The notes under the pieces are model-generated. The model was not told the origin of the DNA, searched no databases, and worked only from the letters and a program-made list of their open reading frames with translations. Below are positions 1-64,000 of a DNA stretch of 64,000 nt, piece after piece (position 1 is the stretch's first letter; every line of letters begins with the position of its first letter). Both the position numbers and the translations under genes were made by a program. Source of the stretch: Blastopirellula retiformator (GTDB taxonomy: Bacteria > Planctomycetota > Planctomycetia > Pirellulales > Pirellulaceae); assembly GCF_007859755.1 (NCBI RefSeq), contig NZ_SJPF01000005.1:124001-188000 (forward strand). Reading direction: 5' to 3'.

Positions 1-464
1 TTGATTTGGGCGGCCGAATCTTTATGCACAGCTATGACCCGGAGCGGGATGTCGAGGGAAAAGTCTTGGAGCTAATCCTGACCGCGCCAACGGTCGTCGC
101 TAGCTGGATCAATCTTCAGTATTACGCCTCCACGGTCGACAACCAGGCGTTTGGAAGCGGCAATAAATTGCTTCACAACGTCGTCGGCAAGTTCGGCGTC
201 TTCGAGGGGAACGGAGGCGATTTGAAGACCGGACTTCCCTGGCAGTCGGTACACGACGGATCCAAGCTTCAACATCAACCGCAAAGACTGCTCGTCCTCG
301 TCGATGCGCCGCGAGAGCGGGTGGAAACGATTCTGCAGAACCATACGGGAGTACGGGATTTGGTCAGCAATGGCTGGGTGTCGCTCGTCGTGATGGAAAA
401 CGATGGCTACTACCGCTGGACGGAATCGCACGCTTGGCAGATCTGTCCGCCGACCGAGTGTTAA
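1..464 (+). CDS. dabA: DabA-like (DUF2309/UPF0753) inorganic carbon transporter subunit, C-terminal part
   Basis: The reading frame is open from base 3 and is cut by the window start; about 154 C-terminal residues remain. They carry family hallmarks: an LLHNVVGKFGVFEGNGGDL stretch, a GLPWQSVHDG motif, then HQPQRLLVLVDAP and a closing VMENDGYYRW. From the family, DabA pairs with a NuoL-like DabB membrane protein to accumulate CO2/bicarbonate; its zinc site lies in the missing upstream part. No dabB is visible downstream: the next genes are sulfate-activation genes. The assignment comes from recalled motifs. A bicarbonate-supply role beside purE/purK is inference. Confidence 0.8.
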   Translation, partial: DLGGRIFMHSYDPERDVEGKVLELILTAPTVVASWINLQYYASTVDNQAFGSGNKLLHNVVGKFGVFEGNGGDLKTGLPWQSVHDGSKLQHQPQRLLVLVDAPRERVETILQNHTGVRDLVSNGWVSLVVMENDGYYRWTESHAWQICPPTEC

Positions 465-601
465 CAGTCCGTTGATTTTCTCGACGGACTGGTGATCGCA
501 TGGATGCGATCCCAAAATAGCGACGTAAGTCGTTATTTTGCGAGCCGCGAAGAGCTACGCTCTGAGCCTGGCGAGGTTGGAAAATGCCACGATGGCATTT
601 T
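465..601. repeat. Cluster of five short hairpins between dabA and cysD
   Basis: Five inverted repeats follow one another directly after the dabA stop: 465-491 (8-bp arms, CAGTCCGT), 494-511 (8-bp arms GATCGCAT, 2-nt loop), 514-539 (11-bp arms with one wobble, starting AAAATAGCGAC), 551-563 (5-bp arms AGAGC) and 581-601 (9-bp arms AAAATGCCA). All arms were checked base by base. The AAAA...TTTT types could terminate transcription in both directions. The dense head-to-tail arrangement looks more like an accumulated intergenic repeat family than one terminator. Confidence 0.6.
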
Positions 602-655
602 TCAACAGGCAGTTAAGCCTGGCATTAAACGACTTTTTGGCGATCGGGAAACGCT

Positions 656-1609
656 ATGACCAATACCTTGCGAGAAGTGACGGAACACGACGCCACAGAG
701 AGCGTCTTGCCGAAAACCCACCTCCGGCAACTGGAGGCGGAGAGCATTTACATCATGCGGGAAATGGCGGAAGAGTTTGAAAACCCTGTTCTGCTCTACT
801 CCATCGGCAAAGACTCGAGCGTCCTGCTCCATCTGGCCAGGAAGGCTTTCTTTCCCGAGAAGCCGCCGTTTCCGCTCCTGCACATCGACTCCACCTGGGA
901 ATTTCGGGAAATGATCGAGTTTCGCGAAAACTATGTGCGGAGTGAACTTGGTTTGGACGTATTGGTGGAGATCAATCAGGAAGGAGTTCGAGATCAGGTC
1001 AATCCCTTCGACCACGACGGTCGCATCTACACCGAAGTGATGCGAACGAAGCCTCTCAAGCAAGCCCTGACTCGGTATCGCTTTGATGCGGCGCTGGGAG
1101 GAGGGCGGCGCGAGGAGGAGCGTTCGCGGGCAAAGGAGCGGGTCTTCTCGTTTCGCGACCGCAATCATCGTTGGGACCCCAAGAATCAGCGTCCTGAGCT
1201 ATGGAACCTTTACAACACTTGGATTCATCGTGGCGAAAGCATGCGAGTCTTTCCATTGTCCGACTGGACGGAACTCGATATCTGGCAATATATCCAGCTG
1301 GAGCAGATCCGCCTGGCGCCCCTCTATTTTGCGAAATCACGTCCTGTCGTCGAACGTGATGGAAGTCTCATCATGGTCGATGATGAGCGAATGCGATTGG
1401 CTCCGGGGGAAGAGCCGACGTATCGAAACGTCCGTTTTCGCACGTTGGGGTGTTACCCCGTAACGGGAGCGACCCTCTCAAACGCCGCTTCGGTCGCTGA
1501 GATTGTCGACGAGCTGCGGTTAACGCGAGATTCCGAACGAAACGGTCGAGCGGTCGATCGCGAAGAAGAGGCGGCGATGGAACGAAAGAAACGCGACGGT
1601 TATTTCTAG
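656..1609 (+). CDS. cysD: Sulfate adenylyltransferase subunit 2 (ATP sulfurylase small subunit)
   Basis: The 317-residue protein has the PP-loop SIGKDSS at residues 49-55, typical of CysD, and the family's downstream landmarks: an LHIDSTWEF stretch, [23 protein letters not shown] and the C-terminal [13 protein letters not shown]. CysD catalyses adenylylation of sulfate to APS, driven by the GTPase CysN. The gene sits 53 bp upstream of a cysN-cysC fusion, as expected for a sulfate-activation operon. Length is normal (about 300). The ATG at 656 was taken because the homology begins shortly after it; a weak purine-rich GGGAAA lies upstream. Confidence 0.95.
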
Positions 1610-1662
1610 CGCCAAGTGCCCGCTCCGCTAAGTCGACGGTTTACGGAATTGTTCAACTGAGA

Positions 1663-3612
1663 ATGCGTATGTTCCCATCTAGCGAAACCCTGGATTTGCT
1701 GCAGACTTCCCAGAATAGCTCGGCATTGACGTCAACGCGTACGCTGCTTCGCTTTATCACTTGCGGCAGCGTCGATGACGGCAAGAGTACGCTTATCGGA
1801 CGGCTGCTGCTGGATTGCGGCGCCGTCTTCGATGATCAAATTGAATCGCTTAGGAGCGAATCCAAACGTTTCGGATCGACGAGCGAGGATATCGATCCAG
1901 CGTTGCTGGTTGACGGTCTCGAGGATGAGCGGGCTCAAGGAATTACGATCGACATCGCCTATCGCTACTTTCAAACGTCCCAGCGAAAATTCATCATCGC
2001 CGATTGCCCAGGGCATGAACAATACACCCGTAACATGGCGACGGCGGCGTCCAAAGCGGAGGCGGCGGTATTGGTTGTCGACGCGCGAAAAGGGTTACTG
2101 ACCCAGACGCGTCGACATGCCGCCATCGCCTCGCTGATGGGCGTCCGAAAACTGATTCTGGCGATCAACAAGATGGACTTGGTTGGATGCGACCAGAAAG
2201 TCTTTGACGGCATTCGAGAGCAATTCGAGGCGGCCATCAGTAAGCTGACTGGCGCCTCGATCATCGCCATTCCGGTTTCCGGACTGCGCGGCGATAACGT
2301 CGTTAAATCGAGTCAAAACATGCCGTGGTACGACGGCGTCACCCTCTTACAGGCCCTGGAAGAGTGCCCGGCGAATTCCGAGCGGAACGACGCCCCTTTG
2401 CGGTTTGCCGTGCAACGCGTCACGCGGCCAGATTCGGAGTTCCGAGGTTACAGCGGATCCGTTTTTTCGGGAACGCTACGAGTTGGCGACGCAGTTCAAG
2501 TCGTTCCAGGGGGGCAGATGAGTCGCGTTCGTTCGATTGTCACGTTTCTCGGTCAGCAGACCGCTGCTGTAGAGGGCGAAGCGGTCACCTTGACGCTGGA
2601 GGACGAGATCGATATTTCGCGAGGGGATTGGCTCGTTCATCCCACCTCGCCTCCCCAAGTGAGTCATTATTTTGATGCGCACTTGATTTGGATGTCGCAA
2701 GAGGCGCTGGCGCCGGGCAAATCGTATTGGTTGAAACAATCAACCCTTCGCACCAGCGCTGAAGTGGAAGACGTCTTCTCCCGTCTCGACTTCAATACGA
2801 GCGAAAGCATCCCAGTCAATACGCTCCAGCTTAATGACATTGGGCGCTGTAGAATCCACGCCCATCGTCCGATCCCCTATGACCCTTACTGCGAAAATCG
2901 AAAGACTGGCTCGTTTATTCTGGTCGATCGCGTCTCGCACGAAACCGTGGCGGGAGGGTTAATCCTACCTAGCGAAGGAGACTCCTTCGCAAGCGGCGCA
3001 GACAAGCGTCGCAGAAATGGCCAGGGCTTAACCTTGACCGCCAGCCGCGTATCGCAAGTGTCACGCCGACGACGCTCGGGGCATGACGTGGCGACCGTGC
3101 TGCTCAGCGGTCTCAGCGGTTCGGGAAAGACGACGATTGCGTACGAACTGGAACAGCGCTTGTTTTCCAAAGGGATGGGGGTCGCGGTGCTCGATGGCGA
3201 GAACTTGCGATTCGGGATCTGCCGCGACTTGGGGTTCTCAGCGGAAGAACGCTCCGAGAATCTGCGGCGCGCCGCAGAAATCGCGAGAATTCTAAATGAC
3301 GCTGGCGTGGTCTGTTTGGCCGCATTCGTGGCGCCAGAAGAGCGTACGCGATCCCAAGCCAAGGAACTGATCGGTCCGCAGAGATTCTTGCATGTTCATT
3401 TAAAGTCCACCGTCGAAACTTGTCGTCAGCGCGACTCTTCGGGACGCTACGCCGCTGCGGAACGTGGAGTAATCCGTAACTTTCCCGGCGTAACAAGCCC
3501 GTATCTGGAGCCTACGGACGCCGATTTGATTGTCCCAACGGACGTTTGGACGTGGGAACAGTGCGTTGACGAGATTGAACGTTGGATCTTAGCGCGAATC
3601 GACGTTACCTAA
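1663..3612 (+). CDS. cysNC: Bifunctional CysN/CysC: sulfate adenylyltransferase subunit 1 fused to APS kinase
   Basis: A 649-residue fusion. The N-terminal part is an EF-Tu-like GTPase with GSVDDGKS (35-42), DCPGH (about 114-118) and NKMD (169-172), followed by beta-barrel domains. The C-terminal part, from about residue 475, is APS kinase with P-loop GLSGSGKT and the VLDGENLRFG segment. CysN drives CysD-catalysed APS formation; CysC phosphorylates APS to PAPS. This domain order and length are standard for NodQ/CysNC proteins. A second ATG at 1669 is an equally plausible start. No defects seen. Confidence 0.95.
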   Translation: MRMFPSSETLDLLQTSQNSSALTSTRTLLRFITCGSVDDGKSTLIGRLLLDCGAVFDDQIESLRSESKRFGSTSEDIDPALLVDGLEDERAQGITIDIAYRYFQTSQRKFIIADCPGHEQYTRNMATAASKAEAAVLVVDARKGLLTQTRRHAAIASLMGVRKLILAINKMDLVGCDQKVFDGIREQFEAAISKLTGASIIAIPVSGLRGDNVVKSSQNMPWYDGVTLLQALEECPANSERNDAPLRFAVQRVTRPDSEFRGYSGSVFSGTLRVGDAVQVVPGGQMSRVRSIVTFLGQQTAAVEGEAVTLTLEDEIDISRGDWLVHPTSPPQVSHYFDAHLIWMSQEALAPGKSYWLKQSTLRTSAEVEDVFSRLDFNTSESIPVNTLQLNDIGRCRIHAHRPIPYDPYCENRKTGSFILVDRVSHETVAGGLILPSEGDSFASGADKRRRNGQGLTLTASRVSQVSRRRRSGHDVATVLLSGLSGSGKTTIAYELEQRLFSKGMGVAVLDGENLRFGICRDLGFSAEERSENLRRAAEIARILNDAGVVCLAAFVAPEERTRSQAKELIGPQRFLHVHLKSTVETCRQRDSSGRYAAAERGVIRNFPGVTSPYLEPTDADLIVPTDVWTWEQCVDEIERWILARIDVT

Positions 3613-3663
3613 CCGAACGACAAGTTTGAAATTTTCTCAGCAAGTCTAACTAGGACGAAAGGC

Positions 3664-4248
3664 ATGATTCACGAAACCAGAGGTCCGGGCTACTTCATGA
3701 TGCAAGACTTGGAGCGACAGTACGACCAGTTGGCGGGACGCAGAGGTGCGCTCCGACTTTGGATCGCATCGTCCGATCCGGCAATCGACCGTGCGATGGA
3801 ACGAGTCGGCGACTCTTTCGCAAACCTGGTCTTGCGAGTGCCGACCGAGCATCTGATGAAGGCGCCCGTCGATGGATCTCCGGTCTTAAGAGTACTCGAC
3901 TTTTCGATTGAGCGATTCAGGCTCCGCGGAATCGTCGTTTGTGGGCACGCATCAGAAGACGTAATTTCGACGCGTTCGCAAGTTCCAAGGCCCGATTTCG
4001 CTGGGGCTTCCGGCGATAAACTGCTTCAAGGCGCTCGCGAACGAATGGCGAAAAATCGCTTGTGGAAGAGCCGCACCTTGAATTATGCCGCTGCCCTAAA
4101 GAACTCTAGGCTCATTACCGAACGGCGGGAGCGAGACCTTCTTGAAGTCACGACTGTTTTCTACCTGAAAGAGACTGGCGTCTTTAGCGTTTACAAAGAC
4201 GCGAGCAAAGAATTTGAGGCAAACTTCGGGGAGACAATATTCCAATGA
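3664..4248 (+). CDS. Beta-carbonic-anhydrase-like protein lacking the zinc-binding cysteines
   Basis: The 194-residue protein can be laid along beta-carbonic anhydrase. [10 protein letters not shown] (32-41) stands where the family has the CxDxR motif, [11 protein letters not shown] (49-59) matches the GD-FV-RN-A segment, and [10 protein letters not shown] (91-100) stands where the family has GHxxC. The aspartate (D38) and histidine (H95) are kept, but both zinc cysteines are replaced (S36, E98) and the arginine of the Asp-Arg dyad is alanine. It overlaps purE by 4 bp (ATGA), so the two are probably translationally coupled. Canonical catalysis looks unlikely. A binding or regulatory role tied to CO2/bicarbonate use by PurK/PurE is inference. 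Confidence 0.65.
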
Positions 4249-4739
4249 ATGACGTTTTGAAGCCGCGAGTAGGTGTTGTCATGGGAAGTCGGTCCGACTG
4301 GGAAACGATGCGACGTGCGGTAGAAGTTCTCGAGCATTTTCGGATTCCGCACGAATGTCGCGTCGTTTCCGCGCACCGAACTCCGCAGTGGATGTTTGAG
4401 TATGGGGAGTCCGCGGAAAGGCGCGGCTTGAGAGTTATCATCGCCGGCGCTGGAGGGGCTGCTCACTTACCCGGGATGTTGTCGTCATTAACAATGTTGC
4501 CCGTACTTGCGGTACCGGTCCAATCGAGGGCTTTGTCAGGCTTGGATTCATTGCTATCGATCGTACAAATGCCCGGCGGCGTTCCCGTAGCGACATTCGC
4601 AATTGGTGAAGCGGGGGCAAAAAACGCCGGGCTGATGGCCGTGCGGATTCTATCGAACAATCATCCGGAACTCCGCTCACGTCTGAGAGACTTCGTGAAA
4701 GCGGAAGAACTCAAAGTAATGGAGACTTCAGTATTATGA
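4245..4739 (+). CDS. purE: N5-carboxyaminoimidazole ribonucleotide mutase
   Basis: The 164-residue protein has the class I PurE signature: GSRSDWETM near residue 13, the VVSAHRTP motif, the [14 protein letters not shown] glycine-rich loop and PVLAVPVQS. PurE converts N5-CAIR to CAIR in purine synthesis. It starts with an ATG overlapping the stop of the carbonic-anhydrase-like gene and overlaps purK by 4 bp, so the three form a tightly coupled unit. Length is normal. Confidence 0.95.
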
Positions 4740-5941
4740 CGCCGATCATTTCCCCCGGCGCAACAATCGGGGTCTTAGGAAGCGGTCAGTTAGGTCGAAT
4801 GTTTACGCTGGCCGCTCGCCGCCTTGGCTATCATGTACACGTGTTTTCGCCCAGCAAGAATACCCCGGCAGGCCAATTGGCGGACTTGGAAATTCAAGCC
4901 CCGTATGATGACTTTGAAGCGATTGAAAGCTTTGCCCGGCATGTCGACGTCGTTACCATCGAGTTTGAAAACGTCAACGTTGAAGCAATTGAAGTCATTC
5001 AACGTTTCGTTCCAGTGCGCCCCGGCTGTCGAGTCTTGAGAACGACGCAACGACGAGACAATGAAAAAGCGTTTTTAGCCGGAATCGGCGTTCCCGTCGC
5101 CCCCTACGCGTCGATTCGCAATCTCGCGGAATTGCAATCGACTTCCCCGGAACTTTTTCCTGGGATCCTCAAGACCGCTGGCTGGGGATATGACGGCAAA
5201 GGACAAGTACGATTATCATCAATCGCGGACGCGCAGTTAGGCTGGCGGTCGCTCGGCGTTCAAGCTGCGGTATTGGAGAAACTGATCGACTTCGCGTTGG
5301 AGTTCTCAGTAATTGTCGCTCGCGGAGCCAATGGCGAGATGGCTCACTACGATCCGATCCTGAATCGCCATGAAAACCACATTCTCAGCGTATCAGTTTC
5401 TCCTAGCGGATTGACTCTGAAGATCGTGAAAGAAGCGGTCGAAATTGCTCACTCGATCGCAGAACAATTGGATGTCGTCGGAGTGCTTTGCGTCGAGTTC
5501 TTTCTCACCAAAGACGCGAGGGTGATCGTCAATGAACTGGCGCCGCGTCCACACAATTCTGGCCACTTGACGATTGAGGCGCATGCGACCTGTCAATTTG
5601 AACAACAAGTCCGAGCCGTTTGCGGATTGCCTCTAGGGAGCACGGCGCAACTCCGGCCGGCGGCGATGGCTAATCTGCTGGGAGATTTGTGGATGGATGG
5701 AGAACCGCGATGGGAAGTTATGCATTTGATGAAGAACGTAAAGGTTCATCTGTACGGTAAATCCGAGTGGCGCGAGGGAAGAAAAATGGGGCACCTTACG
5801 GCTCAAGCTGAGAGCGCGACCGCTGCAGAGGAATTAGTCAGCATAGCGCGCCAATCTTTGGTGAGCAGGCGAAATGAAAGTTGCCCCAGCCCAGGACTGG
5901 TGGACGCTGAAGGTTCGATAATTTTACGCGGTCAGGCCTGA
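4736..5941 (+). CDS. purK: N5-carboxyaminoimidazole ribonucleotide synthase
   Basis: ATP-grasp enzyme that uses ATP and bicarbonate to make N5-CAIR, the PurE substrate. Visible landmarks are [11 protein letters not shown] at the N-terminus, the [20 protein letters not shown]-binding segment, [24 protein letters not shown] in the C-terminal half, and the GRKMGHLT motif near the end. At 401 residues it is slightly long. The last 20 or so residues (after SLVSRRN) look unlike the family. They lie against an IS3 remnant whose stop codon (5924-5926) overlaps this gene, so the C-terminus may have been altered by an insertion. Confidence 0.93.
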
Positions 5942-6313
5942 ATTGCGCCGAGCCTCGAACTCGTTCGGCGTTAGGTAGCCGAGCGTTTGGTGAATTCGCT
6001 CGTTGTTGTGGAACGTTTCAATGTAGCGGAAGACGCTGAGCCGCGCTTCCTCGATATCTGCGAACTCTTCAACCTTCGTCCATTCGTGTTTCAGCGACCA
6101 GAAAAATCGCTCCATCACGGCGTTGTCGTAACAGCAACCGGTGCGGCTCATCGAGCAGGTGATTCCCAATGTTCGCAACGTCTGCTGATACTCGTCGCTC
6201 GTGTACTGACAGCCGCGGTCGCTGTGATGCAACAGCCGCTGCGTATCGGGCCTCCGCAACTCAATCGCTTGACGCAGCGCGGCGCTAACCAGCGATGTCG
6301 CCAGGCTGGTCGA
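5924..6313 (-). pseudogene. IS3-family transposase OrfB, C-terminal remnant
   Basis: About 130 residues of an IS3/IS150-type OrfB remain: the LLHHSDRGCQYTS motif with the second catalytic Asp, the MSRTGCCYDNAVMERFF segment with the catalytic Glu, then HNNERIHQTLGYLTPNEFE. Homology reads back to about 6313 (an LSTSLATSLVSAALRQAIEL stretch before the first usable start) and then stops abruptly. The N-terminal half with the first catalytic Asp and OrfA are missing, so it is inactive. Its stop overlaps the last codons of purK. Confidence 0.85.
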
Positions 6314-6608
6314 CAGTTCCCACCTCCCCGTGCAAAACCCTCTTCGTGAAAAGTTCTCTACTGCCCAAATGACGGAAAGCGAACGGTTGCAATAGGTTAC
6401 GAATTCCGAGTCCTTTTCGGTCCCTTCGGAGCGAACCGAACCCTTTACGAACAGAGAACTTTTGCCATGACCCGACTAGGCGTTACGACCAGCGATCGAA
6501 TCACAATGAAATGAATCGTACGGGAATTTTGAGCAGTGCCGAGCGTGCTGCGGGGTGCAGAAAAGAAGATATCTCCAGTATCATCAACGACTTCGGCATC
6601 TTAGCACG
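6314..6608. other. Intergenic stretch with a long-spaced inverted repeat
   Basis: No gene is supported here. An 11-bp inverted repeat (AAAAGTTCTCT at 6349-6359 and its complement at 6453-6463) encloses 93 bp, and CCGAA-rich complementary stretches lie inside. It could be a degraded small mobile element or the edge of a transposon. No target duplication was recognised. Confidence 0.35.
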
Positions 6609-7670
6609 ATGAAGAACATTTACCACCAATTGCTGCTCCTGATCGCCGGATCGACCCAAAAAGAGCTGGCTGCTCAGATCCGATATCTCAAGGTCGAGAA
6701 TGAGGTGCTGCGGTCCAAATTGCCGAGACGGATCTCGGTCACCGCTCAAGAGAAGAACCGGCTGGTCAAGTTTGGAGCGAAGCTGGGGCAGGCGGTTCAC
6801 GAGATCGTCACCATTGTGGGGCCAAGTACAATTCTCCGTTGGATTCGCGAATCGAAGAAGCCGGGCGGCGTCAAGCAAGTTCGAAAAGGACGCCCCCGAA
6901 CCAAAGAGGAAATCCGCGAACTCATTCTCCGTTTCGCCCGTGAAAACGACTGGGGGTACACGCGGATCATGGGTGAACTGAAGAAGCTCGGCATCAAGCC
7001 GCCGTCACGCAACACGGTCAAAAACATTTTGAAAGAGAATGGGCTCGAGCCAGGTCCCAATCGCGGGGAAGGAACGTGGGACGAGTTCCTCAAGATGCAT
7101 GCGGCGACGCTCTGGCAATGCGACTTCTATTCGAAGAAGGTGCTGACGCTGAAGGGCTGGCGGGATCTGTATTTGCTGATTTTCCTGCATGTCGAATCCC
7201 GCCAGGTCTACATCGCGCCGTCAACGTTTCATCCCAATGAAGAGTGGGCCATGCAGCAAGCTGAAGCGTTCCTGGAGCACGTGAAGTCAGTTGACCTACC
7301 CATCGACACCTTGATGCATGATCGGGATAAGAAGCTCACGGCCAAGGTTGACGCCACGTTCCAGGCCGCGGACATTCGGGTCGTGAAATCGGCCTACCGA
7401 TCACCTAACACCAACGCCTTCGTCGAACGGTTCATCCAGACGCTGCAGCGCGAATGCCTGGATCATTTTGTGGTGTTTGGCGAGCAGCATATGGACTACT
7501 TGGTGAAAGAATTTGTCGGTTTCTATCACGCGGAACGGCCGCATCAGGGAAAGGAAAATGAACTGCTGACGCCCGGAGAGCCGCAGCCCGATGTGCTATC
7601 GATCGGTTCTATCACCTGTCACGAACGACTGGGCGGTGTGCTGAAACACTATCATCGTCAGGCGGCGTGA
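6609..7670 (+). mobile_element. rve/integrase-core transposase, intact
   Basis: A 353-residue DDE enzyme if started at the ATG at 6609; an earlier in-frame ATG lies at 6555. An N-terminal helical and helix-turn-helix part ([11 protein letters not shown]) and a basic GRPRTKEEI linker precede the integrase core. The core has WQCDFYSKK (first Asp), MHDRDKKL (second Asp) and [10 protein letters not shown] (Glu). The C-terminal tail [17 protein letters not shown] is shared with the truncated copy just downstream. Such transposases are frequent in planctomycetes. No terminal repeats could be assigned. Confidence 0.85.
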
Positions 7671-7874
7671 AGTTGTTCGCCACATTCTCTTCTTCTTCGA
7701 CCGTCAATCTTCCAACGGTAATCGCTCTTCTGCGCTCATGCTCCAACAAATGATCGAAATACTGGAGCACGACCGAAAACCCTCGCAGGGACATCGATTC
7801 GTCGGCCATTGCATCGCTGGTTCTTGGACTACTCAAGTCGATCAAATATCGCGAATTTACTTTTTGCACAGGAC

Positions 7875-8411
7875 GGGGTGCTCTCGCTCAGGGGGTGGCG
7901 GGATCTGTACTTACTGATCTTTCTACACGTTGAATCCCGTCAAGTCTATATCGCCCCATCGACGTTTCATCCCAACGAATCGTGGGTAGTGGAGCAAGCC
8001 CAGGCATTTCAAGAGCACGCCAAGTCGGAGGGTCTAGCTGTTGGAACGCTCATACGGGATCGGGACACCAAATTCCAGCCAGCGTTTGATGCGGCGATTG
8101 AAGCAGATGGCGCCGAGGTGAAAGTTGGCGCGTTCCGTTCACCGAATACCAATGCCTTTGTGGAGCGGTTCATCCAGACAATTCAGCAGGAATGTTTGGA
8201 CAAGTTCGTTGTGTTTGGCGAGCCGCACATGGACTACTTGGTGAATGAGTTCCTCGACTTCTATCACGAGGAACGGCCGCATCAGGGGAAAGGCAATTCT
8301 CCGCTGACGCCGTCGAATTCAATAGCGCCGGAGGTCGTCTCGATCGGTTCAGTCGCGTGTCGCGAACGACTCGGCGGTGTGCTTAAGCACTATCATCGTC
8401 AAGCGGCGTGA
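7875..8411 (+). pseudogene. 5'-truncated copy of the neighbouring rve-type transposase
   Basis: From about 7875 the translation follows the upstream transposase closely, from [19 protein letters not shown] through to the identical C-terminal [13 protein letters not shown]. The residues before this point are unrelated, so the N-terminal half and the first catalytic Asp are missing. The second Asp (RDRDTKF) and the Glu (NAFVERF) remain. The two copies are clearly diverged at many positions, so this is a related element broken by an old event and not a recent duplicate. Confidence 0.85.
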
Positions 8412-8705
8412 ACACGTCGGACGCCTCTTCTTTATTTGGCGACGGAGCCATTCATCGTGCCGCATCTTGCTGCGCTCATGCGTGAACTAACCATCGGAAG
8501 ATTAATGGGCAGGTGCAAATCCCCGTGGTGAGCTTCTTTTGCTGCCGTTGCCTGCTTGAATTTGGCGCTTCTCAGCCTACAGTCTTAGAGGTTCCCGCGT
8601 CCGCACAAGTCTAGGCCACCTCACCGAACAGAATTTTCCCCCCTTTGCTCCTCCGTTCCGTCTTCCTTAACGTTGCCACCCTGAAGCCGCTAACGAACTC
8701 GGACG
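8412..8705. other. Intergenic stretch without recognisable gene
   Basis: About 290 bp between the truncated transposase and the SseB-like gene. It holds no supported reading frame. A CTGCGCTCATGC word (around 8469-8480) also occurs downstream of the intact transposase (around 7730), so part of this stretch is probably transposon 3' flank. Confidence 0.3.
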
Positions 8706-9149
8706 CTATCCGAGAATTTTCGCAACATCGGTCGCTGAAACGCCACTCCAACCTTGTCGCTCAGGCCCAAGAACTTGAACGATGATTCCCATCGCCTCGT
8801 TCTTAGCGATTTGTAGTACTTCACGTCCTTTCAGTTCGACAAATACCGAATCTGGTTCGACGGAACTGAGCCAAGCAACATTGGCGAGAACCAGCAGCAT
8901 CGCTTCCCCGCTTGGCAAGGTAGCGATGGGAATTCGCAAGTCGCTCGATGGCATTGTGACATAGTCACCGCTGGGGACAGCGCCCAATTCCTGCGGGATT
9001 TTTATTCCAACGCGTCCATTTTGCAGCTCTTGAAAAAACGTTCGTTGGTTTTCTTTATTCGGCGAATCGGCAAGTAGCAATACTTGTTTCGCCAATTTAG
9101 TGTTGCGATGATCGACGTCAGTTTCGTTCATTGCTTTTTTCCAATTCAT
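8706..9149 (-). CDS. SseB-like domain protein, candidate immunity partner of the RHS protein
   Basis: About 148 residues. The pattern (QRTFFQELQNGRVGIKI, then MLLVLANVAWLSSVEPDSVF, then a C-terminal AMGIIVQVLGPERQGWS) recalls the SseB N-terminal domain. Start choices are ATGs at 9149 and 9131 or an upstream TTG/ATG at 9182; none has a strong ribosome site. It lies about 100 bp downstream of the RHS-repeat gene on the same strand, where polymorphic-toxin immunity genes are usually found. Domain assignment is moderate; the immunity role is inference from position only. Confidence 0.55.
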   Translation of the reverse strand: MNWKKAMNETDVDHRNTKLAKQVLLLADSPNKENQRTFFQELQNGRVGIKIPQELGAVPSGDYVTMPSSDLRIPIATLPSGEAMLLVLANVAWLSSVEPDSVFVELKGREVLQIAKNEAMGIIVQVLGPERQGWSGVSATDVAKILG

Positions 9150-9253
9150 GAAAGTCGACTGCGGACGTAGCGATAAAAGCAAAGTTTACCCTAGTGCATG
9201 AATTTAACCAACTTCTTGCGATTCGTAATTGTCCATAAACGACTCGCAATAGA

Positions 9254-12200
9254 TCATGGGGCCTCAGGATTGACCTTCACCCCAACGGACTCGAGTGATT
9301 CAATCTCTTCCACGCATGCTGACCACTTTACGTTGCCTTGGTTGGGTCTCAAAAAGCTGCTTAAGTTATATGGTCGGGTCACGGTTGTAGGATTGCCCTG
9401 GATGTGCAAGCCGCTAGGCGGCGTCAGCGTGTAGTTTGGCATCTGTGCACCTGGGAGATACGTTTGAGCACCGTAGATTTCGTAGTAGTCAGGTGTAAGC
9501 CCTTGGTCTACCTTGCCTCCCACGTCATCAAAAATTGTGTTGCCGTGATTTGTATATACAGTCACCGAGGTGCCTTCCGGGACTTTTACGGTGCCATTTC
9601 CTGGTAGGAATACGCCGTGTCCACTCAGAATATTTGGATCATGAATTGGCTTCCCATCTGCTCCAAGCAGAGGTTTATAAGTGTCATTCAGTGAAGGACC
9701 AGACAATGGCTTTCCATCAGGACCTAGTAGACTTGATCTTGTTCCCGAATTGCGACGTTGTTGGCCAGCATAGAAGTCTTCGATATCATCAGCAAGCGAG
9801 GTACTTGCGGAGCGGACGCCACTCCGAAGAAGCTGTTGCTCCCACGTGAAATGAAATAATGCTGGATCACGTTGCATGTCGGTGCAATAGGAATTAAGAG
9901 CTCCATTGTGACCACCTGCTTCTTCGTATCGGTAGTAGTAGTCGAGGCCCGCGAGTGCTCCCCCCCCAGCTGTGATCAACGCTTTTCCAGTAGTGGTGGA
10001 TGCCGCGGAACTTCCATAAATATATGCCGAAGTTGTTGCGCTATTTAGGCTCGTCATTGCGGAAGAACCTGCAGAGGTCGCTGCAGGAATGGCGCCGGCG
10101 GCGACCGCTGCTGCACCTCCTGCAATAACGGCTGGAACGACAAATGATGATATTACGACATGAGGTGAATGAATTCCCTTTTCGACATCTTCTGTGATCA
10201 TGGTGCCGCCATAGTAGCGGCTGCCACGTACTGGCCAAGCTGGTACAAGGCCCGATGGATCTACCCAACTCAGATGCCCATTCCCTACATACCGATAAAG
10301 ATTCGCATCCCCCGCTTCAAACTCAATCGGATCCTGGCTCATCCACCGCGCCGTGGCGGGGTCGTACCAGCGGTTGAGATTGTACTGCAGCCCAGTCAGC
10401 GGATCGACGTATTTGCCGGTGTAGCGGAAGCGGAAGGCGTCGAGGCTGCCGTTGGTTTCACTAGCGACTTTGCCGACCGCGTCGTAGGCGATGTGGTTGA
10501 CGATTGACGTTACGTCGGTTGAGTCGTCGTACTCGACGTAGTCGCGGACCGTGTTTTGGTTGTCGGTCAGCGCCCAGAAGAGGTCGCCAGCCCCGTTTTC
10601 GTCGGCCAGCAGTTGATCGACCTGTGGCCCCCAGAGCGTTCGATGCTCCACGTCGCCAGTGTCGTCTAGCACCAGCACGATCTGGCCATTGTCGATGATG
10701 AAGTAGCCTGACTGATCAACCGTGCCGTCGCCGTTGGTGTCGGCCTCGCGGCTGACGAGTTGGTTGAACGCGTCGTAGCCGTAGTCAACTTTCCACTGCT
10801 TGACGTCGGAGTCGTCGTACTTCGTGACGCTTTCTAAACGATCGCGATGGTCGTACTCAAAAACCTCGTAGTCGCCGGTCGAGATGTTCGTTCTCGTCAG
10901 GCGATTTCCTTCGGCGTCGTAGGTGTAATTGTACGTCCCGTCGGAGAGAAGCTGGTTGTTGTCGCCGGTACTGTAGCCGGTGTTGGTGCGGTTGCCGTTG
11001 TCGTCGTAGGTGTACGACTCGTCGTTCGCCGTGCCGGTGTAGTCGGCGCCTTCCAGCTGGTTAGTGTCGTCGTAGTTGTAGGTCGCATCTTCGGCGGAAT
11101 GACCGTAGACCGTGAAGCCAGTGACTCGATTGGCCGAATCATAGCTCCAGGTGTAGCCAGCCAATGTGCTGCTGCCGCTGTCAACATAGGTCAGACTGGT
11201 CAGGCGATCGGCGAAGTCGTAGCCGTAGGTGCTGGTTGCGATCGTATCGGTTCCGGCCAGATCGGCGTAGCGCGTGATCGACGTGAACTGGTATTTGTCG
11301 TCGGCGTCGTAAGTGAAGTCGACTCGCTTTTCGGCAACCGTATTGCCGCCGACTTGGCCTGCCTGGTTGACCTGCGTTAGACGGTTCAGGAAGTCATAGG
11401 CGTATTCATTCTTAAAATCGTCCGTGCCGTCGATTTCGGCCGCCAGGCTGATGCGGCGGTTGAGCGCGTCGTACGCTTGATCGAGAACCACGTCGTAGCC
11501 GAGCGCCGCCAGGTCGACTTCAGTGCTGGTGATGCGGCCGAGGCGATCGTACGTAAAATCGTAGGCGGCGGTGGAATCGGCGACCGACACGAGCTGCGAC
11601 GCGGCGTCATAACCGTAGGTGATCGTGTTGACCGTGGTCACCCCGTCGAGCCACGTTTCACTGATGCGCCGCTGTAAATTATCGTATTCGTACTCAATCA
11701 CCCGGCCGTTGCGGTCGGTGTATTCGACCAAGTTTCCGGCGGCGTCGTACTCGTAATAACGCGTGTCGTTCAGCTCATTCGTATTGGTGAGCATCCGATT
11801 CAATAGATCGTACGTCCAGGTGGTCGTGTTCTCTTCCGGATCGGTCAGCGTCAGGCGATTGCCGTTGGCGTCGTAGGTGTATTCCGTTTCGCCTCCCTCG
11901 GCGTCGGTCTTTTTGATGAGGCGGCCGAGGTTGTCGTAGTCGTAGCTGGTCTCGTGGCCTAGGCGATCAGTTTCGCTGACGGTTCGCCCCAACGCGTCAT
12001 ATTCGTAGATGGTCCAAGCAGCGAGCAGCGAACCGCCCCCGTCTGGATCGGGCATCGTCACCTTTACGGTGCGGCCGAGATCATCGTACTCGTAGCTGGT
12101 CGTCCCTTCGCTGGTCGACATCGATTCCAACTGACCGTCGTCGTTGTAAGCGTAGGTCGTCACCGGCGCCGAAAGCGGGCCGGCGCCATCGGGGTCAGGC

Positions 12201-15200
12201 TCGGTGGTCGAAATCGTACGCCCCAACGCATCGTAGGCGTAGGTCGTGACGCCGCGGGGATCGGTCATCGTGGCGACTTGGCCGGCGGAAGTGTAGGTGT
12301 AGCTGACCGTTTGGCCTTCGGTATCGATGGTGCTGGTCAGGCGACCGTCGCTGCCGTAGGTGTATGACGTGTACGGGACAGTGAGCGGCCCGGCCTCGTC
12401 AGGGTCGGGAAGCGTTTCCACAAGCAGCCGCCCCATCGCATCGTAGGTGTAACTAGTCTTCCGGCCGAGCGGATCGGTTTCGCTGGTCAGTTGCCCGGCC
12501 GCATCGAAGACGTAGCTGGTGATGGGAGCAGTCTGGCCGCCGGGGCCATCGGGATCGGCGGCGGTGATTTTGATCAACCGGCCGAGGGCGTCGTAGTCGT
12601 ACGTGGTGATGTTGCCTAGTTCGTCGGTCACGCTGTAGAGCTGCCCGGCGGCGTCGTAGGCGTATTCGATCTCCGGCGAGACGAGGGCGCCAGCGCCATC
12701 GGGATCGGCGAGAATCTCTTTCACCAGACGGCCGAGATCGTCGTAGTCATAACTGGTTACGCCGCCGTTGGGGTCGGTCATGCTGACGAGTTGGCCATAC
12801 TCGTCATATTCGTAGCTGGTGACGGGGGAAGTAAGCGGGCCGGCGTCATCGGGATCAGGGGAGGTAACTTCGATTTGTCGATTTAGCGCATCGTAGTCGT
12901 AGCTAGTTATCCGGCCGAGCGCGTCGGTTTCGGTCAACAGATTGCCGGCGTCGTCGTAGGTGTAGCTGGTAACCGGCGCGGTCTGCGATCCAGCGCCGTC
13001 CGGATCTGGTAGCGTTACGCTGGTGCGACGGCGGCGATTGTCATAGGCGTAGCTGGTGACGCCGCTGGAGGTGGTGACCGAAGCGAGCATGCCGACGGCG
13101 TTATAGGCGTAGATGGTGACGAACGCGGACAGAGCGCCAGCGCCATCGGGATCGGCGGAGGTTTCCTTAACCAGGCGATTTAGCTCATCGTATTCGTAGG
13201 TGGTCGTGCCGAGCGGCGTCGTCTCCGTTAGTAAATTTCCTTCGTGGTCGTAAGTGTAGCTGGTCGTGACGCCGTAGATATCGGTGATGCTGGCGATTCG
13301 CCCCATCACGTCGTACGTCGTCGTTTCGCTGAGCGACTGGAGCGTGACGACGGCGCCGTCGGGGTCGGGCAGCGTCGCTTCGATCAGGCGGCCGAGGTCG
13401 TCGTATGTATACGTCGTGACCCGGCCGAGCGGATCGGTCTCCGTGAGAATCTGACCGTTGTCGTTATAGGTGAAGGTGGTGACCGGTGAAGATTGCGGGC
13501 CGGCGCCATCGGGATCTGCCTCGGTGATCGAGGTGAGCAGCCCATCGGTATAGCCGTAGGTGGTGACGGCGCCAAGCGGATCGGTGATCGTCAGAACGTT
13601 GCCGTGGCTATCGTAGGTATAGCTGGTCACCGGCGCGGTAAGCGGCCCGGCGTCGTCGGGATCTTCTTCGGTCACCGAAGTGAGCGTGCCGCTCGAATTG
13701 TAAGCATAGGTCGTCGTGCGACTGTTAAGCGTTTCGGTCGCAATAAATCCCATCGCGTTGTAGGTATAGCTGATCACGCTCGCAACCTGCGGTCCCGCGC
13801 CATCGGGATCGGCCGATGTCATCGACGTCACTCGACTGAGAGCGTCGTAGGTATAGGTCGTCACGTTGCCCAGTTCGTCGGTCTCCGTCAGCATATTGCC
13901 GGCCGAATCGTAGGTCGCCGTCGTGTAGGCTTCGTCCGCCGTCCCGGCTGCGAAGGTGGTCTTGGTCAGATTGCCGTCTTCGTCGTATTCGTATTCGGTA
14001 ACGACGCCATCCGGAGCGGTCATCGAAGCCAAGAGCCCGATCGGCGCGTCGCCGGTTGTGGTGGGAGCAGGCGTGTAGGTGTACGTGTACGTGAGATCGT
14101 CCGTTTCGAGATTCACCAGATCATCGATCACGCCAACAACAGCCGTTTCGGACAGCAGCCACTTGTGGGTTGAGTCGTACGCGTAAAGCGAGATATTGCC
14201 GTTGGCATCGGTGTATTGAACCGGCTTGTTCCAGGTCGTGTGGTAAACCCAAGTTCGTACTGACGCGTCAGGGAGCGTTTCGGTCAGCATGTTGCCGCGG
14301 CTGTCATAGGTGTATTCGAACACCGATGAAGTCAGCGGTCCTGCGTCATCGGGATCAGCGTAGGTGATCTTGGTCGCCAAGCCATTGGCGTCGCGCTCGT
14401 AGATCGTTTCGTTCCCTTCGCCATCGATTTCACGAATCACGTTGCCGAGCGAGTCGTACTCGTATTGCATCGTGATTCCCTGACTGTCGGTGATCGTCTC
14501 GATCGACGTACCGTTGTCGACCAACGACTTCGTGGCGGAACTATACGTCGTGACCGATCCATCCGGCTCGGTCACCGTGGCGACTCGCCCCGTTGAATCG
14601 TAGGTGTACGAAGTGACCAGGCCGCCGGGCTTGGTGATCGACGTGATCTGGCCGCCGGAATTGTAGGCATAGGTTGTAACCGGAGCCGCGAGAGGCCCGG
14701 CGCCATCAGGATCTTCACGCGTGATCGTCTCGAGCAGTCCGTTGGTATCGTACGTCATCGACATCAACCAACCCTTGGTATTGGTGATGCTGGTCAGTTT
14801 TCCGCTGGTGTAAGCGTAGGTAAACGTATCTTCGGCCCCGGAAATGCCGGCCAAGACTTTTTTGCCGCCGCTGGTCGTATAGCTGTAGGTCGTTTCGTGA
14901 CCGTCCGCCTGCGTCCGACTGGTCTGATAGCCATCGGAGTCAAAAACGTAAGTATGGCCGTAACGACTGGTGTATTGATAGCCGCCGCCCGACAGCGCCC
15001 CAAACGATCCAAACTCCCCTTCCGGCATGTCGTATCCGCCCAATCCATCGCTGGCCAGGTAGATGGACCTCCCGTTGCCGAGGTTGAGGTCGATCCCATT
15101 GGTACGAACATTGGCTTTCATGACGCCATTGGTGGCGACGCCGCCTGTGCCAATATCGACTTGCCCCGTTTCTTCGTGTGGGCCATCTTCTAGCCAGTCG

Positions 15201-17305
15201 TTTGCGCTGGTCAGGGTGACCGTATAGTCGATGTTACCATCGCCACTTAGTGCGCTGCGAGCAATCGTAAACACCACCTTCCCCAGCAGATTCTCCGAGC
15301 GACTGCCGCTCAAATTGAAAGCGCTGGTGTCGCTGGTCGTCATTGCGACGCCGCCAATGCTGGCCGTGACGGTCAATGTATCGCTAATCTGCAGCGCAGG
15401 GTCGACCGACACTTCGACGACGAGTTGCACGGTATCCGCGGTGACCGTGTTTTGTACGTTGACGTCCAGATCGGTTCCCGAATCGCATCCGCACGAACAA
15501 TTGCAGACATTGGGATCAGTGCTCTCGGTATCTTGGTTGGCGATGGGATCTTGATCGTCCTCAGGACTGACCGAGGCAGCGTAGCCGGTTACCTCCCCGC
15601 TAATCGTGAAGTTGAAGGGATTCTCGTCGCTGTCGTTGGTGGTGAAAGAAAGCGTGCCAGAGAAAGTCCCGACCGCTGCGGCGTTCATTTGAACTTGGAA
15701 AGTCGTGCTGGAATTGGCTGCGACGGTTAGCGTCGTACTCGAGTTATTGTCAGAGTAGGCGCCAGGCGTCGTATCGCCGAAGTCTTTGAGCAGCGAAAAA
15801 CCGGTCGGCAGATTGATCTGATCCAATACGAGGTTGGCATTGCCGGTGTTGTTGACCGTAAACGTCTTGTAGACCGGTGTGCCTACCGTCGTATTTCCAA
15901 AAGATACGGAACCCGTATTGTCGGAAATATTCCCTGTCCCGCTTGTGCTGACGGCGATTTCGGGAACGTCGTAGACGGTTGCCGTTACGTAGAAGTTGAA
16001 GGGATTTTCGCCGTCCGTGTTATCATTTGTGCCGAAGGAAATCTCGCCGGCGAACGTTCCGGAAACCGAAGTATCGAGTTCGATTTCAAACGTCGTTGTT
16101 GTATTGGGCGCCAAACTCGTGCTGGTGAAATCATGTAACAGCGAGTACCCACTGGGCAAATTGATCGAATTAAGCGAGAGCACGCCTGTCCCGGTATTTC
16201 GGACCAGGAATTTTTTCGTCACCGTTGCCCCGGTCGGCGACGAGCCGAGCGAAATCACGTCGACGTTGTCGTCAATTTCGTCACCCGTCGCGGTCAGGTT
16301 AGGAAAGACCGCGATTTCCGGCACGCCCGCCACGCTTCCGCTAATCGTGAAGTTGAAGGGATTCTCGTCGCTGTCGTTGGTGGTGAAAGAAAGCGTGCCA
16401 GAGAAAGTCCCGACCGCTGCGGCGTTCATTTGAACTTGGAAAGTCGTGCTGGAATTGGCTGCGACGGTTAGCGTCGTACTCGAGTTATTGTCAGAGTAGG
16501 CGCCAGGCGTCGTATCGCCGAAGTCTTTGAGCAGCGAAAAACCGGTCGGCAGATTGATCTGATCCAATACGAGGTTGGCATTGCCGGTGTTGTTGACCGT
16601 AAACGTCTTGTAGACCGGTGTGCCTACCGTCGTACTTCCAAAAGATACCGAACCCGTATTGTCGGGAATATTCCCTGTCCCGCTTGTGCTGACGGCGATT
16701 TCGGGGGCTGGGCTGGGAGCCACGTAGGATAAAGTCACTACTCCGAAATCCCGACCATATAGAACAGGGCCAGTAGCATTGCTGGTAACGGCGTCCCATG
16801 TCAGTGTTGCATCACTAAAAGAAACGGAGGGATCGAAGTACAGGCGATGGCTCCATTGAGTTCCCGCTGCCATGGAGGTGTACTGATCAGATTCCTGAGA
16901 AACTCCGTCTAAAGTAAACCCTTCCACACCGACTCCGACACTATTAGCAACTTCTCCGGCAGTACTACTGTTCACCACTTCAAAAGTGATATAGCTACCG
17001 TTCGCGTCCGATTGGATATCCGATTGGGTAATGGTGTAGCTGGCCTCTGTGTTCGATACTTGAACTAGACCAGGGCCTGCTGGTGTGGTTGGAGGAATAA
17101 AGTTACCAGCAACATATGTACTTATATCAAATGCCAGTAGATCACGCCGGTCGAGCGTCTCGACCGCATGGTTTCGTTTGGTCGTGCCGATATGGCTCTT
17201 GCGGGACGCCCGAGGAGCTTCCACGAACTGAGAAATAGCCTGCTTCCACGAAGATTTCTTACGCTGACGCATGGGAGAAAGAAGCTCCAGAGAAGGATGC
17301 CGCAA
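9254..17305 (-). CDS. Giant RHS/YD-repeat surface protein with variable C-terminal domain
   Basis: A 2683-residue protein. Residues 48-59 (VETLDRRDLLAF) match the planctomycete LEPR-XLL N-terminal motif seen on very large exported proteins. Then come several choice-of-anchor-D/ASPM-Hydin-like beta domains (to about 570), a Cys-rich CNCSCGC patch (about 605), some 1,500 residues of YD repeats, the RHS core (DPLTGLQYNLNRWYDP, ending near residue 2348 at DPSGL), and about 335 unrelated C-terminal residues. That tail has a small hydrophobic segment and a terminal region (LSGHGVFLPGNG...) resembling the putative-adhesin Stv domain. RHS cores encapsulate or display the C-terminal effector. Start: TTG at 17305 behind AGGA, or ATG at 17272. 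Confidence 0.9.
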   Translation of the reverse strand: MRHPSLELLSPMRQRKKSSWKQAISQFVEAPRASRKSHIGTTKRNHAVETLDRRDLLAFDISTYVAGNFIPPTTPAGPGLVQVSNTEASYTITQSDIQSDANGSYITFEVVNSSTAGEVANSVGVGVEGFTLDGVSQESDQYTSMAAGTQWSHRLYFDPSVSFSDATLTWDAVTSNATGPVLYGRDFGVVTLSYVAPSPAPEIAVSTSGTGNIPDNTGSVSFGSTTVGTPVYKTFTVNNTGNANLVLDQINLPTGFSLLKDFGDTTPGAYSDNNSSTTLTVAANSSTTFQVQMNAAAVGTFSGTLSFTTNDSDENPFNFTISGSVAGVPEIAVFPNLTATGDEIDDNVDVISLGSSPTGATVTKKFLVRNTGTGVLSLNSINLPSGYSLLHDFTSTSLAPNTTTTFEIELDTSVSGTFAGEISFGTNDNTDGENPFNFYVTATVYDVPEIAVSTSGTGNISDNTGSVSFGNTTVGTPVYKTFTVNNTGNANLVLDQINLPTGFSLLKDFGDTTPGAYSDNNSSTTLTVAANSSTTFQVQMNAAAVGTFSGTLSFTTNDSDENPFNFTISGEVTGYAASVSPEDDQDPIANQDTESTDPNVCNCSCGCDSGTDLDVNVQNTVTADTVQLVVEVSVDPALQISDTLTVTASIGGVAMTTSDTSAFNLSGSRSENLLGKVVFTIARSALSGDGNIDYTVTLTSANDWLEDGPHEETGQVDIGTGGVATNGVMKANVRTNGIDLNLGNGRSIYLASDGLGGYDMPEGEFGSFGALSGGGYQYTSRYGHTYVFDSDGYQTSRTQADGHETTYSYTTSGGKKVLAGISGAEDTFTYAYTSGKLTSITNTKGWLMSMTYDTNGLLETITREDPDGAGPLAAPVTTYAYNSGGQITSITKPGGLVTSYTYDSTGRVATVTEPDGSVTTYSSATKSLVDNGTSIETITDSQGITMQYEYDSLGNVIREIDGEGNETIYERDANGLATKITYADPDDAGPLTSSVFEYTYDSRGNMLTETLPDASVRTWVYHTTWNKPVQYTDANGNISLYAYDSTHKWLLSETAVVGVIDDLVNLETDDLTYTYTYTPAPTTTGDAPIGLLASMTAPDGVVTEYEYDEDGNLTKTTFAAGTADEAYTTATYDSAGNMLTETDELGNVTTYTYDALSRVTSMTSADPDGAGPQVASVISYTYNAMGFIATETLNSRTTTYAYNSSGTLTSVTEEDPDDAGPLTAPVTSYTYDSHGNVLTITDPLGAVTTYGYTDGLLTSITEADPDGAGPQSSPVTTFTYNDNGQILTETDPLGRVTTYTYDDLGRLIEATLPDPDGAVVTLQSLSETTTYDVMGRIASITDIYGVTTSYTYDHEGNLLTETTPLGTTTYEYDELNRLVKETSADPDGAGALSAFVTIYAYNAVGMLASVTTSSGVTSYAYDNRRRRTSVTLPDPDGAGSQTAPVTSYTYDDAGNLLTETDALGRITSYDYDALNRQIEVTSPDPDDAGPLTSPVTSYEYDEYGQLVSMTDPNGGVTSYDYDDLGRLVKEILADPDGAGALVSPEIEYAYDAAGQLYSVTDELGNITTYDYDALGRLIKITAADPDGPGGQTAPITSYVFDAAGQLTSETDPLGRKTSYTYDAMGRLLVETLPDPDEAGPLTVPYTSYTYGSDGRLTSTIDTEGQTVSYTYTSAGQVATMTDPRGVTTYAYDALGRTISTTEPDPDGAGPLSAPVTTYAYNDDGQLESMSTSEGTTSYEYDDLGRTVKVTMPDPDGGGSLLAAWTIYEYDALGRTVSETDRLGHETSYDYDNLGRLIKKTDAEGGETEYTYDANGNRLTLTDPEENTTTWTYDLLNRMLTNTNELNDTRYYEYDAAGNLVEYTDRNGRVIEYEYDNLQRRISETWLDGVTTVNTITYGYDAASQLVSVADSTAAYDFTYDRLGRITSTEVDLAALGYDVVLDQAYDALNRRISLAAEIDGTDDFKNEYAYDFLNRLTQVNQAGQVGGNTVAEKRVDFTYDADDKYQFTSITRYADLAGTDTIATSTYGYDFADRLTSLTYVDSGSSTLAGYTWSYDSANRVTGFTVYGHSAEDATYNYDDTNQLEGADYTGTANDESYTYDDNGNRTNTGYSTGDNNQLLSDGTYNYTYDAEGNRLTRTNISTGDYEVFEYDHRDRLESVTKYDDSDVKQWKVDYGYDAFNQLVSREADTNGDGTVDQSGYFIIDNGQIVLVLDDTGDVEHRTLWGPQVDQLLADENGAGDLFWALTDNQNTVRDYVEYDDSTDVTSIVNHIAYDAVGKVASETNGSLDAFRFRYTGKYVDPLTGLQYNLNRWYDPATARWMSQDPIEFEAGDANLYRYVGNGHLSWVDPSGLVPAWPVRGSRYYGGTMITEDVEKGIHSPHVVISSFVVPAVIAGGAAAVAAGAIPAATSAGSSAMTSLNSATTSAYIYGSSAASTTTGKALITAGGGALAGLDYYYRYEEAGGHNGALNSYCTDMQRDPALFHFTWEQQLLRSGVRSASTSLADDIEDFYAGQQRRNSGTRSSLLGPDGKPLSGPSLNDTYKPLLGADGKPIHDPNILSGHGVFLPGNGTVKVPEGTSVTVYTNHGNTIFDDVGGKVDQGLTPDYYEIYGAQTYLPGAQMPNYTLTPPSGLHIQGNPTTVTRPYNLSSFLRPNQGNVKWSACVEEIESLESVGVKVNPEAP
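15598..15963 (-). repeat. Near-identical direct repeat, copy 2 (inside RHS gene)
   Basis: This 366-bp segment is repeated 741 bp away at 16339-16704 with only about three visible differences. It encodes one choice-of-anchor-D-like domain. The near identity contrasts with the diverged domain between the copies and indicates recent duplication or gene conversion. Confidence 0.85.
16339..16704 (-). repeat. Near-identical direct repeat, copy 1 (inside RHS gene)
   Basis: Partner of 15598-15963. The identity runs from the serine-glycine end of the domain to a shared AIV/PEIAVSTSGTGN start and breaks sharply on both sides. The offset of 741 bp keeps the frame (247 codons). Confidence 0.85.
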
Positions 17306-17663
17306 TTGTGTCCTGTTTTCCGCTCAGTGAGGCTATAAGCTATCGAACGAATGTAGCGATTTCAATTGCCAAGTGGGGAAGTATTTTTTACCATTGCCCG
17401 GTTTTTTTGTGGCCCCACGAAGAAGGAGATCTGGGCGGCTGGAAAAACGCTGTCTCACCGAAGAATCGAAAGAGACACGGCAGGATTCATGCCGTTTTAC
17501 GAATGCGATATCACCTAGAAATTAACGAAAATCGCCTGTTGGCGTATCTGGCACGGCGATTGCGCCATGATGGGCAATCTGCGATAATCCGGCAAGTACG
17601 TCTTGGCGTTTTTGCGATGTCCGTTTCGCCGCCAGGCGTTCGCTTTGCAGGGAGGTCTTCCGC
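17306..17663. other. Intergenic region between RHS gene and ISAs1-like element
   Basis: 358 bp between divergently read genes. It should hold the RHS-gene promoter and the left end of the insertion sequence. I could not identify convincing promoter hexamers or terminal inverted repeats. A plus-strand reading frame at 17308-17712 has no recognisable content and overlaps the transposase start. Confidence 0.4.
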
Positions 17664-18794
17664 ATGTCTTCTTCTTCGGCCGCTTCGATTCAACAGCACT
17701 TTGCCGACCTGACCGATCCGCGCACGCGGAAGGTGACTTATCCGCTGGTCAACATCGTCACGATGTCGCTCTGCGCGGTGCTCGGCGGGGCGGATGATTT
17801 TGTCGCGATCGCCGATTGGGCGGAGGATAAGAAGGAGTGGCTTTCGAAGTTTCTCGACATGAGCACCGGCGTCCCTTCGCATGATCGTTTCAACGCGATT
17901 CTGGGCGCGCTGAAGCCGGCCGAATTCGAGAAGTGTTTGCTGAGTTGGATCACGGCTCTGCAAGAGATCACTGACGGACAAATCATCGCGATCGACGGCA
18001 AGACGTTGCGGCACAGTTTCGACGCCGCCAGCAGCAAGGCGGCCATTCACATGGTCAGCGCTTGGGCGACCGCCAACCATGTCAGCCTCGGTCAAGTCGC
18101 GACCGACGCCAAGAGTAACGAGATCACGGCGATTCCGAAATTGCTCGAAATCATCGAGGTTTCCGGCTGTTTGGTGACGATCGACGCGATGGGTTGTCAG
18201 AAAGAGATCGCCGCCAAGATCGTCGATGCAGGCGGCGATTATTGCCTGGCGATCAAAGGAAATCAGCGATACCTGCATCAAGCGATTCGCGATCACTTCG
18301 TCGCCGCGATGGAAGTCGACTTCAAGAAGCTGAAAGTTCATCGTCACGAAACGCATGAGAAAGGGCATGGCCGCGAGGAGTCGCGCTACTATTATCTCTG
18401 CCCGATCGATGCGGAGGACTTTCCGTACGCGAGCAAGTGGAAGAATTTGAAAGCGATCGGCATGACGATCAACATCGTGACGCAAAACGGGAAAGAGACA
18501 AGCGACGTCCGTTACTATATTGTGAGCAAATACCTCACGGGCAAACGCTTCGCCGAAGCGGTGCGTGGTCACTGGAGCATCGAGAATTCGCTCCACTGGC
18601 AACTCGACGTAACGTTCGGCGAAGACCAAAGCCGCATCCGCAAAGGACACGCAGATATTAACTTCAGCCTGCTGCGAAGAACGAGCTTGAGCCTCTTGAA
18701 GAACAACAAAACGGCGAAGGTGGGCGTGAAGAACAAGCGGCTAAAAGCGGGGCGGAACGACGCCTATCTGCTGGAAGGGTTGCTGGCGACGTGA
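17664..18794 (+). mobile_element. ISAs1-family transposase
   Basis: The 376-residue protein starts with the family's N-terminal DDE-associated region (FADLTDPRTRKVTYPL) and carries IIAIDGKTLRHS (first Asp), LVTIDAMGCQKEIA (second Asp), YCLAIKGNQ and GHWSIENSLHWQLDV (Glu). Length and motifs are complete, so it may be active. Terminal repeats were not found by eye. It sits between the RHS gene and the tRNA that precedes the prophage. Confidence 0.92.
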
Positions 18795-19007
18795 TTTATG
18801 GTGCGATCGCCGTGGGGAGGGTACCGGCCACACGTTCAGACAGTATCACCCAGACCAGCTTTCGGTCCGCGTTCCGGAATAGGTCGATGATGCTTCAGAA
18901 ATACAAGCTGTCCAGCGGGTACAGAACTGATACAGAATAGGTACGAAACGAGCAAAATCAGGGAAATCTGGAAGTCACAAACATGCAAAAATCCCCGCAT
19001 AATCGAG
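18795..19007. other. Short noncoding gap downstream of ISAs1-like element
   Basis: 213 bp with no supported gene. It contains the unrecognised right end of the insertion sequence and the 3' flank of the minus-strand tRNA. Confidence 0.3.
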
Positions 19008-19081
<74 letters not shown>

Positions 19082-19228
19082 AAAGTGCTTGTGTGCAATG
19101 AGTTGTAGCGGATCGTGGATCGCCAGGAATTCTCGTTTGACACCATGCTTGACACCGATTCACCATCTAGGCACACTGTTTAGGACAGTTTTCGACTTGT
19201 CCAATTCGCCTCTTCTGTCGGGTGTCAG

Positions 19229-20374
19229 GTGTCTAAGTCTAAAGGCGAAAAGCCATCTAAGCCATACCCCGAATTCCCTCTTTTCGCGCACGCATCTGGC
19301 CGGTGGTGCAAGAAGATCAACGGCAAGTTTCACTACTTCGGCCCCTGGCGCGATCATGAAGCGGCTCTGGCGCGATATCTGGAGCAGGTAGACTACCTCA
19401 AGGCCGGTCGTAAGCCACCAAACCCGGAAGCCAAGGGGCTGCGTCTGTGGGGATTATGCAATGTTTTTTGCGAAACTCAGGACTACAAGCTTTCAGTTGG
19501 GGAAATCGTTCGGTCAACACATCAAGACTACGTTGAGACATGCGAGCGGATAGTCAAGTTTTTCGGCCGAGACACGATCGTCGAACACCTGCAAGCGGCC
19601 GACTTTCAGCAACTGCGCGAGGAGATGGCGAAGACATTGGGGCTGCGAACTATCGGCAACGAGATCAACCGGATTCGCATTGTTCTCAAATACGCCTATG
19701 ACGAGGGGCTTATCGCTCATCCAGTTCGATTCGGCAACCAGTTCAAGCGGCCGCCAAAGTCTGCACTACGGCGCCAGAAGCAAGCCAAGGGACCGCAGAT
19801 GTTCACGGTCGAACAGGCTCGAGAATTGATACGTCGTGCAACTCCACCGATGCGGGCAATGCTGCTGCTGGCGGCAAATTGCGGATTTGGCAACAACGAC
19901 TGTGCGAGCCTGACGTTTCAATATCTCGATCTCAAAGGCGGCTGGCACACACTCCCGCGACCAAAGACAGGGATTGAACGCCGGTGTCCATTGTGGCCTG
20001 AGACAGTAGCGGCGATCGAGGCATATCTGCCGAGGCGCCCTAATCCGCAGCATGAAGAGGACCAGGACTTGGTTTTCATCACGAAGTACGGACTGCGATA
20101 TGTTCGCGATTCTGAAAACGCAGTCAGCAAGGAGTTCGCAAAGATACGAGGATTTGCCGGCACAAAAGGTACGTTTTACTGGATGCGGCACACGTTCGAA
20201 ACAATCGGCGGGGAGAGCCGTGATCAGGTCGCCGTCGACCATATCATGGGCCACGCGAAAGAGACAATGGCGACCGAATACCGAGAATGGATCGGTCCAG
20301 AACGGCTAGAGAGCGTCGTCAGCTTTGTGCGAGAATGGCTCTATCCAGTGCCTAGAATCGTCGTTTTGCCTTAG
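19229..20374 (+). CDS. int: Prophage tyrosine-type integrase
   Basis: A 381-residue phage integrase. The N-terminal part is a small DNA-binding domain (FHYFGPWRDHEAAL) and a core-binding segment. The catalytic domain has PRPKTG (Lys), WMRHTFET (second Arg, about 319), IMGHAKE (His, about 343) and TEYREW (Tyr, about 350). The position normally holding the first Arg reads NCGFGNNDCASL (217-228) with no Arg, a pattern I associate with planctomycete integrases. Start is a GTG at 19229. It catalyses insertion and excision of the element that follows; attachment sites were not identified. Confidence 0.9.
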   Translation: MSKSKGEKPSKPYPEFPLFAHASGRWCKKINGKFHYFGPWRDHEAALARYLEQVDYLKAGRKPPNPEAKGLRLWGLCNVFCETQDYKLSVGEIVRSTHQDYVETCERIVKFFGRDTIVEHLQAADFQQLREEMAKTLGLRTIGNEINRIRIVLKYAYDEGLIAHPVRFGNQFKRPPKSALRRQKQAKGPQMFTVEQARELIRRATPPMRAMLLLAANCGFGNNDCASLTFQYLDLKGGWHTLPRPKTGIERRCPLWPETVAAIEAYLPRRPNPQHEEDQDLVFITKYGLRYVRDSENAVSKEFAKIRGFAGTKGTFYWMRHTFETIGGESRDQVAVDHIMGHAKETMATEYREWIGPERLESVVSFVREWLYPVPRIVVLP

Positions 20375-20627
20375 CTATTCGCTCGTCAACCACACTTCGA
20401 TGCGATCGAGCCGGCGACTTTTCTTGCTTGCGGTTGCGTCGCAATTCTTCAAACGCCTCCCAGTCCGAGGCGCGAATCTTCCATCGCGGCTTTGTTGATC
20501 CGCGCCGAGCGACGTTAGTTGCCCGAAGCTCACCACTTCGAATCCACTCGTGAACCTTGTGTTCGTGTACGCCATAAGATTTAGCAACTTCGGCGGGCGT
20601 GAATCGGCGCTCGGCTATATCTCGCAT
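20352..20627 (-). CDS. Small HTH protein, excisionase-like
   Basis: About 91 residues starting at the ATG at 20627, chosen because AAGGAG stands 6 nt upstream. RFTPAEVAKSYGVHEHKVHEWIRSGELRATNV is a MerR/excisionase-type winged helix that reads a DNA site; a basic C-terminal tail follows. It is convergent with the integrase and overlaps its 3' end by 23 bp, the usual place for a recombination directionality factor. Function is inferred from fold and position. Confidence 0.7.
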   Translation of the reverse strand: MRDIAERRFTPAEVAKSYGVHEHKVHEWIRSGELRATNVARRGSTKPRWKIRASDWEAFEELRRNRKQEKSPARSHRSVVDERIAKAKRRF

Positions 20628-20679
20628 AATGCACTCCTTGGGTGAAGTGCATTTAATAGTAAGATTACTTCTCAGGCAA

Positions 20680-21024
20680 CTAGCTTTCGTGGATTTCTCC
20701 GAAATCGCTAGGCGCAAATTCTAATTCTAGGTCGATATTCCTGGCTAAATGGACGGCCCGTTCCTCGCCAGCGTCTTTTACAACGTCGCGAATATGCTTC
20801 GAGATCGTGTTTTTGAGTTCCTTCGGCTTTGATTCCAAGCTGGCGACGATCCCAAGAACGACATCTATGTCCGCACGGTCCATGTCCTTGGCTATTTCGT
20901 CCAGGGCAACCGACAGTTTGCGTAGATTCTTTGACCACCGGCGCACGTCTGCGCTAGTAAAAGGCCATCGCTCATTCGGCTTTCGCTTCTTTGGTTGCTG
21001 TTTTTCAGAACTTTTTTTGACCAT
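20680..21024 (-). CDS. Hypothetical prophage protein, divergent from early operon
   Basis: About 114 residues if started at the ATG at 21024 (AAAGAG 6 nt upstream); an ATG at 21063 would add 13 residues. It has a very basic N-terminus (KKSSEKQQPKKRKPNERW) and a helical middle, with no recognised domain. It is transcribed away from the early rightward genes across an operator-like promoter region, the place where lysogeny regulators sit, but I see no helix-turn-helix in it. Confidence 0.55.
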   Translation of the reverse strand: MVKKSSEKQQPKKRKPNERWPFTSADVRRWSKNLRKLSVALDEIAKDMDRADIDVVLGIVASLESKPKELKNTISKHIRDVVKDAGEERAVHLARNIDLELEFAPSDFGEIHES

Positions 21025-21108
21025 ACAAAACTCTTTCGCGGCAAAGACTTGCGAACTGTACATGGTCAATTCTCTCGGAAAGTAAAAGCACTTCGAGTAG
21101 CACAACTC

Positions 21109-21136
21109 TTGACACAATCCAGTCTGGATGTACAAA
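21109..21136 (+). promoter_or_regulatory. Sigma70-like promoter with palindrome in the spacer
   Basis: TTGACA (21109-21114) and TACAAA (21131-21136) are 16 bp apart. Inside the spacer lies a perfect 6-bp palindrome with 1-nt centre, ATCCAG-T-CTGGAT (21117-21129), which looks like an operator. It would drive the rightward early genes from about 21143. No matching repressor was identified. Confidence 0.6.
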
Positions 21137-21182
21137 TGGCTCAACAAGCGGACGAACAAGTAAAGTTACTTTGGAGGCAGGG

Positions 21183-21437
21183 ATGGTCAAGCGAATAGCC
21201 GCCCCAAGATTGGATACAAAGAAACGGCCAGGGCACCCCGAAGTTTACGACTGGGATAAGTGGTGCGAGGGCGGTTGGTATACGGCCACGCTCGGAAAAG
21301 ACATCGACGCCACCAACCCAGCAGCATTCCGGCAATCAATCAAGCGACAGGCGGGCAAGCGCGGTCTTGCGTTTGAATACAACCACGATGGCAAGGTTGT
21401 CGAATTCCGCTTCTTCAAGCCCGACGCCACCAAATAA
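21183..21437 (+). CDS. Hypothetical early prophage protein
   Basis: 84 residues. The ATG at 21183 is preceded by GGAGG at 5-nt spacing, preferred over an in-frame TTG at 21171. The protein is basic with an aromatic core (VYDWDKWCEGGWYTATLG) and a C-terminal beta-like FEYNHDGKVVEFRFFK. No family recognised. It is the first gene after the operator-bearing promoter. Confidence 0.65.
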   Translation: MVKRIAAPRLDTKKRPGHPEVYDWDKWCEGGWYTATLGKDIDATNPAAFRQSIKRQAGKRGLAFEYNHDGKVVEFRFFKPDATK

Positions 21438-21450
21438 CCAAGACACCTGG

Positions 21451-21549
21451 ATGTGGCCGCGAATGGAACGCGGCTTTCAAGGAAGGTCGCCTCACGCGAT
21501 CGACGACGATCGCGATGAGGCATGGAACACCATCGGAGGGCCGGCATGA
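21451..21549 (+). CDS. Possible 32-residue peptide
   Basis: A short frame starting MWPRMERGFQGRS and ending GGPA. It overlaps the next tiny frame by an ATGA. There is no good ribosome site before its ATG. Support is only its position in a chain of overlapping short frames leading to the csrA-like gene. Confidence 0.25.
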   Translation: MWPRMERGFQGRSPHAIDDDRDEAWNTIGGPA

Positions 21550-21608
21550 TCAGCCGGAAAAGTGATGCAGCCGGCCCCGCGTTGGGACTGGCACAACGGA
21601 ATTCATGA
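21546..21608 (+). CDS. Possible 20-residue leader peptide before the csrA-like gene
   Basis: The ATG at 21546 is well placed behind GGAGGG (about 6 nt) and overlaps the preceding stop. The peptide MISRKSDAAGPALGLAQRNS ends 10 bp before the TTG start of the csrA-like gene. It may act as a translational leader. No homology is claimed. Confidence 0.35.
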   Translation: MISRKSDAAGPALGLAQRNS

Positions 21609-21618
21609 GGAGCAACCA

Positions 21619-21846
21619 TTGCTAGTTCTAACACGCAAACCGGGCGAAACCATTCGCATCGGCGATGACATTGTGATCACGATCAATCAGCTAAGAGGTG
21701 GCCGCGTTCGCGTTGGCATCGACGCCCCAAAGCATGTTTCGGTCGCATGCGGTGAACTTGATCCGCCGTCGCAACAGCAGTTGCCACCGACGCCAACGGG
21801 GGCCTTTCAGCCGCCGCAGATCATGGGGTTCGCTGGCGCGGCCTAA
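21619..21846 (+). CDS. CsrA/RsmA-like RNA-binding protein lacking Arg44
   Basis: Starting at the TTG at 21619 (GAGGAG 6 nt upstream) the first 47 residues align one-to-one with E. coli CsrA without gaps. L4, R6, GE (9-10), IGD (14-16), G27, V30-R31 and APK (36-38) are kept. The C-terminal RNA-contact residues differ: position 43 is Ala, 44 is Cys and 45 is Gly, where the family has His-Arg-Glu. A 28-residue Pro/Gln-rich tail follows. CsrA dimers bind GGA sites over ribosome-binding sites and control translation. Loss of Arg44 predicts weakened or altered RNA binding. It lies just upstream of a hairpin switch, an initiator tRNA and a second CsrA-like gene. Confidence 0.85.
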   Translation: MLVLTRKPGETIRIGDDIVITINQLRGGRVRVGIDAPKHVSVACGELDPPSQQQLPPTPTGAFQPPQIMGFAGAA

Positions 21847-21868
21847 CGCCGCAAGACAATTAGATTTC

Positions 21869-21927
21869 GCACGGGAAGCGACAGTCAAGAGGCAGCCTCC
21901 CGTGCAATTTGTACGTGAGGCTTTTTT
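21869..21927 (+). promoter_or_regulatory. Terminator/antiterminator-like hairpin pair upstream of initiator tRNA
   Basis: Segment 21895-21905 (GCCTCCCGTGC) can pair upstream with 21869-21879 (10 of 11 positions) or downstream with 21911-21921 (10 of 11, one wobble). The downstream stem is followed directly by a T-run (21922-21927), making an intrinsic terminator; the upstream stem would prevent it. The initiator tRNA begins 8 nt after the T-run. This is the geometry of a transcription attenuator. Pairings were checked by hand; stabilities were not computed. Confidence 0.65.
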
Positions 21928-21935
21928 ATTAGCAC

Positions 21936-22010
21936 CGCCGCGTAGAGCAGTCTGGTTAGCTCGCTTGGCTCATAACCAAGAGGTCGCAGGTTCAAATCCT
22001 GCCGCGGCAA
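21936..22010 (+). tRNA. Initiator tRNA(fMet), prophage-encoded
   Basis: A 75-nt cloverleaf with CAU anticodon (loop CTCATAA). It has the initiator marks: an unpaired C1-A72 at the acceptor end (CGCCGCG against CGCGGCA), A11-T24 in the D-stem (GAGC/GCTC) and an AGTCTGGTTA D-loop. The anticodon stem is CTTGG/CCAAG, so only two of the three classical G-C pairs are present (position 29-41 is T-A). The T-arm is GCAGG-TTCAAAT-CCTGC. CCA is not encoded. It lies between two CsrA-like genes, all on the same strand. Confidence 0.92.
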
Positions 22011-22064
22011 TTCCAGCTCGTTGCTGGTCCCGATGGGTCTTAAGTCGGCCCATCAACCGCCCTG

Positions 22065-22100
22065 GAGGTGGTCAGTGTCGATAGCTGGCCACCTCTTTTT
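22065..22100 (+). terminator. Intrinsic terminator between initiator tRNA and second csrA-like gene
   Basis: An 11-bp stem (GAGGTGGTCAG with CTGGCCACCTC, one G-U), 9-nt loop, then TTTTT at 22096-22100. A smaller hairpin (GATGGGTC/GGCCCATC) lies just upstream of it, after the tRNA. Confidence 0.8.
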
Positions 22101-22110
22101 ACCCTCAACG

Positions 22111-22118
22111 CAAGGATG
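22111..22118 (+). promoter_or_regulatory. CsrA-type RNA site overlapping the csrA2 ribosome-binding site
   Basis: CAAGGATG matches the core of the published CsrA consensus (CARGGAUG) exactly and supplies the Shine-Dalgarno sequence for the ATG at 22125. It predicts autoregulation by one of the two CsrA-like proteins. A single short match is not proof. Confidence 0.45.
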
Positions 22119-22124
22119 CAAACC

Positions 22125-22379
22125 ATGTTTCTCGTTTTGTCGCGGCATGTAAATGAGCCGATCGTCTTCGATTTCGACAAGGTGATCCGCCTGATCGACA
22201 CCAACCCCGAAGAAGCCAAGGAGTCGCTTCGCCGTGTGTCGGTCATGCCTTTCGCGATCCGCGGAGACAAGGTTCGGTTTAGCATCGACGCCCACAAGAA
22301 CGTCAGCGTGCACCGCCAGGAAGTGATGGATGCGATCGATCGAGAGAACAAGCAGAAACAGGACCAGGCGGAAGTTTAA
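22125..22379 (+). CDS. CsrA-like protein with an inserted loop
   Basis: 84 residues from the ATG at 22125 (AAGGA 8 nt upstream; an ATG at 22116 is less well placed). FLVLSRHVNEPIVFDF matches the CsrA N-terminus, and VRFSIDAHKNVSVHRQEV matches its C-terminal strand with the RNA-binding VHRxE intact (Arg64 here). Between them an insertion of roughly 20 residues rich in charged helix formers (NPEEAKESLRR) replaces the short beta-hairpin. It is a second, structurally different paralogue of the gene at 21619, separated from it by an initiator tRNA and a terminator. Confidence 0.8.
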   Translation: MFLVLSRHVNEPIVFDFDKVIRLIDTNPEEAKESLRRVSVMPFAIRGDKVRFSIDAHKNVSVHRQEVMDAIDRENKQKQDQAEV

Positions 22380-22453
22380 CGAACGAACGGACGCTGCGGC
22401 TCATGCGAGCAACGGCCAGTGGGATGCTGGTCGGCGGTTGGACGCGATGGAAC

Positions 22454-22481
22454 GCCGGCGAGAAACGGATCGCTCGCCGGC
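22454..22481 (+). other. GC-rich hairpin after the second csrA-like gene
   Basis: A perfect 9-bp stem GCCGGCGAG/CTCGCCGGC with a 10-nt loop, followed by CTTTAC and not a T-run. It could be a weak terminator or an mRNA-stabilising structure in the 125-bp gap before the exonuclease gene. Confidence 0.45.
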
Positions 22482-22504
22482 CTTTACGAAAAAGGTGAAT
22501 TGCG

Positions 22505-23257
22505 ATGATCGTGTTTGATATTGAGACCGGGCCAGCTCCCGAAGAGACGCTACGGAAGTTTCTACCTGATTTGCCGGCCGCTCAGCATCCGGGTGATTTC
22601 GACCCGTCTTCGGTGAAGCTTGGTAACACCAAGGACCAGGCGAAGATCGACGCCAAGTATCGCGATGCCGCGGCCAAGCATGCCGAAGCGGTTGCCAAAT
22701 TCGAGGAGGACCAAAAGACGGCGGCCGACGACCACTGGGCGAAGTTTATCGATAAAGCGGCGCTTTCGCCCATCACTGGCCAGGTGGTCGCGATCGGCTA
22801 CTACTCGGCCAACAATGGGGCGTTCGTTCATCAGGACATTACGCAGAAGTCCGAGCGGGAAATGATAACCACCTTCTGGTCGCAATTCAGCAAGAACGAG
22901 CATTCGCACCGCAGTATGGTTGGCCACAATATCTTCGAGTTCGACCTGCCGTTTCTGGTTCGCCGTAGCTGGGCACTCGATATCGCGGTTCCGCCGAACG
23001 CTCGCAAGGGCCGCTACTGGTCGGACCTCTTCGTCGACACGCTCGACTATTGGAACCTTGGCCAGCGAATGAACAAGCCGGCGGCTAACTTCGACGCCCT
23101 GGCCGCGTTCTTCAAAACCGCCGGGAAGCCGGAAGGAACCGACGGTTCGCAGTTTTACGACATGCTGACGACCGACTACGACCGGGCGATCGCCTACCTG
23201 AAGTCGGACGTCGAGCAGCCGGCCGCGTGGATCGACGCGATGGGCATCACGCTTTAG
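22505..23257 (+). CDS. DnaQ/PolB-like 3'-5' exonuclease
   Basis: 250 residues with the three exonuclease motifs of the DEDD superfamily: FDIETG at the N-terminus (D5, E7), GHNIFEFDLPFL (about 139-150) and YLKSDV (about 231-236, the Exo III Asp). A helical insertion rich in Ala and charged residues follows motif I. It resembles the stand-alone predicted PolB-like exonuclease domain found in phages. It opens the replication and recombination block; a role in DNA end processing is inferred. Confidence 0.8.
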   Translation: MIVFDIETGPAPEETLRKFLPDLPAAQHPGDFDPSSVKLGNTKDQAKIDAKYRDAAAKHAEAVAKFEEDQKTAADDHWAKFIDKAALSPITGQVVAIGYYSANNGAFVHQDITQKSEREMITTFWSQFSKNEHSHRSMVGHNIFEFDLPFLVRRSWALDIAVPPNARKGRYWSDLFVDTLDYWNLGQRMNKPAANFDALAAFFKTAGKPEGTDGSQFYDMLTTDYDRAIAYLKSDVEQPAAWIDAMGITL

Positions 23258-23311
23258 CCCTTCCTGGCCGATTCTCTTTCGCTCCAATTCCATCGTTTCC
23301 AAGAGGTCAAT

Positions 23312-24187
23312 ATGTCCACAGCTACCGACGTCGCGGTCATGAAACAGCAGGCGAGCGACGTAGCGAAGCGAATGAATGCCGTCGAAATGCGGGAGTTCAT
23401 TGAATATTACGGCTCCCAGGTCGCACAGTCGCGGATGTTTGGCTGTGCAAATGAAGCCCAGGGCAAGGTTCTCGCCGGCATGTCGCTGCTAGAAGGCATT
23501 CCGATGATGGAGGTGATGCGATCGTACCACTTCCTCGACGGCAAGTTGTCGATGCGAGCCGACGCCATGCTGGCCGATTTTCATTCCCGTCACGGCGGCA
23601 AGTCGTTCATCGTGCGGCGAGACGCTGAAGCGGCGACGATCGAGCTTGAACGCGACGGCCGGAAGCAGGAGTTCACCTTCACTTGGGCAGAAGCCGAGCA
23701 AGAGCCGTTCGTTCGCGACAAGAACGGCGGCATCAAGAAGAACTACGCAACGCCCCGCGCTCGGATGCAGATGTTGTGGGCTCGCTGTGTCAGTGATGCC
23801 GTTCGGGCCTTTTGTCCGGAAGTCAATTCCGGCGCGTACACGCCGGAAGAGATCAGCGATTTTCGCGACGATGCGGTCGACGTGCCGTACGTGGTTTATC
23901 CAGCGAGCGGCGAGACGCAGCAAGCGGCGACGGAAACCGCACCGCAACCGCAGCAATCACAGCCGTCGAACGAACCGCTGGTCAGCGAGAAGGACGTGAT
24001 CGCAATCACGAACGTCGCTCGCCAAATCGAAACCTACGAACCCGGCTGGCTCGAAGGCAAGCTGAAACCGCTGCTCGCCAGCATGGGCAAACGTCTGGCC
24101 GAGCTGACCGCCGCCGAAGCGATCAGCCTCAAAGAAAAAATGGCCGCCAAGGCCAAGCAACTCTGGAACGAAGACGTTCCGTTTTAA
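23312..24187 (+). CDS. RecT-like single-strand annealing protein
   Basis: 291 residues. The order of motifs (NEAQGKVLAGMSLLEGIPMMEVMRS, LDGKLSMRADAMLADF, EFTFTWAEAEQ, YATPRARMQMLWARCVSDAVR, then GAYTPEEI) fits RecT-type annealing proteins, in which a glycine-rich first half is followed by an Arg-rich helix and a conserved proline-glycine-x-Tyr turn. A Gln/Ala-rich linker and a charged helical C-terminus follow. It lies between an exonuclease and an SSB-like gene, the usual phage recombination triad. Family call is from pattern only. Confidence 0.65.
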   Translation: MSTATDVAVMKQQASDVAKRMNAVEMREFIEYYGSQVAQSRMFGCANEAQGKVLAGMSLLEGIPMMEVMRSYHFLDGKLSMRADAMLADFHSRHGGKSFIVRRDAEAATIELERDGRKQEFTFTWAEAEQEPFVRDKNGGIKKNYATPRARMQMLWARCVSDAVRAFCPEVNSGAYTPEEISDFRDDAVDVPYVVYPASGETQQAATETAPQPQQSQPSNEPLVSEKDVIAITNVARQIETYEPGWLEGKLKPLLASMGKRLAELTAAEAISLKEKMAAKAKQLWNEDVPF

Positions 24188-24239
24188 CCAAATCACGTTT
24201 CTGTTTTTCCATCGCAACACGTTAGAAGGATTTTAGACC

Positions 24240-24842
24240 ATGGTTTCTTTCACCGCTCCGCAAAACATGGAAGTCTCCTCGTTTCTGGAACATGCCGGCC
24301 GCTATCACTTCCTGGTGACCGCTGTCGACGAAAACCCGGTCTCGAAGGATGGCAGCCAGATCAGCGCCATCAAGCTGGAATGCAAAGTGCTGGCCGGCGA
24401 CGATCCGACGCAAAACGGCAAGCAGTGGACCTGCTACCTGAACCTGCCGAATATGTCGCACAAAGACGGCGGCGAGTTCGCGTCGAAGGTTTTGTGCCGC
24501 GCCGCAAAGGCGCTGTGCGTTCTGCCCCAAGTGGCGCCGGGTCAACCGGTCAACATCGACTTCAACCTGGCTGTCGGTCGAACGTTTCTGGCGACGATCG
24601 AAAAGCGAGACGATCGAACCAGTCTCAAGGGCGGCGACATCTTTGCTCCGAATGATCCGGAAGCCAAGGAATACCCGAGAAACCAGCAGGTTCTCAGTCA
24701 GCAAGCGTCAGCCCAATCGCAAGCCGCTCCGGTCCAAGCTGCTCAGCCGGCGGCGTCCGCTCCGCAGCAGACTCAGCCGACTCAAGTCGCCCAGCAACCG
24801 GTTGGCGCCGGCGCTACGGCGGATCCGTTCAGCACGCTGTAA
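24240..24842 (+). CDS. SSB-like single-stranded DNA-binding protein
   Basis: 200 residues. The first 130 are compatible with an OB-fold of the DUF669 type (GRYHFLVTAVDENPVSK, KLECKVLAG, WTCYLNL). The rest is a Gln/Ala/Pro-rich disordered tail ending in DPFSTL, which recalls the acidic-hydrophobic tip by which SSBs recruit partners. AAGGAT stands upstream of the ATG. Position next to RecT-like and RecD2-like genes supports a role in replication and recombination. Confidence 0.65.
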   Translation: MVSFTAPQNMEVSSFLEHAGRYHFLVTAVDENPVSKDGSQISAIKLECKVLAGDDPTQNGKQWTCYLNLPNMSHKDGGEFASKVLCRAAKALCVLPQVAPGQPVNIDFNLAVGRTFLATIEKRDDRTSLKGGDIFAPNDPEAKEYPRNQQVLSQQASAQSQAAPVQAAQPAASAPQQTQPTQVAQQPVGAGATADPFSTL

Positions 24843-25076
24843 GGCGTGTTGCATCCGAGCCCCATCGGATTGAACCCTCTGCGGTTCGTGAAACGGGCGA
24901 GCTTAGCGGGGATTGCTTGCACGGTCATGCGTTGCGAAAGCACGTATGCCGAACTGGCCGGACGCCAGAGACGGCCGAGAGAGAACGGCGGACGCGGAAA
25001 GGGTAGCGGCCGAGTCGGCTGCAGCGGGTTCAAGTCCCGCGCCGCGTCTTTTGCAATTTGGCCCGAGGGAAAACCG
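24843..25076. other. Structured 234-bp intergenic region
   Basis: No start with a ribosome site opens a convincing gene before 25077. A hairpin (ATCCGA/TCGGAT, 24854-24871) follows the SSB-like gene, further complementary words lie around 24915-24945, and a tRNA-like fold occupies 24991-25048. Confidence 0.5.
24991..25048 (+). ncRNA. tRNA-like structure lacking a D-arm
   Basis: Three helices close perfectly: a 7-bp acceptor-like stem (GACGCGG with CCGCGTC), a 6-bp stem with 5-nt loop (GCGGCC-GAGTC-GGCTGC, one G-U), and a canonical T-arm (GCGGG-TTCAAGT-CCCGC). The D-arm is absent and the middle loop is too short for a normal anticodon loop. TTTT follows directly. It could be a degraded tRNA, a tRNA mimic, or a processed element that also terminates transcription before the helicase gene at 25077. 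Confidence 0.5.
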
Positions 25077-27386
25077 ATGTCGCGTCAAAAACTCGAAATC
25101 GTCGCCACCTACCTTAACGAGCAATTTCGGTTCGAGAATGCCAGTGGCGCCACAATTATCGGCAACATCAAGCTGGAAGGGGAAGCCCAAGCTGAACTGA
25201 TCCCCGGCGCCGACCTGCAGATCAAAGGGGAAGCTGACGACGACCTGGTTGCCGGCATGACCTACCGCTTCTACGGCCGCTGGGATTCCTATGAGAACAA
25301 GCGAACCGGCCGAAAATCGAACCAGTTTATCTTCACCACGTACACGCCAGCGACGCCCCTCTCGCGTCCGGGCGTGGTCCGATACCTGCAGCAGATCAAA
25401 GGAATCGGACCCAAGACCGCCGCCCAGTTGTGGACGAAGTTCGGGCCGAAGTCGATCCGGACGCTGCGAGAAGACCCCGAAGCGGCGGCGATCGCTTGCA
25501 GCCTGCTTCCCGGCGACATCGCGGCCGAGGCTTCCACCTGGTTGCGAGAGAACCAGAAGTTGGAGGAACTGACCGTTCACTTGATGGGCCTGTTCGATGG
25601 CCGAGGTTTTCCGAAATCGATCGCTCGCCTCTGCATCAAGGAATGGGGCAACACGGCGGCCGACGTCATCCAGGAGAACCCGTACAAACTGATGGCGTTT
25701 CGCGGCTGCGGCTTCAAGCGTTGCGACGCCCTCTGGTTGGATCTCGGTCTTCCCCGCGACGCTCTGGAACGGCAAATCTATTGTGCCTGGCACGCGATGG
25801 CCGAGGACAGCAACGGCCACACCTGGTTCCCGCTGCCGTTCGTGCTACAAAAGCTCGCCCGCGAAATCGGACCAAACCGCAACGACGCCGAAGCGTTGGC
25901 CGAGGCTCGCGACCAGGGGCTGATTGCTATCCAGCGGTATGAAAACGGGCAACTGGTCGACCAGGGTGGGGCCATCTTCCTGGCCGAAGCGAAGTATGCG
26001 AACCAAGAGCAGCGCGTTGCCGACGTGATCCAGGAGCTGGAATCGAATCCCGTTCCCGCGATCTGGCCAAACCTATCCCTGGCCGAGTCGATCTCCGACC
26101 ACCAGTGCGAACGGGCCTCCCTCGCTCTAACAGGCCGGCTCTGCATTCTCGGCGGTGGTCCTGGTACCGGAAAAACCTACGTGTCGGCCAACATCGTCAA
26201 GCTGCTGGAGTCGGATCTATCGGCGTCGATCGCCGTGGCCGCTCCGACTGGTAAGGCGGCGAACCGCGTCAGCGAAGCGATGGCGAGCTATGGCATCAAC
26301 TTACGGGCGTCGACGATTCACAGCTTGCTCGGCATCCGGGCCAGCACGCTGGGGAGTTTCGAGTTTGAATACAACGCCCTAAATCGCCTGCCGTTTAAAT
26401 ACGTGCTGGTTGACGAAGCTTCGATGGTCAGCACCGATCTGATGGCATCATTGCTTTCGGCGCTGGCGTCGGATGCTCACCTGCTGTTGGTTGGCGATGT
26501 GAACCAGTTGCCGCCGGTTGGACATGGCGCCCCGCTGCGAGATCTGATCGCCGCCAACATGCCATACGGTCAGTTGGAAGAAATCCGCCGCAACTCGGGG
26601 ACGATCGTCACGGCGTGTCATGAACTACGAACCACGGGCTGGTTTAATCACGATCGCGGCGTCGACATTGAGAACGGCAAAAATTTACGCGTCGTTCGCT
26701 GCGATGACAATGATACGATCCGCCAAAAACTACTGGCCGGCATCGACATCGCCAAGGACAAAAACCTCGATCCGATCTGGGACGTGCAGGTTCTGACCGC
26801 GCTGAACGACAAGTCGGACGTTAGCCGTCAGCCGCTCAACAAGTTTCTACAGCAACATCTATCGCCTTCTCCAGTCGTCGAAGGTTCGGTATTTCGTCCC
26901 GGCGACAAGGCGGTCTGCCTGAAGAACGGCGTCTACACGCTGCACGGCGATGACCAGGGCGAGACGTTTGTCGCCAATGGCGAACTGGCCGAGGTGGTGG
27001 CGATCGAGCCGAAGTTCTTCGTGATGCGGCTGCTGACGCCAGAGCGAACGGTTCGCGTCCCCCGCGGCAAGCAAGAGGCGGACGGCGAAGGTGGCAAAAG
27101 CAAGAGCGGCGCCGGCTGCGACTGGGATCTCGGCTACGTGCTGAGCGTCCACAAATCGCAGGGCTCCGAGTGGCCGTTCGTCTTCACGGTTGTTGACGAC
27201 GCCGGCGCCCGCGTGGCTAGTCGCGAGTGGGTTTACACCGCCATGAGCCGAGCGAAAAAGCTGCACCTGTTTTTCGGCAAGGAAGAGACGCTGAGGCGGT
27301 TCTGCCGGCGGGTGGCGATCGGCAAGCGAAACACGTTTTTGAAAGAGCGGATTTTGGCCAACCAAACGCAGGGAGTGACGGCATGA
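25077..27386 (+). CDS. RecD2-like ATP-dependent DNA helicase
   Basis: 769 residues from the ATG at 25077; a longer frame from 24846 would run through the tRNA-like element and is rejected. The N-terminus has the small OB-like domain of RecD2, then a helix-hairpin-helix (GIGPKTAAQLWTKFG, about 107-121). The SF1B motor follows: GGGPGTGKTY (about 360), VLVDEASMV (about 442), GDVNQLPPVG, and C-terminal VHKSQGSEW (about 690) and YTAMSRAK. RecD2 unwinds DNA 5' to 3'. Length and motif set are complete. Overlaps the next gene by 4 bp. Confidence 0.92.
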   Translation: MSRQKLEIVATYLNEQFRFENASGATIIGNIKLEGEAQAELIPGADLQIKGEADDDLVAGMTYRFYGRWDSYENKRTGRKSNQFIFTTYTPATPLSRPGVVRYLQQIKGIGPKTAAQLWTKFGPKSIRTLREDPEAAAIACSLLPGDIAAEASTWLRENQKLEELTVHLMGLFDGRGFPKSIARLCIKEWGNTAADVIQENPYKLMAFRGCGFKRCDALWLDLGLPRDALERQIYCAWHAMAEDSNGHTWFPLPFVLQKLAREIGPNRNDAEALAEARDQGLIAIQRYENGQLVDQGGAIFLAEAKYANQEQRVADVIQELESNPVPAIWPNLSLAESISDHQCERASLALTGRLCILGGGPGTGKTYVSANIVKLLESDLSASIAVAAPTGKAANRVSEAMASYGINLRASTIHSLLGIRASTLGSFEFEYNALNRLPFKYVLVDEASMVSTDLMASLLSALASDAHLLLVGDVNQLPPVGHGAPLRDLIAANMPYGQLEEIRRNSGTIVTACHELRTTGWFNHDRGVDIENGKNLRVVRCDDNDTIRQKLLAGIDIAKDKNLDPIWDVQVLTALNDKSDVSRQPLNKFLQQHLSPSPVVEGSVFRPGDKAVCLKNGVYTLHGDDQGETFVANGELAEVVAIEPKFFVMRLLTPERTVRVPRGKQEADGEGGKSKSGAGCDWDLGYVLSVHKSQGSEWPFVFTVVDDAGARVASREWVYTAMSRAKKLHLFFGKEETLRRFCRRVAIGKRNTFLKERILANQTQGVTA

Positions 27387-27703
27387 GCGGATTCACCGAA
27401 GGCAAGTGGGAACTCGGTAGCGAAGGGTTTTCCGGCGGCTACTGCAATATCTACGCGGATGGCGAAAGCAAGTTCATCGGAACGGTATCGGCGGAAGATG
27501 TCGGACCGGAAGAAGCCGAGGCGAACGCTCTGCTGATTGTGCAGGCCAAAGACCTGTACAAGATCGTCCAGGAACTTGCGAGCGAATTCAACTTTCGCGT
27601 TGGCGCCGTTGGATTTGATGAACCTCCCCATCCCGATCACGACAAGCTCTGCAGGCTTCAAGCGATTCTTGCTCCTATAAACCTACGCGAAAACGGAAAG
27701 TGA
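27383..27703 (+). CDS. Small phage protein with EANA-LI motif
   Basis: 106 residues, starting in an ATGA overlap with the helicase. The layout (SGFTEGKWE at the start, then EAEANALLIVQAKDLYKIVQEL) resembles a widespread family of short phage proteins with an EANARLI-A-PDLLEAL motif, whose function is unknown to me. The ATG at 27383 is chosen for the overlap. Confidence 0.65.
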   Translation: MSGFTEGKWELGSEGFSGGYCNIYADGESKFIGTVSAEDVGPEEAEANALLIVQAKDLYKIVQELASEFNFRVGAVGFDEPPHPDHDKLCRLQAILAPINLRENGK

Positions 27704-27707
27704 ATCC

Positions 27708-28184
27708 GTGAACACCCACGTCCGCTGGATGATCCGCCGCGACATGCCGGAAGTTCTCGAAATCGAGCGAACTAGCTTCGAGTTCGCCTGGACCGAGTAC
27801 GACTTTATCAACCGCCTGAAAGAACGGAACGTGATCGGCATAGTTGCGGAATCCCAGATGGCGCCCGGCAAGCGTGATCGCGTGGTCGGCTTCATGATCT
27901 ACGAGCTTCAGCGGAATCACCTTCATCTATTGAAATTCGCAGTTCATCCGGACTATCGCCGCCGCGGTGTTGGCCATCAGTTAGTCACGAAGCTGACCAG
28001 GAAGCTTGCTTCACGGCGGTCGCATGTTCTAACCGAAGTCCGCGAAACGAACCTCGACGCCCAGCGATTCTTCCGGTCCAAGGGGTTTCGGGCGATCTCG
28101 GTGCTACGGGATTTTTACGACGACGCGGAAGAAGACGCGTACCTGATGCAGTTTCGGGCAAGACAAACGGAGGCAGTAGGGTGA
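27708..28184 (+). CDS. GNAT acetyltransferase, RimI-like
   Basis: 158 residues starting with GTG at 27708. RWMIRRDMPEVLEIERTSF is the RimI-type N-terminus; VGFMIYELQRNHLHLLKFAVHPDYRRRGVGHQLV carries the acetyl-CoA pyrophosphate loop (RRRGVG, about 83); TNLDAQRFFRSKGF and a tyrosine-containing C-terminus follow. RimI acetylates protein N-termini, classically ribosomal S18. In this phage context the substrate is unknown. Overlaps the next gene by GTGA. Confidence 0.85.
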   Translation: MNTHVRWMIRRDMPEVLEIERTSFEFAWTEYDFINRLKERNVIGIVAESQMAPGKRDRVVGFMIYELQRNHLHLLKFAVHPDYRRRGVGHQLVTKLTRKLASRRSHVLTEVRETNLDAQRFFRSKGFRAISVLRDFYDDAEEDAYLMQFRARQTEAVG

Positions 28185-28456
28185 CGGAACACCAAGACAA
28201 CCAGCGTCTTCGCACGATGAAGCAATGCCTGCTACTTTGCTCGGTCGCCCAATGCTTTCACAGTGGATTCACCGTCCAAGAACTAGTCGATCGGTTTCAG
28301 CAAAAGGTTGGCTACATTCACTACCGAACCGCGATGCGATACGCAAACAACCTCGAAATGTGTGGACTGATCGAGGAAGTCGAGGGAAAGCCAAACAAGC
28401 GAGGAAAAGCCTCTCGGCGATTCAAGTGGGCTGGATGGCCCGAACCGCTTCACTAA
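28181..28456 (+). CDS. Small winged-helix protein
   Basis: 91 residues starting with GTG in an overlap with the acetyltransferase. FTVQELVDRFQQKVGYIHYRTAMRYANNLEMCGLIEEVEG reads as a helix-turn-helix with recognition helix and wing, followed by a basic tail. Probably DNA-binding; target unknown. Confidence 0.6.
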   Translation: MTEHQDNQRLRTMKQCLLLCSVAQCFHSGFTVQELVDRFQQKVGYIHYRTAMRYANNLEMCGLIEEVEGKPNKRGKASRRFKWAGWPEPLH

Positions 28457-28468
28457 AGGAATAGCCCA

Positions 28469-29158
28469 ATGACCATGAAACCCCTCATTAACCCGTATAC
28501 CATCCTGATCGATTCGGCCGAGCAGGCGCCATTCTCTTTTCAAGGGATGACGGCCGATTCCAATCGCGGCTACCGGCCGATCGTCATCAACTGGGGTCAA
28601 AACCTGCGGCGGGAATGCCTGGGCCGCTACCCCGATTCGCGAGGCGACTACTCGGTCGAAGGGTTGGAGCAGTTGGTTGGCGTCGAACGGAAGTCGATGG
28701 AAGACATCCAGGGGACGATTCTCGGCTTTGAGAAGACCGACCGGGGCGTTGTCGTCGATACCGGCCGTCGCGAGCGGTTCGAACAGGAGCTTTCCAATCT
28801 GGCGGCACTGCCATTCGCGTGCGTGATCGTCGAAGCGAACTTAGACGCGGTCGTCACCAACGTGCCGGAGTGGGGGAGCAAGCCGCCGGAGGTGAACGGC
28901 AAGATCCTGTTTCGCTCGATCCTCAGTTTTCAAAACACCTACCGCGTGCCGTGGTTCTTCTGCGGTTGCCGTCGCCTGGCCGAAATCACCGCGTTTCGTT
29001 TCCTCGATCGTGCGGTCCGCAAGATCAAAGAGCAGCAGGCACGCGAGCGGAAAGCGGCGCGGATGGCGAGGAATGTTTCCGCTGGCATTCAGTCGGCGAT
29101 CGAGATCCAAGAGGAAATTCCGTTCTACCACACCCCCCCCGCAAGGAAGCCCGCATGA
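28469..29158 (+). CDS. ERCC4-type nuclease domain protein
   Basis: 229 residues. DSAEQAPFSF (14-23), the RGDYSVEGL segment (about 57) and VGVERKSMEDI (about 71-81) are the ERCC4 active-site pattern with the ERK triad. RGYRP precedes them. The C-terminal third is a basic helix region instead of the usual helix-hairpin-helix. ERCC4 nucleases cut branched DNA. AAGGA lies upstream of the ATG. It belongs with the helicase and annealing genes. Confidence 0.85.
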   Translation: MTMKPLINPYTILIDSAEQAPFSFQGMTADSNRGYRPIVINWGQNLRRECLGRYPDSRGDYSVEGLEQLVGVERKSMEDIQGTILGFEKTDRGVVVDTGRRERFEQELSNLAALPFACVIVEANLDAVVTNVPEWGSKPPEVNGKILFRSILSFQNTYRVPWFFCGCRRLAEITAFRFLDRAVRKIKEQQARERKAARMARNVSAGIQSAIEIQEEIPFYHTPPARKPA

Positions 29159-29289
29159 AAGTCATCGACCACCCAACCATTTGGTGCTGCGGAGCCTGCT
29201 ACGTCGGCTGGCCCGCCAGAACGCATCCATGCCCGCGCTGCGGATGCACCGAGTTTTCTTTGTCCCTATTTTTAAGGATATGCCAGTGA
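29155..29289 (+). CDS. 44-residue zinc-ribbon protein
   Basis: Starts in an ATGA overlap with the nuclease gene. Two CxxC knuckles (CCGAC and CPRCGC) separated by 12-13 residues form a rubredoxin-like zinc ribbon, followed by a hydrophobic tail. Its end overlaps the next gene by 10 bp. Short, but the overlap chain and the cysteine pattern support it. Confidence 0.55.
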   Translation: MKVIDHPTIWCCGACYVGWPARTHPCPRCGCTEFSLSLFLRICQ

Positions 29290-30332
29290 CTATTCTCACA
29301 ATGCCCAGCGACCTACAAACCGAGCCGGCCGCCGACCTGACTACGGCGCCGGTGACCGAGGCGCAACCGACCAATGAGCAGTCAGCTGACGATCCGTTGG
29401 CGGCGTTGGATGCGGAGCCGGTTGCCGCTGACGAAGAACCAGCCGGCACTTCCCTGGCCGCCGATGACGAGCCGACTGACGCCGACGATGTCCCGCTTGC
29501 CCAGGTCCGCCTGCTGGTCGATCTGGTCGAAGAAGCCACGAACGTCAATATCCCCAAGGGCACAATCCTCGCTCCCGCCCACTTCGATGAAAGCGACGCT
29601 GCGTGCGTGATCGTCGAAGGCTCGACCTACGAAGACGGAGAACTGTGGATTGAGTCCGACGAATACGAGATGGTGGATGACACACCAGCCGAAGCAACCA
29701 GCGAAGATGCCTCCCCCGAACCACCGACCGCCGAGCAACCCGCCAAGACGCCGCTGTCGACCGAGGAAATGCTGCTCAAATGGAAGGAAGATATCAACCG
29801 CGTGACTTGCCGCGTTGAGATCGCCGCCGCCGAGGTCGAACGCTGCAAAGAAGAATCGAAGGCCGCCAAAAAAGAACTTGAACTCGCCTACGACCAGCTG
29901 CATCAAATCTGCAAACGCGACCCGCTGCAGCGAAGCTTGTTCGCCGCTTCGATTGCCACCGCACCCAAGCCGGCCGACGACATTGACACCGAAGAACCTG
30001 ACGAGACCGAAACCGACGATGAACCGACCGATGATCCAGGGCAAACCGAAGCCGCTGACGCTGATGGCGAGACCGCACCCTTTTGCGAAAGCTCCGTTGA
30101 CCCGCCGACCGCTGACGACTGGCGAGCAGCTACCCTGGCTTCTGTCGGCCTTACGGCAAAGCAATGCGAAAAGCTTGCCGAAGAAGGCGTCGTGAACATG
30201 GGCCAGCTGGCAGACTGGCAGAACAACGGCGGCCAACTCGGCGACATCAAGGGCTTTGGCGAAAAGGCGATCGACAAGATGCAGTCGCTCTTCGACGCGT
30301 TCTGGGACCAGCGGAACAAGCAAGCGGGCTGA
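29280..30332 (+). CDS. Acidic coiled-coil protein with C-terminal helix-hairpin-helix
   Basis: 350 residues from the ATG at 29280 (AAGG just upstream). It has an Asp/Glu/Ala/Pro/Thr-rich disordered N-terminus (about 1-70), a small ordered part (NVNIPKGTILAPAHFDES), a coiled coil (about 170-215), another acidic linker, and a terminal LTAKQCEKLAEEGVVNMGQLADW...IKGFGEKAIDKMQ that looks like paired helix-hairpin-helix motifs. Probably a DNA-binding accessory factor for replication; no family recognised. Confidence 0.65.
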   Translation: MPVTILTMPSDLQTEPAADLTTAPVTEAQPTNEQSADDPLAALDAEPVAADEEPAGTSLAADDEPTDADDVPLAQVRLLVDLVEEATNVNIPKGTILAPAHFDESDAACVIVEGSTYEDGELWIESDEYEMVDDTPAEATSEDASPEPPTAEQPAKTPLSTEEMLLKWKEDINRVTCRVEIAAAEVERCKEESKAAKKELELAYDQLHQICKRDPLQRSLFAASIATAPKPADDIDTEEPDETETDDEPTDDPGQTEAADADGETAPFCESSVDPPTADDWRAATLASVGLTAKQCEKLAEEGVVNMGQLADWQNNGGQLGDIKGFGEKAIDKMQSLFDAFWDQRNKQAG

Positions 30333-30365
30333 GTCGATCGCGGCGTTTTTTCGGTTTCGATACCT

Positions 30366-30403
30366 AGCTCGCCGTCGGTTTGGCGGCGGGCTTTTCTTCT
30401 TTT
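30366..30403 (+). terminator. Intrinsic terminator before primase-helicase
   Basis: A 9-bp stem AGCTCGCCG/CGGCGGGCT (one G-U), 9-nt loop, then TTTTCTTCTTTT. It ends the recombination block. Confidence 0.7.
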
Positions 30404-30423
30404 GACTGCATGGAAGCTGCAAC

Positions 30424-32874
30424 ATGTACGACGTCTCGCTCGTCAAGTCCGCCGCATCGGGTCGCTGGTCGGAAATCTTTCAGTCGCTCGGGATCTCGGC
30501 CGATTGTCTGACCGGTCAGCACACCGCTTGCCCGAAATGCGGCGGCCACGATCGATTCCGCCTCCTGGACGAAAACGATGGCGCCCTAATCTGCAACCAG
30601 TGTTTTCGCGAAAAGAACGGGGACGGGATCGCCGCGGCCCAATGGTTCCTCGGCTGCAATTTTCAAGACGCCATCACCCGTATCGCTGATTATCTCGGCA
30701 TCGCCCCCGAAGCGAAATCGACCAGGAAGAAGGCTGACCCGGAAGAGCATCTGGAATTCCTCGACTGGAACGACGGACTGGCGAACTACTGGTGCCAGTT
30801 CGTCAAGCCGGGCGTTACCCTGGAGGGTCTTCGCCGGATCGGCGCCGAGCGGGTTCGCTACCGCAATCAATACATCTGCCTGGCGATCCCGGTCTATGGC
30901 GAAAAGCTGCTCGCCGCCAAGCCGGTCGGCTGGTGCCTCTACCCGATGAGTTGCGACAAGTTGCCGGTCTACTCCAAGGGAAAAGGCCAGCCGACTTGGG
31001 AAAAGGTGAAACTGACTGCCGGCTCAGGCCGTGGCGTCGTCGGCAAGTTCACCGCCGAGAACATCGGCCAGGCGTCGACCATCTACAAAGTCGAAGGAGT
31101 GACCGACCTACTGACGATCCTCTCCCAGGACGGCCTCGCCACCAGCGAGTGCCCGATCACCAACGCCAGCGGCGCGGGGGAAAAGTGGAAACCCTGGATG
31201 CTCGAACTGCTGCGGGATAAAGAATTGGTCGTGATCCACGATTGCGATAAACCGGGCCAAGATGGCGCCGAGTCGCTGCTGGGCATGTCGGCCGCGTATG
31301 TCGCTAGCGGGAAGAACGTCATTCCTCCCTACCCCATCAAGCCCGATCACGGCGAAGATTTGCGGGACTGGTTCGGATCATCCGGCAACCTGGAAGTTCT
31401 GCGTCGTTGGGCGGCTGAAGCGAAAACCGTCGACGCCGATAAGATCGATTTTGACGACGGGACCGAGGCCGATGACGACCCGTTCCGAATCGCCCGTTGG
31501 ATCGTGCGAAAAAAATTCACCGTCGACGGCGTTCAGACGTTGGTCAACTGGCGGGAAGAATGGTTCCTCTGGGAGGGGAAACGCTACCGCAATATCTCTC
31601 GCCACGAATTCGAGTCGGACCTCTGCGGCTGGGTCAAAGAAGAAATCGACCGCATCTATCAGCAAAACGGCGATCGTGAAAAGAAGAAAATCAAGGTCAC
31701 CCGTAACCTGATCAGCAACGTGATGGCGGCCGTTCGGCACCACGCGAAAATTTCTGAGCAGATCGAAATCGGCAGCTGGTACGACGGCCGGCGGTGGGAA
31801 AAACGCAACCTGGTCGCACTCGAAAATGGCATTCTCGATGTCGACAAGGTTTTGGCGGAAGAGGACGGCGAATTCTCCCCGCACTCGCCACACTGGTTTT
31901 CGCCGGTCTGCTTGCCGTATGCCTACAATCCCGACGCAACTTGTCCCACCTGGCTAGCGTTCCTACAAAAAAACCTCGAAGGGGATCGCCAGCGAATCAA
32001 CTTACTGCAGGAGTGGGCCGGCTATTTACTGACTCCCGACACCAGTCGGCAAAAATTTTTGCTGCTCGAAGGCGAAGGGGCGAACGGAAAATCGGTCTAC
32101 CTGGCCGGGCTCCAGGCGATGTTAGGCGAAGAAAACGTCTCTCACGTCCCGCTCGAACTTTTCGGCGAACGGTTCCAGCTCACCGCGACGCTGGGCAAGC
32201 TCGCGAACGTCGCGGCCGACTGCGGCGAAATCGATCGAGTCGCTGAGGGACATCTAAAAACGTTCACTTCGGGCGACGTCATCCAGTTCGATCGAAAAAA
32301 TCGCGACCCGATTTCCGCTCTGCCGACCGCTCGCCTGATGGTCGCCACGAACAACCGGCCGCGGTTCAACGACAAGTCAGACGGCGTCTGGCGTCGCATG
32401 ATGCTCGTTCCCTGGCTCTATCAGGTTCCCGAGCATGAACGCGTCAACGGCATGGATCGCACGCAGTGGTGGAAGGACCGCGGCGAGCTTCCGGGAATGC
32501 TCGCCTGGGCGATTTTGGGACTGCGTCGCCTCCGCGCTCAAAACGGATTCACGACATCACAAGTCGGATCTAATGCGATTGAAGATTACAAGCTGGAATC
32601 GAATCCAGCCCGCGCGTACCTCTTTGAAGTTCTCGTTGCAGATGAAAATTCCGACGTTGAATCGGACGAAATATACGCCTCGTACAAAAAATATTGCGAA
32701 CAAAACGGGTATAAGCCGTTCGGAAATCGGATCTTTTTCAAGGAGTTCAATCGGGCCTTCCCAAATACCCAAAGAGTGCGTTTGTCCCATGAAGGAAGGC
32801 CCTGGGCGTACCGGGGGGTACGGTTCGAGAGCCAACAACCGAATGGCCAGTACGACACAGGGGAACTCTATTGA
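30424..32874 (+). CDS. Phage primase-helicase (CHC2 zinc finger, TOPRIM, D5/SF3 helicase)
   Basis: 816 residues. Domain order: CPKCGGHDRFR...ICNQCF zinc finger (about 39-60), a TOPRIM segment with VVIHDCDKPGQDG (about 265-280), the D5 N-terminal region, and an SF3 helicase with GEGANGKSVYL (about 552), AADCGEI and ATNNRPRF. C-terminal winged-helix-like part follows. It synthesises primers and unwinds the phage origin. Complete and of expected size. Iteron-like words lie across its 3' end and downstream. Confidence 0.92.
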   Translation: MYDVSLVKSAASGRWSEIFQSLGISADCLTGQHTACPKCGGHDRFRLLDENDGALICNQCFREKNGDGIAAAQWFLGCNFQDAITRIADYLGIAPEAKSTRKKADPEEHLEFLDWNDGLANYWCQFVKPGVTLEGLRRIGAERVRYRNQYICLAIPVYGEKLLAAKPVGWCLYPMSCDKLPVYSKGKGQPTWEKVKLTAGSGRGVVGKFTAENIGQASTIYKVEGVTDLLTILSQDGLATSECPITNASGAGEKWKPWMLELLRDKELVVIHDCDKPGQDGAESLLGMSAAYVASGKNVIPPYPIKPDHGEDLRDWFGSSGNLEVLRRWAAEAKTVDADKIDFDDGTEADDDPFRIARWIVRKKFTVDGVQTLVNWREEWFLWEGKRYRNISRHEFESDLCGWVKEEIDRIYQQNGDREKKKIKVTRNLISNVMAAVRHHAKISEQIEIGSWYDGRRWEKRNLVALENGILDVDKVLAEEDGEFSPHSPHWFSPVCLPYAYNPDATCPTWLAFLQKNLEGDRQRINLLQEWAGYLLTPDTSRQKFLLLEGEGANGKSVYLAGLQAMLGEENVSHVPLELFGERFQLTATLGKLANVAADCGEIDRVAEGHLKTFTSGDVIQFDRKNRDPISALPTARLMVATNNRPRFNDKSDGVWRRMMLVPWLYQVPEHERVNGMDRTQWWKDRGELPGMLAWAILGLRRLRAQNGFTTSQVGSNAIEDYKLESNPARAYLFEVLVADENSDVESDEIYASYKKYCEQNGYKPFGNRIFFKEFNRAFPNTQRVRLSHEGRPWAYRGVRFESQQPNGQYDTGELY

Positions 32875-33090
32875 GGGGGTCTGTCCTATGAAAACCAGAA
32901 TTTGTCCGATGTAAAAAAACAATGGGACATTCGTAAGTCCTTTTGTACCAACGGTTGTCCTGTCTGTCCCATTTGTCTTATTTAAATCTACTACTGAATA
33001 AAAATAGAAATATAGAGAGTAAGGGGATAAGGGTGAGTAACGGGAGTAAGGAATTAACAGGACAAACGGGACGCAACGGGACAGACCAAT
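32781..33090. repeat. Iteron-like TGTCC repeats, candidate replication origin
   Basis: TGTCC(C/G/T)ATG-type words recur: TTTGTCCCATG (32781), CTGTCCTATG (32881), TTTGTCCGATG (32901), the inverted form AATGGGACATT (32921), CTGTCCCATT (about 32963), then GGGAC words in inverse orientation at 33058-33086. The surrounding 32890-33030 is markedly A+T-rich compared with neighbouring genes. Location beside the primase-helicase fits an origin. Not verified experimentally or statistically. Confidence 0.45.
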
Positions 33091-33425
33091 TTCTCGACGC
33101 GTCGCCCGATGATTTTTTGCCGTGCCTCAGCTGTACGGAAAATGAAAATTTTCTCGGCCGCGTTTTCTGGGTCGACCCGTACGGAAAAATTTTCTGCCGG
33201 CACTGCTCGCCGCCGTTCGATCCGATCGTGGTTCGGCGGATTCTGATTTTGGAACTCAACGAAAATTTCGAGTGGGCGTTTCGTCAAACTTTTCCGGCGA
33301 TCGATTTTTCTCAAGCACCGCCGTCACCAACCGAGCCGGTTTATCGCCTGGTCGATGCGGAAAAATATTTCGCGGGGCTCGCGATCGTGAAACGCTATTT
33401 GGAATTCGGACGCGGAATTCGGTAA
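33033..33425 (+). CDS. Hypothetical protein with CxxC zinc-knuckle pattern
   Basis: 130 residues if started at the GTG at 33033 behind AAGGGGATAAGG; the frame is open to 32943. CLSC and CRHC pairs about 20 residues apart suggest a zinc finger, followed by a helical part (VVRRILILELNENFEWAF). Unusually A-rich codons (AAA, ATT) compared with upstream genes. No family recognised. Confidence 0.55.
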   Translation: MSNGSKELTGQTGRNGTDQFLDASPDDFLPCLSCTENENFLGRVFWVDPYGKIFCRHCSPPFDPIVVRRILILELNENFEWAFRQTFPAIDFSQAPPSPTEPVYRLVDAEKYFAGLAIVKRYLEFGRGIR

Positions 33426-33452
33426 CAAAAAATTTTGCAGGGAGCACACGCA

Positions 33453-33707
33453 ATGACGCGGCCAAAAATTTCGAAGGAAACCGTCGACGAAATCTGGAAG
33501 CGATTCGAGGAAGGAGCTTCGCTGCGACAAGTCGAAGAAGAATTCCGTGTCGGTCGCTGGACGTCAAAGCAAATTCGCGAAGGCACGCACCCCCACCAGC
33601 AGACCGGTGACCTGAAGCGATGCAAGACTTGCGGTGGAATGGTGGTCATGCCCTGCATGGTCTGTTCAAGCCAAGAGTTGCGAAGGTTGTATGGACAAAA
33701 GCCGTGA
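33453..33707 (+). CDS. Small HTH plus zinc-ribbon protein
   Basis: 84 residues from the ATG at 33453 (GGAG about 9 nt upstream). The N-terminal half (ISKETVDEIWKRFEEGASLRQVEEEFRVGRWTSKQI) is a homeodomain-like helix-turn-helix; the C-terminal half has CKTCGGMVVMPCMVC, a compact zinc knuckle. Possibly a late-gene regulator, since it is the last gene before the structural and lysis block; this is inference. Confidence 0.65.
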   Translation: MTRPKISKETVDEIWKRFEEGASLRQVEEEFRVGRWTSKQIREGTHPHQQTGDLKRCKTCGGMVVMPCMVCSSQELRRLYGQKP

Positions 33708-33863
33708 GGCGTGCCCACGATGCGGGCTAACCTAGCGGCCGAGTGATGGTTCGCGGCTTTGTTTGGTCTGGCTGAACGCTAAGGCCGAACGCAGCGCGAC
33801 AATGTCAGCGGCCGGTGATCGTACGCCCTGGCGAAAGCCTACCCATCTTACGGAGCCTGACCG
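33708..33863. other. Gap between early and late blocks
   Basis: 156 bp with no supported gene. A TAGCGGCCGAGT word here (about 33735) also occurs in the tRNA-like element at 25004, but no T-arm follows and no cloverleaf could be drawn. A late promoter is expected; no confident hexamers found. Confidence 0.3.
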
Positions 33864-34235
33864 ATGTCAACCGTACCAGCCACCTCCGCTTTTTCGTCGA
33901 AGCTTGGCGAGCTATTGCGAAACGCCAAAGATCAGCTCAGCGGGCAATTCAGCTGGTCACTATTTGCTCACGTCGTGCTGACCTTCATCTGGGGCGCGAT
34001 GATCGCGGCCAAGGAGGAACTAACCAACTCCGGCGCTGTCAAAAAAGAGGCGGTTCTGAAGTGGGTCCAGTCGCTTCTCAAATACGCGGTCCCTCGCATT
34101 CCGCGGCCGTGGTGGCTGTTCTGGATGAAGAACCAGTCAGTGATCGATGTCCTGATGATGGTCGCCAGTGCGGCGATCGAGGTCTTCTACACGCAGAGTA
34201 CTGAGAAATTCAAGGGGTCGCCCGATGTTGCTTAA
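33864..34235 (+). CDS. Membrane protein, holin-like candidate
   Basis: 123 residues. Two likely membrane stretches (FSWSLFAHVVLTFIWGAMIAA, about 30-50, and VIDVLMMVASAAIEVFY, about 93-109) flank a basic amphipathic middle. Size and topology suit a holin, and peptidase and small membrane proteins follow, but there is no sequence signature. Overlaps the next gene by 11 bp. Confidence 0.55.
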   Translation: MSTVPATSAFSSKLGELLRNAKDQLSGQFSWSLFAHVVLTFIWGAMIAAKEELTNSGAVKKEAVLKWVQSLLKYAVPRIPRPWWLFWMKNQSVIDVLMMVASAAIEVFYTQSTEKFKGSPDVA

Positions 34236-34563
34236 CATCCTCTTCGGCCTAATGATCTTCCTGTTTGTCGGCGGTGGGCTTCTGGCGTTTGTCGTTATCG
34301 CGGTTGTGGCGTTCAGGTCGTTCGCTCAGTCGCCGACTCGGCCGATCGAGGTCACCACCGACCCGACGGCCGGGATGTCGCTGAAGCTGAAGAATCCGCC
34401 GCCCGATCACCCCGATCGCGAGAAACACTTTCGCGGATTGGCGGCCATGGTCGAAACTCTACATGGTCTCGGTCGATCGAAGGAAGATATTCGCGAAGTC
34501 GCCGAGCCAGTCGCCAAGGACGTTGTTGCCAAGCTGTTGGAGGGCCTACCCGATGAAGCTTAG
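34225..34563 (+). CDS. Single-span membrane protein
   Basis: 112 residues from the ATG at 34225 (AAGGGG 7 nt upstream). One long N-terminal membrane segment (ILFGLMIFLFVGGGLLAFVVIAVVAF) and a soluble charged tail. It overlaps both neighbours by 11 bp, so it is translated as part of a coupled chain. Confidence 0.6.
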   Translation: MLLNILFGLMIFLFVGGGLLAFVVIAVVAFRSFAQSPTRPIEVTTDPTAGMSLKLKNPPPDHPDREKHFRGLAAMVETLHGLGRSKEDIREVAEPVAKDVVAKLLEGLPDEA

Positions 34564-35059
34564 CACCCTCGGTTTTCTGCTGTCTGGCCTGATGATGGTC
34601 GGTGGTTGCACGGCGGGTTCCGCCTATCTGGCGATCAGTCTCGCTGGCGTCACGGCCGAAGAACAGTTGCCGAACCCTGGTGAGCCTGACCTGCGCCCTG
34701 CGTTTGAGCAAGCCGACCATGAGAAGCTCGCCGAAACCATCCAAGACGCCATCGACTTCGCCGACGTCAATGACGAGGTCGCCAAGATCCTGGAGGCAGA
34801 CGGCAACAGCACCGAACCGCAGTTCACGACTGGTATCGCGGCCAGCAACCTCCGCAAGCTGACGATCTTTTGGGAACGCGGCGAAAGCTTCTACCGCTAC
34901 GACTACCCGAAGCTGAAGGACATCTGCGGCGGCTACCTCAACAAGAAGTTCCAGGGCGATCAAGGTAAGCTGCTGCCGGAACATCGCGCCCAGCTGGTCG
35001 AAGCCCACCGTCAAATCGCCAAGTCCGCCCGGTTCGCCGCCCAAGAATTGAGTCAATGA
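34553..35059 (+). CDS. Putative lipoprotein of the lysis/envelope block
   Basis: 168 residues. The N-terminus is a lipoprotein signal: short start, hydrophobic stretch, then a VGGC lipobox at about 16-19. The mature part is acidic and helical (HEKLAETIQDAIDFADVNDE). An outer-membrane lipoprotein next to a single-span inner-membrane protein would fit a spanin pair, but no family match is claimed. Confidence 0.6.
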   Translation: MKLSTLGFLLSGLMMVGGCTAGSAYLAISLAGVTAEEQLPNPGEPDLRPAFEQADHEKLAETIQDAIDFADVNDEVAKILEADGNSTEPQFTTGIAASNLRKLTIFWERGESFYRYDYPKLKDICGGYLNKKFQGDQGKLLPEHRAQLVEAHRQIAKSARFAAQELSQ

Positions 35060-36222
35060 GCAACATCGCGAAACTTCTGATTGCCGGCTCCGTAGCCCTG
35101 ATCATTGCGCTGATCGCGGGGGCTACGGCTTTCCTCGCTATGTCCGGCCACGATGGCCCCGTACGCGTCGCGCCTGTTGCGCAGGACGTTGCTCAGGCCG
35201 ACGCGGGGCCATCTTCTGATGTGCTGCCCGACAAGGACCAGCCGGCTGCAGCACTGTTCGGCTACAAGCCACAGCCGAACGCAACTCGGCAGTTCTTGGC
35301 AACGCTCGAGAAGCCGACGCTACGACAAGCGGCTCCTGATTTATTCAAAGCGCGTGGTCCGCCAACGAAAGCGGTGTTGCTCTACCGGGCTCTCTACAAG
35401 GCCCACCACGACACGTTCAAGACCGACTGGGTTTGTCCACGACAGGGCATAGGTGATTGCGTAAGCTTCGGTTGGGCGCACGGCGCCGACATCCACCTGG
35501 CGGTCATGTACCTCCGCGGCGACTCGGCCGAGTGGAAGCCCGTTGCGACCGAAAGCATCTACGGCGGTTCGCGAGTCGAGGCTCGTAATCGTGATCGCGG
35601 AGGATACTCCGACGGCAGCTATGGCGGCGCTGCGGCGAAGTGGGTTCGTGACCATGGCCTGATCTTTCGCGATGAATACGATGTCGATGGGCTCAAGGTT
35701 GACCTAACGACCTATTCGTCGGCTCGCGCCAAAGACTGGGGCAACTACGGCAACGGTGGTCGCGACGATAACGGTCGACTCGATCGAGAAGCGAAGAAGA
35801 GCCCGGTTCGCGATGTGGCGTTGGTTCGCAACTTCGAGGAAGCGGCGGCCGCGATTGAGAGCGGCTACCCAATTCCGGTCTGTAGCGGCCAAGGCTTCAG
35901 CAGTCGACGAGACGATCAGGGATTTAGCCGAGCAGCCGGCAGCTGGTCGCACTGCATGTGCTTTACGGCGGTTCGTTACGATCGTCGCGGCTTGCTTTGC
36001 CAAAACAGCTGGGGACCTGGCTGGGTCGACGGGCCAAAGTGGCCGGATGATCAACCTGACGGCTCCTTCTGGGTCGATGAGGCTACGGTCAACCACATGC
36101 TGCGCGGCCAAGACTCCTTCTCGGTCAGCGGCTATGGCGGCTTCCCGTTCAAGCCAATTAACAACACCGACTGGGTGAGGGCTCACCAGCCGGAGGAAAC
36201 TATTTACGCTCTTGCTCCATAG
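35056..36222 (+). CDS. Papain-like (C1) cysteine peptidase, membrane-anchored or secreted
   Basis: 388 residues. A hydrophobic N-terminus (about 5-28) is a signal anchor. The catalytic domain shows QGIGDCVSFGWA (Gln and nucleophile Cys, about 131-141), GSWSHCMCF (His, about 296) and CQNSWGPGW (Asn, about 315), the papain order. It overlaps the lipoprotein gene by 4 bp. Such peptidases are common in planctomycete genomes, whose walls and surface layers are protein-rich. A lysis or envelope-penetration role in the phage is inference. Confidence 0.8.
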   Translation: MSNIAKLLIAGSVALIIALIAGATAFLAMSGHDGPVRVAPVAQDVAQADAGPSSDVLPDKDQPAAALFGYKPQPNATRQFLATLEKPTLRQAAPDLFKARGPPTKAVLLYRALYKAHHDTFKTDWVCPRQGIGDCVSFGWAHGADIHLAVMYLRGDSAEWKPVATESIYGGSRVEARNRDRGGYSDGSYGGAAAKWVRDHGLIFRDEYDVDGLKVDLTTYSSARAKDWGNYGNGGRDDNGRLDREAKKSPVRDVALVRNFEEAAAAIESGYPIPVCSGQGFSSRRDDQGFSRAAGSWSHCMCFTAVRYDRRGLLCQNSWGPGWVDGPKWPDDQPDGSFWVDEATVNHMLRGQDSFSVSGYGGFPFKPINNTDWVRAHQPEETIYALAP

Positions 36223-36230
36223 GTGATGCG

Positions 36231-36575
36231 ATGAAATGGCTGATTGCTGGCTTGATTACTTGCGTGCTGGTTATGTCTTTGCTGACGCTGTCGCTGGGCG
36301 CCTATATCGTCGTCGACGCTGGCCGCGACACGGTCAATGAACTGAAGGATGGGCACGCGGACGATACGCTGATCGGCGGCTTGGGTCGCGTGATTCTCAA
36401 CCGGATCTACACCCGCATGGGTCGCGATCGCAAGAGTGAGTCACCTGAGTCACCTGAGCCACAGCCCGCACTTGTCGAGCAGCACCGAAACGCGCAGCAC
36501 TACGGCTACACGATGAAGCCGCACGAGTTTTTGCAGAACGAAAACGAACCGATCGACTTTAAGGAGGGCTGGTAA
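36231..36575 (+). CDS. Single-span membrane protein
   Basis: 114 residues: an N-terminal membrane segment (LIAGLITCVLVMSLLTLSLGAYIVV) and a charged, Pro/Ser-rich tail with SPESPEPQ. Follows the peptidase by 8 bp. Function unknown; topology is i-spanin-like without an obvious coiled coil. Confidence 0.55.
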   Translation: MKWLIAGLITCVLVMSLLTLSLGAYIVVDAGRDTVNELKDGHADDTLIGGLGRVILNRIYTRMGRDRKSESPESPEPQPALVEQHRNAQHYGYTMKPHEFLQNENEPIDFKEGW

Positions 36576-36576
36576 C

Positions 36577-36840
36577 GTGGGCGAATACTGGAAAAGCAAA
36601 TTCGACGCCGCCATTGTCGCGATCGCGATCGCGTCGGGCGCTGCTGGCGGTCGCATGACCGTGGAAAATCCGCAACCTCAACCCGTGAAGTGCGAGTGCT
36701 GCCGATGCTGCCACGAAACGACCGACGCCAAGCCCGAAAAAGGGCAAGAAGGAACCAACGTTGGACAGCGCCCGATCGATCCGCTTCCCGACGTCGACAA
36801 GCCGTTCATCGACGCCAAGTCCCCGACTACGGGGCAATAA
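36577..36840 (+). CDS. Small protein with cysteine cluster
   Basis: 87 residues starting with GTG. A weakly hydrophobic N-terminal helix (FDAAIVAIAIASGAAGG) is followed by CECCRCC, four cysteines in seven residues plus one more nearby, and a Pro/Asp-rich tail. May be secreted and metal- or disulfide-binding. A thioredoxin-like protein is encoded just downstream. Confidence 0.5.
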   Translation: MGEYWKSKFDAAIVAIAIASGAAGGRMTVENPQPQPVKCECCRCCHETTDAKPEKGQEGTNVGQRPIDPLPDVDKPFIDAKSPTTGQ

Positions 36841-36926
36841 TTCGGGCACTGGTTATTGTCGCGATCACGATTGTCGGCACTGTTGCCGGCCTTCTTTATT
36901 TCTCTCCTCCGATAGGACCGAAGTAG

Positions 36927-37487
36927 ATGAGACCCATTGCCCTGCTGATCCTGGCCCTGATCGCCACCACCGCCAACGCTGACCCAGTTCGCTCTCACGC
37001 GGCCGGCTTGATGGCACAGGCAGCCACGCTTGCGGCGACCGGAGCCCCTGACCTGGTGATCCCAGCCGAACCTGAAATCCAGCCCGTCAGCCTCGTCAGC
37101 TACGCAGAAGCCTACAAGCTCTACAAGAGCGAGCGGAAACCGATGGTGGTGATGGTGGGCGCCGCGTGGTGCCGCTACTGCCCAGCGGTCAAAGCCGAGT
37201 TGATGCGGATGCTAAAGCAAGGCGAGTTTGACGACGCTTCGCTGGTGCTACTGGACTGGGACGCGAATCGGCGAGACGCAACGTCGGTGGCGGGAAGACG
37301 GCCCGGCTTGCCCTATTTGCGAGTCTACTACACTCGCGACGGGCGGCCGAAATCCGCCAAGGCTGGATCGACCAAAGAAATCGGCGGTCTGCTGAAGCAA
37401 TCGAACCGGCTCGATGCGCCGCCGAAGAAAGCCGCTCGAGTCGAGCCGGTTCGCCAGGCGGTTTATTGTCGTTCGTGTAGCCGGTGA
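36927..37487 (+). CDS. Exported thioredoxin-fold protein
   Basis: 186 residues with an N-terminal signal peptide (MRPIALLILALIATTANA, predicted cut near residue 18). The thioredoxin domain has VVMVGAAWCRYCPAVKAEL with the redox CxxC at about 81-84 and a GLPYLRVYY cis-proline segment. The C-terminal tail ends YCRSCSR. It could act as an oxidoreductase for disulfide-bonded envelope or virion proteins such as the Cys-rich neighbours. Confidence 0.75.
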   Translation: MRPIALLILALIATTANADPVRSHAAGLMAQAATLAATGAPDLVIPAEPEIQPVSLVSYAEAYKLYKSERKPMVVMVGAAWCRYCPAVKAELMRMLKQGEFDDASLVLLDWDANRRDATSVAGRRPGLPYLRVYYTRDGRPKSAKAGSTKEIGGLLKQSNRLDAPPKKAARVEPVRQAVYCRSCSR

Positions 37488-37555
37488 CCGCCTTTGCCCA
37501 ATTCCTGCTAGGCGTCAAGCTCGCAGCGTTGATGGCGGTCGCAGGGAGATTGTGA
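37484..37555 (+). CDS. Possible 23-residue membrane peptide
   Basis: GTG start in a GTGA overlap with the thioredoxin-like gene. The peptide (VTAFAQFLLGVKLAALMAVA and three more residues) is mostly hydrophobic and ends 1 bp before the next ATG. Supported only by composition and tight packing. Confidence 0.35.
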   Translation: MTAFAQFLLGVKLAALMAVAGRL

Positions 37556-37556
37556 A

Positions 37557-37754
37557 ATGACTGAATCGCAGATTTTTTGCACAGCCTTTGTTTACCTCTG
37601 GATTACCGTCGCGGTTGGCTGGCGTTACTTGGCGCGCAATGCCAAATATATGCTCAACACGTTCGATCCTTTTGTTGCCGTAGCTGTAGCCTTGTTCTGG
37701 CCAGTCACCGTCACGGTCGTTTATTTTTTCGACGAAACGAAGCGAGTCCAGTAG
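37557..37754 (+). CDS. Two-span small membrane protein
   Basis: 65 residues with two hydrophobic segments (IFCTAFVYLWITVAVGWRYL and VAVAVALFWPVTVTVVYFF) joined by a basic loop. Holin-like size and topology. Part of a chain of tiny overlapping membrane genes. Confidence 0.6.
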   Translation: MTESQIFCTAFVYLWITVAVGWRYLARNAKYMLNTFDPFVAVAVALFWPVTVTVVYFFDETKRVQ

Positions 37755-37814
37755 GTGCTAATCATTCCCACGCGTCGGTTTTTTGTCACTGCTGTTATTG
37801 CGGGGCTCATGTGA
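37755..37814 (+). CDS. Possible 19-residue membrane peptide
   Basis: GTG start immediately after the preceding stop. The peptide (LIIPTRRFFVTAVIAGLM) is hydrophobic, and its TGA overlaps the next ATG (TGATG). May serve mainly to couple translation. Confidence 0.3.
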   Translation: MLIIPTRRFFVTAVIAGLM

Positions 37815-37990
37815 TGCTCACCACCCTAGCCATCGTCACCGGGTTCGTAACCCTTGCAGTTGCCTCACTCACCAGATGGGTGTGGCTCCTGCATCGCGAA
37901 AATACGCAGTTGATCCAAGTTGTCCGCCAGCAGCGACACAGCATCATGCGCTTAGAGACGGAGCGTGAGTGGAAGTCGAAGGAGATCTAG
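37814..37990 (+). CDS. Single-span protein with short coiled coil, spanin-like
   Basis: 58 residues. An N-terminal membrane segment (LTTLAIVTGFVTLAVASL) is followed by a charged helix (HRENTQLIQVVRQQRHSIMRLETERE). This is the layout of inner-membrane spanins, though shorter. Ends exactly at the start of the next gene. Confidence 0.5.
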   Translation: MLTTLAIVTGFVTLAVASLTRWVWLLHRENTQLIQVVRQQRHSIMRLETEREWKSKEI

Positions 37991-38437
37991 ATGGCCAATA
38001 GCAAGGAATGGGACAAGTTCGTATGGCTGGCTGTGATCGCCGCGATTGTCGGCCTATGCGTATTTGGCGGCCTCACCTGTGCAATCGTCAGCGCCGCCGA
38101 AACGCACACTCCAGCCGTCCATGACCGCGTCGACCTGATCGAAGTTAACCACCTCTACGACTGCGGCGGCCGGCATGTGCTCGACCAGATTATTTTCTGG
38201 GACTGGGACCGCGATCGCTTCACCGTGCGTGCCTGGCGGTTGATCAAAGACGGTAACTGTTTGCCGCGCCGTAACCGTAACGGCGTGTACGTCAGTTACT
38301 GGCGTGATATGTACACCATGCGTAAGGTGGTGGCGCCACGAAAGCGTGAGACGTGGACGAACTACGATCCGGAGGTTGCGGATCGGGAAGTTTTGCCGAT
38401 GGATTGTCGGTGGGGGTTGGTTCGATGCGCGGACTAG
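37991..38437 (+). CDS. Membrane-anchored hypothetical protein
   Basis: 148 residues with an N-terminal membrane segment (VWLAVIAAIVGLCVFGGLTCAIV) and an exported aromatic, Arg-rich domain (HVLDQIIFWDWDRDRFTVRAWRLI...GVYVSYWRDMYTMRKV) with four cysteines. No family recognised. Overlaps the next gene by 13 bp. Confidence 0.6.
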   Translation: MANSKEWDKFVWLAVIAAIVGLCVFGGLTCAIVSAAETHTPAVHDRVDLIEVNHLYDCGGRHVLDQIIFWDWDRDRFTVRAWRLIKDGNCLPRRNRNGVYVSYWRDMYTMRKVVAPRKRETWTNYDPEVADREVLPMDCRWGLVRCAD

Positions 38438-39732
38438 GAATGGGAGTTGGGCTGACGAAGAAGCGGAGCGGCACGGCATTTGATCCGCTCTCGCTAAGCG
38501 GCTTGGCGTGCTTGTGCGACGACCAGTCGGTGCGAGCCACTCAGGCCGATGGCACGGTTCCGGTGACTGCCGATGGTCAGTATGTGCGCTATTGGCAAGA
38601 TCGCAGCGGCAATGACCGAAGCCCCAACGCCACTGGTTTTTTTCCAAGCAGCTTGACGATTGGAACGACGCCAGCGATCAGGTTTGGTGGGATACATAGG
38701 CTGAGCGCCGATTGGACTCCTGGCGACCTGAACGACTTCTCGACTCACTGGCTGGCGAAAAGCACACGAGTCAACTGGAACGCCGGCTTGAATCTGCGCA
38801 ACACTAGCACATCCGCCACAGCTGCCCACTACCCAGACGTGTTAGACCGAATGCGTTTTGGGACATCGAATAACGGCCACTTACGCTACACGTCTGGAGT
38901 GGAACCGCATTTATTTTCGGTAGTGCGAGAAAGCGAGGTGATTAAGTTTTACTTCGATGGCATTTTGTTTCATACGGCTGCCAACACGGACACTGTCACA
39001 CCACAAACAATCCGTTTTCCGCAAGAACCATCTAGCGGAACTGGCCAATGGGATTTGTTGATGCTGGCGGTGGCGACCGCAGCGCACAGCCAGGCCGACA
39101 TCACGTCCATGGTCAGCTACTACCGCGCACAAATGGATGCCTACGCCAGACCAGCAGTTGGCGCGATCTGGTTGAGTAATTCGTTGGGCACGGCGATCTA
39201 TACCATTACGACCGGCAGTCTGCCCTATCTTGTGCAGTTAGAGACAACAGGCGTTGACGACGTTACGAACTATTCACTCACCGGTAAAAAGACGCCGGAG
39301 ATGATCGCTGACTTTGATGAGGTCGCAACCAAGCTGATCGCGATTCCAGAGCAGGCGGTCGTTGTTGTTTTCGAAGGCACGAATGACATTCGGGTCAATG
39401 GCATAAGTGGTGCTACGGCTGCTGCGAACCTGTTTAGTCTCTGCGATACTATACGGGCAGCCCATCCGGCGGCCAAGATCGTGTTAGTTACTTTGATTGA
39501 CAGATACGACGTAGATCACAGCATTTTGACCGCCTGTAATGACATTCTGAAGGCGGACTGGCCTGACCATGCCGATGCACTAGCCGACCTGACTGGCATA
39601 GCGGCGGTATCGGCCGAAAACGCGGCGTCGGACCCGACCAATTTTGTCGACGGTATTCATTTGAGTGAGATTGGGCAGCTAACAATCACGGGCACGATTG
39701 CCGCTGCGATTGAGTCTGCGCTGGCGAGCTAG
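38425..39732 (+). CDS. SGNH/GDSL-hydrolase protein with N-terminal beta domain
   Basis: 435 residues. The N-terminal 230 or so residues resemble a LamG/concanavalin-like jelly roll (FGGIHRLSADWTPGDLNDFSTHWL). The C-terminal part is SGNH-type: a Ser in SNSLG (about 249), Asn in FEGTNDIR (about 318) and DGIHLSEIG (Asp-His, about 408-411). SGNH enzymes remove acyl groups from sugars or lipids. Position between the envelope block and the terminase suggests a virion or lysis hydrolase that modifies host surface polymers. Confidence 0.75.
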   Translation: MRGLGMGVGLTKKRSGTAFDPLSLSGLACLCDDQSVRATQADGTVPVTADGQYVRYWQDRSGNDRSPNATGFFPSSLTIGTTPAIRFGGIHRLSADWTPGDLNDFSTHWLAKSTRVNWNAGLNLRNTSTSATAAHYPDVLDRMRFGTSNNGHLRYTSGVEPHLFSVVRESEVIKFYFDGILFHTAANTDTVTPQTIRFPQEPSSGTGQWDLLMLAVATAAHSQADITSMVSYYRAQMDAYARPAVGAIWLSNSLGTAIYTITTGSLPYLVQLETTGVDDVTNYSLTGKKTPEMIADFDEVATKLIAIPEQAVVVVFEGTNDIRVNGISGATAAANLFSLCDTIRAAHPAAKIVLVTLIDRYDVDHSILTACNDILKADWPDHADALADLTGIAAVSAENAASDPTNFVDGIHLSEIGQLTITGTIAAAIESALAS

Positions 39733-39946
39733 AGGCCAAACACGAGGCCCCAGAGGCAGTAGATCATGAGCGGCACAGAGAATAGTAAGCCGATGACCGC
39801 AGGCCAGAAGTTGTTTGGCGGTGGTTCGGGTCTCTGTTTTTACAGCAGCCATATCGTGGGGCTGGTATTGACCCAAAGGGGTGGCGGTAAAAACGCTTGG
39901 TTTGTTGGAATTTATTGGGTTTGGCAAAGGTTTTTTTGGAGACGAC
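39733..39946. other. Noncoding gap before late structural genes
   Basis: 214 bp with no supported gene. On the minus strand, 39729-39852 would encode a 40-residue membrane peptide only if one A were removed from a run of five near 39835. Confidence 0.3.
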
Positions 39947-40261
39947 ATGCCAGGGGTACAGAACACGATCGGGAAGAACTTCTACACCTACCCGGTCACG
40001 CTTTCGACGACACCGACGAAATTGGCGACTTTGCTGAACATCACCAAGTTGCCAGACAACCAACTCCTTGGCGACGTCAAGCAGGTAACCTTCAGCGACG
40101 CCCAGGCAGGCTGCCAGCTTGGCGACTCGCGCGGAACGGCCTATGTCTCGATTCCGGAAGCGGGCCAGACGCTCGACGTGCCGGTCCTGAACGCCCTGGA
40201 GAAGGTTTACCTGAAGTCGTCGAGCGGCGAGCCCACGTTGGTTGTGATGGTCTACGCGTAA
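39947..40261 (+). CDS. Small hypothetical virion-associated protein
   Basis: 104 residues from the ATG at 39947, chosen for GGAGA 4-5 nt upstream; the frame is open further to 39881. A beta-rich sequence (NFYTYPVTLSTTPTKLATLL, then DVPVLNALEKVYLKSSSGEPTLVVMVYA) suggests a small head or decoration protein. Ends in a TAATG overlap with the next gene. Confidence 0.6.
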   Translation: MPGVQNTIGKNFYTYPVTLSTTPTKLATLLNITKLPDNQLLGDVKQVTFSDAQAGCQLGDSRGTAYVSIPEAGQTLDVPVLNALEKVYLKSSSGEPTLVVMVYA

Positions 40262-40812
40262 TGCGGTGGCAACGCAACGCACAAGGCAAGACGCTCGATC
40301 CAAGGCGACGTCGGCGCATTCGTCAGTGGCTCAACGAGGGCTACAAGAATCCAGAGTCGCGGCTGTTCGCCAACCCGACCGAGTACCAGAAAGACATGGA
40401 AATGGTCATGCGAGTAGTGAGAAAAAAGGGCTACCACATTCCGCAGCGAGCCTTTGACCTGGTGATCAATGTTCCGATGGACATCGCCGAAGACAAGCTC
40501 AAAGACAGTGAAGGCGGTCACGTTCCGGTAGAGGTGCAGCATCGCTTGCGAGCGTTGAACCTGCTTCGCATGGTGGTTAAGGACGCCCAGGAAATCGAGC
40601 TAATTGACGCCGAGCTTGAACTCCTACGGAAAGAGAGTAAGCCAGAAGTTTTCGTGCGAGAAGACGAAGAATTTTTCGGAAACGAAGCCCATGCGAAGGC
40701 CGAGCGCGAAAGCGAAGGAAGCGTTCAAAGCGAAGAACCGGCGGCGGGAGATCGTGCTGCCGAAAGCCCTACCGCACCAGAAGGAGGTTCTCCGGGATCC
40801 GCACCGGCATAA
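40261..40812 (+). CDS. terS: Probable terminase small subunit
   Basis: 183 residues. A basic N-terminus with helices (RRRRIRQWLNEGYKNPE), a helical middle and a charged C-terminal tail lie immediately before the terminase large subunit. The last 122 bp overlap that gene in another frame. The assignment is from position, size and composition, not from a signature. TerS recognises the packaging site. Confidence 0.6.
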   Translation: MRWQRNAQGKTLDPRRRRRIRQWLNEGYKNPESRLFANPTEYQKDMEMVMRVVRKKGYHIPQRAFDLVINVPMDIAEDKLKDSEGGHVPVEVQHRLRALNLLRMVVKDAQEIELIDAELELLRKESKPEVFVREDEEFFGNEAHAKAERESEGSVQSEEPAAGDRAAESPTAPEGGSPGSAPA

Positions 40813-41986
40813 GCGAGTCGTTTGCGGCCGACGTTGGGGCAAGACCGGCGCCGGGCTTCCGGCGGTCGTTAAAGGTCACGGCGACCCCAACCCGGCCAGT
40901 CGTCAGCACCTCAAGGGAGCGATCGACGGCGGCAATATCTGGTGGGTCGCGCCCACGTTCACGGTTGCCAAAAAGATCGAACGCGATCTTCGCCAGGCGT
41001 TTCGGTTTTCGGGCTACGAGTACATCAAGAGCGAGTGTCGCATCGACCTTCCGGGCGGCGGCTCGATCACGATTAAAACGGCCGCCAGCCCGGCCAGCTT
41101 GCGCGGCGACGGTCTCGACGGCATCACGATTGACGAAGCGGCATTCGTGGAAGAAGCGGTCTGGAAAGAAGCGCTGCGGCCGGCATTGTCCGATAAGCAG
41201 GGGTGGTCGCTCTTTCTAACAACACCGAACGGGCTCAACTGGGTGAAAGATCAATTCGACCTGGCCGAAGTCGATCCTGATTTCGCCTCCTGGCAACTGC
41301 CGTCGTCGCAAAATCCGCTGATGACCCCAGAGGAATTGCAGTCGGCCAAGCTGGACGTCGGCGAACGGGCCTACTCCCAGGAATATCTCGCTCAGTTCGT
41401 CGACACGGTCGGCGCCGAGTTTTCGGGCTACTATTTCCAGTTCCCCGACTTCTGGTTCGACGAGTGGCCGCACGAAAGCGACGTCTATCTCCGCGTGCTG
41501 GCCCTCGATCCCTCCAAGGGGAAGAGCGACAAGAGCGACTACTCCGCGTTCGTGCTGGCGACCCTGACCAACAGCGGTCACGTCTACCTCGACGCCGACC
41601 TGGAGCGCCGCGACGTTACCCGCATCGCTGCCAAGGCAGTCGAGATCGGATTGGCGTACCGGCCGCATGGCATGGTGGTCGAAACCAACCAGTTCCAGGA
41701 GCTTCTGGCCCACTTGATCCGACCGCTTGCCGCTGAAGCCGGCCTCAACTTCAAGGTTTTCGAGGCGAACAACACGGCGAACAAAACGGCCCGCATTCGC
41801 TCTGGCCTGACGCCCTACCTGTCGCGCGGCGAGCTCCATTTCAAACGCGATTCACCAGGGGCTCGGATGCTGGTCAAGCAGCTGCAGGAATTTCCGACCG
41901 GCGACTATGACGATGGCCCGGACGGTCTCGAGATGGGGATTCGACTTCTGGCCCACATCCTCAACGGTGGAGCCGGCAAGCTATGA
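40691..41986 (+). CDS. terL: Terminase large subunit
   Basis: 431 residues from the ATG at 40691. ATPase: CGRRWGKTGAG (Walker A, about 44-54), VAPTFTVAKKIERDL, GITIDEAAF (Walker B, about 144-152) and a LTTPNG coupling motif. Nuclease: LALDPSKGKSDKSDYSA, VVETNQFQELL and a C-terminal acidic DYDDGPDGLEMG. It cuts and packages concatemeric DNA. The overlap with the small subunit (122 bp) is longer than usual. An ATGA overlap joins it to the next small gene. Confidence 0.93.
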   Translation: MRRPSAKAKEAFKAKNRRREIVLPKALPHQKEVLRDPHRHKRVVCGRRWGKTGAGLPAVVKGHGDPNPASRQHLKGAIDGGNIWWVAPTFTVAKKIERDLRQAFRFSGYEYIKSECRIDLPGGGSITIKTAASPASLRGDGLDGITIDEAAFVEEAVWKEALRPALSDKQGWSLFLTTPNGLNWVKDQFDLAEVDPDFASWQLPSSQNPLMTPEELQSAKLDVGERAYSQEYLAQFVDTVGAEFSGYYFQFPDFWFDEWPHESDVYLRVLALDPSKGKSDKSDYSAFVLATLTNSGHVYLDADLERRDVTRIAAKAVEIGLAYRPHGMVVETNQFQELLAHLIRPLAAEAGLNFKVFEANNTANKTARIRSGLTPYLSRGELHFKRDSPGARMLVKQLQEFPTGDYDDGPDGLEMGIRLLAHILNGGAGKL

Positions 41987-42159
41987 ACGGGATCGACCGC
42001 CGCTACATCGATCACGCGAAAGTGCTGAAAATCCAGCGACTCTTGCAGGCTGGGGTATCGATGCGGCAAGTCGCCGACATGGTGGGAGTCTGCTTCGAGA
42101 CGGTCGCTCGCTACAAGGCGATGCTGGAAGAAGCGGCCAGCGCGTCGGAAAAAATCTGA
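41983..42159 (+). CDS. 58-residue HTH protein between terminase and portal
   Basis: Starts in an ATGA overlap with terL. Helix-turn-helix is clear in IQRLLQAGVSMRQVADMVGVCFETVARYKAMLEE. It resembles the N-terminal DNA-binding part of resolvases or small terminase subunits and might be an alternative or auxiliary packaging-site recognition factor. Confidence 0.6.
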   Translation: MNGIDRRYIDHAKVLKIQRLLQAGVSMRQVADMVGVCFETVARYKAMLEEAASASEKI

Positions 42160-42216
42160 AAAAAATCTCCACCTGCGTCTGTAATACCTGAGCGCTTTTC
42201 GGCCAGACTTCCCCAC

Positions 42217-43893
42217 ATGGCCAAAACCACCAACAACCCGACCGACTACGTCCGCGAAGCCCAACAGCTTCAAGCGCGGCTGCAGGTGCATTACCTGGAG
42301 CAAGAGGTCGCGTTGCTCGAGCAAGACGCGTCGCGCCCGCAGCGAGTCGTCCACGAATCCTACGTCGACATGGCGCCGGTTCGTCAGGGATTTACCGAAT
42401 TGCCGCACGGCCAGGCCGGGCCGGTCATGCCCGACATCGCCAGCGATCGGGCCAACGGCGACTTCTGGCCGACGTTCAACACCGAGTGGGCGCTATCGGA
42501 ACTTCGCGGCGCCGCCCGTGCACTGGCTCAAACGTCCTACGGTTCGGGCATTCTTGGCTCACTCAAGAGCTACATTATCCGGACCGGGTTCGATTACGCG
42601 GCGACGGCGATACGCGGACAAAATACGCCTGATCGTCTGGTCGCCGAGGTCCAGCGCATCGTCGACGAACTGTTGAGCGACAACCGCTGGGAGCTTGATT
42701 TTGAACAAGAGCTATGCGAGGCCGAGCGTACCGACGGCGAAATCATCCTCGCCCTAGAGCAAGACGGCGGCCAGGTCCGGATTCGTCGCGCCGAGCCTTC
42801 CTGGCTGACCGAGCCGGCTGACAAGGAATACCTTGAGCGGCGCATGGGCGTTGCGTCGCAACTCAACTGGCGATACGGAATCGCGACCGACGCCGACGAC
42901 GCTTCGCGGGTCCATGGTTATTTCATCCAGTGGAACGCCGACGCATCGGCATGGAACCTTTACCCGTCGAGCCGGATCGTCCACATCAAGGGCAACACGC
43001 CGCGGCACGTGAAACGTGGGCTGACCGACTTTTACCCGGTGATCGTTGATTTAGCTGACGCGATCGCGCTCAATCGACGCATGAGCAAGGGGGCCGCGAT
43101 TCAGGCGTCAATCGCGATGATCATCGAAGCGGTTTCCGGGTCGGGAGGACTAGGGATTGGCGGCGACTCGCCTGTTGGCGGCTCACTTACCCGCAACGAT
43201 GGCGGAACCGGCACTCGAATCACCTCCAGCGGCCAGTACGTCTCGGAACGACGCAGCGATTGGCATGAAGGGATGGTGATCGATACCAAGAACAAGAAGT
43301 TCCAGGCGGGCCCGATGGGCGGAACCCAGGCCGCGAACTTCGTTCAGGTGCTGCAAGCTGGCTTGCGATCGATCGGGGTTCGCTGGCAGATGCCCGAATA
43401 CATGATCAGCGGCGACGCTAGCAATAACAACTACGCGTCGATCCTGGAAGCCGGCAGTCCGTTCGTCTGCCGCATCGAAGGCGAGCAGGAAAAGCTCTGC
43501 AAGGCGTATGAGCGGATGCTGTGGGCCGTGGTCAGAATCGCCTGCGAGACCGGCCGCCTGAACCTGCACCGCTACGGCATGACCTGGAAAGACTTGCGGC
43601 GATGCGTCAACCTCATCGTTAGCGCGACAAGCCCGGTGATTCGCAAACGCGGCGAAGATTTTACTGTCGATGAAAAGTTGTACGACAAGGGGCTGATGTC
43701 GGGCGACACGCTGGCCGCGAAGTACGACCTCGACCCCGAGGAGGAGCGGGAGAAGGGGGCGAAGCCGCAGCCGGCCGCATTGCCGTTTGGCCAGCCAGCC
43801 GCCACGGAAGTCGATCCGCGAATCTCCCAAGCTCGAGCCGCCGCCCAAGAAGCCTTGCGTCTCTACGGCAACGGAAAGGGGGTTCACGACTAA
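42217..43893 (+). CDS. Portal protein (lambda-like)
   Basis: 558 residues. The pattern is lambda-type portal: an N-terminal helical region, SYGSGILGSLKSYIIRTGFDY, ERTDGEIILALEQDGG, IVHIKGNTPRHVKRGLTDFYPVI, the LRSIGVRWQMPEYMISGDASNNNYASILEAGSPF region, and a disordered tail. The dodecameric portal forms the DNA channel. Overlaps the next gene by 1 bp (TAATG). Confidence 0.88.
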   Translation: MAKTTNNPTDYVREAQQLQARLQVHYLEQEVALLEQDASRPQRVVHESYVDMAPVRQGFTELPHGQAGPVMPDIASDRANGDFWPTFNTEWALSELRGAARALAQTSYGSGILGSLKSYIIRTGFDYAATAIRGQNTPDRLVAEVQRIVDELLSDNRWELDFEQELCEAERTDGEIILALEQDGGQVRIRRAEPSWLTEPADKEYLERRMGVASQLNWRYGIATDADDASRVHGYFIQWNADASAWNLYPSSRIVHIKGNTPRHVKRGLTDFYPVIVDLADAIALNRRMSKGAAIQASIAMIIEAVSGSGGLGIGGDSPVGGSLTRNDGGTGTRITSSGQYVSERRSDWHEGMVIDTKNKKFQAGPMGGTQAANFVQVLQAGLRSIGVRWQMPEYMISGDASNNNYASILEAGSPFVCRIEGEQEKLCKAYERMLWAVVRIACETGRLNLHRYGMTWKDLRRCVNLIVSATSPVIRKRGEDFTVDEKLYDKGLMSGDTLAAKYDLDPEEEREKGAKPQPAALPFGQPAATEVDPRISQARAAAQEALRLYGNGKGVHD

Positions 43894-44564
43894 TGGACCT
43901 CCCGAACCGCACCGACTACGAACGCCAACTCCCCGCCGCACTGACTGGCCAGGGTCAGCAGCACGCGGCCGAACTTGCGAGCGCGTTAAAGCGCGATCCG
44001 CTTGCCGACCCTGGCCAAGCCTACTGGGAAAGAGTCGAGAGCGATCGCAACGCCACCCCGGCCGCAATCCTGATCCTGCTGTTTATGTCGTCGGCGACTG
44101 CCCACGGCGCCAGCCAAGATCAAGCGTCGCAGCTGGCCGCCGGCATGGTTCCCGAACGAGCCGCCGCAGTGGCCGAGGTTTCGACCCGCACGCTTCGTGA
44201 TCGCCTTGCCGCCAAGCAAACCGAATGGCGGTCTCAGGCGGCCACGCTCGAACCATCGATTCCGATCCTGACGCCGGCCGAAATCGACGAATTGTGCGAC
44301 CAGCTCGTCAACAGCCAGGTCAACTCCATGGCGATCACGGAAGTCAGCAACGGGATCACCGACGCCAGCGAGATCGTCATCAACGATCTTGGCCTGAAAT
44401 CGGCGTTCGACACATGGCAAACCGAGCGCGACGCCAAGGTCTGCCCGATCTGCAGCCCGCTGGGTGGGGCAAATCGCGACACCTGGAACCAGCAATTCCC
44501 CAGCGGCCCCCCGGCCCATCCGAACTGCCGCTGCTACATCCGCTACGTCAACCTGGACGAATAG
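43893..44564 (+). CDS. MuF-like head morphogenesis protein
   Basis: 223 residues. The C-terminal half has the SPP1 gp7/MuF pattern: WQTERDAKVCPICSPLGG, then GPPAHPNCRCYIRYV, with the paired cysteines of that family. The N-terminal half is helical. It is a minor head protein that follows the portal, as in Mu, SPP1 and lambda-like phages. Confidence 0.85.
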   Translation: MDLPNRTDYERQLPAALTGQGQQHAAELASALKRDPLADPGQAYWERVESDRNATPAAILILLFMSSATAHGASQDQASQLAAGMVPERAAAVAEVSTRTLRDRLAAKQTEWRSQAATLEPSIPILTPAEIDELCDQLVNSQVNSMAITEVSNGITDASEIVINDLGLKSAFDTWQTERDAKVCPICSPLGGANRDTWNQQFPSGPPAHPNCRCYIRYVNLDE

Positions 44565-44567
44565 CAC

Positions 44568-45731
44568 ATGAGCAAAATCACCGAAGCCGTTCAGCAACCC
44601 GCATCCCTCAAGGTCGACGCCGAAGCCGGCGTGATTCGTGGCGTGAAGGTCTGCGGTAATCGCTCCAAAAACGGCCGACTCTATCCCGTCGACGTTCTGG
44701 AAGCCGCGATACCGCTTTACGAAAACACGTCGATCTACCTCGATCATGGCTATGAGCCGGGGGACGAACGGGAACTCGGCGACCACTTTGGTTGTCTGCA
44801 ATCGCTCCGCATCATCGAGGGGGAATTGTACGGCGACCTTCACTATTTGAAATCGCATCCGCAAGCCGGGCCGATCGTCGAACGTGCCGAGCGGTTTCCC
44901 CGCAACTTTGGCCTGTCGCACGATGCCGAGATCGAGGCGGTCCAGGAAGGCGACGTTCAGCGAGTTACGAGAATCACGGGCGTCAACAGCGTGGATCTAG
45001 TCACGCGGCCCGCTACCAATAACGGAATTTTCGAACAGGAGAAAAAGCCCGTGAGCAAAAAGAAGCTGACCTACAAGCAGGTCTTAGAAAGCCTGTCGGT
45101 CAAGAAGTTCCCCGGCAAACACCGCGTGCTGGAAGAGATGGAAATGTCGGACGACCCGATGCTTTCTCAGCCGATCGAAGTGGCCGAAGACGACATGGCC
45201 GGCGACAGCTCTGGCGCCATCGCGTCGGCGTTTGAACAGGCGCTAATCGCGATCGCCAAGGATTCGTCGCTCGATACGGCCGCCAAGAAGAAGAAGGTCG
45301 GCGAGCTGTTGACGATGCAAGACAAGTTGACCAACGACGCGCCGGTCGCCCCCGCCGTCGAGGAAGAAGAGACCGACGACGAAGAAGTGGTCGCCGAAGA
45401 AGAAACCGGCGACGAACCGAAAAAGAAGACCGCCACCGAGGTGTGGAAGAAACGAGCCCTGGCGGCCGAAAGCAAGCTGAAGGTTTCCGCCAAGGATCAG
45501 GTCATTGAATCGGTCTGCAAAGAGCAGAAGGTGACCGCGACCGAAAGCCTCAAGCGGATCCTGCGCGGCGTCACGACTCGCGAAGAAATGGTCGAGTACC
45601 TGGACGGCGGAGACGTTGGCTACGGCGTGATCGAAAGCCAGGGCCGCCCGATCCGCGCCGTCGAAAGTGACGGCCTGACCGACTACAAACCGCCGAAGGA
45701 TCGCGACGAGCTGCTCGCTCGCCTTCGATAG
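44568..45731 (+). CDS. Prohead protease with C-terminal scaffold domain
   Basis: 387 residues. The N-terminal 160 are a capsid-maturation protease: GNRSKNGRLYPVDVLE, YLDHGYEPGDERELGDHFG (His, about 57) and NFGLSHDAEIE (Ser, about 118). The remainder is an acidic, Lys/Glu-rich helical scaffold. A GTG at 45051 preceded by AGGAG at 9 nt could start a separate scaffold protein of about 226 residues in the same frame, as in lambda C/Nu3. Confidence 0.85.
   Translation: MSKITEAVQQPASLKVDAEAGVIRGVKVCGNRSKNGRLYPVDVLEAAIPLYENTSIYLDHGYEPGDERELGDHFGCLQSLRIIEGELYGDLHYLKSHPQAGPIVERAERFPRNFGLSHDAEIEAVQEGDVQRVTRITGVNSVDLVTRPATNNGIFEQEKKPVSKKKLTYKQVLESLSVKKFPGKHRVLEEMEMSDDPMLSQPIEVAEDDMAGDSSGAIASAFEQALIAIAKDSSLDTAAKKKKVGELLTMQDKLTNDAPVAPAVEEEETDDEEVVAEEETGDEPKKKTATEVWKKRALAAESKLKVSAKDQVIESVCKEQKVTATESLKRILRGVTTREEMVEYLDGGDVGYGVIESQGRPIRAVESDGLTDYKPPKDRDELLARLR
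45051..45731 (+). CDS. Possible internally initiated scaffold protein
   Basis: In-frame GTG within the protease-scaffold gene, with AGGAG (45037-45041) 9 nt upstream, at the junction between the protease domain and the acidic scaffold part. The product would begin SKKKLTYKQVLES. Nested scaffold genes are known from lambda; here it is a sequence-based prediction only. Confidence 0.45.
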   Translation: MSKKKLTYKQVLESLSVKKFPGKHRVLEEMEMSDDPMLSQPIEVAEDDMAGDSSGAIASAFEQALIAIAKDSSLDTAAKKKKVGELLTMQDKLTNDAPVAPAVEEEETDDEEVVAEEETGDEPKKKTATEVWKKRALAAESKLKVSAKDQVIESVCKEQKVTATESLKRILRGVTTREEMVEYLDGGDVGYGVIESQGRPIRAVESDGLTDYKPPKDRDELLARLR

Positions 45732-45805
45732 CGACGCCATACCGCCCCGGCGGCATTCACCAACGACAGAAACGCAAATTCAATTTTTCATAGCGAGTTA
45801 ACACA

Positions 45806-46546
45806 ATGACTGCTTTCACTCCCAAGGCGAACCTGGCCATGAAAGCCTGGAAAACGGTCGCCGAATACTTCACTCACTTTCTCGTCGATCCGGTCGAGCT
45901 GGTCGTGACCGGCACTGACGCCAATGCGGCGATCACGATCAAAGACGCGGCCGGCGGCGGCTATGGCGTCTTGACCAGTGGCGGCGACAGCGTCGGCGAC
46001 AACGACGGCGTGATCCTGAAAACGCCGGGTGAAATCTTCAAGTTCGACGACAACGGGTTTGCGATTCGCTCGCAGATCGCCTTCACGCCGAGTGGCGGCA
46101 ACGTCGACAACATCATGCCCGTGGGGGTCATGAGCGGCGTCACGCATCTGACCTTCCTCGGCGACGACGGCGCTGGACCCCCGGCCGACTACTGGGGCGC
46201 CGCGATCTACAAGGTGGACGGCGGAACCACCTGGATCTGCGAGGTCAGCAACGGCACGAACCAGCAAACGCTCGACACCGGCATCGCGGCGGACGGGACC
46301 GAAGCGACGTTCGAGATCGAGTACAAGCCGGCGGTTGGGGCTCCCGCCTATGGCGAGGTGGCGTTCCGGATCAACGGCGAACTGATCCGCCAGCCCGGCA
46401 CGTTTGCTCGCGAACACTTCAAGCCGGAATTCAGCCTCACCAGCGCGACCGAAATGCTCGGCTTGATTGGCGTGAAGTGCGGCTCGGCGGCCGAAAAGTC
46501 GATCGACATTAACGCGTTCGGGTTCGCGATCGGGCTCGACAACTAA
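45806..46546 (+). CDS. Probable capsid decoration or minor head protein
   Basis: 246 residues, beta-rich, with glycine turns (AAGGGYGVLTSGGDSVGDNDGV) and strands throughout, no membrane segment. It occupies the place of a decoration protein between the protease-scaffold and major capsid genes and is followed by two strong hairpins. No family recognised with certainty. Confidence 0.6.
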   Translation: MTAFTPKANLAMKAWKTVAEYFTHFLVDPVELVVTGTDANAAITIKDAAGGGYGVLTSGGDSVGDNDGVILKTPGEIFKFDDNGFAIRSQIAFTPSGGNVDNIMPVGVMSGVTHLTFLGDDGAGPPADYWGAAIYKVDGGTTWICEVSNGTNQQTLDTGIAADGTEATFEIEYKPAVGAPAYGEVAFRINGELIRQPGTFAREHFKPEFSLTSATEMLGLIGVKCGSAAEKSIDINAFGFAIGLDN

Positions 46547-46555
46547 GAGAACAGC

Positions 46556-46589
46556 GGCGGCCGGCTTCGTTGGCGCGAGACCGGCCGCC
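46556..46589 (+). other. Strong hairpin, first of two before major capsid gene
   Basis: Perfect 9-bp stem GGCGGCCGG/CCGGCCGCC with a 16-nt loop, not followed by a T-run. Together with the next hairpin it may protect the mRNA or adjust expression levels. Confidence 0.55.
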
Positions 46590-46597
46590 TCAATCGC

Positions 46598-46643
46598 CCT
46601 GAGATAGAGCGACTGTCGAAAACGCCAGTCTATCTCAGGTTTT
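46598..46643 (+). terminator. Intrinsic terminator before major capsid gene
   Basis: Perfect 10-bp stem CCTGAGATAG/CTATCTCAGG, about 22-nt loop (with an inner complementary CTG/CAG), then TTTT. It separates the decoration-like gene from the major capsid gene. Confidence 0.65.
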
Positions 46644-46682
46644 CACCAACACAAATTTGAAAACTTTGAGGAGTGGACCGAG

Positions 46683-47915
46683 ATGGTAAGTCTCAACGGA
46701 CTATTGAACTGGCAAGCCGTCGGCCGCGAATTGGCCGCCGGTGACCGTGATCGCAAGAAGACGGCCCGTCGTCAAGGCATTCACGAATCGCAGGCGCCGA
46801 ACCGAGCGGAACGCGAGCTTTGCCTGGCGATCCTCGAAGGGCAAGTCGCCGCGAACGAATATTCCCTGGCCCGCGCCTTTGAAAGCTTGGTGCCGAATGG
46901 CCATGAGATCTTGCGCAGCTGGCAAGGCTCGATGGCGGGTCGACCGCAGGGCGTCAACCTGGTGAAGGAAAGCATCAACACCAGCGCGTTCGCCCACATC
47001 AACCAGGCGTTCATGTACCAGAAGTTGATGGAGCAATTTAACAAACCGGAGCTGATCGCCCAGCAGCTGGTCACCATCGAGCCGACCACGAAGAAGTGGG
47101 AACGCAAGCCTGGCGTCGGTCAGCTCGGCGACGGCGCCCGGAAGGTCGCGGAGGGTGACGACTACCCGCGCGTGACCTTGAACGAAGACTGGGTCGAAAC
47201 CCAGGAAACCGAGAAGCGCGGCTTCATCGTGGAAGTGACGAAGGAAGCGATCCTCTTCGACGAAACCGGCATGGTGCTGTCGATGGCCAGCAAAGGCGCC
47301 GAATGGTTGGCGGTCAACTGGGAAAAGCGGATTCTCGACACCGTCTTCGGCTTGGTCGACCGCTACCACCGCAAGGGTCGCGGCATTGTCGCCACCTACG
47401 GCAACAACAGCGGCGATCACGACTGGGACAACCTGCAGACCAACGCGCTGGTCGACTATGAGTCGATCGAGGCGGCCGACCTGCTGTTCGAGGATCTGAC
47501 CGATCCCGACACTGGCGAACCGATCGTGATCGGGGCTCGCCAGATGGTGGTTCCCGGCGCGCTGTACCAGACCGCGCAGTCGATCATCAACGCAACCGAG
47601 ATTCGTCGCAACACGCAAGCGACCGCCGACGTCGGGTTCGCGGCGAGCCGATCCTACAGCAATCCGTACAGCGGCTTGCCGGCTCCGATCACCAGCCCGT
47701 ATGTGAAGGCCCGGACGTCGTCGAGCAGCAGCTGGTTCTACGGCGACTTCAAGAAGGCGTTCAAGTACATGCAGAACTGGGCGCCCGAAACCGTCACCGC
47801 CATCGCGGGCAACGAGGACGAATTCGAGCGCGACATCGCGTTCAAGTCGAAGTCGAGCGAGATGGGCCAGGTCGCGGTCGACGAACCTCGCTGCGTGCAG
47901 AAGAACACCGAGTAA
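46683..47915 (+). CDS. Major capsid protein
   Basis: 410 residues. Features typical of phage major capsid proteins of this type: a helical N-arm, SFAHINQAFMYQKLMEQFNKPELIAQQLVTIEP, KVAEGDDYPRVTLNEDWVETQETEKRGFIVEVTKEAILFDETG, and the GDFKKAFKYMQNWAPETV near the C-terminus. It is preceded and followed by intrinsic terminators, consistent with its own high-level transcript. Identification from order and pattern. Confidence 0.85.
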   Translation: MVSLNGLLNWQAVGRELAAGDRDRKKTARRQGIHESQAPNRAERELCLAILEGQVAANEYSLARAFESLVPNGHEILRSWQGSMAGRPQGVNLVKESINTSAFAHINQAFMYQKLMEQFNKPELIAQQLVTIEPTTKKWERKPGVGQLGDGARKVAEGDDYPRVTLNEDWVETQETEKRGFIVEVTKEAILFDETGMVLSMASKGAEWLAVNWEKRILDTVFGLVDRYHRKGRGIVATYGNNSGDHDWDNLQTNALVDYESIEAADLLFEDLTDPDTGEPIVIGARQMVVPGALYQTAQSIINATEIRRNTQATADVGFAASRSYSNPYSGLPAPITSPYVKARTSSSSSWFYGDFKKAFKYMQNWAPETVTAIAGNEDEFERDIAFKSKSSEMGQVAVDEPRCVQKNTE

Positions 47916-47940
47916 TCGGCTCGGCGGAAGTAACGAAACC

Positions 47941-47966
47941 AGGGCCGGCGGGCGTCGGCCCTTTTT
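47941..47966 (+). terminator. Intrinsic terminator after major capsid gene
   Basis: 7-bp perfect stem AGGGCCG/CGGCCCT, 8-nt loop, then five T residues. Confidence 0.8.
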
Positions 47967-47994
47967 CTACCACCAAAAACTCTGAGTACCTGAA

Positions 47995-48624
47995 ATGAGC
48001 CAAAAAACCCAAAATAAGACGGGGCGACGCTTGACCCCGCCGGCCACTCCGCCGACCAACATCACCGAAGACGCCAACCTGGCCGCCCTGGATGCGCCGA
48101 AGCAAACCCCGCCGGCCACTCCGCCGGCTGACGGCAATTTAAATGACGGCGACGCCGGTTCGCCCGCGGCCGAACTCGCCAAGTTGCGCGAAGAACTGGC
48201 CGCCAAGGAAGCGGAACTGAAAGCCCGCGAAAAATCGCTCGCCCAGGAAGGGGAAGCCCTGAAGGAAATGCGGGCCAATATCGACGCCTCGCTGGCGAAG
48301 CGCCCCGCGCCCGATACCGGCGTCGGCGTCATGCTGGCCGATGTCGATCTGTCGAAAGCCCCCGAGGAGGTCCGCCGCGGCTTGCATCCGAAGGCGACCG
48401 GCGACGACAAGAAAGCCTACAGCAAGTGGATTCGCGAGCACTACAAGGGCAAGACGCCGCTGAAGACCTTCGATGTCGTGATCAAGAAAGCGAAGTCGGC
48501 CGACATCCCAATTCGCGGCATCAAGGCTGTGGACGAAGGAGACGCCAGTCGCCGCGCCTTTCAGCGCGCTAGCCTTGCCGGCAAGACCGAAGGCTACTGG
48601 ACCAACGTCACGGCGGTCGGGTAG
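47995..48624 (+). CDS. Coiled-coil virion protein, unknown
   Basis: 209 residues. Pro/Thr-rich N-terminus with the repeated TPPATPP, a coiled coil (LAKLREELAAKEAELKAREKSL, about 60-100) and a basic compact C-terminal part. It follows the major capsid gene and precedes the connector genes. No family recognised. Confidence 0.6.
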   Translation: MSQKTQNKTGRRLTPPATPPTNITEDANLAALDAPKQTPPATPPADGNLNDGDAGSPAAELAKLREELAAKEAELKAREKSLAQEGEALKEMRANIDASLAKRPAPDTGVGVMLADVDLSKAPEEVRRGLHPKATGDDKKAYSKWIREHYKGKTPLKTFDVVIKKAKSADIPIRGIKAVDEGDASRRAFQRASLAGKTEGYWTNVTAVG

Positions 48625-48675
48625 TCGCTGGCGTTAAACGAGTTCCGGTTTGGTGGGATCGCAGGGGGCCTGAAG

Positions 48676-48918
48676 GTGGTTAAGTCGCAAACGGAAGTTG
48701 TTGCCGATCTGTTAGCCCGGCGAGACGCGATTCTCACCGAGCTGGCCGCAATGGCGACAAGTGACGTCGGGGCCCTGCCGAACACTTCAGGCCCCGGCGA
48801 TCACATCGACCACGTCGGCTACAAGAAATCGCTGTACGACGAACTCAAACAAATTAGCGACACGCTGGAGTTGATCCAGGGCCCAGCGGAATCCATTTCG
48901 CGAGGTCGCCTGACATGA
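48676..48918 (+). CDS. Small helical protein
   Basis: 80 residues starting with GTG at 48676. Two helices (VADLLARRDAILTELAAM and KKSLYDELKQISDTLELIQ) around a Gly-rich turn. ATGA overlap with the next gene supports translation. Function unknown. Confidence 0.55.
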   Translation: MVKSQTEVVADLLARRDAILTELAAMATSDVGALPNTSGPGDHIDHVGYKKSLYDELKQISDTLELIQGPAESISRGRLT

Positions 48919-49253
48919 CGTTTTCGCAGGCCTACGAGCTTTACAAGAACACTTGGCAGGGCTTCATCGATGTTGAGGAAGTTGCCTACACCGACAGCGA
49001 CGGCGACCAGGAAGCGGTGAAGGCTCGGCAGATCGAGCCGGATCAAAAGGAACTGGAACTAATCGACGGATTGGCGTCGCTTCAAAGCGACTACATCACG
49101 TTCAACCTATGGAATGTGTCGCTCGGCGGTAAGGTCCCTGGAGGCGGTGGCGTAATCACCCAAGCGGACGGTACGAAGTGGACCGTGCAGAGCGTGAAGA
49201 AGGCTCAGTGGGGAGCGCAGCATCGCTGTCTTTGCATTAAGCAGGTAACGTAA
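48915..49253 (+). CDS. Probable head-tail connector protein
   Basis: 112 residues, mixed alpha-beta (MTFSQAYELYKNTWQGFIDVEEVAYT). It lies where head-tail connectors or stoppers are encoded, immediately before the virion morphogenesis and tail terminator genes. Position-based. Confidence 0.5.
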   Translation: MTFSQAYELYKNTWQGFIDVEEVAYTDSDGDQEAVKARQIEPDQKELELIDGLASLQSDYITFNLWNVSLGGKVPGGGGVITQADGTKWTVQSVKKAQWGAQHRCLCIKQVT

Positions 49254-49694
49254 ATGGCGACGACGACGGAAACAATCGAGGCGAGCGATTTGACGGCGGC
49301 GCTCAACACCTCGCTGGATCGAATGATCGCTGACGACTTTCGCTCGCCGCTCGAGGAAATGCTCGACATCTTCCACAAGGGCGTGGAGGAAAACTTTCGT
49401 AGCGAGTCGTCGCCAGACGGAGTCAGCTGGGCGCCGCGAAAATACGCCGGCGACGGTCACCCGCTGCTCTTCCTGACAGGCGCCATGTTCAAAGAAGCGA
49501 TGTTCGGCACACTCAACTTCGCCGACAAGGCGGCCCGCCAGATCATTGACCGCGAAGACGTTCCATACGCCGGCGTTCACAACTTCGGATTCCCCGAACG
49601 CAACATTCCGCAGCGTGAGTTTTTTGGCGCCAGTGAAGAGCGACTAAAGGAAATGGACCCAGTTATCGCCGACTACGGCCTGGAGTTTTTCTAG
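49254..49694 (+). CDS. Phage virion morphogenesis / tail completion protein
   Basis: 146 residues. The pattern (DIFHKGVEENFRSESSPDGVSWAPRKY, PLLFLTGAMFKEA, AGVHNFGFPERNIPQREFFG) matches the virion morphogenesis family (Mu gpG/HK97 gp10 type). Overlaps the next GTG start by 1 bp. Confidence 0.8.
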   Translation: MATTTETIEASDLTAALNTSLDRMIADDFRSPLEEMLDIFHKGVEENFRSESSPDGVSWAPRKYAGDGHPLLFLTGAMFKEAMFGTLNFADKAARQIIDREDVPYAGVHNFGFPERNIPQREFFGASEERLKEMDPVIADYGLEFF

Positions 49695-50137
49695 TGGCTA
49701 GTTCTCTGGAAACGATTTGGGACGCGGTTTACGCCGACATCTTGGCGATGGGGCTGACGGGGATTACGTCGGCCAACATCAAGCAGCAGCAATTTCCATA
49801 CAACCCAATCGCCAAATCGCTATCGTCGGGGATATTCGTCTGCCCCGAAGATGAGGTTCTGCCAAACTTCGGCAGCAACGAACGCATGGAGATCCGCTAC
49901 GGCGTCAGCATCACGATGATCCAGGCGTCGAATCAGGCTCTCGGCAAAGGAGCGCTGGGAACGCTTCTCACCTGGCGCGAAGCGATTCGAGGCCGCTATC
50001 ACGATCGCCTGCCGATCAACGTCGCGGGGGTTCATCGTTTTTATTGCGAACAAGGCATGACGGTCTTGCCTGGCGCTTTTCTGAAACAATTCGACGCATC
50101 GGCGCTGATCATTCGCGCCGTCACCTACGAGGGCTAA
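49694..50137 (+). CDS. Probable tail terminator protein
   Basis: 147 residues starting with GTG. Alpha-beta fold pattern (IWDAVYADILAM..., GIFVCPEDEVLP, RYGVSITMIQASNQ) at the position of tail terminators, just before the tail tube gene. Confidence 0.6.
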   Translation: MASSLETIWDAVYADILAMGLTGITSANIKQQQFPYNPIAKSLSSGIFVCPEDEVLPNFGSNERMEIRYGVSITMIQASNQALGKGALGTLLTWREAIRGRYHDRLPINVAGVHRFYCEQGMTVLPGAFLKQFDASALIIRAVTYEG

Positions 50138-50140
50138 ACA

Positions 50141-51055
50141 ATGGTCACCAACGTCTCCGGATTCCAAACTCAGTTCGGTCTCGGTCCGCAGCATGCCAGC
50201 AACTTGGCGACGCGACAGTTCGAGCACTTTGGTTGCTCGATCGACAAGCAGGAAAACATCGTCATTACCGATGGCATGATCGGCAAGCGGTCTCCGGTCG
50301 GCGATTCGGCCCAGTTCGGCGTCTATACGGTCGGCGGTTCGGTCAGCCTGCAACCTCGCCCTGACGAGCTGGATTTCCTTCTTCCGTATATTCTGGGCGC
50401 CGCCGAGGGGACCGACGCCCTGGCCGACGTCTTCGCCCTAGCTGACACGCTTCCTGATCTGGTCGCAACGGTCGACCGAGAAATCAAGGTCCAGACCTAC
50501 CGCGGACTGAAGGTCAATCAAGCCACGTTCCGCAGTTCGGCCGGCGGCACGCTTGGGCTTGATCTCGACCTGCAGGGAAAGCTGGCCGACGCCGATGCGA
50601 ATCAAGGCACATTCCCCGACATCCTGTCGACCATCTCGGCGAAGCGTCCGTACATCCACCACCAATCGACCATCACGGTCAACGATGTTGAGATCGAGGT
50701 CGACAACTCGGTGATCACGATCGACAACGCCCTGGACCTCGGCCAGTTCAACAACAGCCAAGCCCGGAGCCTGATCGTCGAGGGCCCTCGCGTCATCACC
50801 TGGGCGTTCGACACCGAACTGGACGACGCCGCCCTGGCGAACCTGATCGCCAACGCGGCCCGCGGCGTCACCGGATCAACCAGCTACACCAACGGCACCG
50901 ACACGCTCACGTTTACGTTCGGCCTGTTGCAAAAACCCCGCACCCAAATCCCGATCCAGGGCAAGGGCGTGATCCGGCCGAGTCACCAATTCATCGCCTA
51001 CGAAGACCTGGCGAACAGCGAACCGCAACTGGTCGTCACCAACACCAACGAATAG
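50141..51055 (+). CDS. Major tail tube protein
   Basis: 304 residues, beta-rich, with repeated strand-turn patterns (GMIGKRSPVGDSAQFGVYTVGGSVSLQPRP, TFRSSAGGTLGLDLDLQGK). Its size and position between the tail terminator and the tail chaperone pair fit the siphovirus tail tube protein. Confidence 0.75.
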   Translation: MVTNVSGFQTQFGLGPQHASNLATRQFEHFGCSIDKQENIVITDGMIGKRSPVGDSAQFGVYTVGGSVSLQPRPDELDFLLPYILGAAEGTDALADVFALADTLPDLVATVDREIKVQTYRGLKVNQATFRSSAGGTLGLDLDLQGKLADADANQGTFPDILSTISAKRPYIHHQSTITVNDVEIEVDNSVITIDNALDLGQFNNSQARSLIVEGPRVITWAFDTELDDAALANLIANAARGVTGSTSYTNGTDTLTFTFGLLQKPRTQIPIQGKGVIRPSHQFIAYEDLANSEPQLVVTNTNE

Positions 51056-51070
51056 GAGTCACCAACCGCC

Positions 51071-51451
51071 ATGAGCGAACAATTTTTCATCGACGACGGC
51101 TACGATCAGGAAGGCTTTATTGCCCAAGTCGCCGGCGTTCACGGTCCGATTGAGTTCACCTATCGGCCGATGATCCAAGCCGATCGCCAATCTCACTACG
51201 ACTTAGTGATCAAGAAGAAGCTGCCGGCCGATCGCGCCATGGCAAAGACGGTTTCCAAGCACTTACAAAGCTGGTCGCTCGAACGTGACCCGACGCCGGA
51301 AAACCTCGCCAAGCTGCGATCGCCGATCCTGGAAAAGCTCCACGCGATTATCAGCGGCGAAGCTCCGAGCGAAGCGGGTGAAGGGGATGGGCTCACCTCT
51401 GCCGAGCAAGACGAGGACGACGTAAAAAACTCCGGGTCGGCGTCGCCCTGA
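51071..51451 (+). CDS. Tail assembly chaperone, upstream frame (gpG-like)
   Basis: 126 residues, AGGAG upstream of the ATG. Beta start (FIDDGYDQEGFIAQVAG) and helical middle, acidic tail. Near its end, the slippery heptamer AAAAAAC (51424-51430) stands exactly in X-XXY-YYZ register with codons GTA AAA AAC. A -1 slip leads into the open frame continuing to 51858, as for lambda gpG-gpGT. A potential hairpin starts 3 nt downstream. Confidence 0.75.
   Translation: MSEQFFIDDGYDQEGFIAQVAGVHGPIEFTYRPMIQADRQSHYDLVIKKKLPADRAMAKTVSKHLQSWSLERDPTPENLAKLRSPILEKLHAIISGEAPSEAGEGDGLTSAEQDEDDVKNSGSASP
51424..51430 (+). promoter_or_regulatory. Programmed -1 ribosomal frameshift site
   Basis: AAAAAAC in the correct register of the upstream frame (codons at 51422, 51425, 51428). 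After a -1 slip the frame is open with no stop through 51475 into the downstream chaperone part. A 7-bp stem with two G-U pairs (51434-51454) could stimulate it. Confidence 0.75.
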
Positions 51452-51474
51452 TCCTTGCCCATCCTAGCGCCGCC

Positions 51475-51858
51475 GTGATTGATTGTGACGACTGCCAGCA
51501 GTTCGTCTACGACCTAGAAAAGGGGGAGCGAGCTACGGTGGCGATGGGGCCAGATCGGGTGCAGACGCCACAGCGACGACTACCAGGCATGAAGCTGCAG
51601 TGCGGCCAATGCCCAAAGAAGTCGCCGCAGAACGCCAAGCGGCTCGAGTTGTCGGTCAAAAACTGGAAAACCTACCAATTGTGGAGAGAGGTGAAAGCGA
51701 CTCACGGCCGCTGTCTCACCGACGAAATGGCGAGGGATTCGATTATTCGCCGCAACCTCGCGATCCTGGACGCTCTTCACGAAGTCCATGAACGCAACAC
51801 GCAGCAGAACCAAAGTCTGCAAACGCTCGCCCTCCTGGCACTGAACAAGGCCCACTGA
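51475..51858 (+). CDS. Tail assembly chaperone, downstream frame (gpT-like)
   Basis: 127 residues if started independently at GTG 51475, but more likely made as the C-terminal part of a fusion via the -1 frameshift at 51424, because the frame is open back to the slip site. CDDCQQFVYDLEKGE and CGQCPKKS contain paired cysteines. The stop overlaps the tape-measure ATG. Confidence 0.75.
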   Translation: MIDCDDCQQFVYDLEKGERATVAMGPDRVQTPQRRLPGMKLQCGQCPKKSPQNAKRLELSVKNWKTYQLWREVKATHGRCLTDEMARDSIIRRNLAILDALHEVHERNTQQNQSLQTLALLALNKAH

Positions 51859-53984
51859 TGACCGCGCCCAACGCTGAACGATTCGTCCGCTACACCCTGA
51901 CCGCCATGGTGGACCCATCGGCGAAGAAGACGGTAACGGAATTCGGGGCGGCGTTTGAGCGAACCCAGAAGGGCATGACGGCAACGGCGAAGATGGAGGC
52001 GAAGAAGCGGGCCACGAATGAGGAGAAAGAACGCCAGGCCAAACTCAAGGCCGAAGAGAAGGCGGAGAAAGACCGCCTCAAAGTGGCCGAGCGCGAGGCG
52101 AAAGAAAAGAAGCGACAGGCCGACAAGGAGGCCCGCGACGCCGAGAGCGCCACCGCCAAGCGGCTAAAAGACGAAGCGCGCGCCGCCAAAGAGGAGGCGG
52201 AGATTAACGCCCAGCGAGCCCGAGAAGCGGAGCGGGTCGCACAAGCGAAGATCCGTGCCGAGCAGCAAGCCGCCGCAGCGGCCGAGCGGGAATCACTTCG
52301 CATTGCTCGCATCAATTTTCGAGCAAACGAGGTCGCGAAGAAGCAGGCGGCCGATCTGGCGCGAGCGAGAGAGGCGGCCGAGCGCAGGATCCGGCGAGAG
52401 CACGAAAGCACCGTGGCGCTGTCTGGCGAACTCAGCAAGCGGATGACCGACGGTTTCCTTAAGGCCGGTGAAGGTATAGCGACAATGGGCCGTGGCCTGG
52501 TCGCCCTCGGGATCGCTGGCGAGGAGGACCTTGAGAAGCTCGTTAAGACTCTAGCGCGCGTGCAAGGAATTGTTGAGCTAACGAAGGGAGGAATTGAGAC
52601 CTATCGCGGGCTCCGCGAAGGGGTCGACGTCTATCGGCGGTCTGTCGAGGCGGCGGCCAAAGCCGAGGCGATTTTGGCTGCGATTCGTGGCGCTAACAGC
52701 CGTGGCGGCAAGATGCCGCGCGGCGCCGGCTGGGAGTCGATGGGATGGCGAGGAATGATGGGGAGCGGTGGCTTTGGTGGAATGGCGATCGGTGGTGGTG
52801 CAGCAACTCTCGCCGGTGCTGGCGCCGCTGCTATTGCCGGCGTTGGTTTCGCAGGCGCCCAGGCGGCTCAATCATTTAACATCGGCGGATCCGCGGACCG
52901 ACTGGCGGAGGCTGGATGGTATGACCCTGGGACTTTGACGGGATGGCTTACCGCTCAACGTGACGCGATGTCGATCTCCAGCACCTTTATGGGCGACAAC
53001 TACGATACGATCGATGCTCAAAATCAAGCCCGTCGATCCGTCGCAAGAACGGGACGTTTGCAAAAAGCCCGAGAGGCACTAATCGCCCAGCAGCAGATGG
53101 ACCAACAGAGAGCGGTTCGCCTTCAGCAAGAGTACGACGTCGAGCAACAACTGCGACAGAATCGATCAAGCAGCGAAGATCTACTCTCCCAGCTAGGCGG
53201 CCCCAGTCCCGATGCGGTCATGAATCGCGCTCAATCGGCAATGCGTTACGCCGATCAGCAGCAAGCCGAACTGGCCAGAATGCGGTCCGGCAACATCGTC
53301 GGCCAGCGACAGCAATTCAGCGATGGGGAAGTTGCCGTTCAGGAGCAACGGACCCTGCAGGCGATCAATGATGCGGTACGGCTACGCCGCGAATCGCTCG
53401 AAATTGCCAAGCAGACCAATCGCGAAGAACGCGACGCCGCCGAGCAAACAATTCGCAAACTCAACACGCAGATTGAAAAACAGCGGCAACTACAGAAGGA
53501 ATCGGAAGACAGGTTGCTATCGGCTCGCGAACGCTTCGGGCAACTCTCTGAGGGCGAACAGAAGCGGGCGATCGCGATCAAGCAAAAGGCGGACGCCAGC
53601 GGCTATGCGGCACTGACCCGCGAAGAACGAGCAGTTCTCCGTGGGATCGGAACCGAGGGGGCGGAATCGATTGCCCGACAGGGCGACGTAGCGGCGGCCA
53701 ATGCGGCCGGGTTTGATCAGTTCTTTGGCGGCGCGGAACGCAAGAAGATCAAGGATGCGATCGCGGAGCAAGCCAAGCTGGAAGTTGAGGTCAAGGCTCA
53801 GCGGCAAGTGGTCGTCAAGCTCGAGGCTGATGATGAACGACTTATTGAGGTAATCCGCGAACAGTTCGGAACGCTACTAGAAGCCCAGGAACAAATCACC
53901 GAAGAGAAGATCAAGCGAGCCCTGACCGACTTACGAGCGGAACAAAACAAGACCCTGAAAAACTCCCTTCCACCGATCAACTAG
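51858..53984 (+). CDS. Tape measure protein
   Basis: 708 residues. Long Lys/Glu/Ala-rich coiled coils (about 30-190), a hydrophobic Gly/Ala segment (GGMAIGGGAATLAGAGAAAIAGVGF, about 300-325) and Gln-rich helices at the C-terminus. It follows the frameshifting chaperone pair, which is the hallmark position. By the usual 0.15 nm per residue the tail would be roughly 100 nm, a modest siphovirus tail. Confidence 0.85.
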   Translation: MTAPNAERFVRYTLTAMVDPSAKKTVTEFGAAFERTQKGMTATAKMEAKKRATNEEKERQAKLKAEEKAEKDRLKVAEREAKEKKRQADKEARDAESATAKRLKDEARAAKEEAEINAQRAREAERVAQAKIRAEQQAAAAAERESLRIARINFRANEVAKKQAADLARAREAAERRIRREHESTVALSGELSKRMTDGFLKAGEGIATMGRGLVALGIAGEEDLEKLVKTLARVQGIVELTKGGIETYRGLREGVDVYRRSVEAAAKAEAILAAIRGANSRGGKMPRGAGWESMGWRGMMGSGGFGGMAIGGGAATLAGAGAAAIAGVGFAGAQAAQSFNIGGSADRLAEAGWYDPGTLTGWLTAQRDAMSISSTFMGDNYDTIDAQNQARRSVARTGRLQKAREALIAQQQMDQQRAVRLQQEYDVEQQLRQNRSSSEDLLSQLGGPSPDAVMNRAQSAMRYADQQQAELARMRSGNIVGQRQQFSDGEVAVQEQRTLQAINDAVRLRRESLEIAKQTNREERDAAEQTIRKLNTQIEKQRQLQKESEDRLLSARERFGQLSEGEQKRAIAIKQKADASGYAALTREERAVLRGIGTEGAESIARQGDVAAANAAGFDQFFGGAERKKIKDAIAEQAKLEVEVKAQRQVVVKLEADDERLIEVIREQFGTLLEAQEQITEEKIKRALTDLRAEQNKTLKNSLPPIN

Positions 53985-53986
53985 CC

Positions 53987-54706
53987 ATGTACCTAAAAAT
54001 CGGCAACTACACGCACCCGATCGGCGAACCGGCCTTGCAGATTGGCAAGCGTCCGGTTTTGTCCGAAGGCGGAATTCCGTTGTCGATCATCGAAACATGG
54101 TTGATCAATGGCCTCATCGTCGGCAGCGGCCAGGCGGACATTGACGCCAAGGTTGCCGCCCTGGTCAGCGCCTACAGTCAGCGAAACTTCGACGCTGTTC
54201 TGTTGCTCTCTGATGGCGCAACAGCCAGCCAGCACGTGATGCGCCATCGTGACTCGATGGGCGGCATCCGGGTCATTGCCGGCCCCAGCTTCCCTAACGG
54301 CGGTGGCGCTGAATACGCTACAAAGCGAACTTTTTCCGTCACGCTCGAAGCGGAATTTCCCGAAGCCGCAGCGACATCCCTACTCAGCTTTCGCGAATCG
54401 GTCACATTTGGCGGCGGCGGCCCGCGAACCGCTTGGACCGAAACGAAGCTCGGTCCACCTCGACCGCAGCTGGTGCGACGCCAGACCATCTACCGAGCAA
54501 CCCAAAGCGGCCAGGCGGTCGGCTATCGCGTCTACCCGACTTTCCCCGGTCTACTGCTGCCGGAACGCTACGCCCTTGAGCCTCCATCGCTGACCTACGG
54601 CGGCGGCAAGAATCGCGGCAACGGCCTCTTTACCGACTACACGCTCAGCTGGGAGGTCCGCTATCAATCGGATCGCCCCTTGGTGGCAACCCCTCATTTA
54701 CGATAA
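53987..54706 (+). CDS. Distal tail protein-like
   Basis: 239 residues beginning MYLKIGNYTHPIGEPALQIG. The N-terminal beta domain and the position directly after the tape measure fit distal tail (Dit-like) proteins that join tube to baseplate. No signature residues are known to me. Confidence 0.6.
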   Translation: MYLKIGNYTHPIGEPALQIGKRPVLSEGGIPLSIIETWLINGLIVGSGQADIDAKVAALVSAYSQRNFDAVLLLSDGATASQHVMRHRDSMGGIRVIAGPSFPNGGGAEYATKRTFSVTLEAEFPEAAATSLLSFRESVTFGGGGPRTAWTETKLGPPRPQLVRRQTIYRATQSGQAVGYRVYPTFPGLLLPERYALEPPSLTYGGGKNRGNGLFTDYTLSWEVRYQSDRPLVATPHLR

Positions 54707-54719
54707 CGGAGCATAGGCG

Positions 54720-57584
54720 ATGGCACTATTTGTTTGGCGCGGCGACGCGCAGGGGAGAGCCCAGGTCTCGAAGATCGTGGCGGAATTCGTCGAAGCTGGC
54801 GACATCGTGACGCTGACAATCAACCGGAAAGACATCGCCTTCACGGCGCTGAGCGATTCCCTGGCGCCGATCTACGAAGGATTGATCGCCGCGATCGAGG
54901 AAGCGGATCTGCCCGAATTGGCCGACATCACGGCCGAGGTGGTGACAGACGATTCCACTCCCTACCTGAAGCTGACCGGCGCCGCAGACGGTCGCCCGTT
55001 CACGATCACCACCGACGCGTCGAACGGTTCACTCGGCGACGTCGCGATCAGCACGACCACGTCAGCATTCGCGGGCTCGAACGAAAAGCAGACGGTGACG
55101 CTACCGGCCGGCGTCACCGGCGGTACGTTCACCCTGACGTTTGATAGCCAGGAGACCGGCAACATCGCCTACAACGCCAGCGCGGCCACGGTTCAGACTG
55201 CTCTGGAGGCATTGTCGAACATTGATAGCGGCGACGTGGAGGTCAGCGGAGCGGCCGGCGGACCGTGGACGATCGAGTTTAAGGCGACCTACGTCAACAC
55301 CGACGTGCCGCTTCTCCTTATGGACTCGTCGAGCCTGACCGCCGGTACGGTGAGCATTGCCGAAATTGCCAAAGGCCAGGCGGGCACGAACGAAATCGTT
55401 CGCGTCACGATGACCTACTCAGCATCAAAGCCATCTGGAACGCCTACCGAGTACGCGATGACATTTGGAGCATCGAACCATATTTTTCGGTGGATCGACT
55501 TTAGCGATCTCGACACCGCCGCGAAGTTTAAAACCCAGATGGAGACGCATCCAGATATTAATTCGTCAAATGTCACGGTAACGCTAGTTTCGTCAGCATT
55601 TCGCGAACGCGTTTACGATGTCGAGTTCACAGGCTCGCTTGGCGGGTTCAACTGGGATATCACCTTCTTCGAAGCGTCGGGCTACGGCATCGGCAGCGGC
55701 GCAACCACGCAGCAAGACGGCAGCGCAACCGGCACCAACGAACGCCAACAAGTCACGCTGACCGGATCGCCAGGCGGCGGCACCTTTACGCTCACCTACA
55801 ACGGGCAGACCACCGGCAACATCGCCTATAACGCCAGTGCGGCGATGGTTGAGACGGCGCTAGAGGCGCTCTCGAATATTACCAGCGGCGACGTTTCGGT
55901 GTCGGGTGCGGTCGGCAACTGGCTGATCGACTTCGAGAACAACCTGGCGGCTACCGATGTTCCCCTGATGACTGGCGACGGAGCAAATCTTACTGGTGGC
56001 GCCGGGGCGATTTCGGTCACCCAGTCGGCGGCGTCGCCGGTAAATGAGCGGCAGACCGTCAGCCTTTCCGAAGGCGTCACCGGCGGCACATTCACGCTCA
56101 CCTATGCCGGCCAGGAGTCGGGCAACATTTCCTACTCGGCGGCGGCGTCGGCGGTCGAGACGGCGCTGGAGGCGCTATCCAACATCGGCGCCGTGGGGGT
56201 GACTGGCCCCGAAGGCGGCCCCTGGATCGTCGAATTCCAAGGCGGCCTGGCCGCAACGAACGTCGCGCTCATGTCGGGCGATGGCGCCAACCTGACCGGC
56301 GACAACTCCCAGACGCTCACGATCTCGTCTTTGACGACGCCGACCGGACCGCACCACTGGAGCGAACCGGAAAACTGGGATCAGAATAGCGTCCCGGTCA
56401 ATGGTTCCGATGTGCGGATTGAAAACACCGATTCCAGCATTCTCTACGGCCTGGGACAATCGGCCGTGACGCTCGACAGCCTGGACGTGCGGGCGAGTTT
56501 CACCGGCTCGATCGGGCTGCCGAACTACAACGAGGCGGGATTCTATGAATACCTGCCGACCCATCTGGCGGTTGGCGCGACTGTGGCCTCGATCGGCAAG
56601 GGGGAAGGAAGCGGGTCGTCATTGGTTCGACTCGACACCAGCAGCGCTCAGACCGCCGTGACGGTACATTCCACCGGGGGCACATCGTCAACGAACGGCT
56701 ACGCGGTCGAGTGGGTCGGGACGAACGCCAGCAACACCATGGTCGTTTACAAAGGGTCGGTCGGGGTCGCGATTGACGCCGGTGACGTCGCGGTGCTGGA
56801 CTCGCTCAACGTCAGCTTTGTCGACAGCCGAGACTCGGATGCTCTGGTTGCACTTGGCGACGACGTGACAGTCGGTGACATCGTCAAGAACGGCGGCGAA
56901 TTGACGATCGGGGGCAAGAGCGGAACCGCGATCGATTCGATTCAAAACACAGCCGGGGTCTTGCGCATCGAAGGAACCGACGCGGTCAGTCAACTGTACG
57001 TCGAAGGAGGCGAGGTCTACTACTGGACTAGCGGCACACTCGGTGGCGATACGGTGGTCGACACCGACGGCCAGCTGATTTTTGACGGCGACATGCGTGA
57101 CAAAGTCGTCACTAACATAATCATTGTTCGCGGCGACTCGGCGAACGTGATCGACACCAACGAAGTGGTGCAGATTCTAACGCTTCGCTTCCAAGGCACG
57201 ACGCGACTATCGGATCTCGGCAACGACATTATCGTCACGCGCGGCGCTGACGTAACCACTCTTAACGGATTCCGAACCGTGGCATCAACAGTCCAACAGC
57301 AAGAAGTCGATGTAACCAGCACGCTGCAGTCGATTGGCGATTTGCTGGATGACGAGAGCTACACTCATCCAGCGGGCAAAACGGCGGCCGATATCATCCA
57401 GTTCGACGTTTCGCACGCGACCGCCGATGTGGATGTGCACGACGCCAGCAACGATATAGACGGCACGACGACGACGGCGACCACCGGCGTCACCTACTGG
57501 CCGATTCTCGGCGCTGCGGCGCTCGCGATGCGGCTCAAAACCGCGTCAACAGCAACCTGCCTGATTCGCATCTGGTACGCCTAG
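54720..57584 (+). CDS. Large beta-repeat tail fibre or adhesin
   Basis: 954 residues. At least three clear copies, and one diverged copy, of a module of roughly 95-110 residues: NE-(R/K)QTVTL, VTGGTFTLT, (T/S)GNI-Y-A, ETALEALSNI, GP-I-F, T-VPL. They are followed by a beta-helix-like second half (VAVLDSLNVSFVDSRDSDALVALGDDV). Such modules occur in planctomycete surface proteins. Likely receptor-binding. AGGAG-like GGAG lies upstream of the ATG. Confidence 0.75.
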   Translation: MALFVWRGDAQGRAQVSKIVAEFVEAGDIVTLTINRKDIAFTALSDSLAPIYEGLIAAIEEADLPELADITAEVVTDDSTPYLKLTGAADGRPFTITTDASNGSLGDVAISTTTSAFAGSNEKQTVTLPAGVTGGTFTLTFDSQETGNIAYNASAATVQTALEALSNIDSGDVEVSGAAGGPWTIEFKATYVNTDVPLLLMDSSSLTAGTVSIAEIAKGQAGTNEIVRVTMTYSASKPSGTPTEYAMTFGASNHIFRWIDFSDLDTAAKFKTQMETHPDINSSNVTVTLVSSAFRERVYDVEFTGSLGGFNWDITFFEASGYGIGSGATTQQDGSATGTNERQQVTLTGSPGGGTFTLTYNGQTTGNIAYNASAAMVETALEALSNITSGDVSVSGAVGNWLIDFENNLAATDVPLMTGDGANLTGGAGAISVTQSAASPVNERQTVSLSEGVTGGTFTLTYAGQESGNISYSAAASAVETALEALSNIGAVGVTGPEGGPWIVEFQGGLAATNVALMSGDGANLTGDNSQTLTISSLTTPTGPHHWSEPENWDQNSVPVNGSDVRIENTDSSILYGLGQSAVTLDSLDVRASFTGSIGLPNYNEAGFYEYLPTHLAVGATVASIGKGEGSGSSLVRLDTSSAQTAVTVHSTGGTSSTNGYAVEWVGTNASNTMVVYKGSVGVAIDAGDVAVLDSLNVSFVDSRDSDALVALGDDVTVGDIVKNGGELTIGGKSGTAIDSIQNTAGVLRIEGTDAVSQLYVEGGEVYYWTSGTLGGDTVVDTDGQLIFDGDMRDKVVTNIIIVRGDSANVIDTNEVVQILTLRFQGTTRLSDLGNDIIVTRGADVTTLNGFRTVASTVQQQEVDVTSTLQSIGDLLDDESYTHPAGKTAADIIQFDVSHATADVDVHDASNDIDGTTTTATTGVTYWPILGAAALAMRLKTASTATCLIRIWYA

Positions 57585-57593
57585 GAGTCAAAC

Positions 57594-58328
57594 GTGGTAA
57601 TTCATCTCGGCGAAATCGACAATGGCGGCAGCGGTGGCGGCGGGGCCGTGACCAAGACTGGCAATCAGGGGCTTGCCGTCACATGGACGTCAGTTACCGA
57701 AATTACGATTGGCGTTGGCTGGTGCAACGACAACGAAGGCAACTTGATCGAGGTCACGACGCCGATCGTGCTGGACGTATCGGAGAGCGGCGATTACGCG
57801 AGCGGCGATTCACGAGCAACCAACACCTGGTATCACGTTCTTCTCGGGCTTGATGGCGGGTCCGTGGTCGCCTGTCTGTCGGAAACGCTAGAACTGCCGA
57901 GTGGCTGGGATACATGGCAGATGCGAATCGCGATCCGTCTCAATGCGACGAGCGGCGGACAAATTGAAGATTGCGAGTTTATCGGAAGCTACGTGCATCG
58001 TGGGCCAGATGACTACGCCAACGACTTGTCAAACACCTCGCCAGGAACATCGCAAACTATTCGCGCCTGGTGCCCTCCAATGGTTTGCCTCGCGAATATT
58101 GCAATGCGATTTAGTAGATCCAGCGAGCAGGTTTACACCGGGATAGTAGACGTGCCGCCTTACGCCAAAGCGGTTTTTCGCGAAAGCATTAACATCGAGC
58201 GCGCGGCAGTTATAAATTCGAGTGGACAATACACCGTTGTTCAAAATGTGGCTGCGTCGTGGGAAAATTTTCAGACCGGAACAGCTGGCTTTTACTATCC
58301 TGCTTTCCAGGCGGTGAATTATGAATAA
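57594..58328 (+). CDS. Tail-associated protein, unknown
   Basis: 244 residues starting with GTG behind AGGAG. Gly-rich N-terminus, beta-rich body (NTWYHVLLGLDGGSVVACLSETL). The next gene overlaps by 8 bp. Probably part of the tail tip or fibre. Confidence 0.6.
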   Translation: MVIHLGEIDNGGSGGGGAVTKTGNQGLAVTWTSVTEITIGVGWCNDNEGNLIEVTTPIVLDVSESGDYASGDSRATNTWYHVLLGLDGGSVVACLSETLELPSGWDTWQMRIAIRLNATSGGQIEDCEFIGSYVHRGPDDYANDLSNTSPGTSQTIRAWCPPMVCLANIAMRFSRSSEQVYTGIVDVPPYAKAVFRESINIERAAVINSSGQYTVVQNVAASWENFQTGTAGFYYPAFQAVNYE

Positions 58329-58917
58329 GACAATCAGCAACAGTCGAGGCATCGCCAAAGTGGCCGACGGCATTGCGACCGAATGGGCAACATTGCACGA
58401 GAGGAATCACTGCAACCAATTCTTTGGTAACAACGTGGTCGCCGATCCACTGCCTGATGGCTACCTGTTCGCCGACTCGCTTGATGAAGCGCAGCAGCTA
58501 CTTGACGCCGCTAACGACACCAACCACGCCGCTATTGCGACCAAGCTGACGGAGATCAACGACGCCTACGATCAGCGTCTCAATGCAGGTTTTCCGGTCG
58601 TGGTGGGCGAGACCGACTACGGTTTCTCACTACGGATCGACAAAGACGCCCGCAACGAATTCGACGCGCTGTTGACCGGCATCAACACGCAGCTGCTGCT
58701 AGGAATCCCAGCTTCCAGTATCACGGAGACGATCTACGGCATCGACGAAGATTCGCCAGATGGTCTCGATGACGGCCACCAAGTCACCGCAATCGAGTTC
58801 GTGGCGATCTTTTCCGCCGGCAAGGCCTACTACCAGAGCTTGCTCAAGGCTCGAAAGAGCTATCAGCAGCAGGCCCGCAGCGGCGACGTCGACTTCACGC
58901 CTTGGGGAGAGCAATAG
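58321..58917 (+). CDS. Tail-region helical protein, unknown
   Basis: 198 residues, mainly helical (SLDEAQQLLDAANDTNHAAIATKLTEINDAYDQRL). The layout recalls DUF4376-type tail proteins but I cannot confirm it. Ends in a TAGTG overlap with the following gene. A+T-rich start compared with neighbours. Confidence 0.55.
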   Translation: MNKTISNSRGIAKVADGIATEWATLHERNHCNQFFGNNVVADPLPDGYLFADSLDEAQQLLDAANDTNHAAIATKLTEINDAYDQRLNAGFPVVVGETDYGFSLRIDKDARNEFDALLTGINTQLLLGIPASSITETIYGIDEDSPDGLDDGHQVTAIEFVAIFSAGKAYYQSLLKARKSYQQQARSGDVDFTPWGEQ

Positions 58918-60587
58918 TGGGCTACCCTGAAGCGACATTTACTTACCCCGGAATCAGCAACTTCAACGAAGTTCGCTACACAATGAGCCACGGAATCAGC
59001 CCTGGTCGCATCACCGTGCGCGGAACTTTAGAAGACATCACGCCGCGAACGGAGGGAACCGCCGTTTTCCGTTACGCCGGGACCGCGATCCAGATTCCCG
59101 GCTGTCGTGTCGACTCGCTTCAACTTGAAACCGGCGGCGACGGCAAAACGATGATACGGGCCGAGATTTTCGACCAGCGATGGCGGTGGCGGTTTGGTCA
59201 CATCAGCGGCGAATACAACCGCCGTCGGCGCGGGGGCGACGAAAACGACCCGATCGCGATTGAGCCCGACACCAAAAAGACGCCGCAGGATCTCGCCAGG
59301 CTTTGCCTAGAGGCGATGGGGGAGCGGCGCTATGACGTTTCCAAGATGCCGAACGTGTCGCGGCCCTATGTCAACTGGGATTACAAGCTCCCCGCCGTCG
59401 CGCTGAGCGAACTGGTCGACGCTTGCGGATGTCGCGTGGTGCTGAAGCATGGCGGCCAGGTCTCGATCGAGCAGGCGGGCGTTGGAGCCGGGCTGCAAAT
59501 CAATCAAGCGGCGATCAGCGGCGAGGCGGTCTACGATCCGCCCGAACTGCCGGCCGCGCTGAAGTTCGCCGCGGCGCCGTCGAAGTATCAATACGACTTT
59601 CGCCTAGAGCCGATGGCAATCCAGCCCAACGGCGACGTCGTCAGCTACGTCGAGGCCGATTACATTCCGCCCAGCGGCTGGGAGACCGAGCCGGTCTTGG
59701 AAATGCCGAACGTGGAGAAAAAATACCGCGATCTGGCGAAGTCGTGCATTTGGAAGGTTTACCGGATCATGGCCGGCTTTCAGCTGAATGGCGAGCCGAA
59801 AACCCCTGAGAACGTCATTGAGTCGATCGAGGAGATCCTGCTGCTTAACGAGCAACTCGAAGTCGACGAGTTCCCTGGCGGGTTGAAGGAGCGACGGCTA
59901 CCGTGGGTCTATGGGCAATACGACGATGGCGCCAGCACGCTCCCGCCTCCGCCGCGCAACAAGGTTCCGAACCCGAATCTGAACAAAGAACCCAAGACGC
60001 TCTACCGTCGCGGCTTCACGGTCGACACGGAACGGGGGCTGGTGATCTTCTCCGAACCGGTTCACCAGTGGCAGTTCGACAAGGCGTTGAACACCAATAT
60101 CGCCATTCCGCCGGTGATCCGGTTGCGGGCCGCTTTTCATCGGCGTGACATAATGACGCGGGGGCTGATTCGCTTTGAGCACATGCGGGGCAAGCCGGCG
60201 CGAGTGAAGGATACGCAGGTCATCACGCGAAACGACATCGGCCGGGAAGCTTACGTGCTCTATCAACCAAGCGGCGGCGAAAAGCTGATCACCAACGAGA
60301 CGGAAGTCAAAAAGCAGGCGGAATATTACCTCGATGCCGCCCAGAAGGAACTGGAGGCCAAGCAGCCCGGTTCGCTTACCTATGATGGTTTCGCGGCAAT
60401 TCAGCCCGATGGAGCAATCCAGCAAGTCACCTGGTCGATCGGCAGCGATGGCCGCGGCGCCACGACCGCCAGCCGAAATCAGGAGCTGGAAAACGCCGAC
60501 ATGAGCTACCGCGAAAAGCAGTTTATTCAGCGAACCGTCGAAGGCATCAAGCAGGATCGACTCGCAGCCCAGAAAGAAAAACCGTGA
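58917..60587 (+). CDS. Tail hub or minor tail protein
   Basis: 556 residues from GTG 58917 (GGGGAGAG upstream; an in-frame start at 58902 is less likely). First part is compatible with a tail hub (VRGTLEDITPRTEGTAVFRYAGTAIQIPGCRVDSL), the second with an alpha-beta body ending in a charged helix. Position in the tail-tip block. No exact family. Confidence 0.65.
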   Translation: MGYPEATFTYPGISNFNEVRYTMSHGISPGRITVRGTLEDITPRTEGTAVFRYAGTAIQIPGCRVDSLQLETGGDGKTMIRAEIFDQRWRWRFGHISGEYNRRRRGGDENDPIAIEPDTKKTPQDLARLCLEAMGERRYDVSKMPNVSRPYVNWDYKLPAVALSELVDACGCRVVLKHGGQVSIEQAGVGAGLQINQAAISGEAVYDPPELPAALKFAAAPSKYQYDFRLEPMAIQPNGDVVSYVEADYIPPSGWETEPVLEMPNVEKKYRDLAKSCIWKVYRIMAGFQLNGEPKTPENVIESIEEILLLNEQLEVDEFPGGLKERRLPWVYGQYDDGASTLPPPPRNKVPNPNLNKEPKTLYRRGFTVDTERGLVIFSEPVHQWQFDKALNTNIAIPPVIRLRAAFHRRDIMTRGLIRFEHMRGKPARVKDTQVITRNDIGREAYVLYQPSGGEKLITNETEVKKQAEYYLDAAQKELEAKQPGSLTYDGFAAIQPDGAIQQVTWSIGSDGRGATTASRNQELENADMSYREKQFIQRTVEGIKQDRLAAQKEKP

Positions 60588-61711
60588 CGCTCAAGCCCGT
60601 TAACACGAAGATCTTCGTCAACCGCGATCGCTATAGCCTCTTGCCGTTCGCCGTCATGGTTCCCGAGGTCGCGAAGAGCGCCGTAGAGCTGGACGGCGAA
60701 AGCGGCGTGCTTAGGCTCGCTCGCCCCGAGGCGTCGCCGATCCAAGACGCCGGCCTGTGCTATCTCAATGGGCCTCAGATCACCGGACCTACGCTATCCG
60801 GTAGCTGCTCCCAAGGCGTGATCGCCCAGGCGTTGATTCGACAGGACGACAGCGACGGCGTCGACAACAAGGCTCTGATCGTACCTGGCGCTCTGGTTGG
60901 ACCGGTCGAGAGTAGTCAGGGCTTGGCGGCCGGCGGCGCCGCGTATCGCTTCCTGGGGTTCGAGGGGTGTCCGATCGACGCGCCGGTTGATCCGCAGCGG
61001 CCGAAACACAAGTTTCGCATCGGCTGGGTGGCACCCAGCTTCTCGCAGTCGGCCCGGTTCTTCAAGTGCGAAGAATTGCGACATCAGTACGTTTATCCCT
61101 ACAGCGGCGCCGGACTAGTCTTTGAGAGTAACCGCGCTTCGTTAGCTGGCGGAGCAACCCGACCGATCGTTAGCGGGTTTAACTACCGCGCGTTCGATCC
61201 GTCGATCAGCCCAGAATCATCGCCAGACTTCCGTTCCGTGAAATGGGGAGCACCAAGCTTGCCAAGCGAAGTTTCAGGCGACACGCTTACGCCGATCGAT
61301 GCAAGCCAGAAGGGGGCGGCGCAGTTGCGGTGCGTCAATGCAGGTGTTTTTCAAATCGGCTTCACCGCCTCGATCAAGCCGGTTCAGGCGGGTAGTGACG
61401 TTCGTGGTATGACATTCGGACTGCTGGTCGAGCGATCCGCTTACAAGTACGAGAGCGGCGTCGACTTGACCGACAATGAAAGCGGCATCTTTCGCACTGA
61501 CTACCAAGAGGGGGTCTATGTTCGGCCCGAAAACTGGGCATGGTTCGAGGAGGTCGACAGCTACTTCTATTCCGTCAGCGGCCAGACGATTATCAATGCG
61601 AACGTCGGGGACCGAATCCATGTCGTCAATGCGGCAACAGGGGTTCTGGAGGTCCGCTATTTGAATGTGTGGGGTCACACACTGCCGGCGTCGGGACTCG
61701 CGTTTGGCTAA
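60584..61711 (+). CDS. Minor tail protein, last structural gene
   Basis: 375 residues starting with GTG in a GTGA overlap. Beta-rich with many Gly/Ser turns, no coiled coil. It ends the rightward structural run; convergent minus-strand genes follow 50 bp later. Function inferred from position only. Confidence 0.6.
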   Translation: MTLKPVNTKIFVNRDRYSLLPFAVMVPEVAKSAVELDGESGVLRLARPEASPIQDAGLCYLNGPQITGPTLSGSCSQGVIAQALIRQDDSDGVDNKALIVPGALVGPVESSQGLAAGGAAYRFLGFEGCPIDAPVDPQRPKHKFRIGWVAPSFSQSARFFKCEELRHQYVYPYSGAGLVFESNRASLAGGATRPIVSGFNYRAFDPSISPESSPDFRSVKWGAPSLPSEVSGDTLTPIDASQKGAAQLRCVNAGVFQIGFTASIKPVQAGSDVRGMTFGLLVERSAYKYESGVDLTDNESGIFRTDYQEGVYVRPENWAWFEEVDSYFYSVSGQTIINANVGDRIHVVNAATGVLEVRYLNVWGHTLPASGLAFG

Positions 61712-61762
61712 AACGGATCGTCGACACGCGGACCGTCAAAAACAAAAGCTCTTCCCGTTCGT

Positions 61763-62101
61763 TCACGATCGGCCCCCAGTGATGATTCGGCGAAAGATGG
61801 CGACGACTGGCGGGTCTGGTTCGGCGTCCGATTCTGGCGTCGGCTCTTGGAACTTATTGCAGTTGCCACGGGAATTTACATCCTGGCACGCGGGGCTTGG
61901 CAAAAGGAACTTGTACTTCTCGAAGCCGCCGCGTTCCACGTAGGCCGTCTTGCCGGTCGCTGGGTCGCGGATCTCGATTCGCTGGTTGCTCGGTTCGGTG
62001 CAGAGGTTCATGCCATCGTCAGGGGGGCCAAGGTGAACCCACCACCGGCAGTCGGCGCAGCAGACTTGGTTGAACGGGTCGTATTGGACGGGCTTGGTCA
62101 T
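61763..62101 (-). CDS. Cys-rich small protein
   Basis: 112 residues starting in an ATGA overlap with the upstream gene. CCADCRWW, NLCTEPS, ACQDV and NCNKF give six cysteines plus a PPDDGMNLC turn, the look of a zinc-binding protein. Transcribed opposite to the structural genes, as accessory genes often are. Confidence 0.6.
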   Translation of the reverse strand: MTKPVQYDPFNQVCCADCRWWVHLGPPDDGMNLCTEPSNQRIEIRDPATGKTAYVERGGFEKYKFLLPSPACQDVNSRGNCNKFQEPTPESDAEPDPPVVAIFRRIITGGRS

Positions 62102-62532
62102 AGTCGCTGACTGTTCGCCATGATGCAATTGCAGGAACCAACAAGGGCCGAGACGACAAAGAACGCCAGGATCATGTAGTAGATCTTGCTTGTATAGTCG
62201 ACCTTCTCGCCAACGACGCGGCAAGATTCGATCTCGTATTTGTCGCGAAGTTCTTCGGCTAGGGCGTATTCGTCCAACGCCTTGTGCGTAAACACCATCC
62301 GCATTCCGGTCACCTTTGAAGTCCCGGTGACCTCATAGGTGATTGTCTTCACGCGAGCCTCGGGAATTTCCAGGCCAAGGAATGTATCCGGACCAATTTT
62401 TTCGACCGACTGGACTTCAAGCCCTTTTTGTTGCGCCTCAGCAATCGCGCGGGCCTCGCTCGTCGTTTCGACCCACTGGCGATTCGTTTCGCCAGTTGAT
62501 TTATCACGCACCATTAAGTTGAATTTTGGCAT
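62098..62532 (-). CDS. Tail-anchored membrane protein
   Basis: 144 residues from the ATG at 62532, preferred over an upstream frame start at 62613. A soluble part (MPKFNLMVRDKSTGETNRQWVET, with an EARAIAEAQQKGLEVQSVEKIG segment) is followed by a C-terminal membrane segment (YYMILAFFVVSALVGSCNCIM). It forms a two-gene unit with the Cys-rich gene. Possibly a lysogenic-conversion factor; inference. Confidence 0.6.
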   Translation of the reverse strand: MPKFNLMVRDKSTGETNRQWVETTSEARAIAEAQQKGLEVQSVEKIGPDTFLGLEIPEARVKTITYEVTGTSKVTGMRMVFTHKALDEYALAEELRDKYEIESCRVVGEKVDYTSKIYYMILAFFVVSALVGSCNCIMANSQRL

Positions 62533-62613
62533 ACTGGTTTCCGCAAAAGAGTCGACAAACGCACAACCTATCCAGCGTTTGAGGTCGCCGCAACTCTTTT
62601 GGGGCCAGCGCAT

Positions 62614-62673
62614 AAAAAAACGCCGGGGGCAAATTGCTTTCGCTCTCTCTTTTCAGAAAGGGCGCCCCCGGCG
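62614..62673 (-). terminator. Intrinsic terminator of the minus-strand regulator genes
   Basis: Perfect 10-bp stem CGCCGGGGGC/GCCCCCGGCG; read on the minus strand it ends in seven T residues (62614-62620). It follows the stop of the gene at 62698 by 25 bp. Confidence 0.8.
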
Positions 62674-62697
62674 ATAAAATTGTAGCCTAACGCTCCT

Positions 62698-63087
62698 CTA
62701 GCCGCGACAGGCGGCCGAGAGCTGAAGCGCGCATTTGGCAAGGATCAATTGGTTGATCGACACCCCCTCCGCTTCCGCTTCGACCTTCAGGGCCGCGTGA
62801 AGGGATTTCGGCAGCCGCAGCGAAAGAGTCCCCGACGCGTCCGCCGTTCGCTCGATAAATTCGTCCCGATTTCCCCCCTGTCGCGACCGGATCTCCTCCC
62901 AAAGCCTTTGCCAGGCGTCGAGATCCTGCAGCTGTGTCCGTTCCGCAGGAGTCGGGAATAATTGGCTGAGTGCTCCGCCGATCCCGCCAACAGCGTTCCA
63001 GAGCGATTCCCAGCCTGTGGTCGACTCGATCGCTTGGTCAACAACACGGGTAAAATCTCTCACCTTCTTATCGCTAAGTTTTTTCAT
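62698..63087 (-). CDS. HicB/ribbon-helix-helix-like protein
   Basis: 129 residues if started at the ATG at 63087 (GGAG 9 nt upstream); an ATG at 63102 lacks a ribosome site. The C-terminal part (GTLSLRLPKSLHAALKVEAEAEGVSINQLILAKC) is the ribbon-helix-helix of HicB-type antitoxins. The N-terminal 80 residues are not a HicB domain I recognise. No HicA-like toxin is adjacent, so it may act simply as a DNA-binding regulator. Confidence 0.7.
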   Translation of the reverse strand: MKKLSDKKVRDFTRVVDQAIESTTGWESLWNAVGGIGGALSQLFPTPAERTQLQDLDAWQRLWEEIRSRQGGNRDEFIERTADASGTLSLRLPKSLHAALKVEAEAEGVSINQLILAKCALQLSAACRG

Positions 63088-63153
63088 CGTCTTCGGCTCC
63101 ATATCAAAAAATTAAAAAAGGCGGCCGGGGGCTTTCGCCCCCGACCGTCGCCG

Positions 63154-63471
63154 CTAGTCGACGATTTCCAGAATTTGAACCCCATCGAAAAAGACGACCT
63201 CGAAGAACATTGCAAGTTGACCGGTTCGGCGTCCGATGCCGATGACCACTTGCTTCGCTTCCTCGTATTGGCTTCGATCACAGGCGACCGAAACTTTTAG
63301 GAGTCGGTCAGAATAAATCTTGCCGGAATCTAACCAGCTGCCATCGACCGTTCCCTCGGAGGTGAACCCTCCGAAGCGAGTCGCGATTTCCGCCAAGATC
63401 TCGTTGATCTCGGCTTGGGAAACCTCGGAACCATCGTTCCGATTCAGGGGGATCAAAGTCGTGAATTTCAT
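63154..63471 (-). CDS. Small hypothetical protein
   Basis: 105 residues, AAAGGA upstream of the ATG. KFTTLIPLNRNDGSEVSQAEINEILAEIATRFGGFTSEGTVDGSW is an alpha-beta pattern I have seen in uncharacterised bacterial proteins, possibly DUF3574-like; not certain. It is the first gene behind the operator-like repeat and probably cotranscribed with the ribbon-helix-helix gene. Confidence 0.55.
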   Translation of the reverse strand: MKFTTLIPLNRNDGSEVSQAEINEILAEIATRFGGFTSEGTVDGSWLDSGKIYSDRLLKVSVACDRSQYEEAKQVVIGIGRRTGQLAMFFEVVFFDGVQILEIVD

Positions 63472-63520
63472 TCACTTGGTCCTTTCTGAAAAGTTGTCAA
63501 ACAGCGAAAGCAATTAAGTA

Positions 63521-63567
63521 ATATGGTACCACATGCGGTATTGTTTGCAATACCAAATACGGTATCG
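63521..63567. promoter_or_regulatory. Operator-like repeat with GGTAT half-sites
   Basis: A perfect 7-bp inverted repeat GGTATTG-TTTG-CAATACC (63537-63554) is flanked by GGTACC (63525-63530) and CGGTAT (63560-63565), so four related half-sites lie in 47 bp. It is upstream of the minus-strand genes and within an A+T-rich segment, suitable for regulator binding. Confidence 0.55.
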
Positions 63568-63569
63568 CG

Positions 63570-63822
63570 CTGCGATTTTCAGAAAAGAATTTCGGGGCAG
63601 ACGAATGACACCTCTGGTCCCCCCACAAAATAATGGGAATCAGTGCTTGCAATCTGAACAACTGCACACTAGATTAAGACCCGCAATCGAAAGAATCGTT
63701 ACCAAGCCAGCACCGGGTTGCTGCCGGCCGCGTCAGCCGTCGACGACGCCTCTACCGCTCCACTCTTGAGCTATCGCCGTTTTGCTATCACCAAACCATC
63801 TGCGCTAGAGGTACGCACGCCA
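63570..63822. other. Region before last gene; phage end not resolved
   Basis: 253 bp. The frame of the last gene is open back to 63673, so an earlier start (TTG 63718) is possible. No direct repeat matching the integrase side was recognised, so attR may lie here or beyond the window. Confidence 0.3.
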
Positions 63823-64000
63823 ATGATTCACGCTGAAATGATTTCATCCCCTTCGTCTGGGTGCCGCAAGATCACTCAATTTCCCTGTAATTTCCCGGAC
63901 GCCAGGATTACCGCCGTCGAAATCTGGAACCGCGACGTACTGGTCGAGCGGCTCGAGGTGGATGGAACCTTCACCTGGCCGCGCGAGTGCGTCGAAAGGT
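63823..64000 (+). CDS. Hypothetical protein, cut by the window end
   Basis: 59 codons are visible from the ATG at 63823 (MIHAEMISSPSSGCRKITQF...), with a second ATG at 63838; the frame runs off the end. The visible part has a hydrophobic-charged alternation (ITAVEIWNRDVLVERLEV) but no signature. It may be phage or host. Confidence 0.55.
   Translation, partial: MIHAEMISSPSSGCRKITQFPCNFPDARITAVEIWNRDVLVERLEVDGTFTWPRECVER

Follow-up and report, generated by a model that had tools for sequence, protein, structure and literature searches.

Phage-borne csrA genes and phage-borne initiator tRNAs are both already known, each separately. Thirty phages carrying csrA have been reported (PMC7366521), and the csrA genes of Pseudomonas phage F116, of Vibrio phages and of others resemble those of the present locus in being borne by a phage, but the consulted parts of that paper give no link to a tRNA. 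The same source describes the order alaS-lysA-csrA-tRNASer-tRNAArg in Pseudomonas chromosomes, where csrA likewise lies near tRNA genes; that neighborhood is, however, chromosomal rather than phage-borne, and its tRNAs are elongators. As to phage initiator tRNAs, a plain sequence match to the tRNA region of the present locus, irrespective of the initiator marks and of CsrA, occurs in 133 of 50,697 phage records, and several of the 40 listed are annotated as tRNA-Met, but we found no description of such a tRNA beside csrA. In the same collection, 79 of the 50,697 records match the first of the two CsrA proteins discussed here at E ≤ 0.01, all of them with less than 60% identity. Among the best-ranked papers, a set outside which most subscription papers fall, no title or abstract opening describes a phage with csrA next to an initiator tRNA.

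At the protein level, a close comparison is RsmN (RsmF) of Pseudomonas aeruginosa, in which a helical insert of 16 residues separates beta 2 from beta 3 and Arg62 is the equivalent of Arg44 (PMC3791407). The R62A substitution lowers the RNA affinity more than 1000-fold, and the same variant still restored the swarming of an rsmA mutant (PMC3791407), so that loss of this arginine need not abolish function.

The locus under study lies in a window, that is, the whole stretch of 64,000 nucleotides analyzed here, which corresponds to positions 124001-188000 of contig C5 of a 6.2-Mb genome (G000). Three genes stand on its plus strand within 760 bp, all at the places given by the first-pass annotation: a CsrA-family gene (csrA1, 21619-21846), an initiator-type tRNA-Met (21936-22010) and a second CsrA-family gene (csrA2, 22125-22379). 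Their setting in a prophage, also proposed there, is borne out by an identical 41-base repeat (100% match) at window positions 19042-19082 and at C5:188377-188417 (equivalent to window 64377-64417, just past the window end), which brackets about 45.4 kb. We assign this interval to a temperate prophage because, besides the flanking repeat, it has genes for an integrase, an excisionase-like protein, a terminase, a portal and tail proteins. The left repeat (attL, 19042-19082) is the 5' half of a host tRNA(CAT) gene on the minus strand (19007-19081), which ARAGORN and Rfam recognize and which is used as the attachment site; with G1-U72 and C11-G24 by reading, this tRNA is not of the initiator type.

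Next to the attachment site are a tyrosine integrase (19229-20374, plus strand) and an excisionase or MerR-like regulator (20352-20717, minus strand). The cassette follows, upstream of a plus-strand module that encodes a DNA polymerase B-like 3'-5' exonuclease (22505-23257), a RecT-like single-strand annealing protein (23312-24187), a conserved early protein of unassigned family (24240-24842) and a RecD2-like helicase (24846-27386). The exonuclease, whose closest named relatives come from planctomycete genomes, is used below as the marker of the phage lineage; on the strength of these relatives the host, too, is taken to be a planctomycete, in line with the first-pass annotation. Next to the prophage stands an open frame of 2683 residues (9254-17305, minus strand) in which YD/RHS-like repeats can be seen by eye. 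Between the two, an open frame at 17664-18794 (plus strand) resembles an ISAs1-type transposase. Its right end is repeated at 12 other places of the host genome with 95-98% identity over about 65 bases, which makes an insertion element present in many copies probable.

The two proteins belong to the RsmA/CsrA family, as had been proposed, with scores of 71.4 bits for CsrA1 and 39.6 bits for CsrA2 (over residues 39-71) against Pfam PF02599, whose curated cut-off is 27. CsrA1 begins with a TTG codon preceded by GAGGAG and differs from the family in its proline-rich tail and, in agreement with the earlier reading, in the loss of Arg44. In a set of 116 different CsrA domains, drawn from the loci gathered at E ≤ 1e-5, this column holds arginine in 114 and a gap in one, and CsrA1 alone has a cysteine.

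CsrA2 keeps the VSVHR motif, the arginine of its NVSVHRQE stretch (R64) being the Arg44 equivalent in a column that does not vary across a 12-row alignment, and it departs from the family by an insert; both features had been noted from the sequence. The insert is estimated at about 19-20 residues, because the 60 positions of PHROG 9500 ("CsrA-like regulator") stretch over residues 3-81, and it is placed before the predicted beta 3, in the usual naming of the CsrA strands, because the PDB sequence matches start at residues 36-39, within beta 3 of CsrA. CsrA2 resembles RsmN in having extra residues, possibly helical, before beta 3 and an Arg44 equivalent shifted to position 64 (62 in RsmN). The likeness is not complete: an AlphaFold2 model with a mean pLDDT of only 63.5, and hence of low confidence, places helices at residues 28-37 and at the C-terminal residues 64-82, the latter unlike RsmN, and CsrA2 is without the Gly-Ile that is reported to close the inserted helix in RsmN proteins (PMC3791407). 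None of the 20 PDB sequence matches of CsrA2 is named RsmN. CsrA2 is matched in 76 of 294 genomes of the phylum, and a single-query scan of IMG/VR found no relatives; no relative with the insert was seen, since the non-self matches listed cover only the second half of the protein, from residue 29 on.

The gene between the two is called tRNA-Met(CAT) by ARAGORN and scores 66.7 bits (E 2.5e-12) against the Rfam tRNA family. Bacterial initiators are marked by the absence of a Watson-Crick pair at 1-72, by a purine 11-pyrimidine 24 pair and by three G-C pairs at 29-41, 30-40 and 31-39. Read by eye from the ARAGORN drawing, the prophage tRNA has a C1-A72 mismatch, an A11-U24 pair and a CAU anticodon in a CUCAUAA loop, while its anticodon stem contains U29-A41, G30-C40 and G31-C39. 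It therefore follows the initiator rules at 1-72 and 11-24 and fails the three-G-C rule at 29-41, with two of the three expected pairs. The third G-C pair is absent also from the host's own initiator (C2:786731), which has C1-C72 and A29-U41. An elongator identity of the prophage tRNA is rejected on account of the C1-A72 mismatch and the A11-U24 pair, and the initiator assignment of the first-pass annotation is upheld. The host initiator is the only one among 64 ARAGORN calls in 42 host stretches (64 of 65 tRNA places were read, C4:217275 being left out), and an arm-pattern search of the genome matched only this gene and the prophage copy.

RNA folding predicts two terminator-like hairpins around the tRNA, both on the plus strand and each followed by a T run. 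The first (21894-21927) ends just 5' of the tRNA and would compete with an alternative hairpin at 21869-21905 predicted in the fold of 21843-21915; the second and strong one lies 3' of the tRNA (22064-22100; fold of 22011-22124, z -4.1). A terminator scan reported neither of the two. Expression of the tRNA is considered putative, because these hairpins flank it and a scan for sigma-70-like promoters over 20600-24900 of the plus strand found none. Further downstream, a predicted GCA-AGGA-TGC hairpin (22110-22119, plus strand) coincides with the Shine-Dalgarno sequence of csrA2 and resembles the consensus hairpin bound by CsrA. Such hairpins occur at only 2 of the 43 start regions examined, those of csrA2 and of the conserved early protein at 24240 (there an RGGA hairpin), and for this reason self-regulation of csrA2 is taken as suggestive only.

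In our reading, to which we give about even chances, the cassette holds two separate accessory devices that act on translation initiation and that one phage lineage has repeatedly kept. It would be an accessory stretch that opens the early, recombination part of a temperate phage genome. Judged from its sequence, the tRNA most likely functions as an initiator, which would be charged, formylated and used alongside the product of the host's single gene. As the phage adds its own gene, we propose that the supply of initiator could rise with phage copy number and that the phage could rely less on the host tRNA. CsrA2 is most likely an RsmA/RsmN-like regulator that would bind RNA at mRNA start sites, and the AGGA hairpin over the Shine-Dalgarno sequence of csrA2 may allow it to control its own synthesis. 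CsrA1, lacking Arg44, is most likely a poor RNA binder; if active, it would pair with intact CsrA subunits and blunt them, a form of dimer poisoning.

The part of this reading that concerns the lineage was examined through the exonuclease. The search gathered 4 viral loci with a single sequence as query, 59 genome loci and 30 viral loci, three of the latter overlapping earlier ones. In the same class, 4 of 397 genomes, the present one included, match the exonuclease profile at E ≤ 1e-15; across the phylum, 59 of 392 genomes match an earlier exonuclease profile at E ≤ 0.001, mostly weakly. A CsrA is present in 7 of the 90 exonuclease loci examined (L117, L125, L174, L176, L178, L180 and L181), or in 9 of 92 exonuclease-bearing loci when L258 and L290, both found through their CsrA, are counted; two related prophages, G439 and G705, have one as well. 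The stretches examined of G668 (a class match) and G161 (a phylum match) have neither CsrA nor tRNA.

Several of these relatives carry an initiator-like tRNA, at differing sites. In G439 it lies between the exonuclease and RecT (U1-G72, A11-U24; Rfam 55 bits), although it is perhaps not an ordinary tRNA, because G18G19 is absent and position 55 is G by reading. In G705 it stands between RecT and RecD2 with C1-U72, and in the viral locus L180 it is upstream of CsrA with A1-U72. The L258 record has one about 26 kb from its CsrA, with C1-C72 but C31-G39, and the L175 record has one with G1-A72 by reading, while a search of 40.4 kb of its 54.4 kb gave no CsrA. Most CsrA-bearing relatives are without an initiator-like tRNA, and the 12 viral loci first found with CsrA1 yielded no ARAGORN tRNA in the stretches examined. 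The adjacency of CsrA and initiator-like tRNA thus recurs and yet is not required.

Two further calls in this lineage were discounted: a tRNA-like piece in L174, seen by ARAGORN only and not by Rfam at E ≤ 5, and an ARAGORN "tRNA-Asp" in L181 that has no Rfam match at E ≤ 1. Beside the G705 initiator, ARAGORN makes a second CAT tRNA-like call (L520:5044-5124, minus strand), which is absent from Rfam at the gathering score. The L258 record also has an odd tRNA-like match of 101 nt (L258:11409-11509; 36.5 bits), located between an early gene and the RecD2-like helicase and without an ARAGORN call.

We have also considered the possibility that the three genes form one functional unit, in which the phage CsrA would hold down host or early mRNAs and the extra initiator tRNA would give phage mRNAs an advantage, so that initiation is switched from host to phage. 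The compact placement of all three genes on one strand within 760 bp is what such a unit would look like, and the statistics of the locus stretches point the same way: an initiator-like tRNA is present in 4 of 12 CsrA-positive and in 0 of 85 CsrA-negative exonuclease loci (p=1.4e-4), where the 12 include the index case as well as L258 and L290, and many of the 85 are distant (Bacteroidetes) or incomplete. With the index case left out, the proportion among the CsrA-positive loci is 3 of 11 (p=0.0012), and when the comparison is confined to close relatives, again without the index case, it is 3 of 10, with none among the 16 CsrA-negative loci (p=0.046); all these p values are confounded by host group and by the way in which the loci were discovered. 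At the level of whole records (16 scanned, 12 belonging to the exonuclease lineage) the link is gone, since an initiator-like tRNA is found in 2 of 7 records with CsrA and in 1 of 5 in which CsrA was not found, L175 among these five having been searched over 40.4 kb and the other four only at the locus.

Phages with different neighboring genes bear on the same question. In L302, CsrA lies about 450 bases downstream of an initiator-like tRNA (923-995; A1-C72; Rfam 64.9 bits) on the same strand, and in L420 the two are about 1.8 kb apart, also on one strand (A1-C72 by reading, an odd D arm; Rfam 38.3 bits). In both cases the pair is found near tail-like genes, among neighbors unlike those of the present prophage, and in the stretches examined CsrA is the only protein that matches this prophage. 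Some of the other genes of L302 and L420 are distantly related to each other. These two cases favor a unit and may represent a second origin of the pairing. Among 82 viral CsrA loci, seven have an ARAGORN tRNA and two have a GGCTCATAACC arm: L300 carries an initiator (C1-U72) about 4.4 kb from CsrA, and L239 carries a tRNA-Met that we discounted as an initiator because with G1-C72 it looks like an elongator.

Scans made irrespective of CsrA do not reinforce this picture. A strict initiator pattern had no matches; the W29/W41 initiator-arm pattern gave 3 stretches with CsrA (L302, L420 and L413, which is the contig of L180) among at least 120 viral stretches, as against 1 of 54 for a control tRNA-Thr pattern, that one being L413 again. 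The control shows no general tie between CsrA and initiator tRNAs. The hairpin with T run that precedes the tRNA in the window was also sought elsewhere: under a strict test it is found in the window, L180 and L302, and in G705 only when a longer stretch is taken, while it is absent in G439, L300 and L420. Among the W29/W41 matches listed, it precedes 8 of 118 initiators (L302 and L413 included), compared with 11 of 1200 random sites.

The proposed conservation is only partly supported: CsrA and an initiator-like tRNA do recur together, in related prophages, in viral contigs and in some phages with other neighbors, separated by 0.45-4.4 kb or else by about 26 kb, but none of the other loci examined repeats the order CsrA-tRNA-CsrA exactly, and whole records show no link. 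On balance, we regard a single unit as unlikely. A more far-reaching version appears still less probable to us, namely that planctomycete temperate phages take over initiation by raising the initiator pool in hosts with a single initiator gene and by setting access to start sites through two CsrA proteins of their own, of which the Arg44-less one would poison host CsrA dimers and the RsmN-like one would impose phage specificity, a switchable terminator before the tRNA linking the outputs of tRNA and CsrA.

A different explanation separates the genes altogether and sees in the phage tRNA a replacement for a host initiator cut by a VapC-like RNase, with the csrA genes as unrelated neighbors. A VapC toxin that acts on initiator tRNA has been published (PMC4105405), and the phage and host initiators do have unlike anticodon stems, at 28-42 and 29-41. 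Both, however, carry the same anticodon loop, CUCAUAA, and the host genome contains a single PIN-domain match. Phage tRNAs have been proposed to evade anticodon nucleases, but for VapC-LT2 of Shigella phages are reported generally to avoid encoding its target, tRNA-fMet (PMC10264068). We therefore find counter-defence improbable as the reason for this gene.

That the tRNA is a decaying passenger, gained by imprecise excision or recombination and accompanied by an equally decaying csrA1, would suit the lost Arg44 of CsrA1, the D-arm and T-loop oddities of the G439 and L420 tRNAs and the L174 piece that Rfam does not see, but it is quite unlikely in view of an intact window tRNA of 66.7 bits, of initiator-like tRNAs recurring at differing sites of related phages and of an attachment site in a different tRNA gene, which rules out an origin as an att-site relic.

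Returning to the two separate accessory devices, the locus is of interest because, in the passages of the literature consulted, neither phage csrA nor phage initiator tRNA has a settled role. A cassette that contains both, with a natural Arg44-less CsrA beside an intact one and in a host for which a single initiator gene was found, makes both roles testable by simple deletions. Should CsrA and the tRNA act jointly, this would be a route for phage takeover of the start of translation.

The host genome itself is rich in CsrA domains, with 13 places, CsrA1 and CsrA2 included, far more than in E. coli, which has one CsrA. One host open frame of 137 residues (L061:9436-9846; G000:C1, about 449436-449846) carries two CsrA domains in tandem and is possibly a single-chain CsrA dimer. 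Two others, of 277 and 264 residues (L059:9233-10063 and L060:14672-15463), have an N-terminal CsrA domain joined to what looks, by sequence impression, like a response-regulator-receiver domain.
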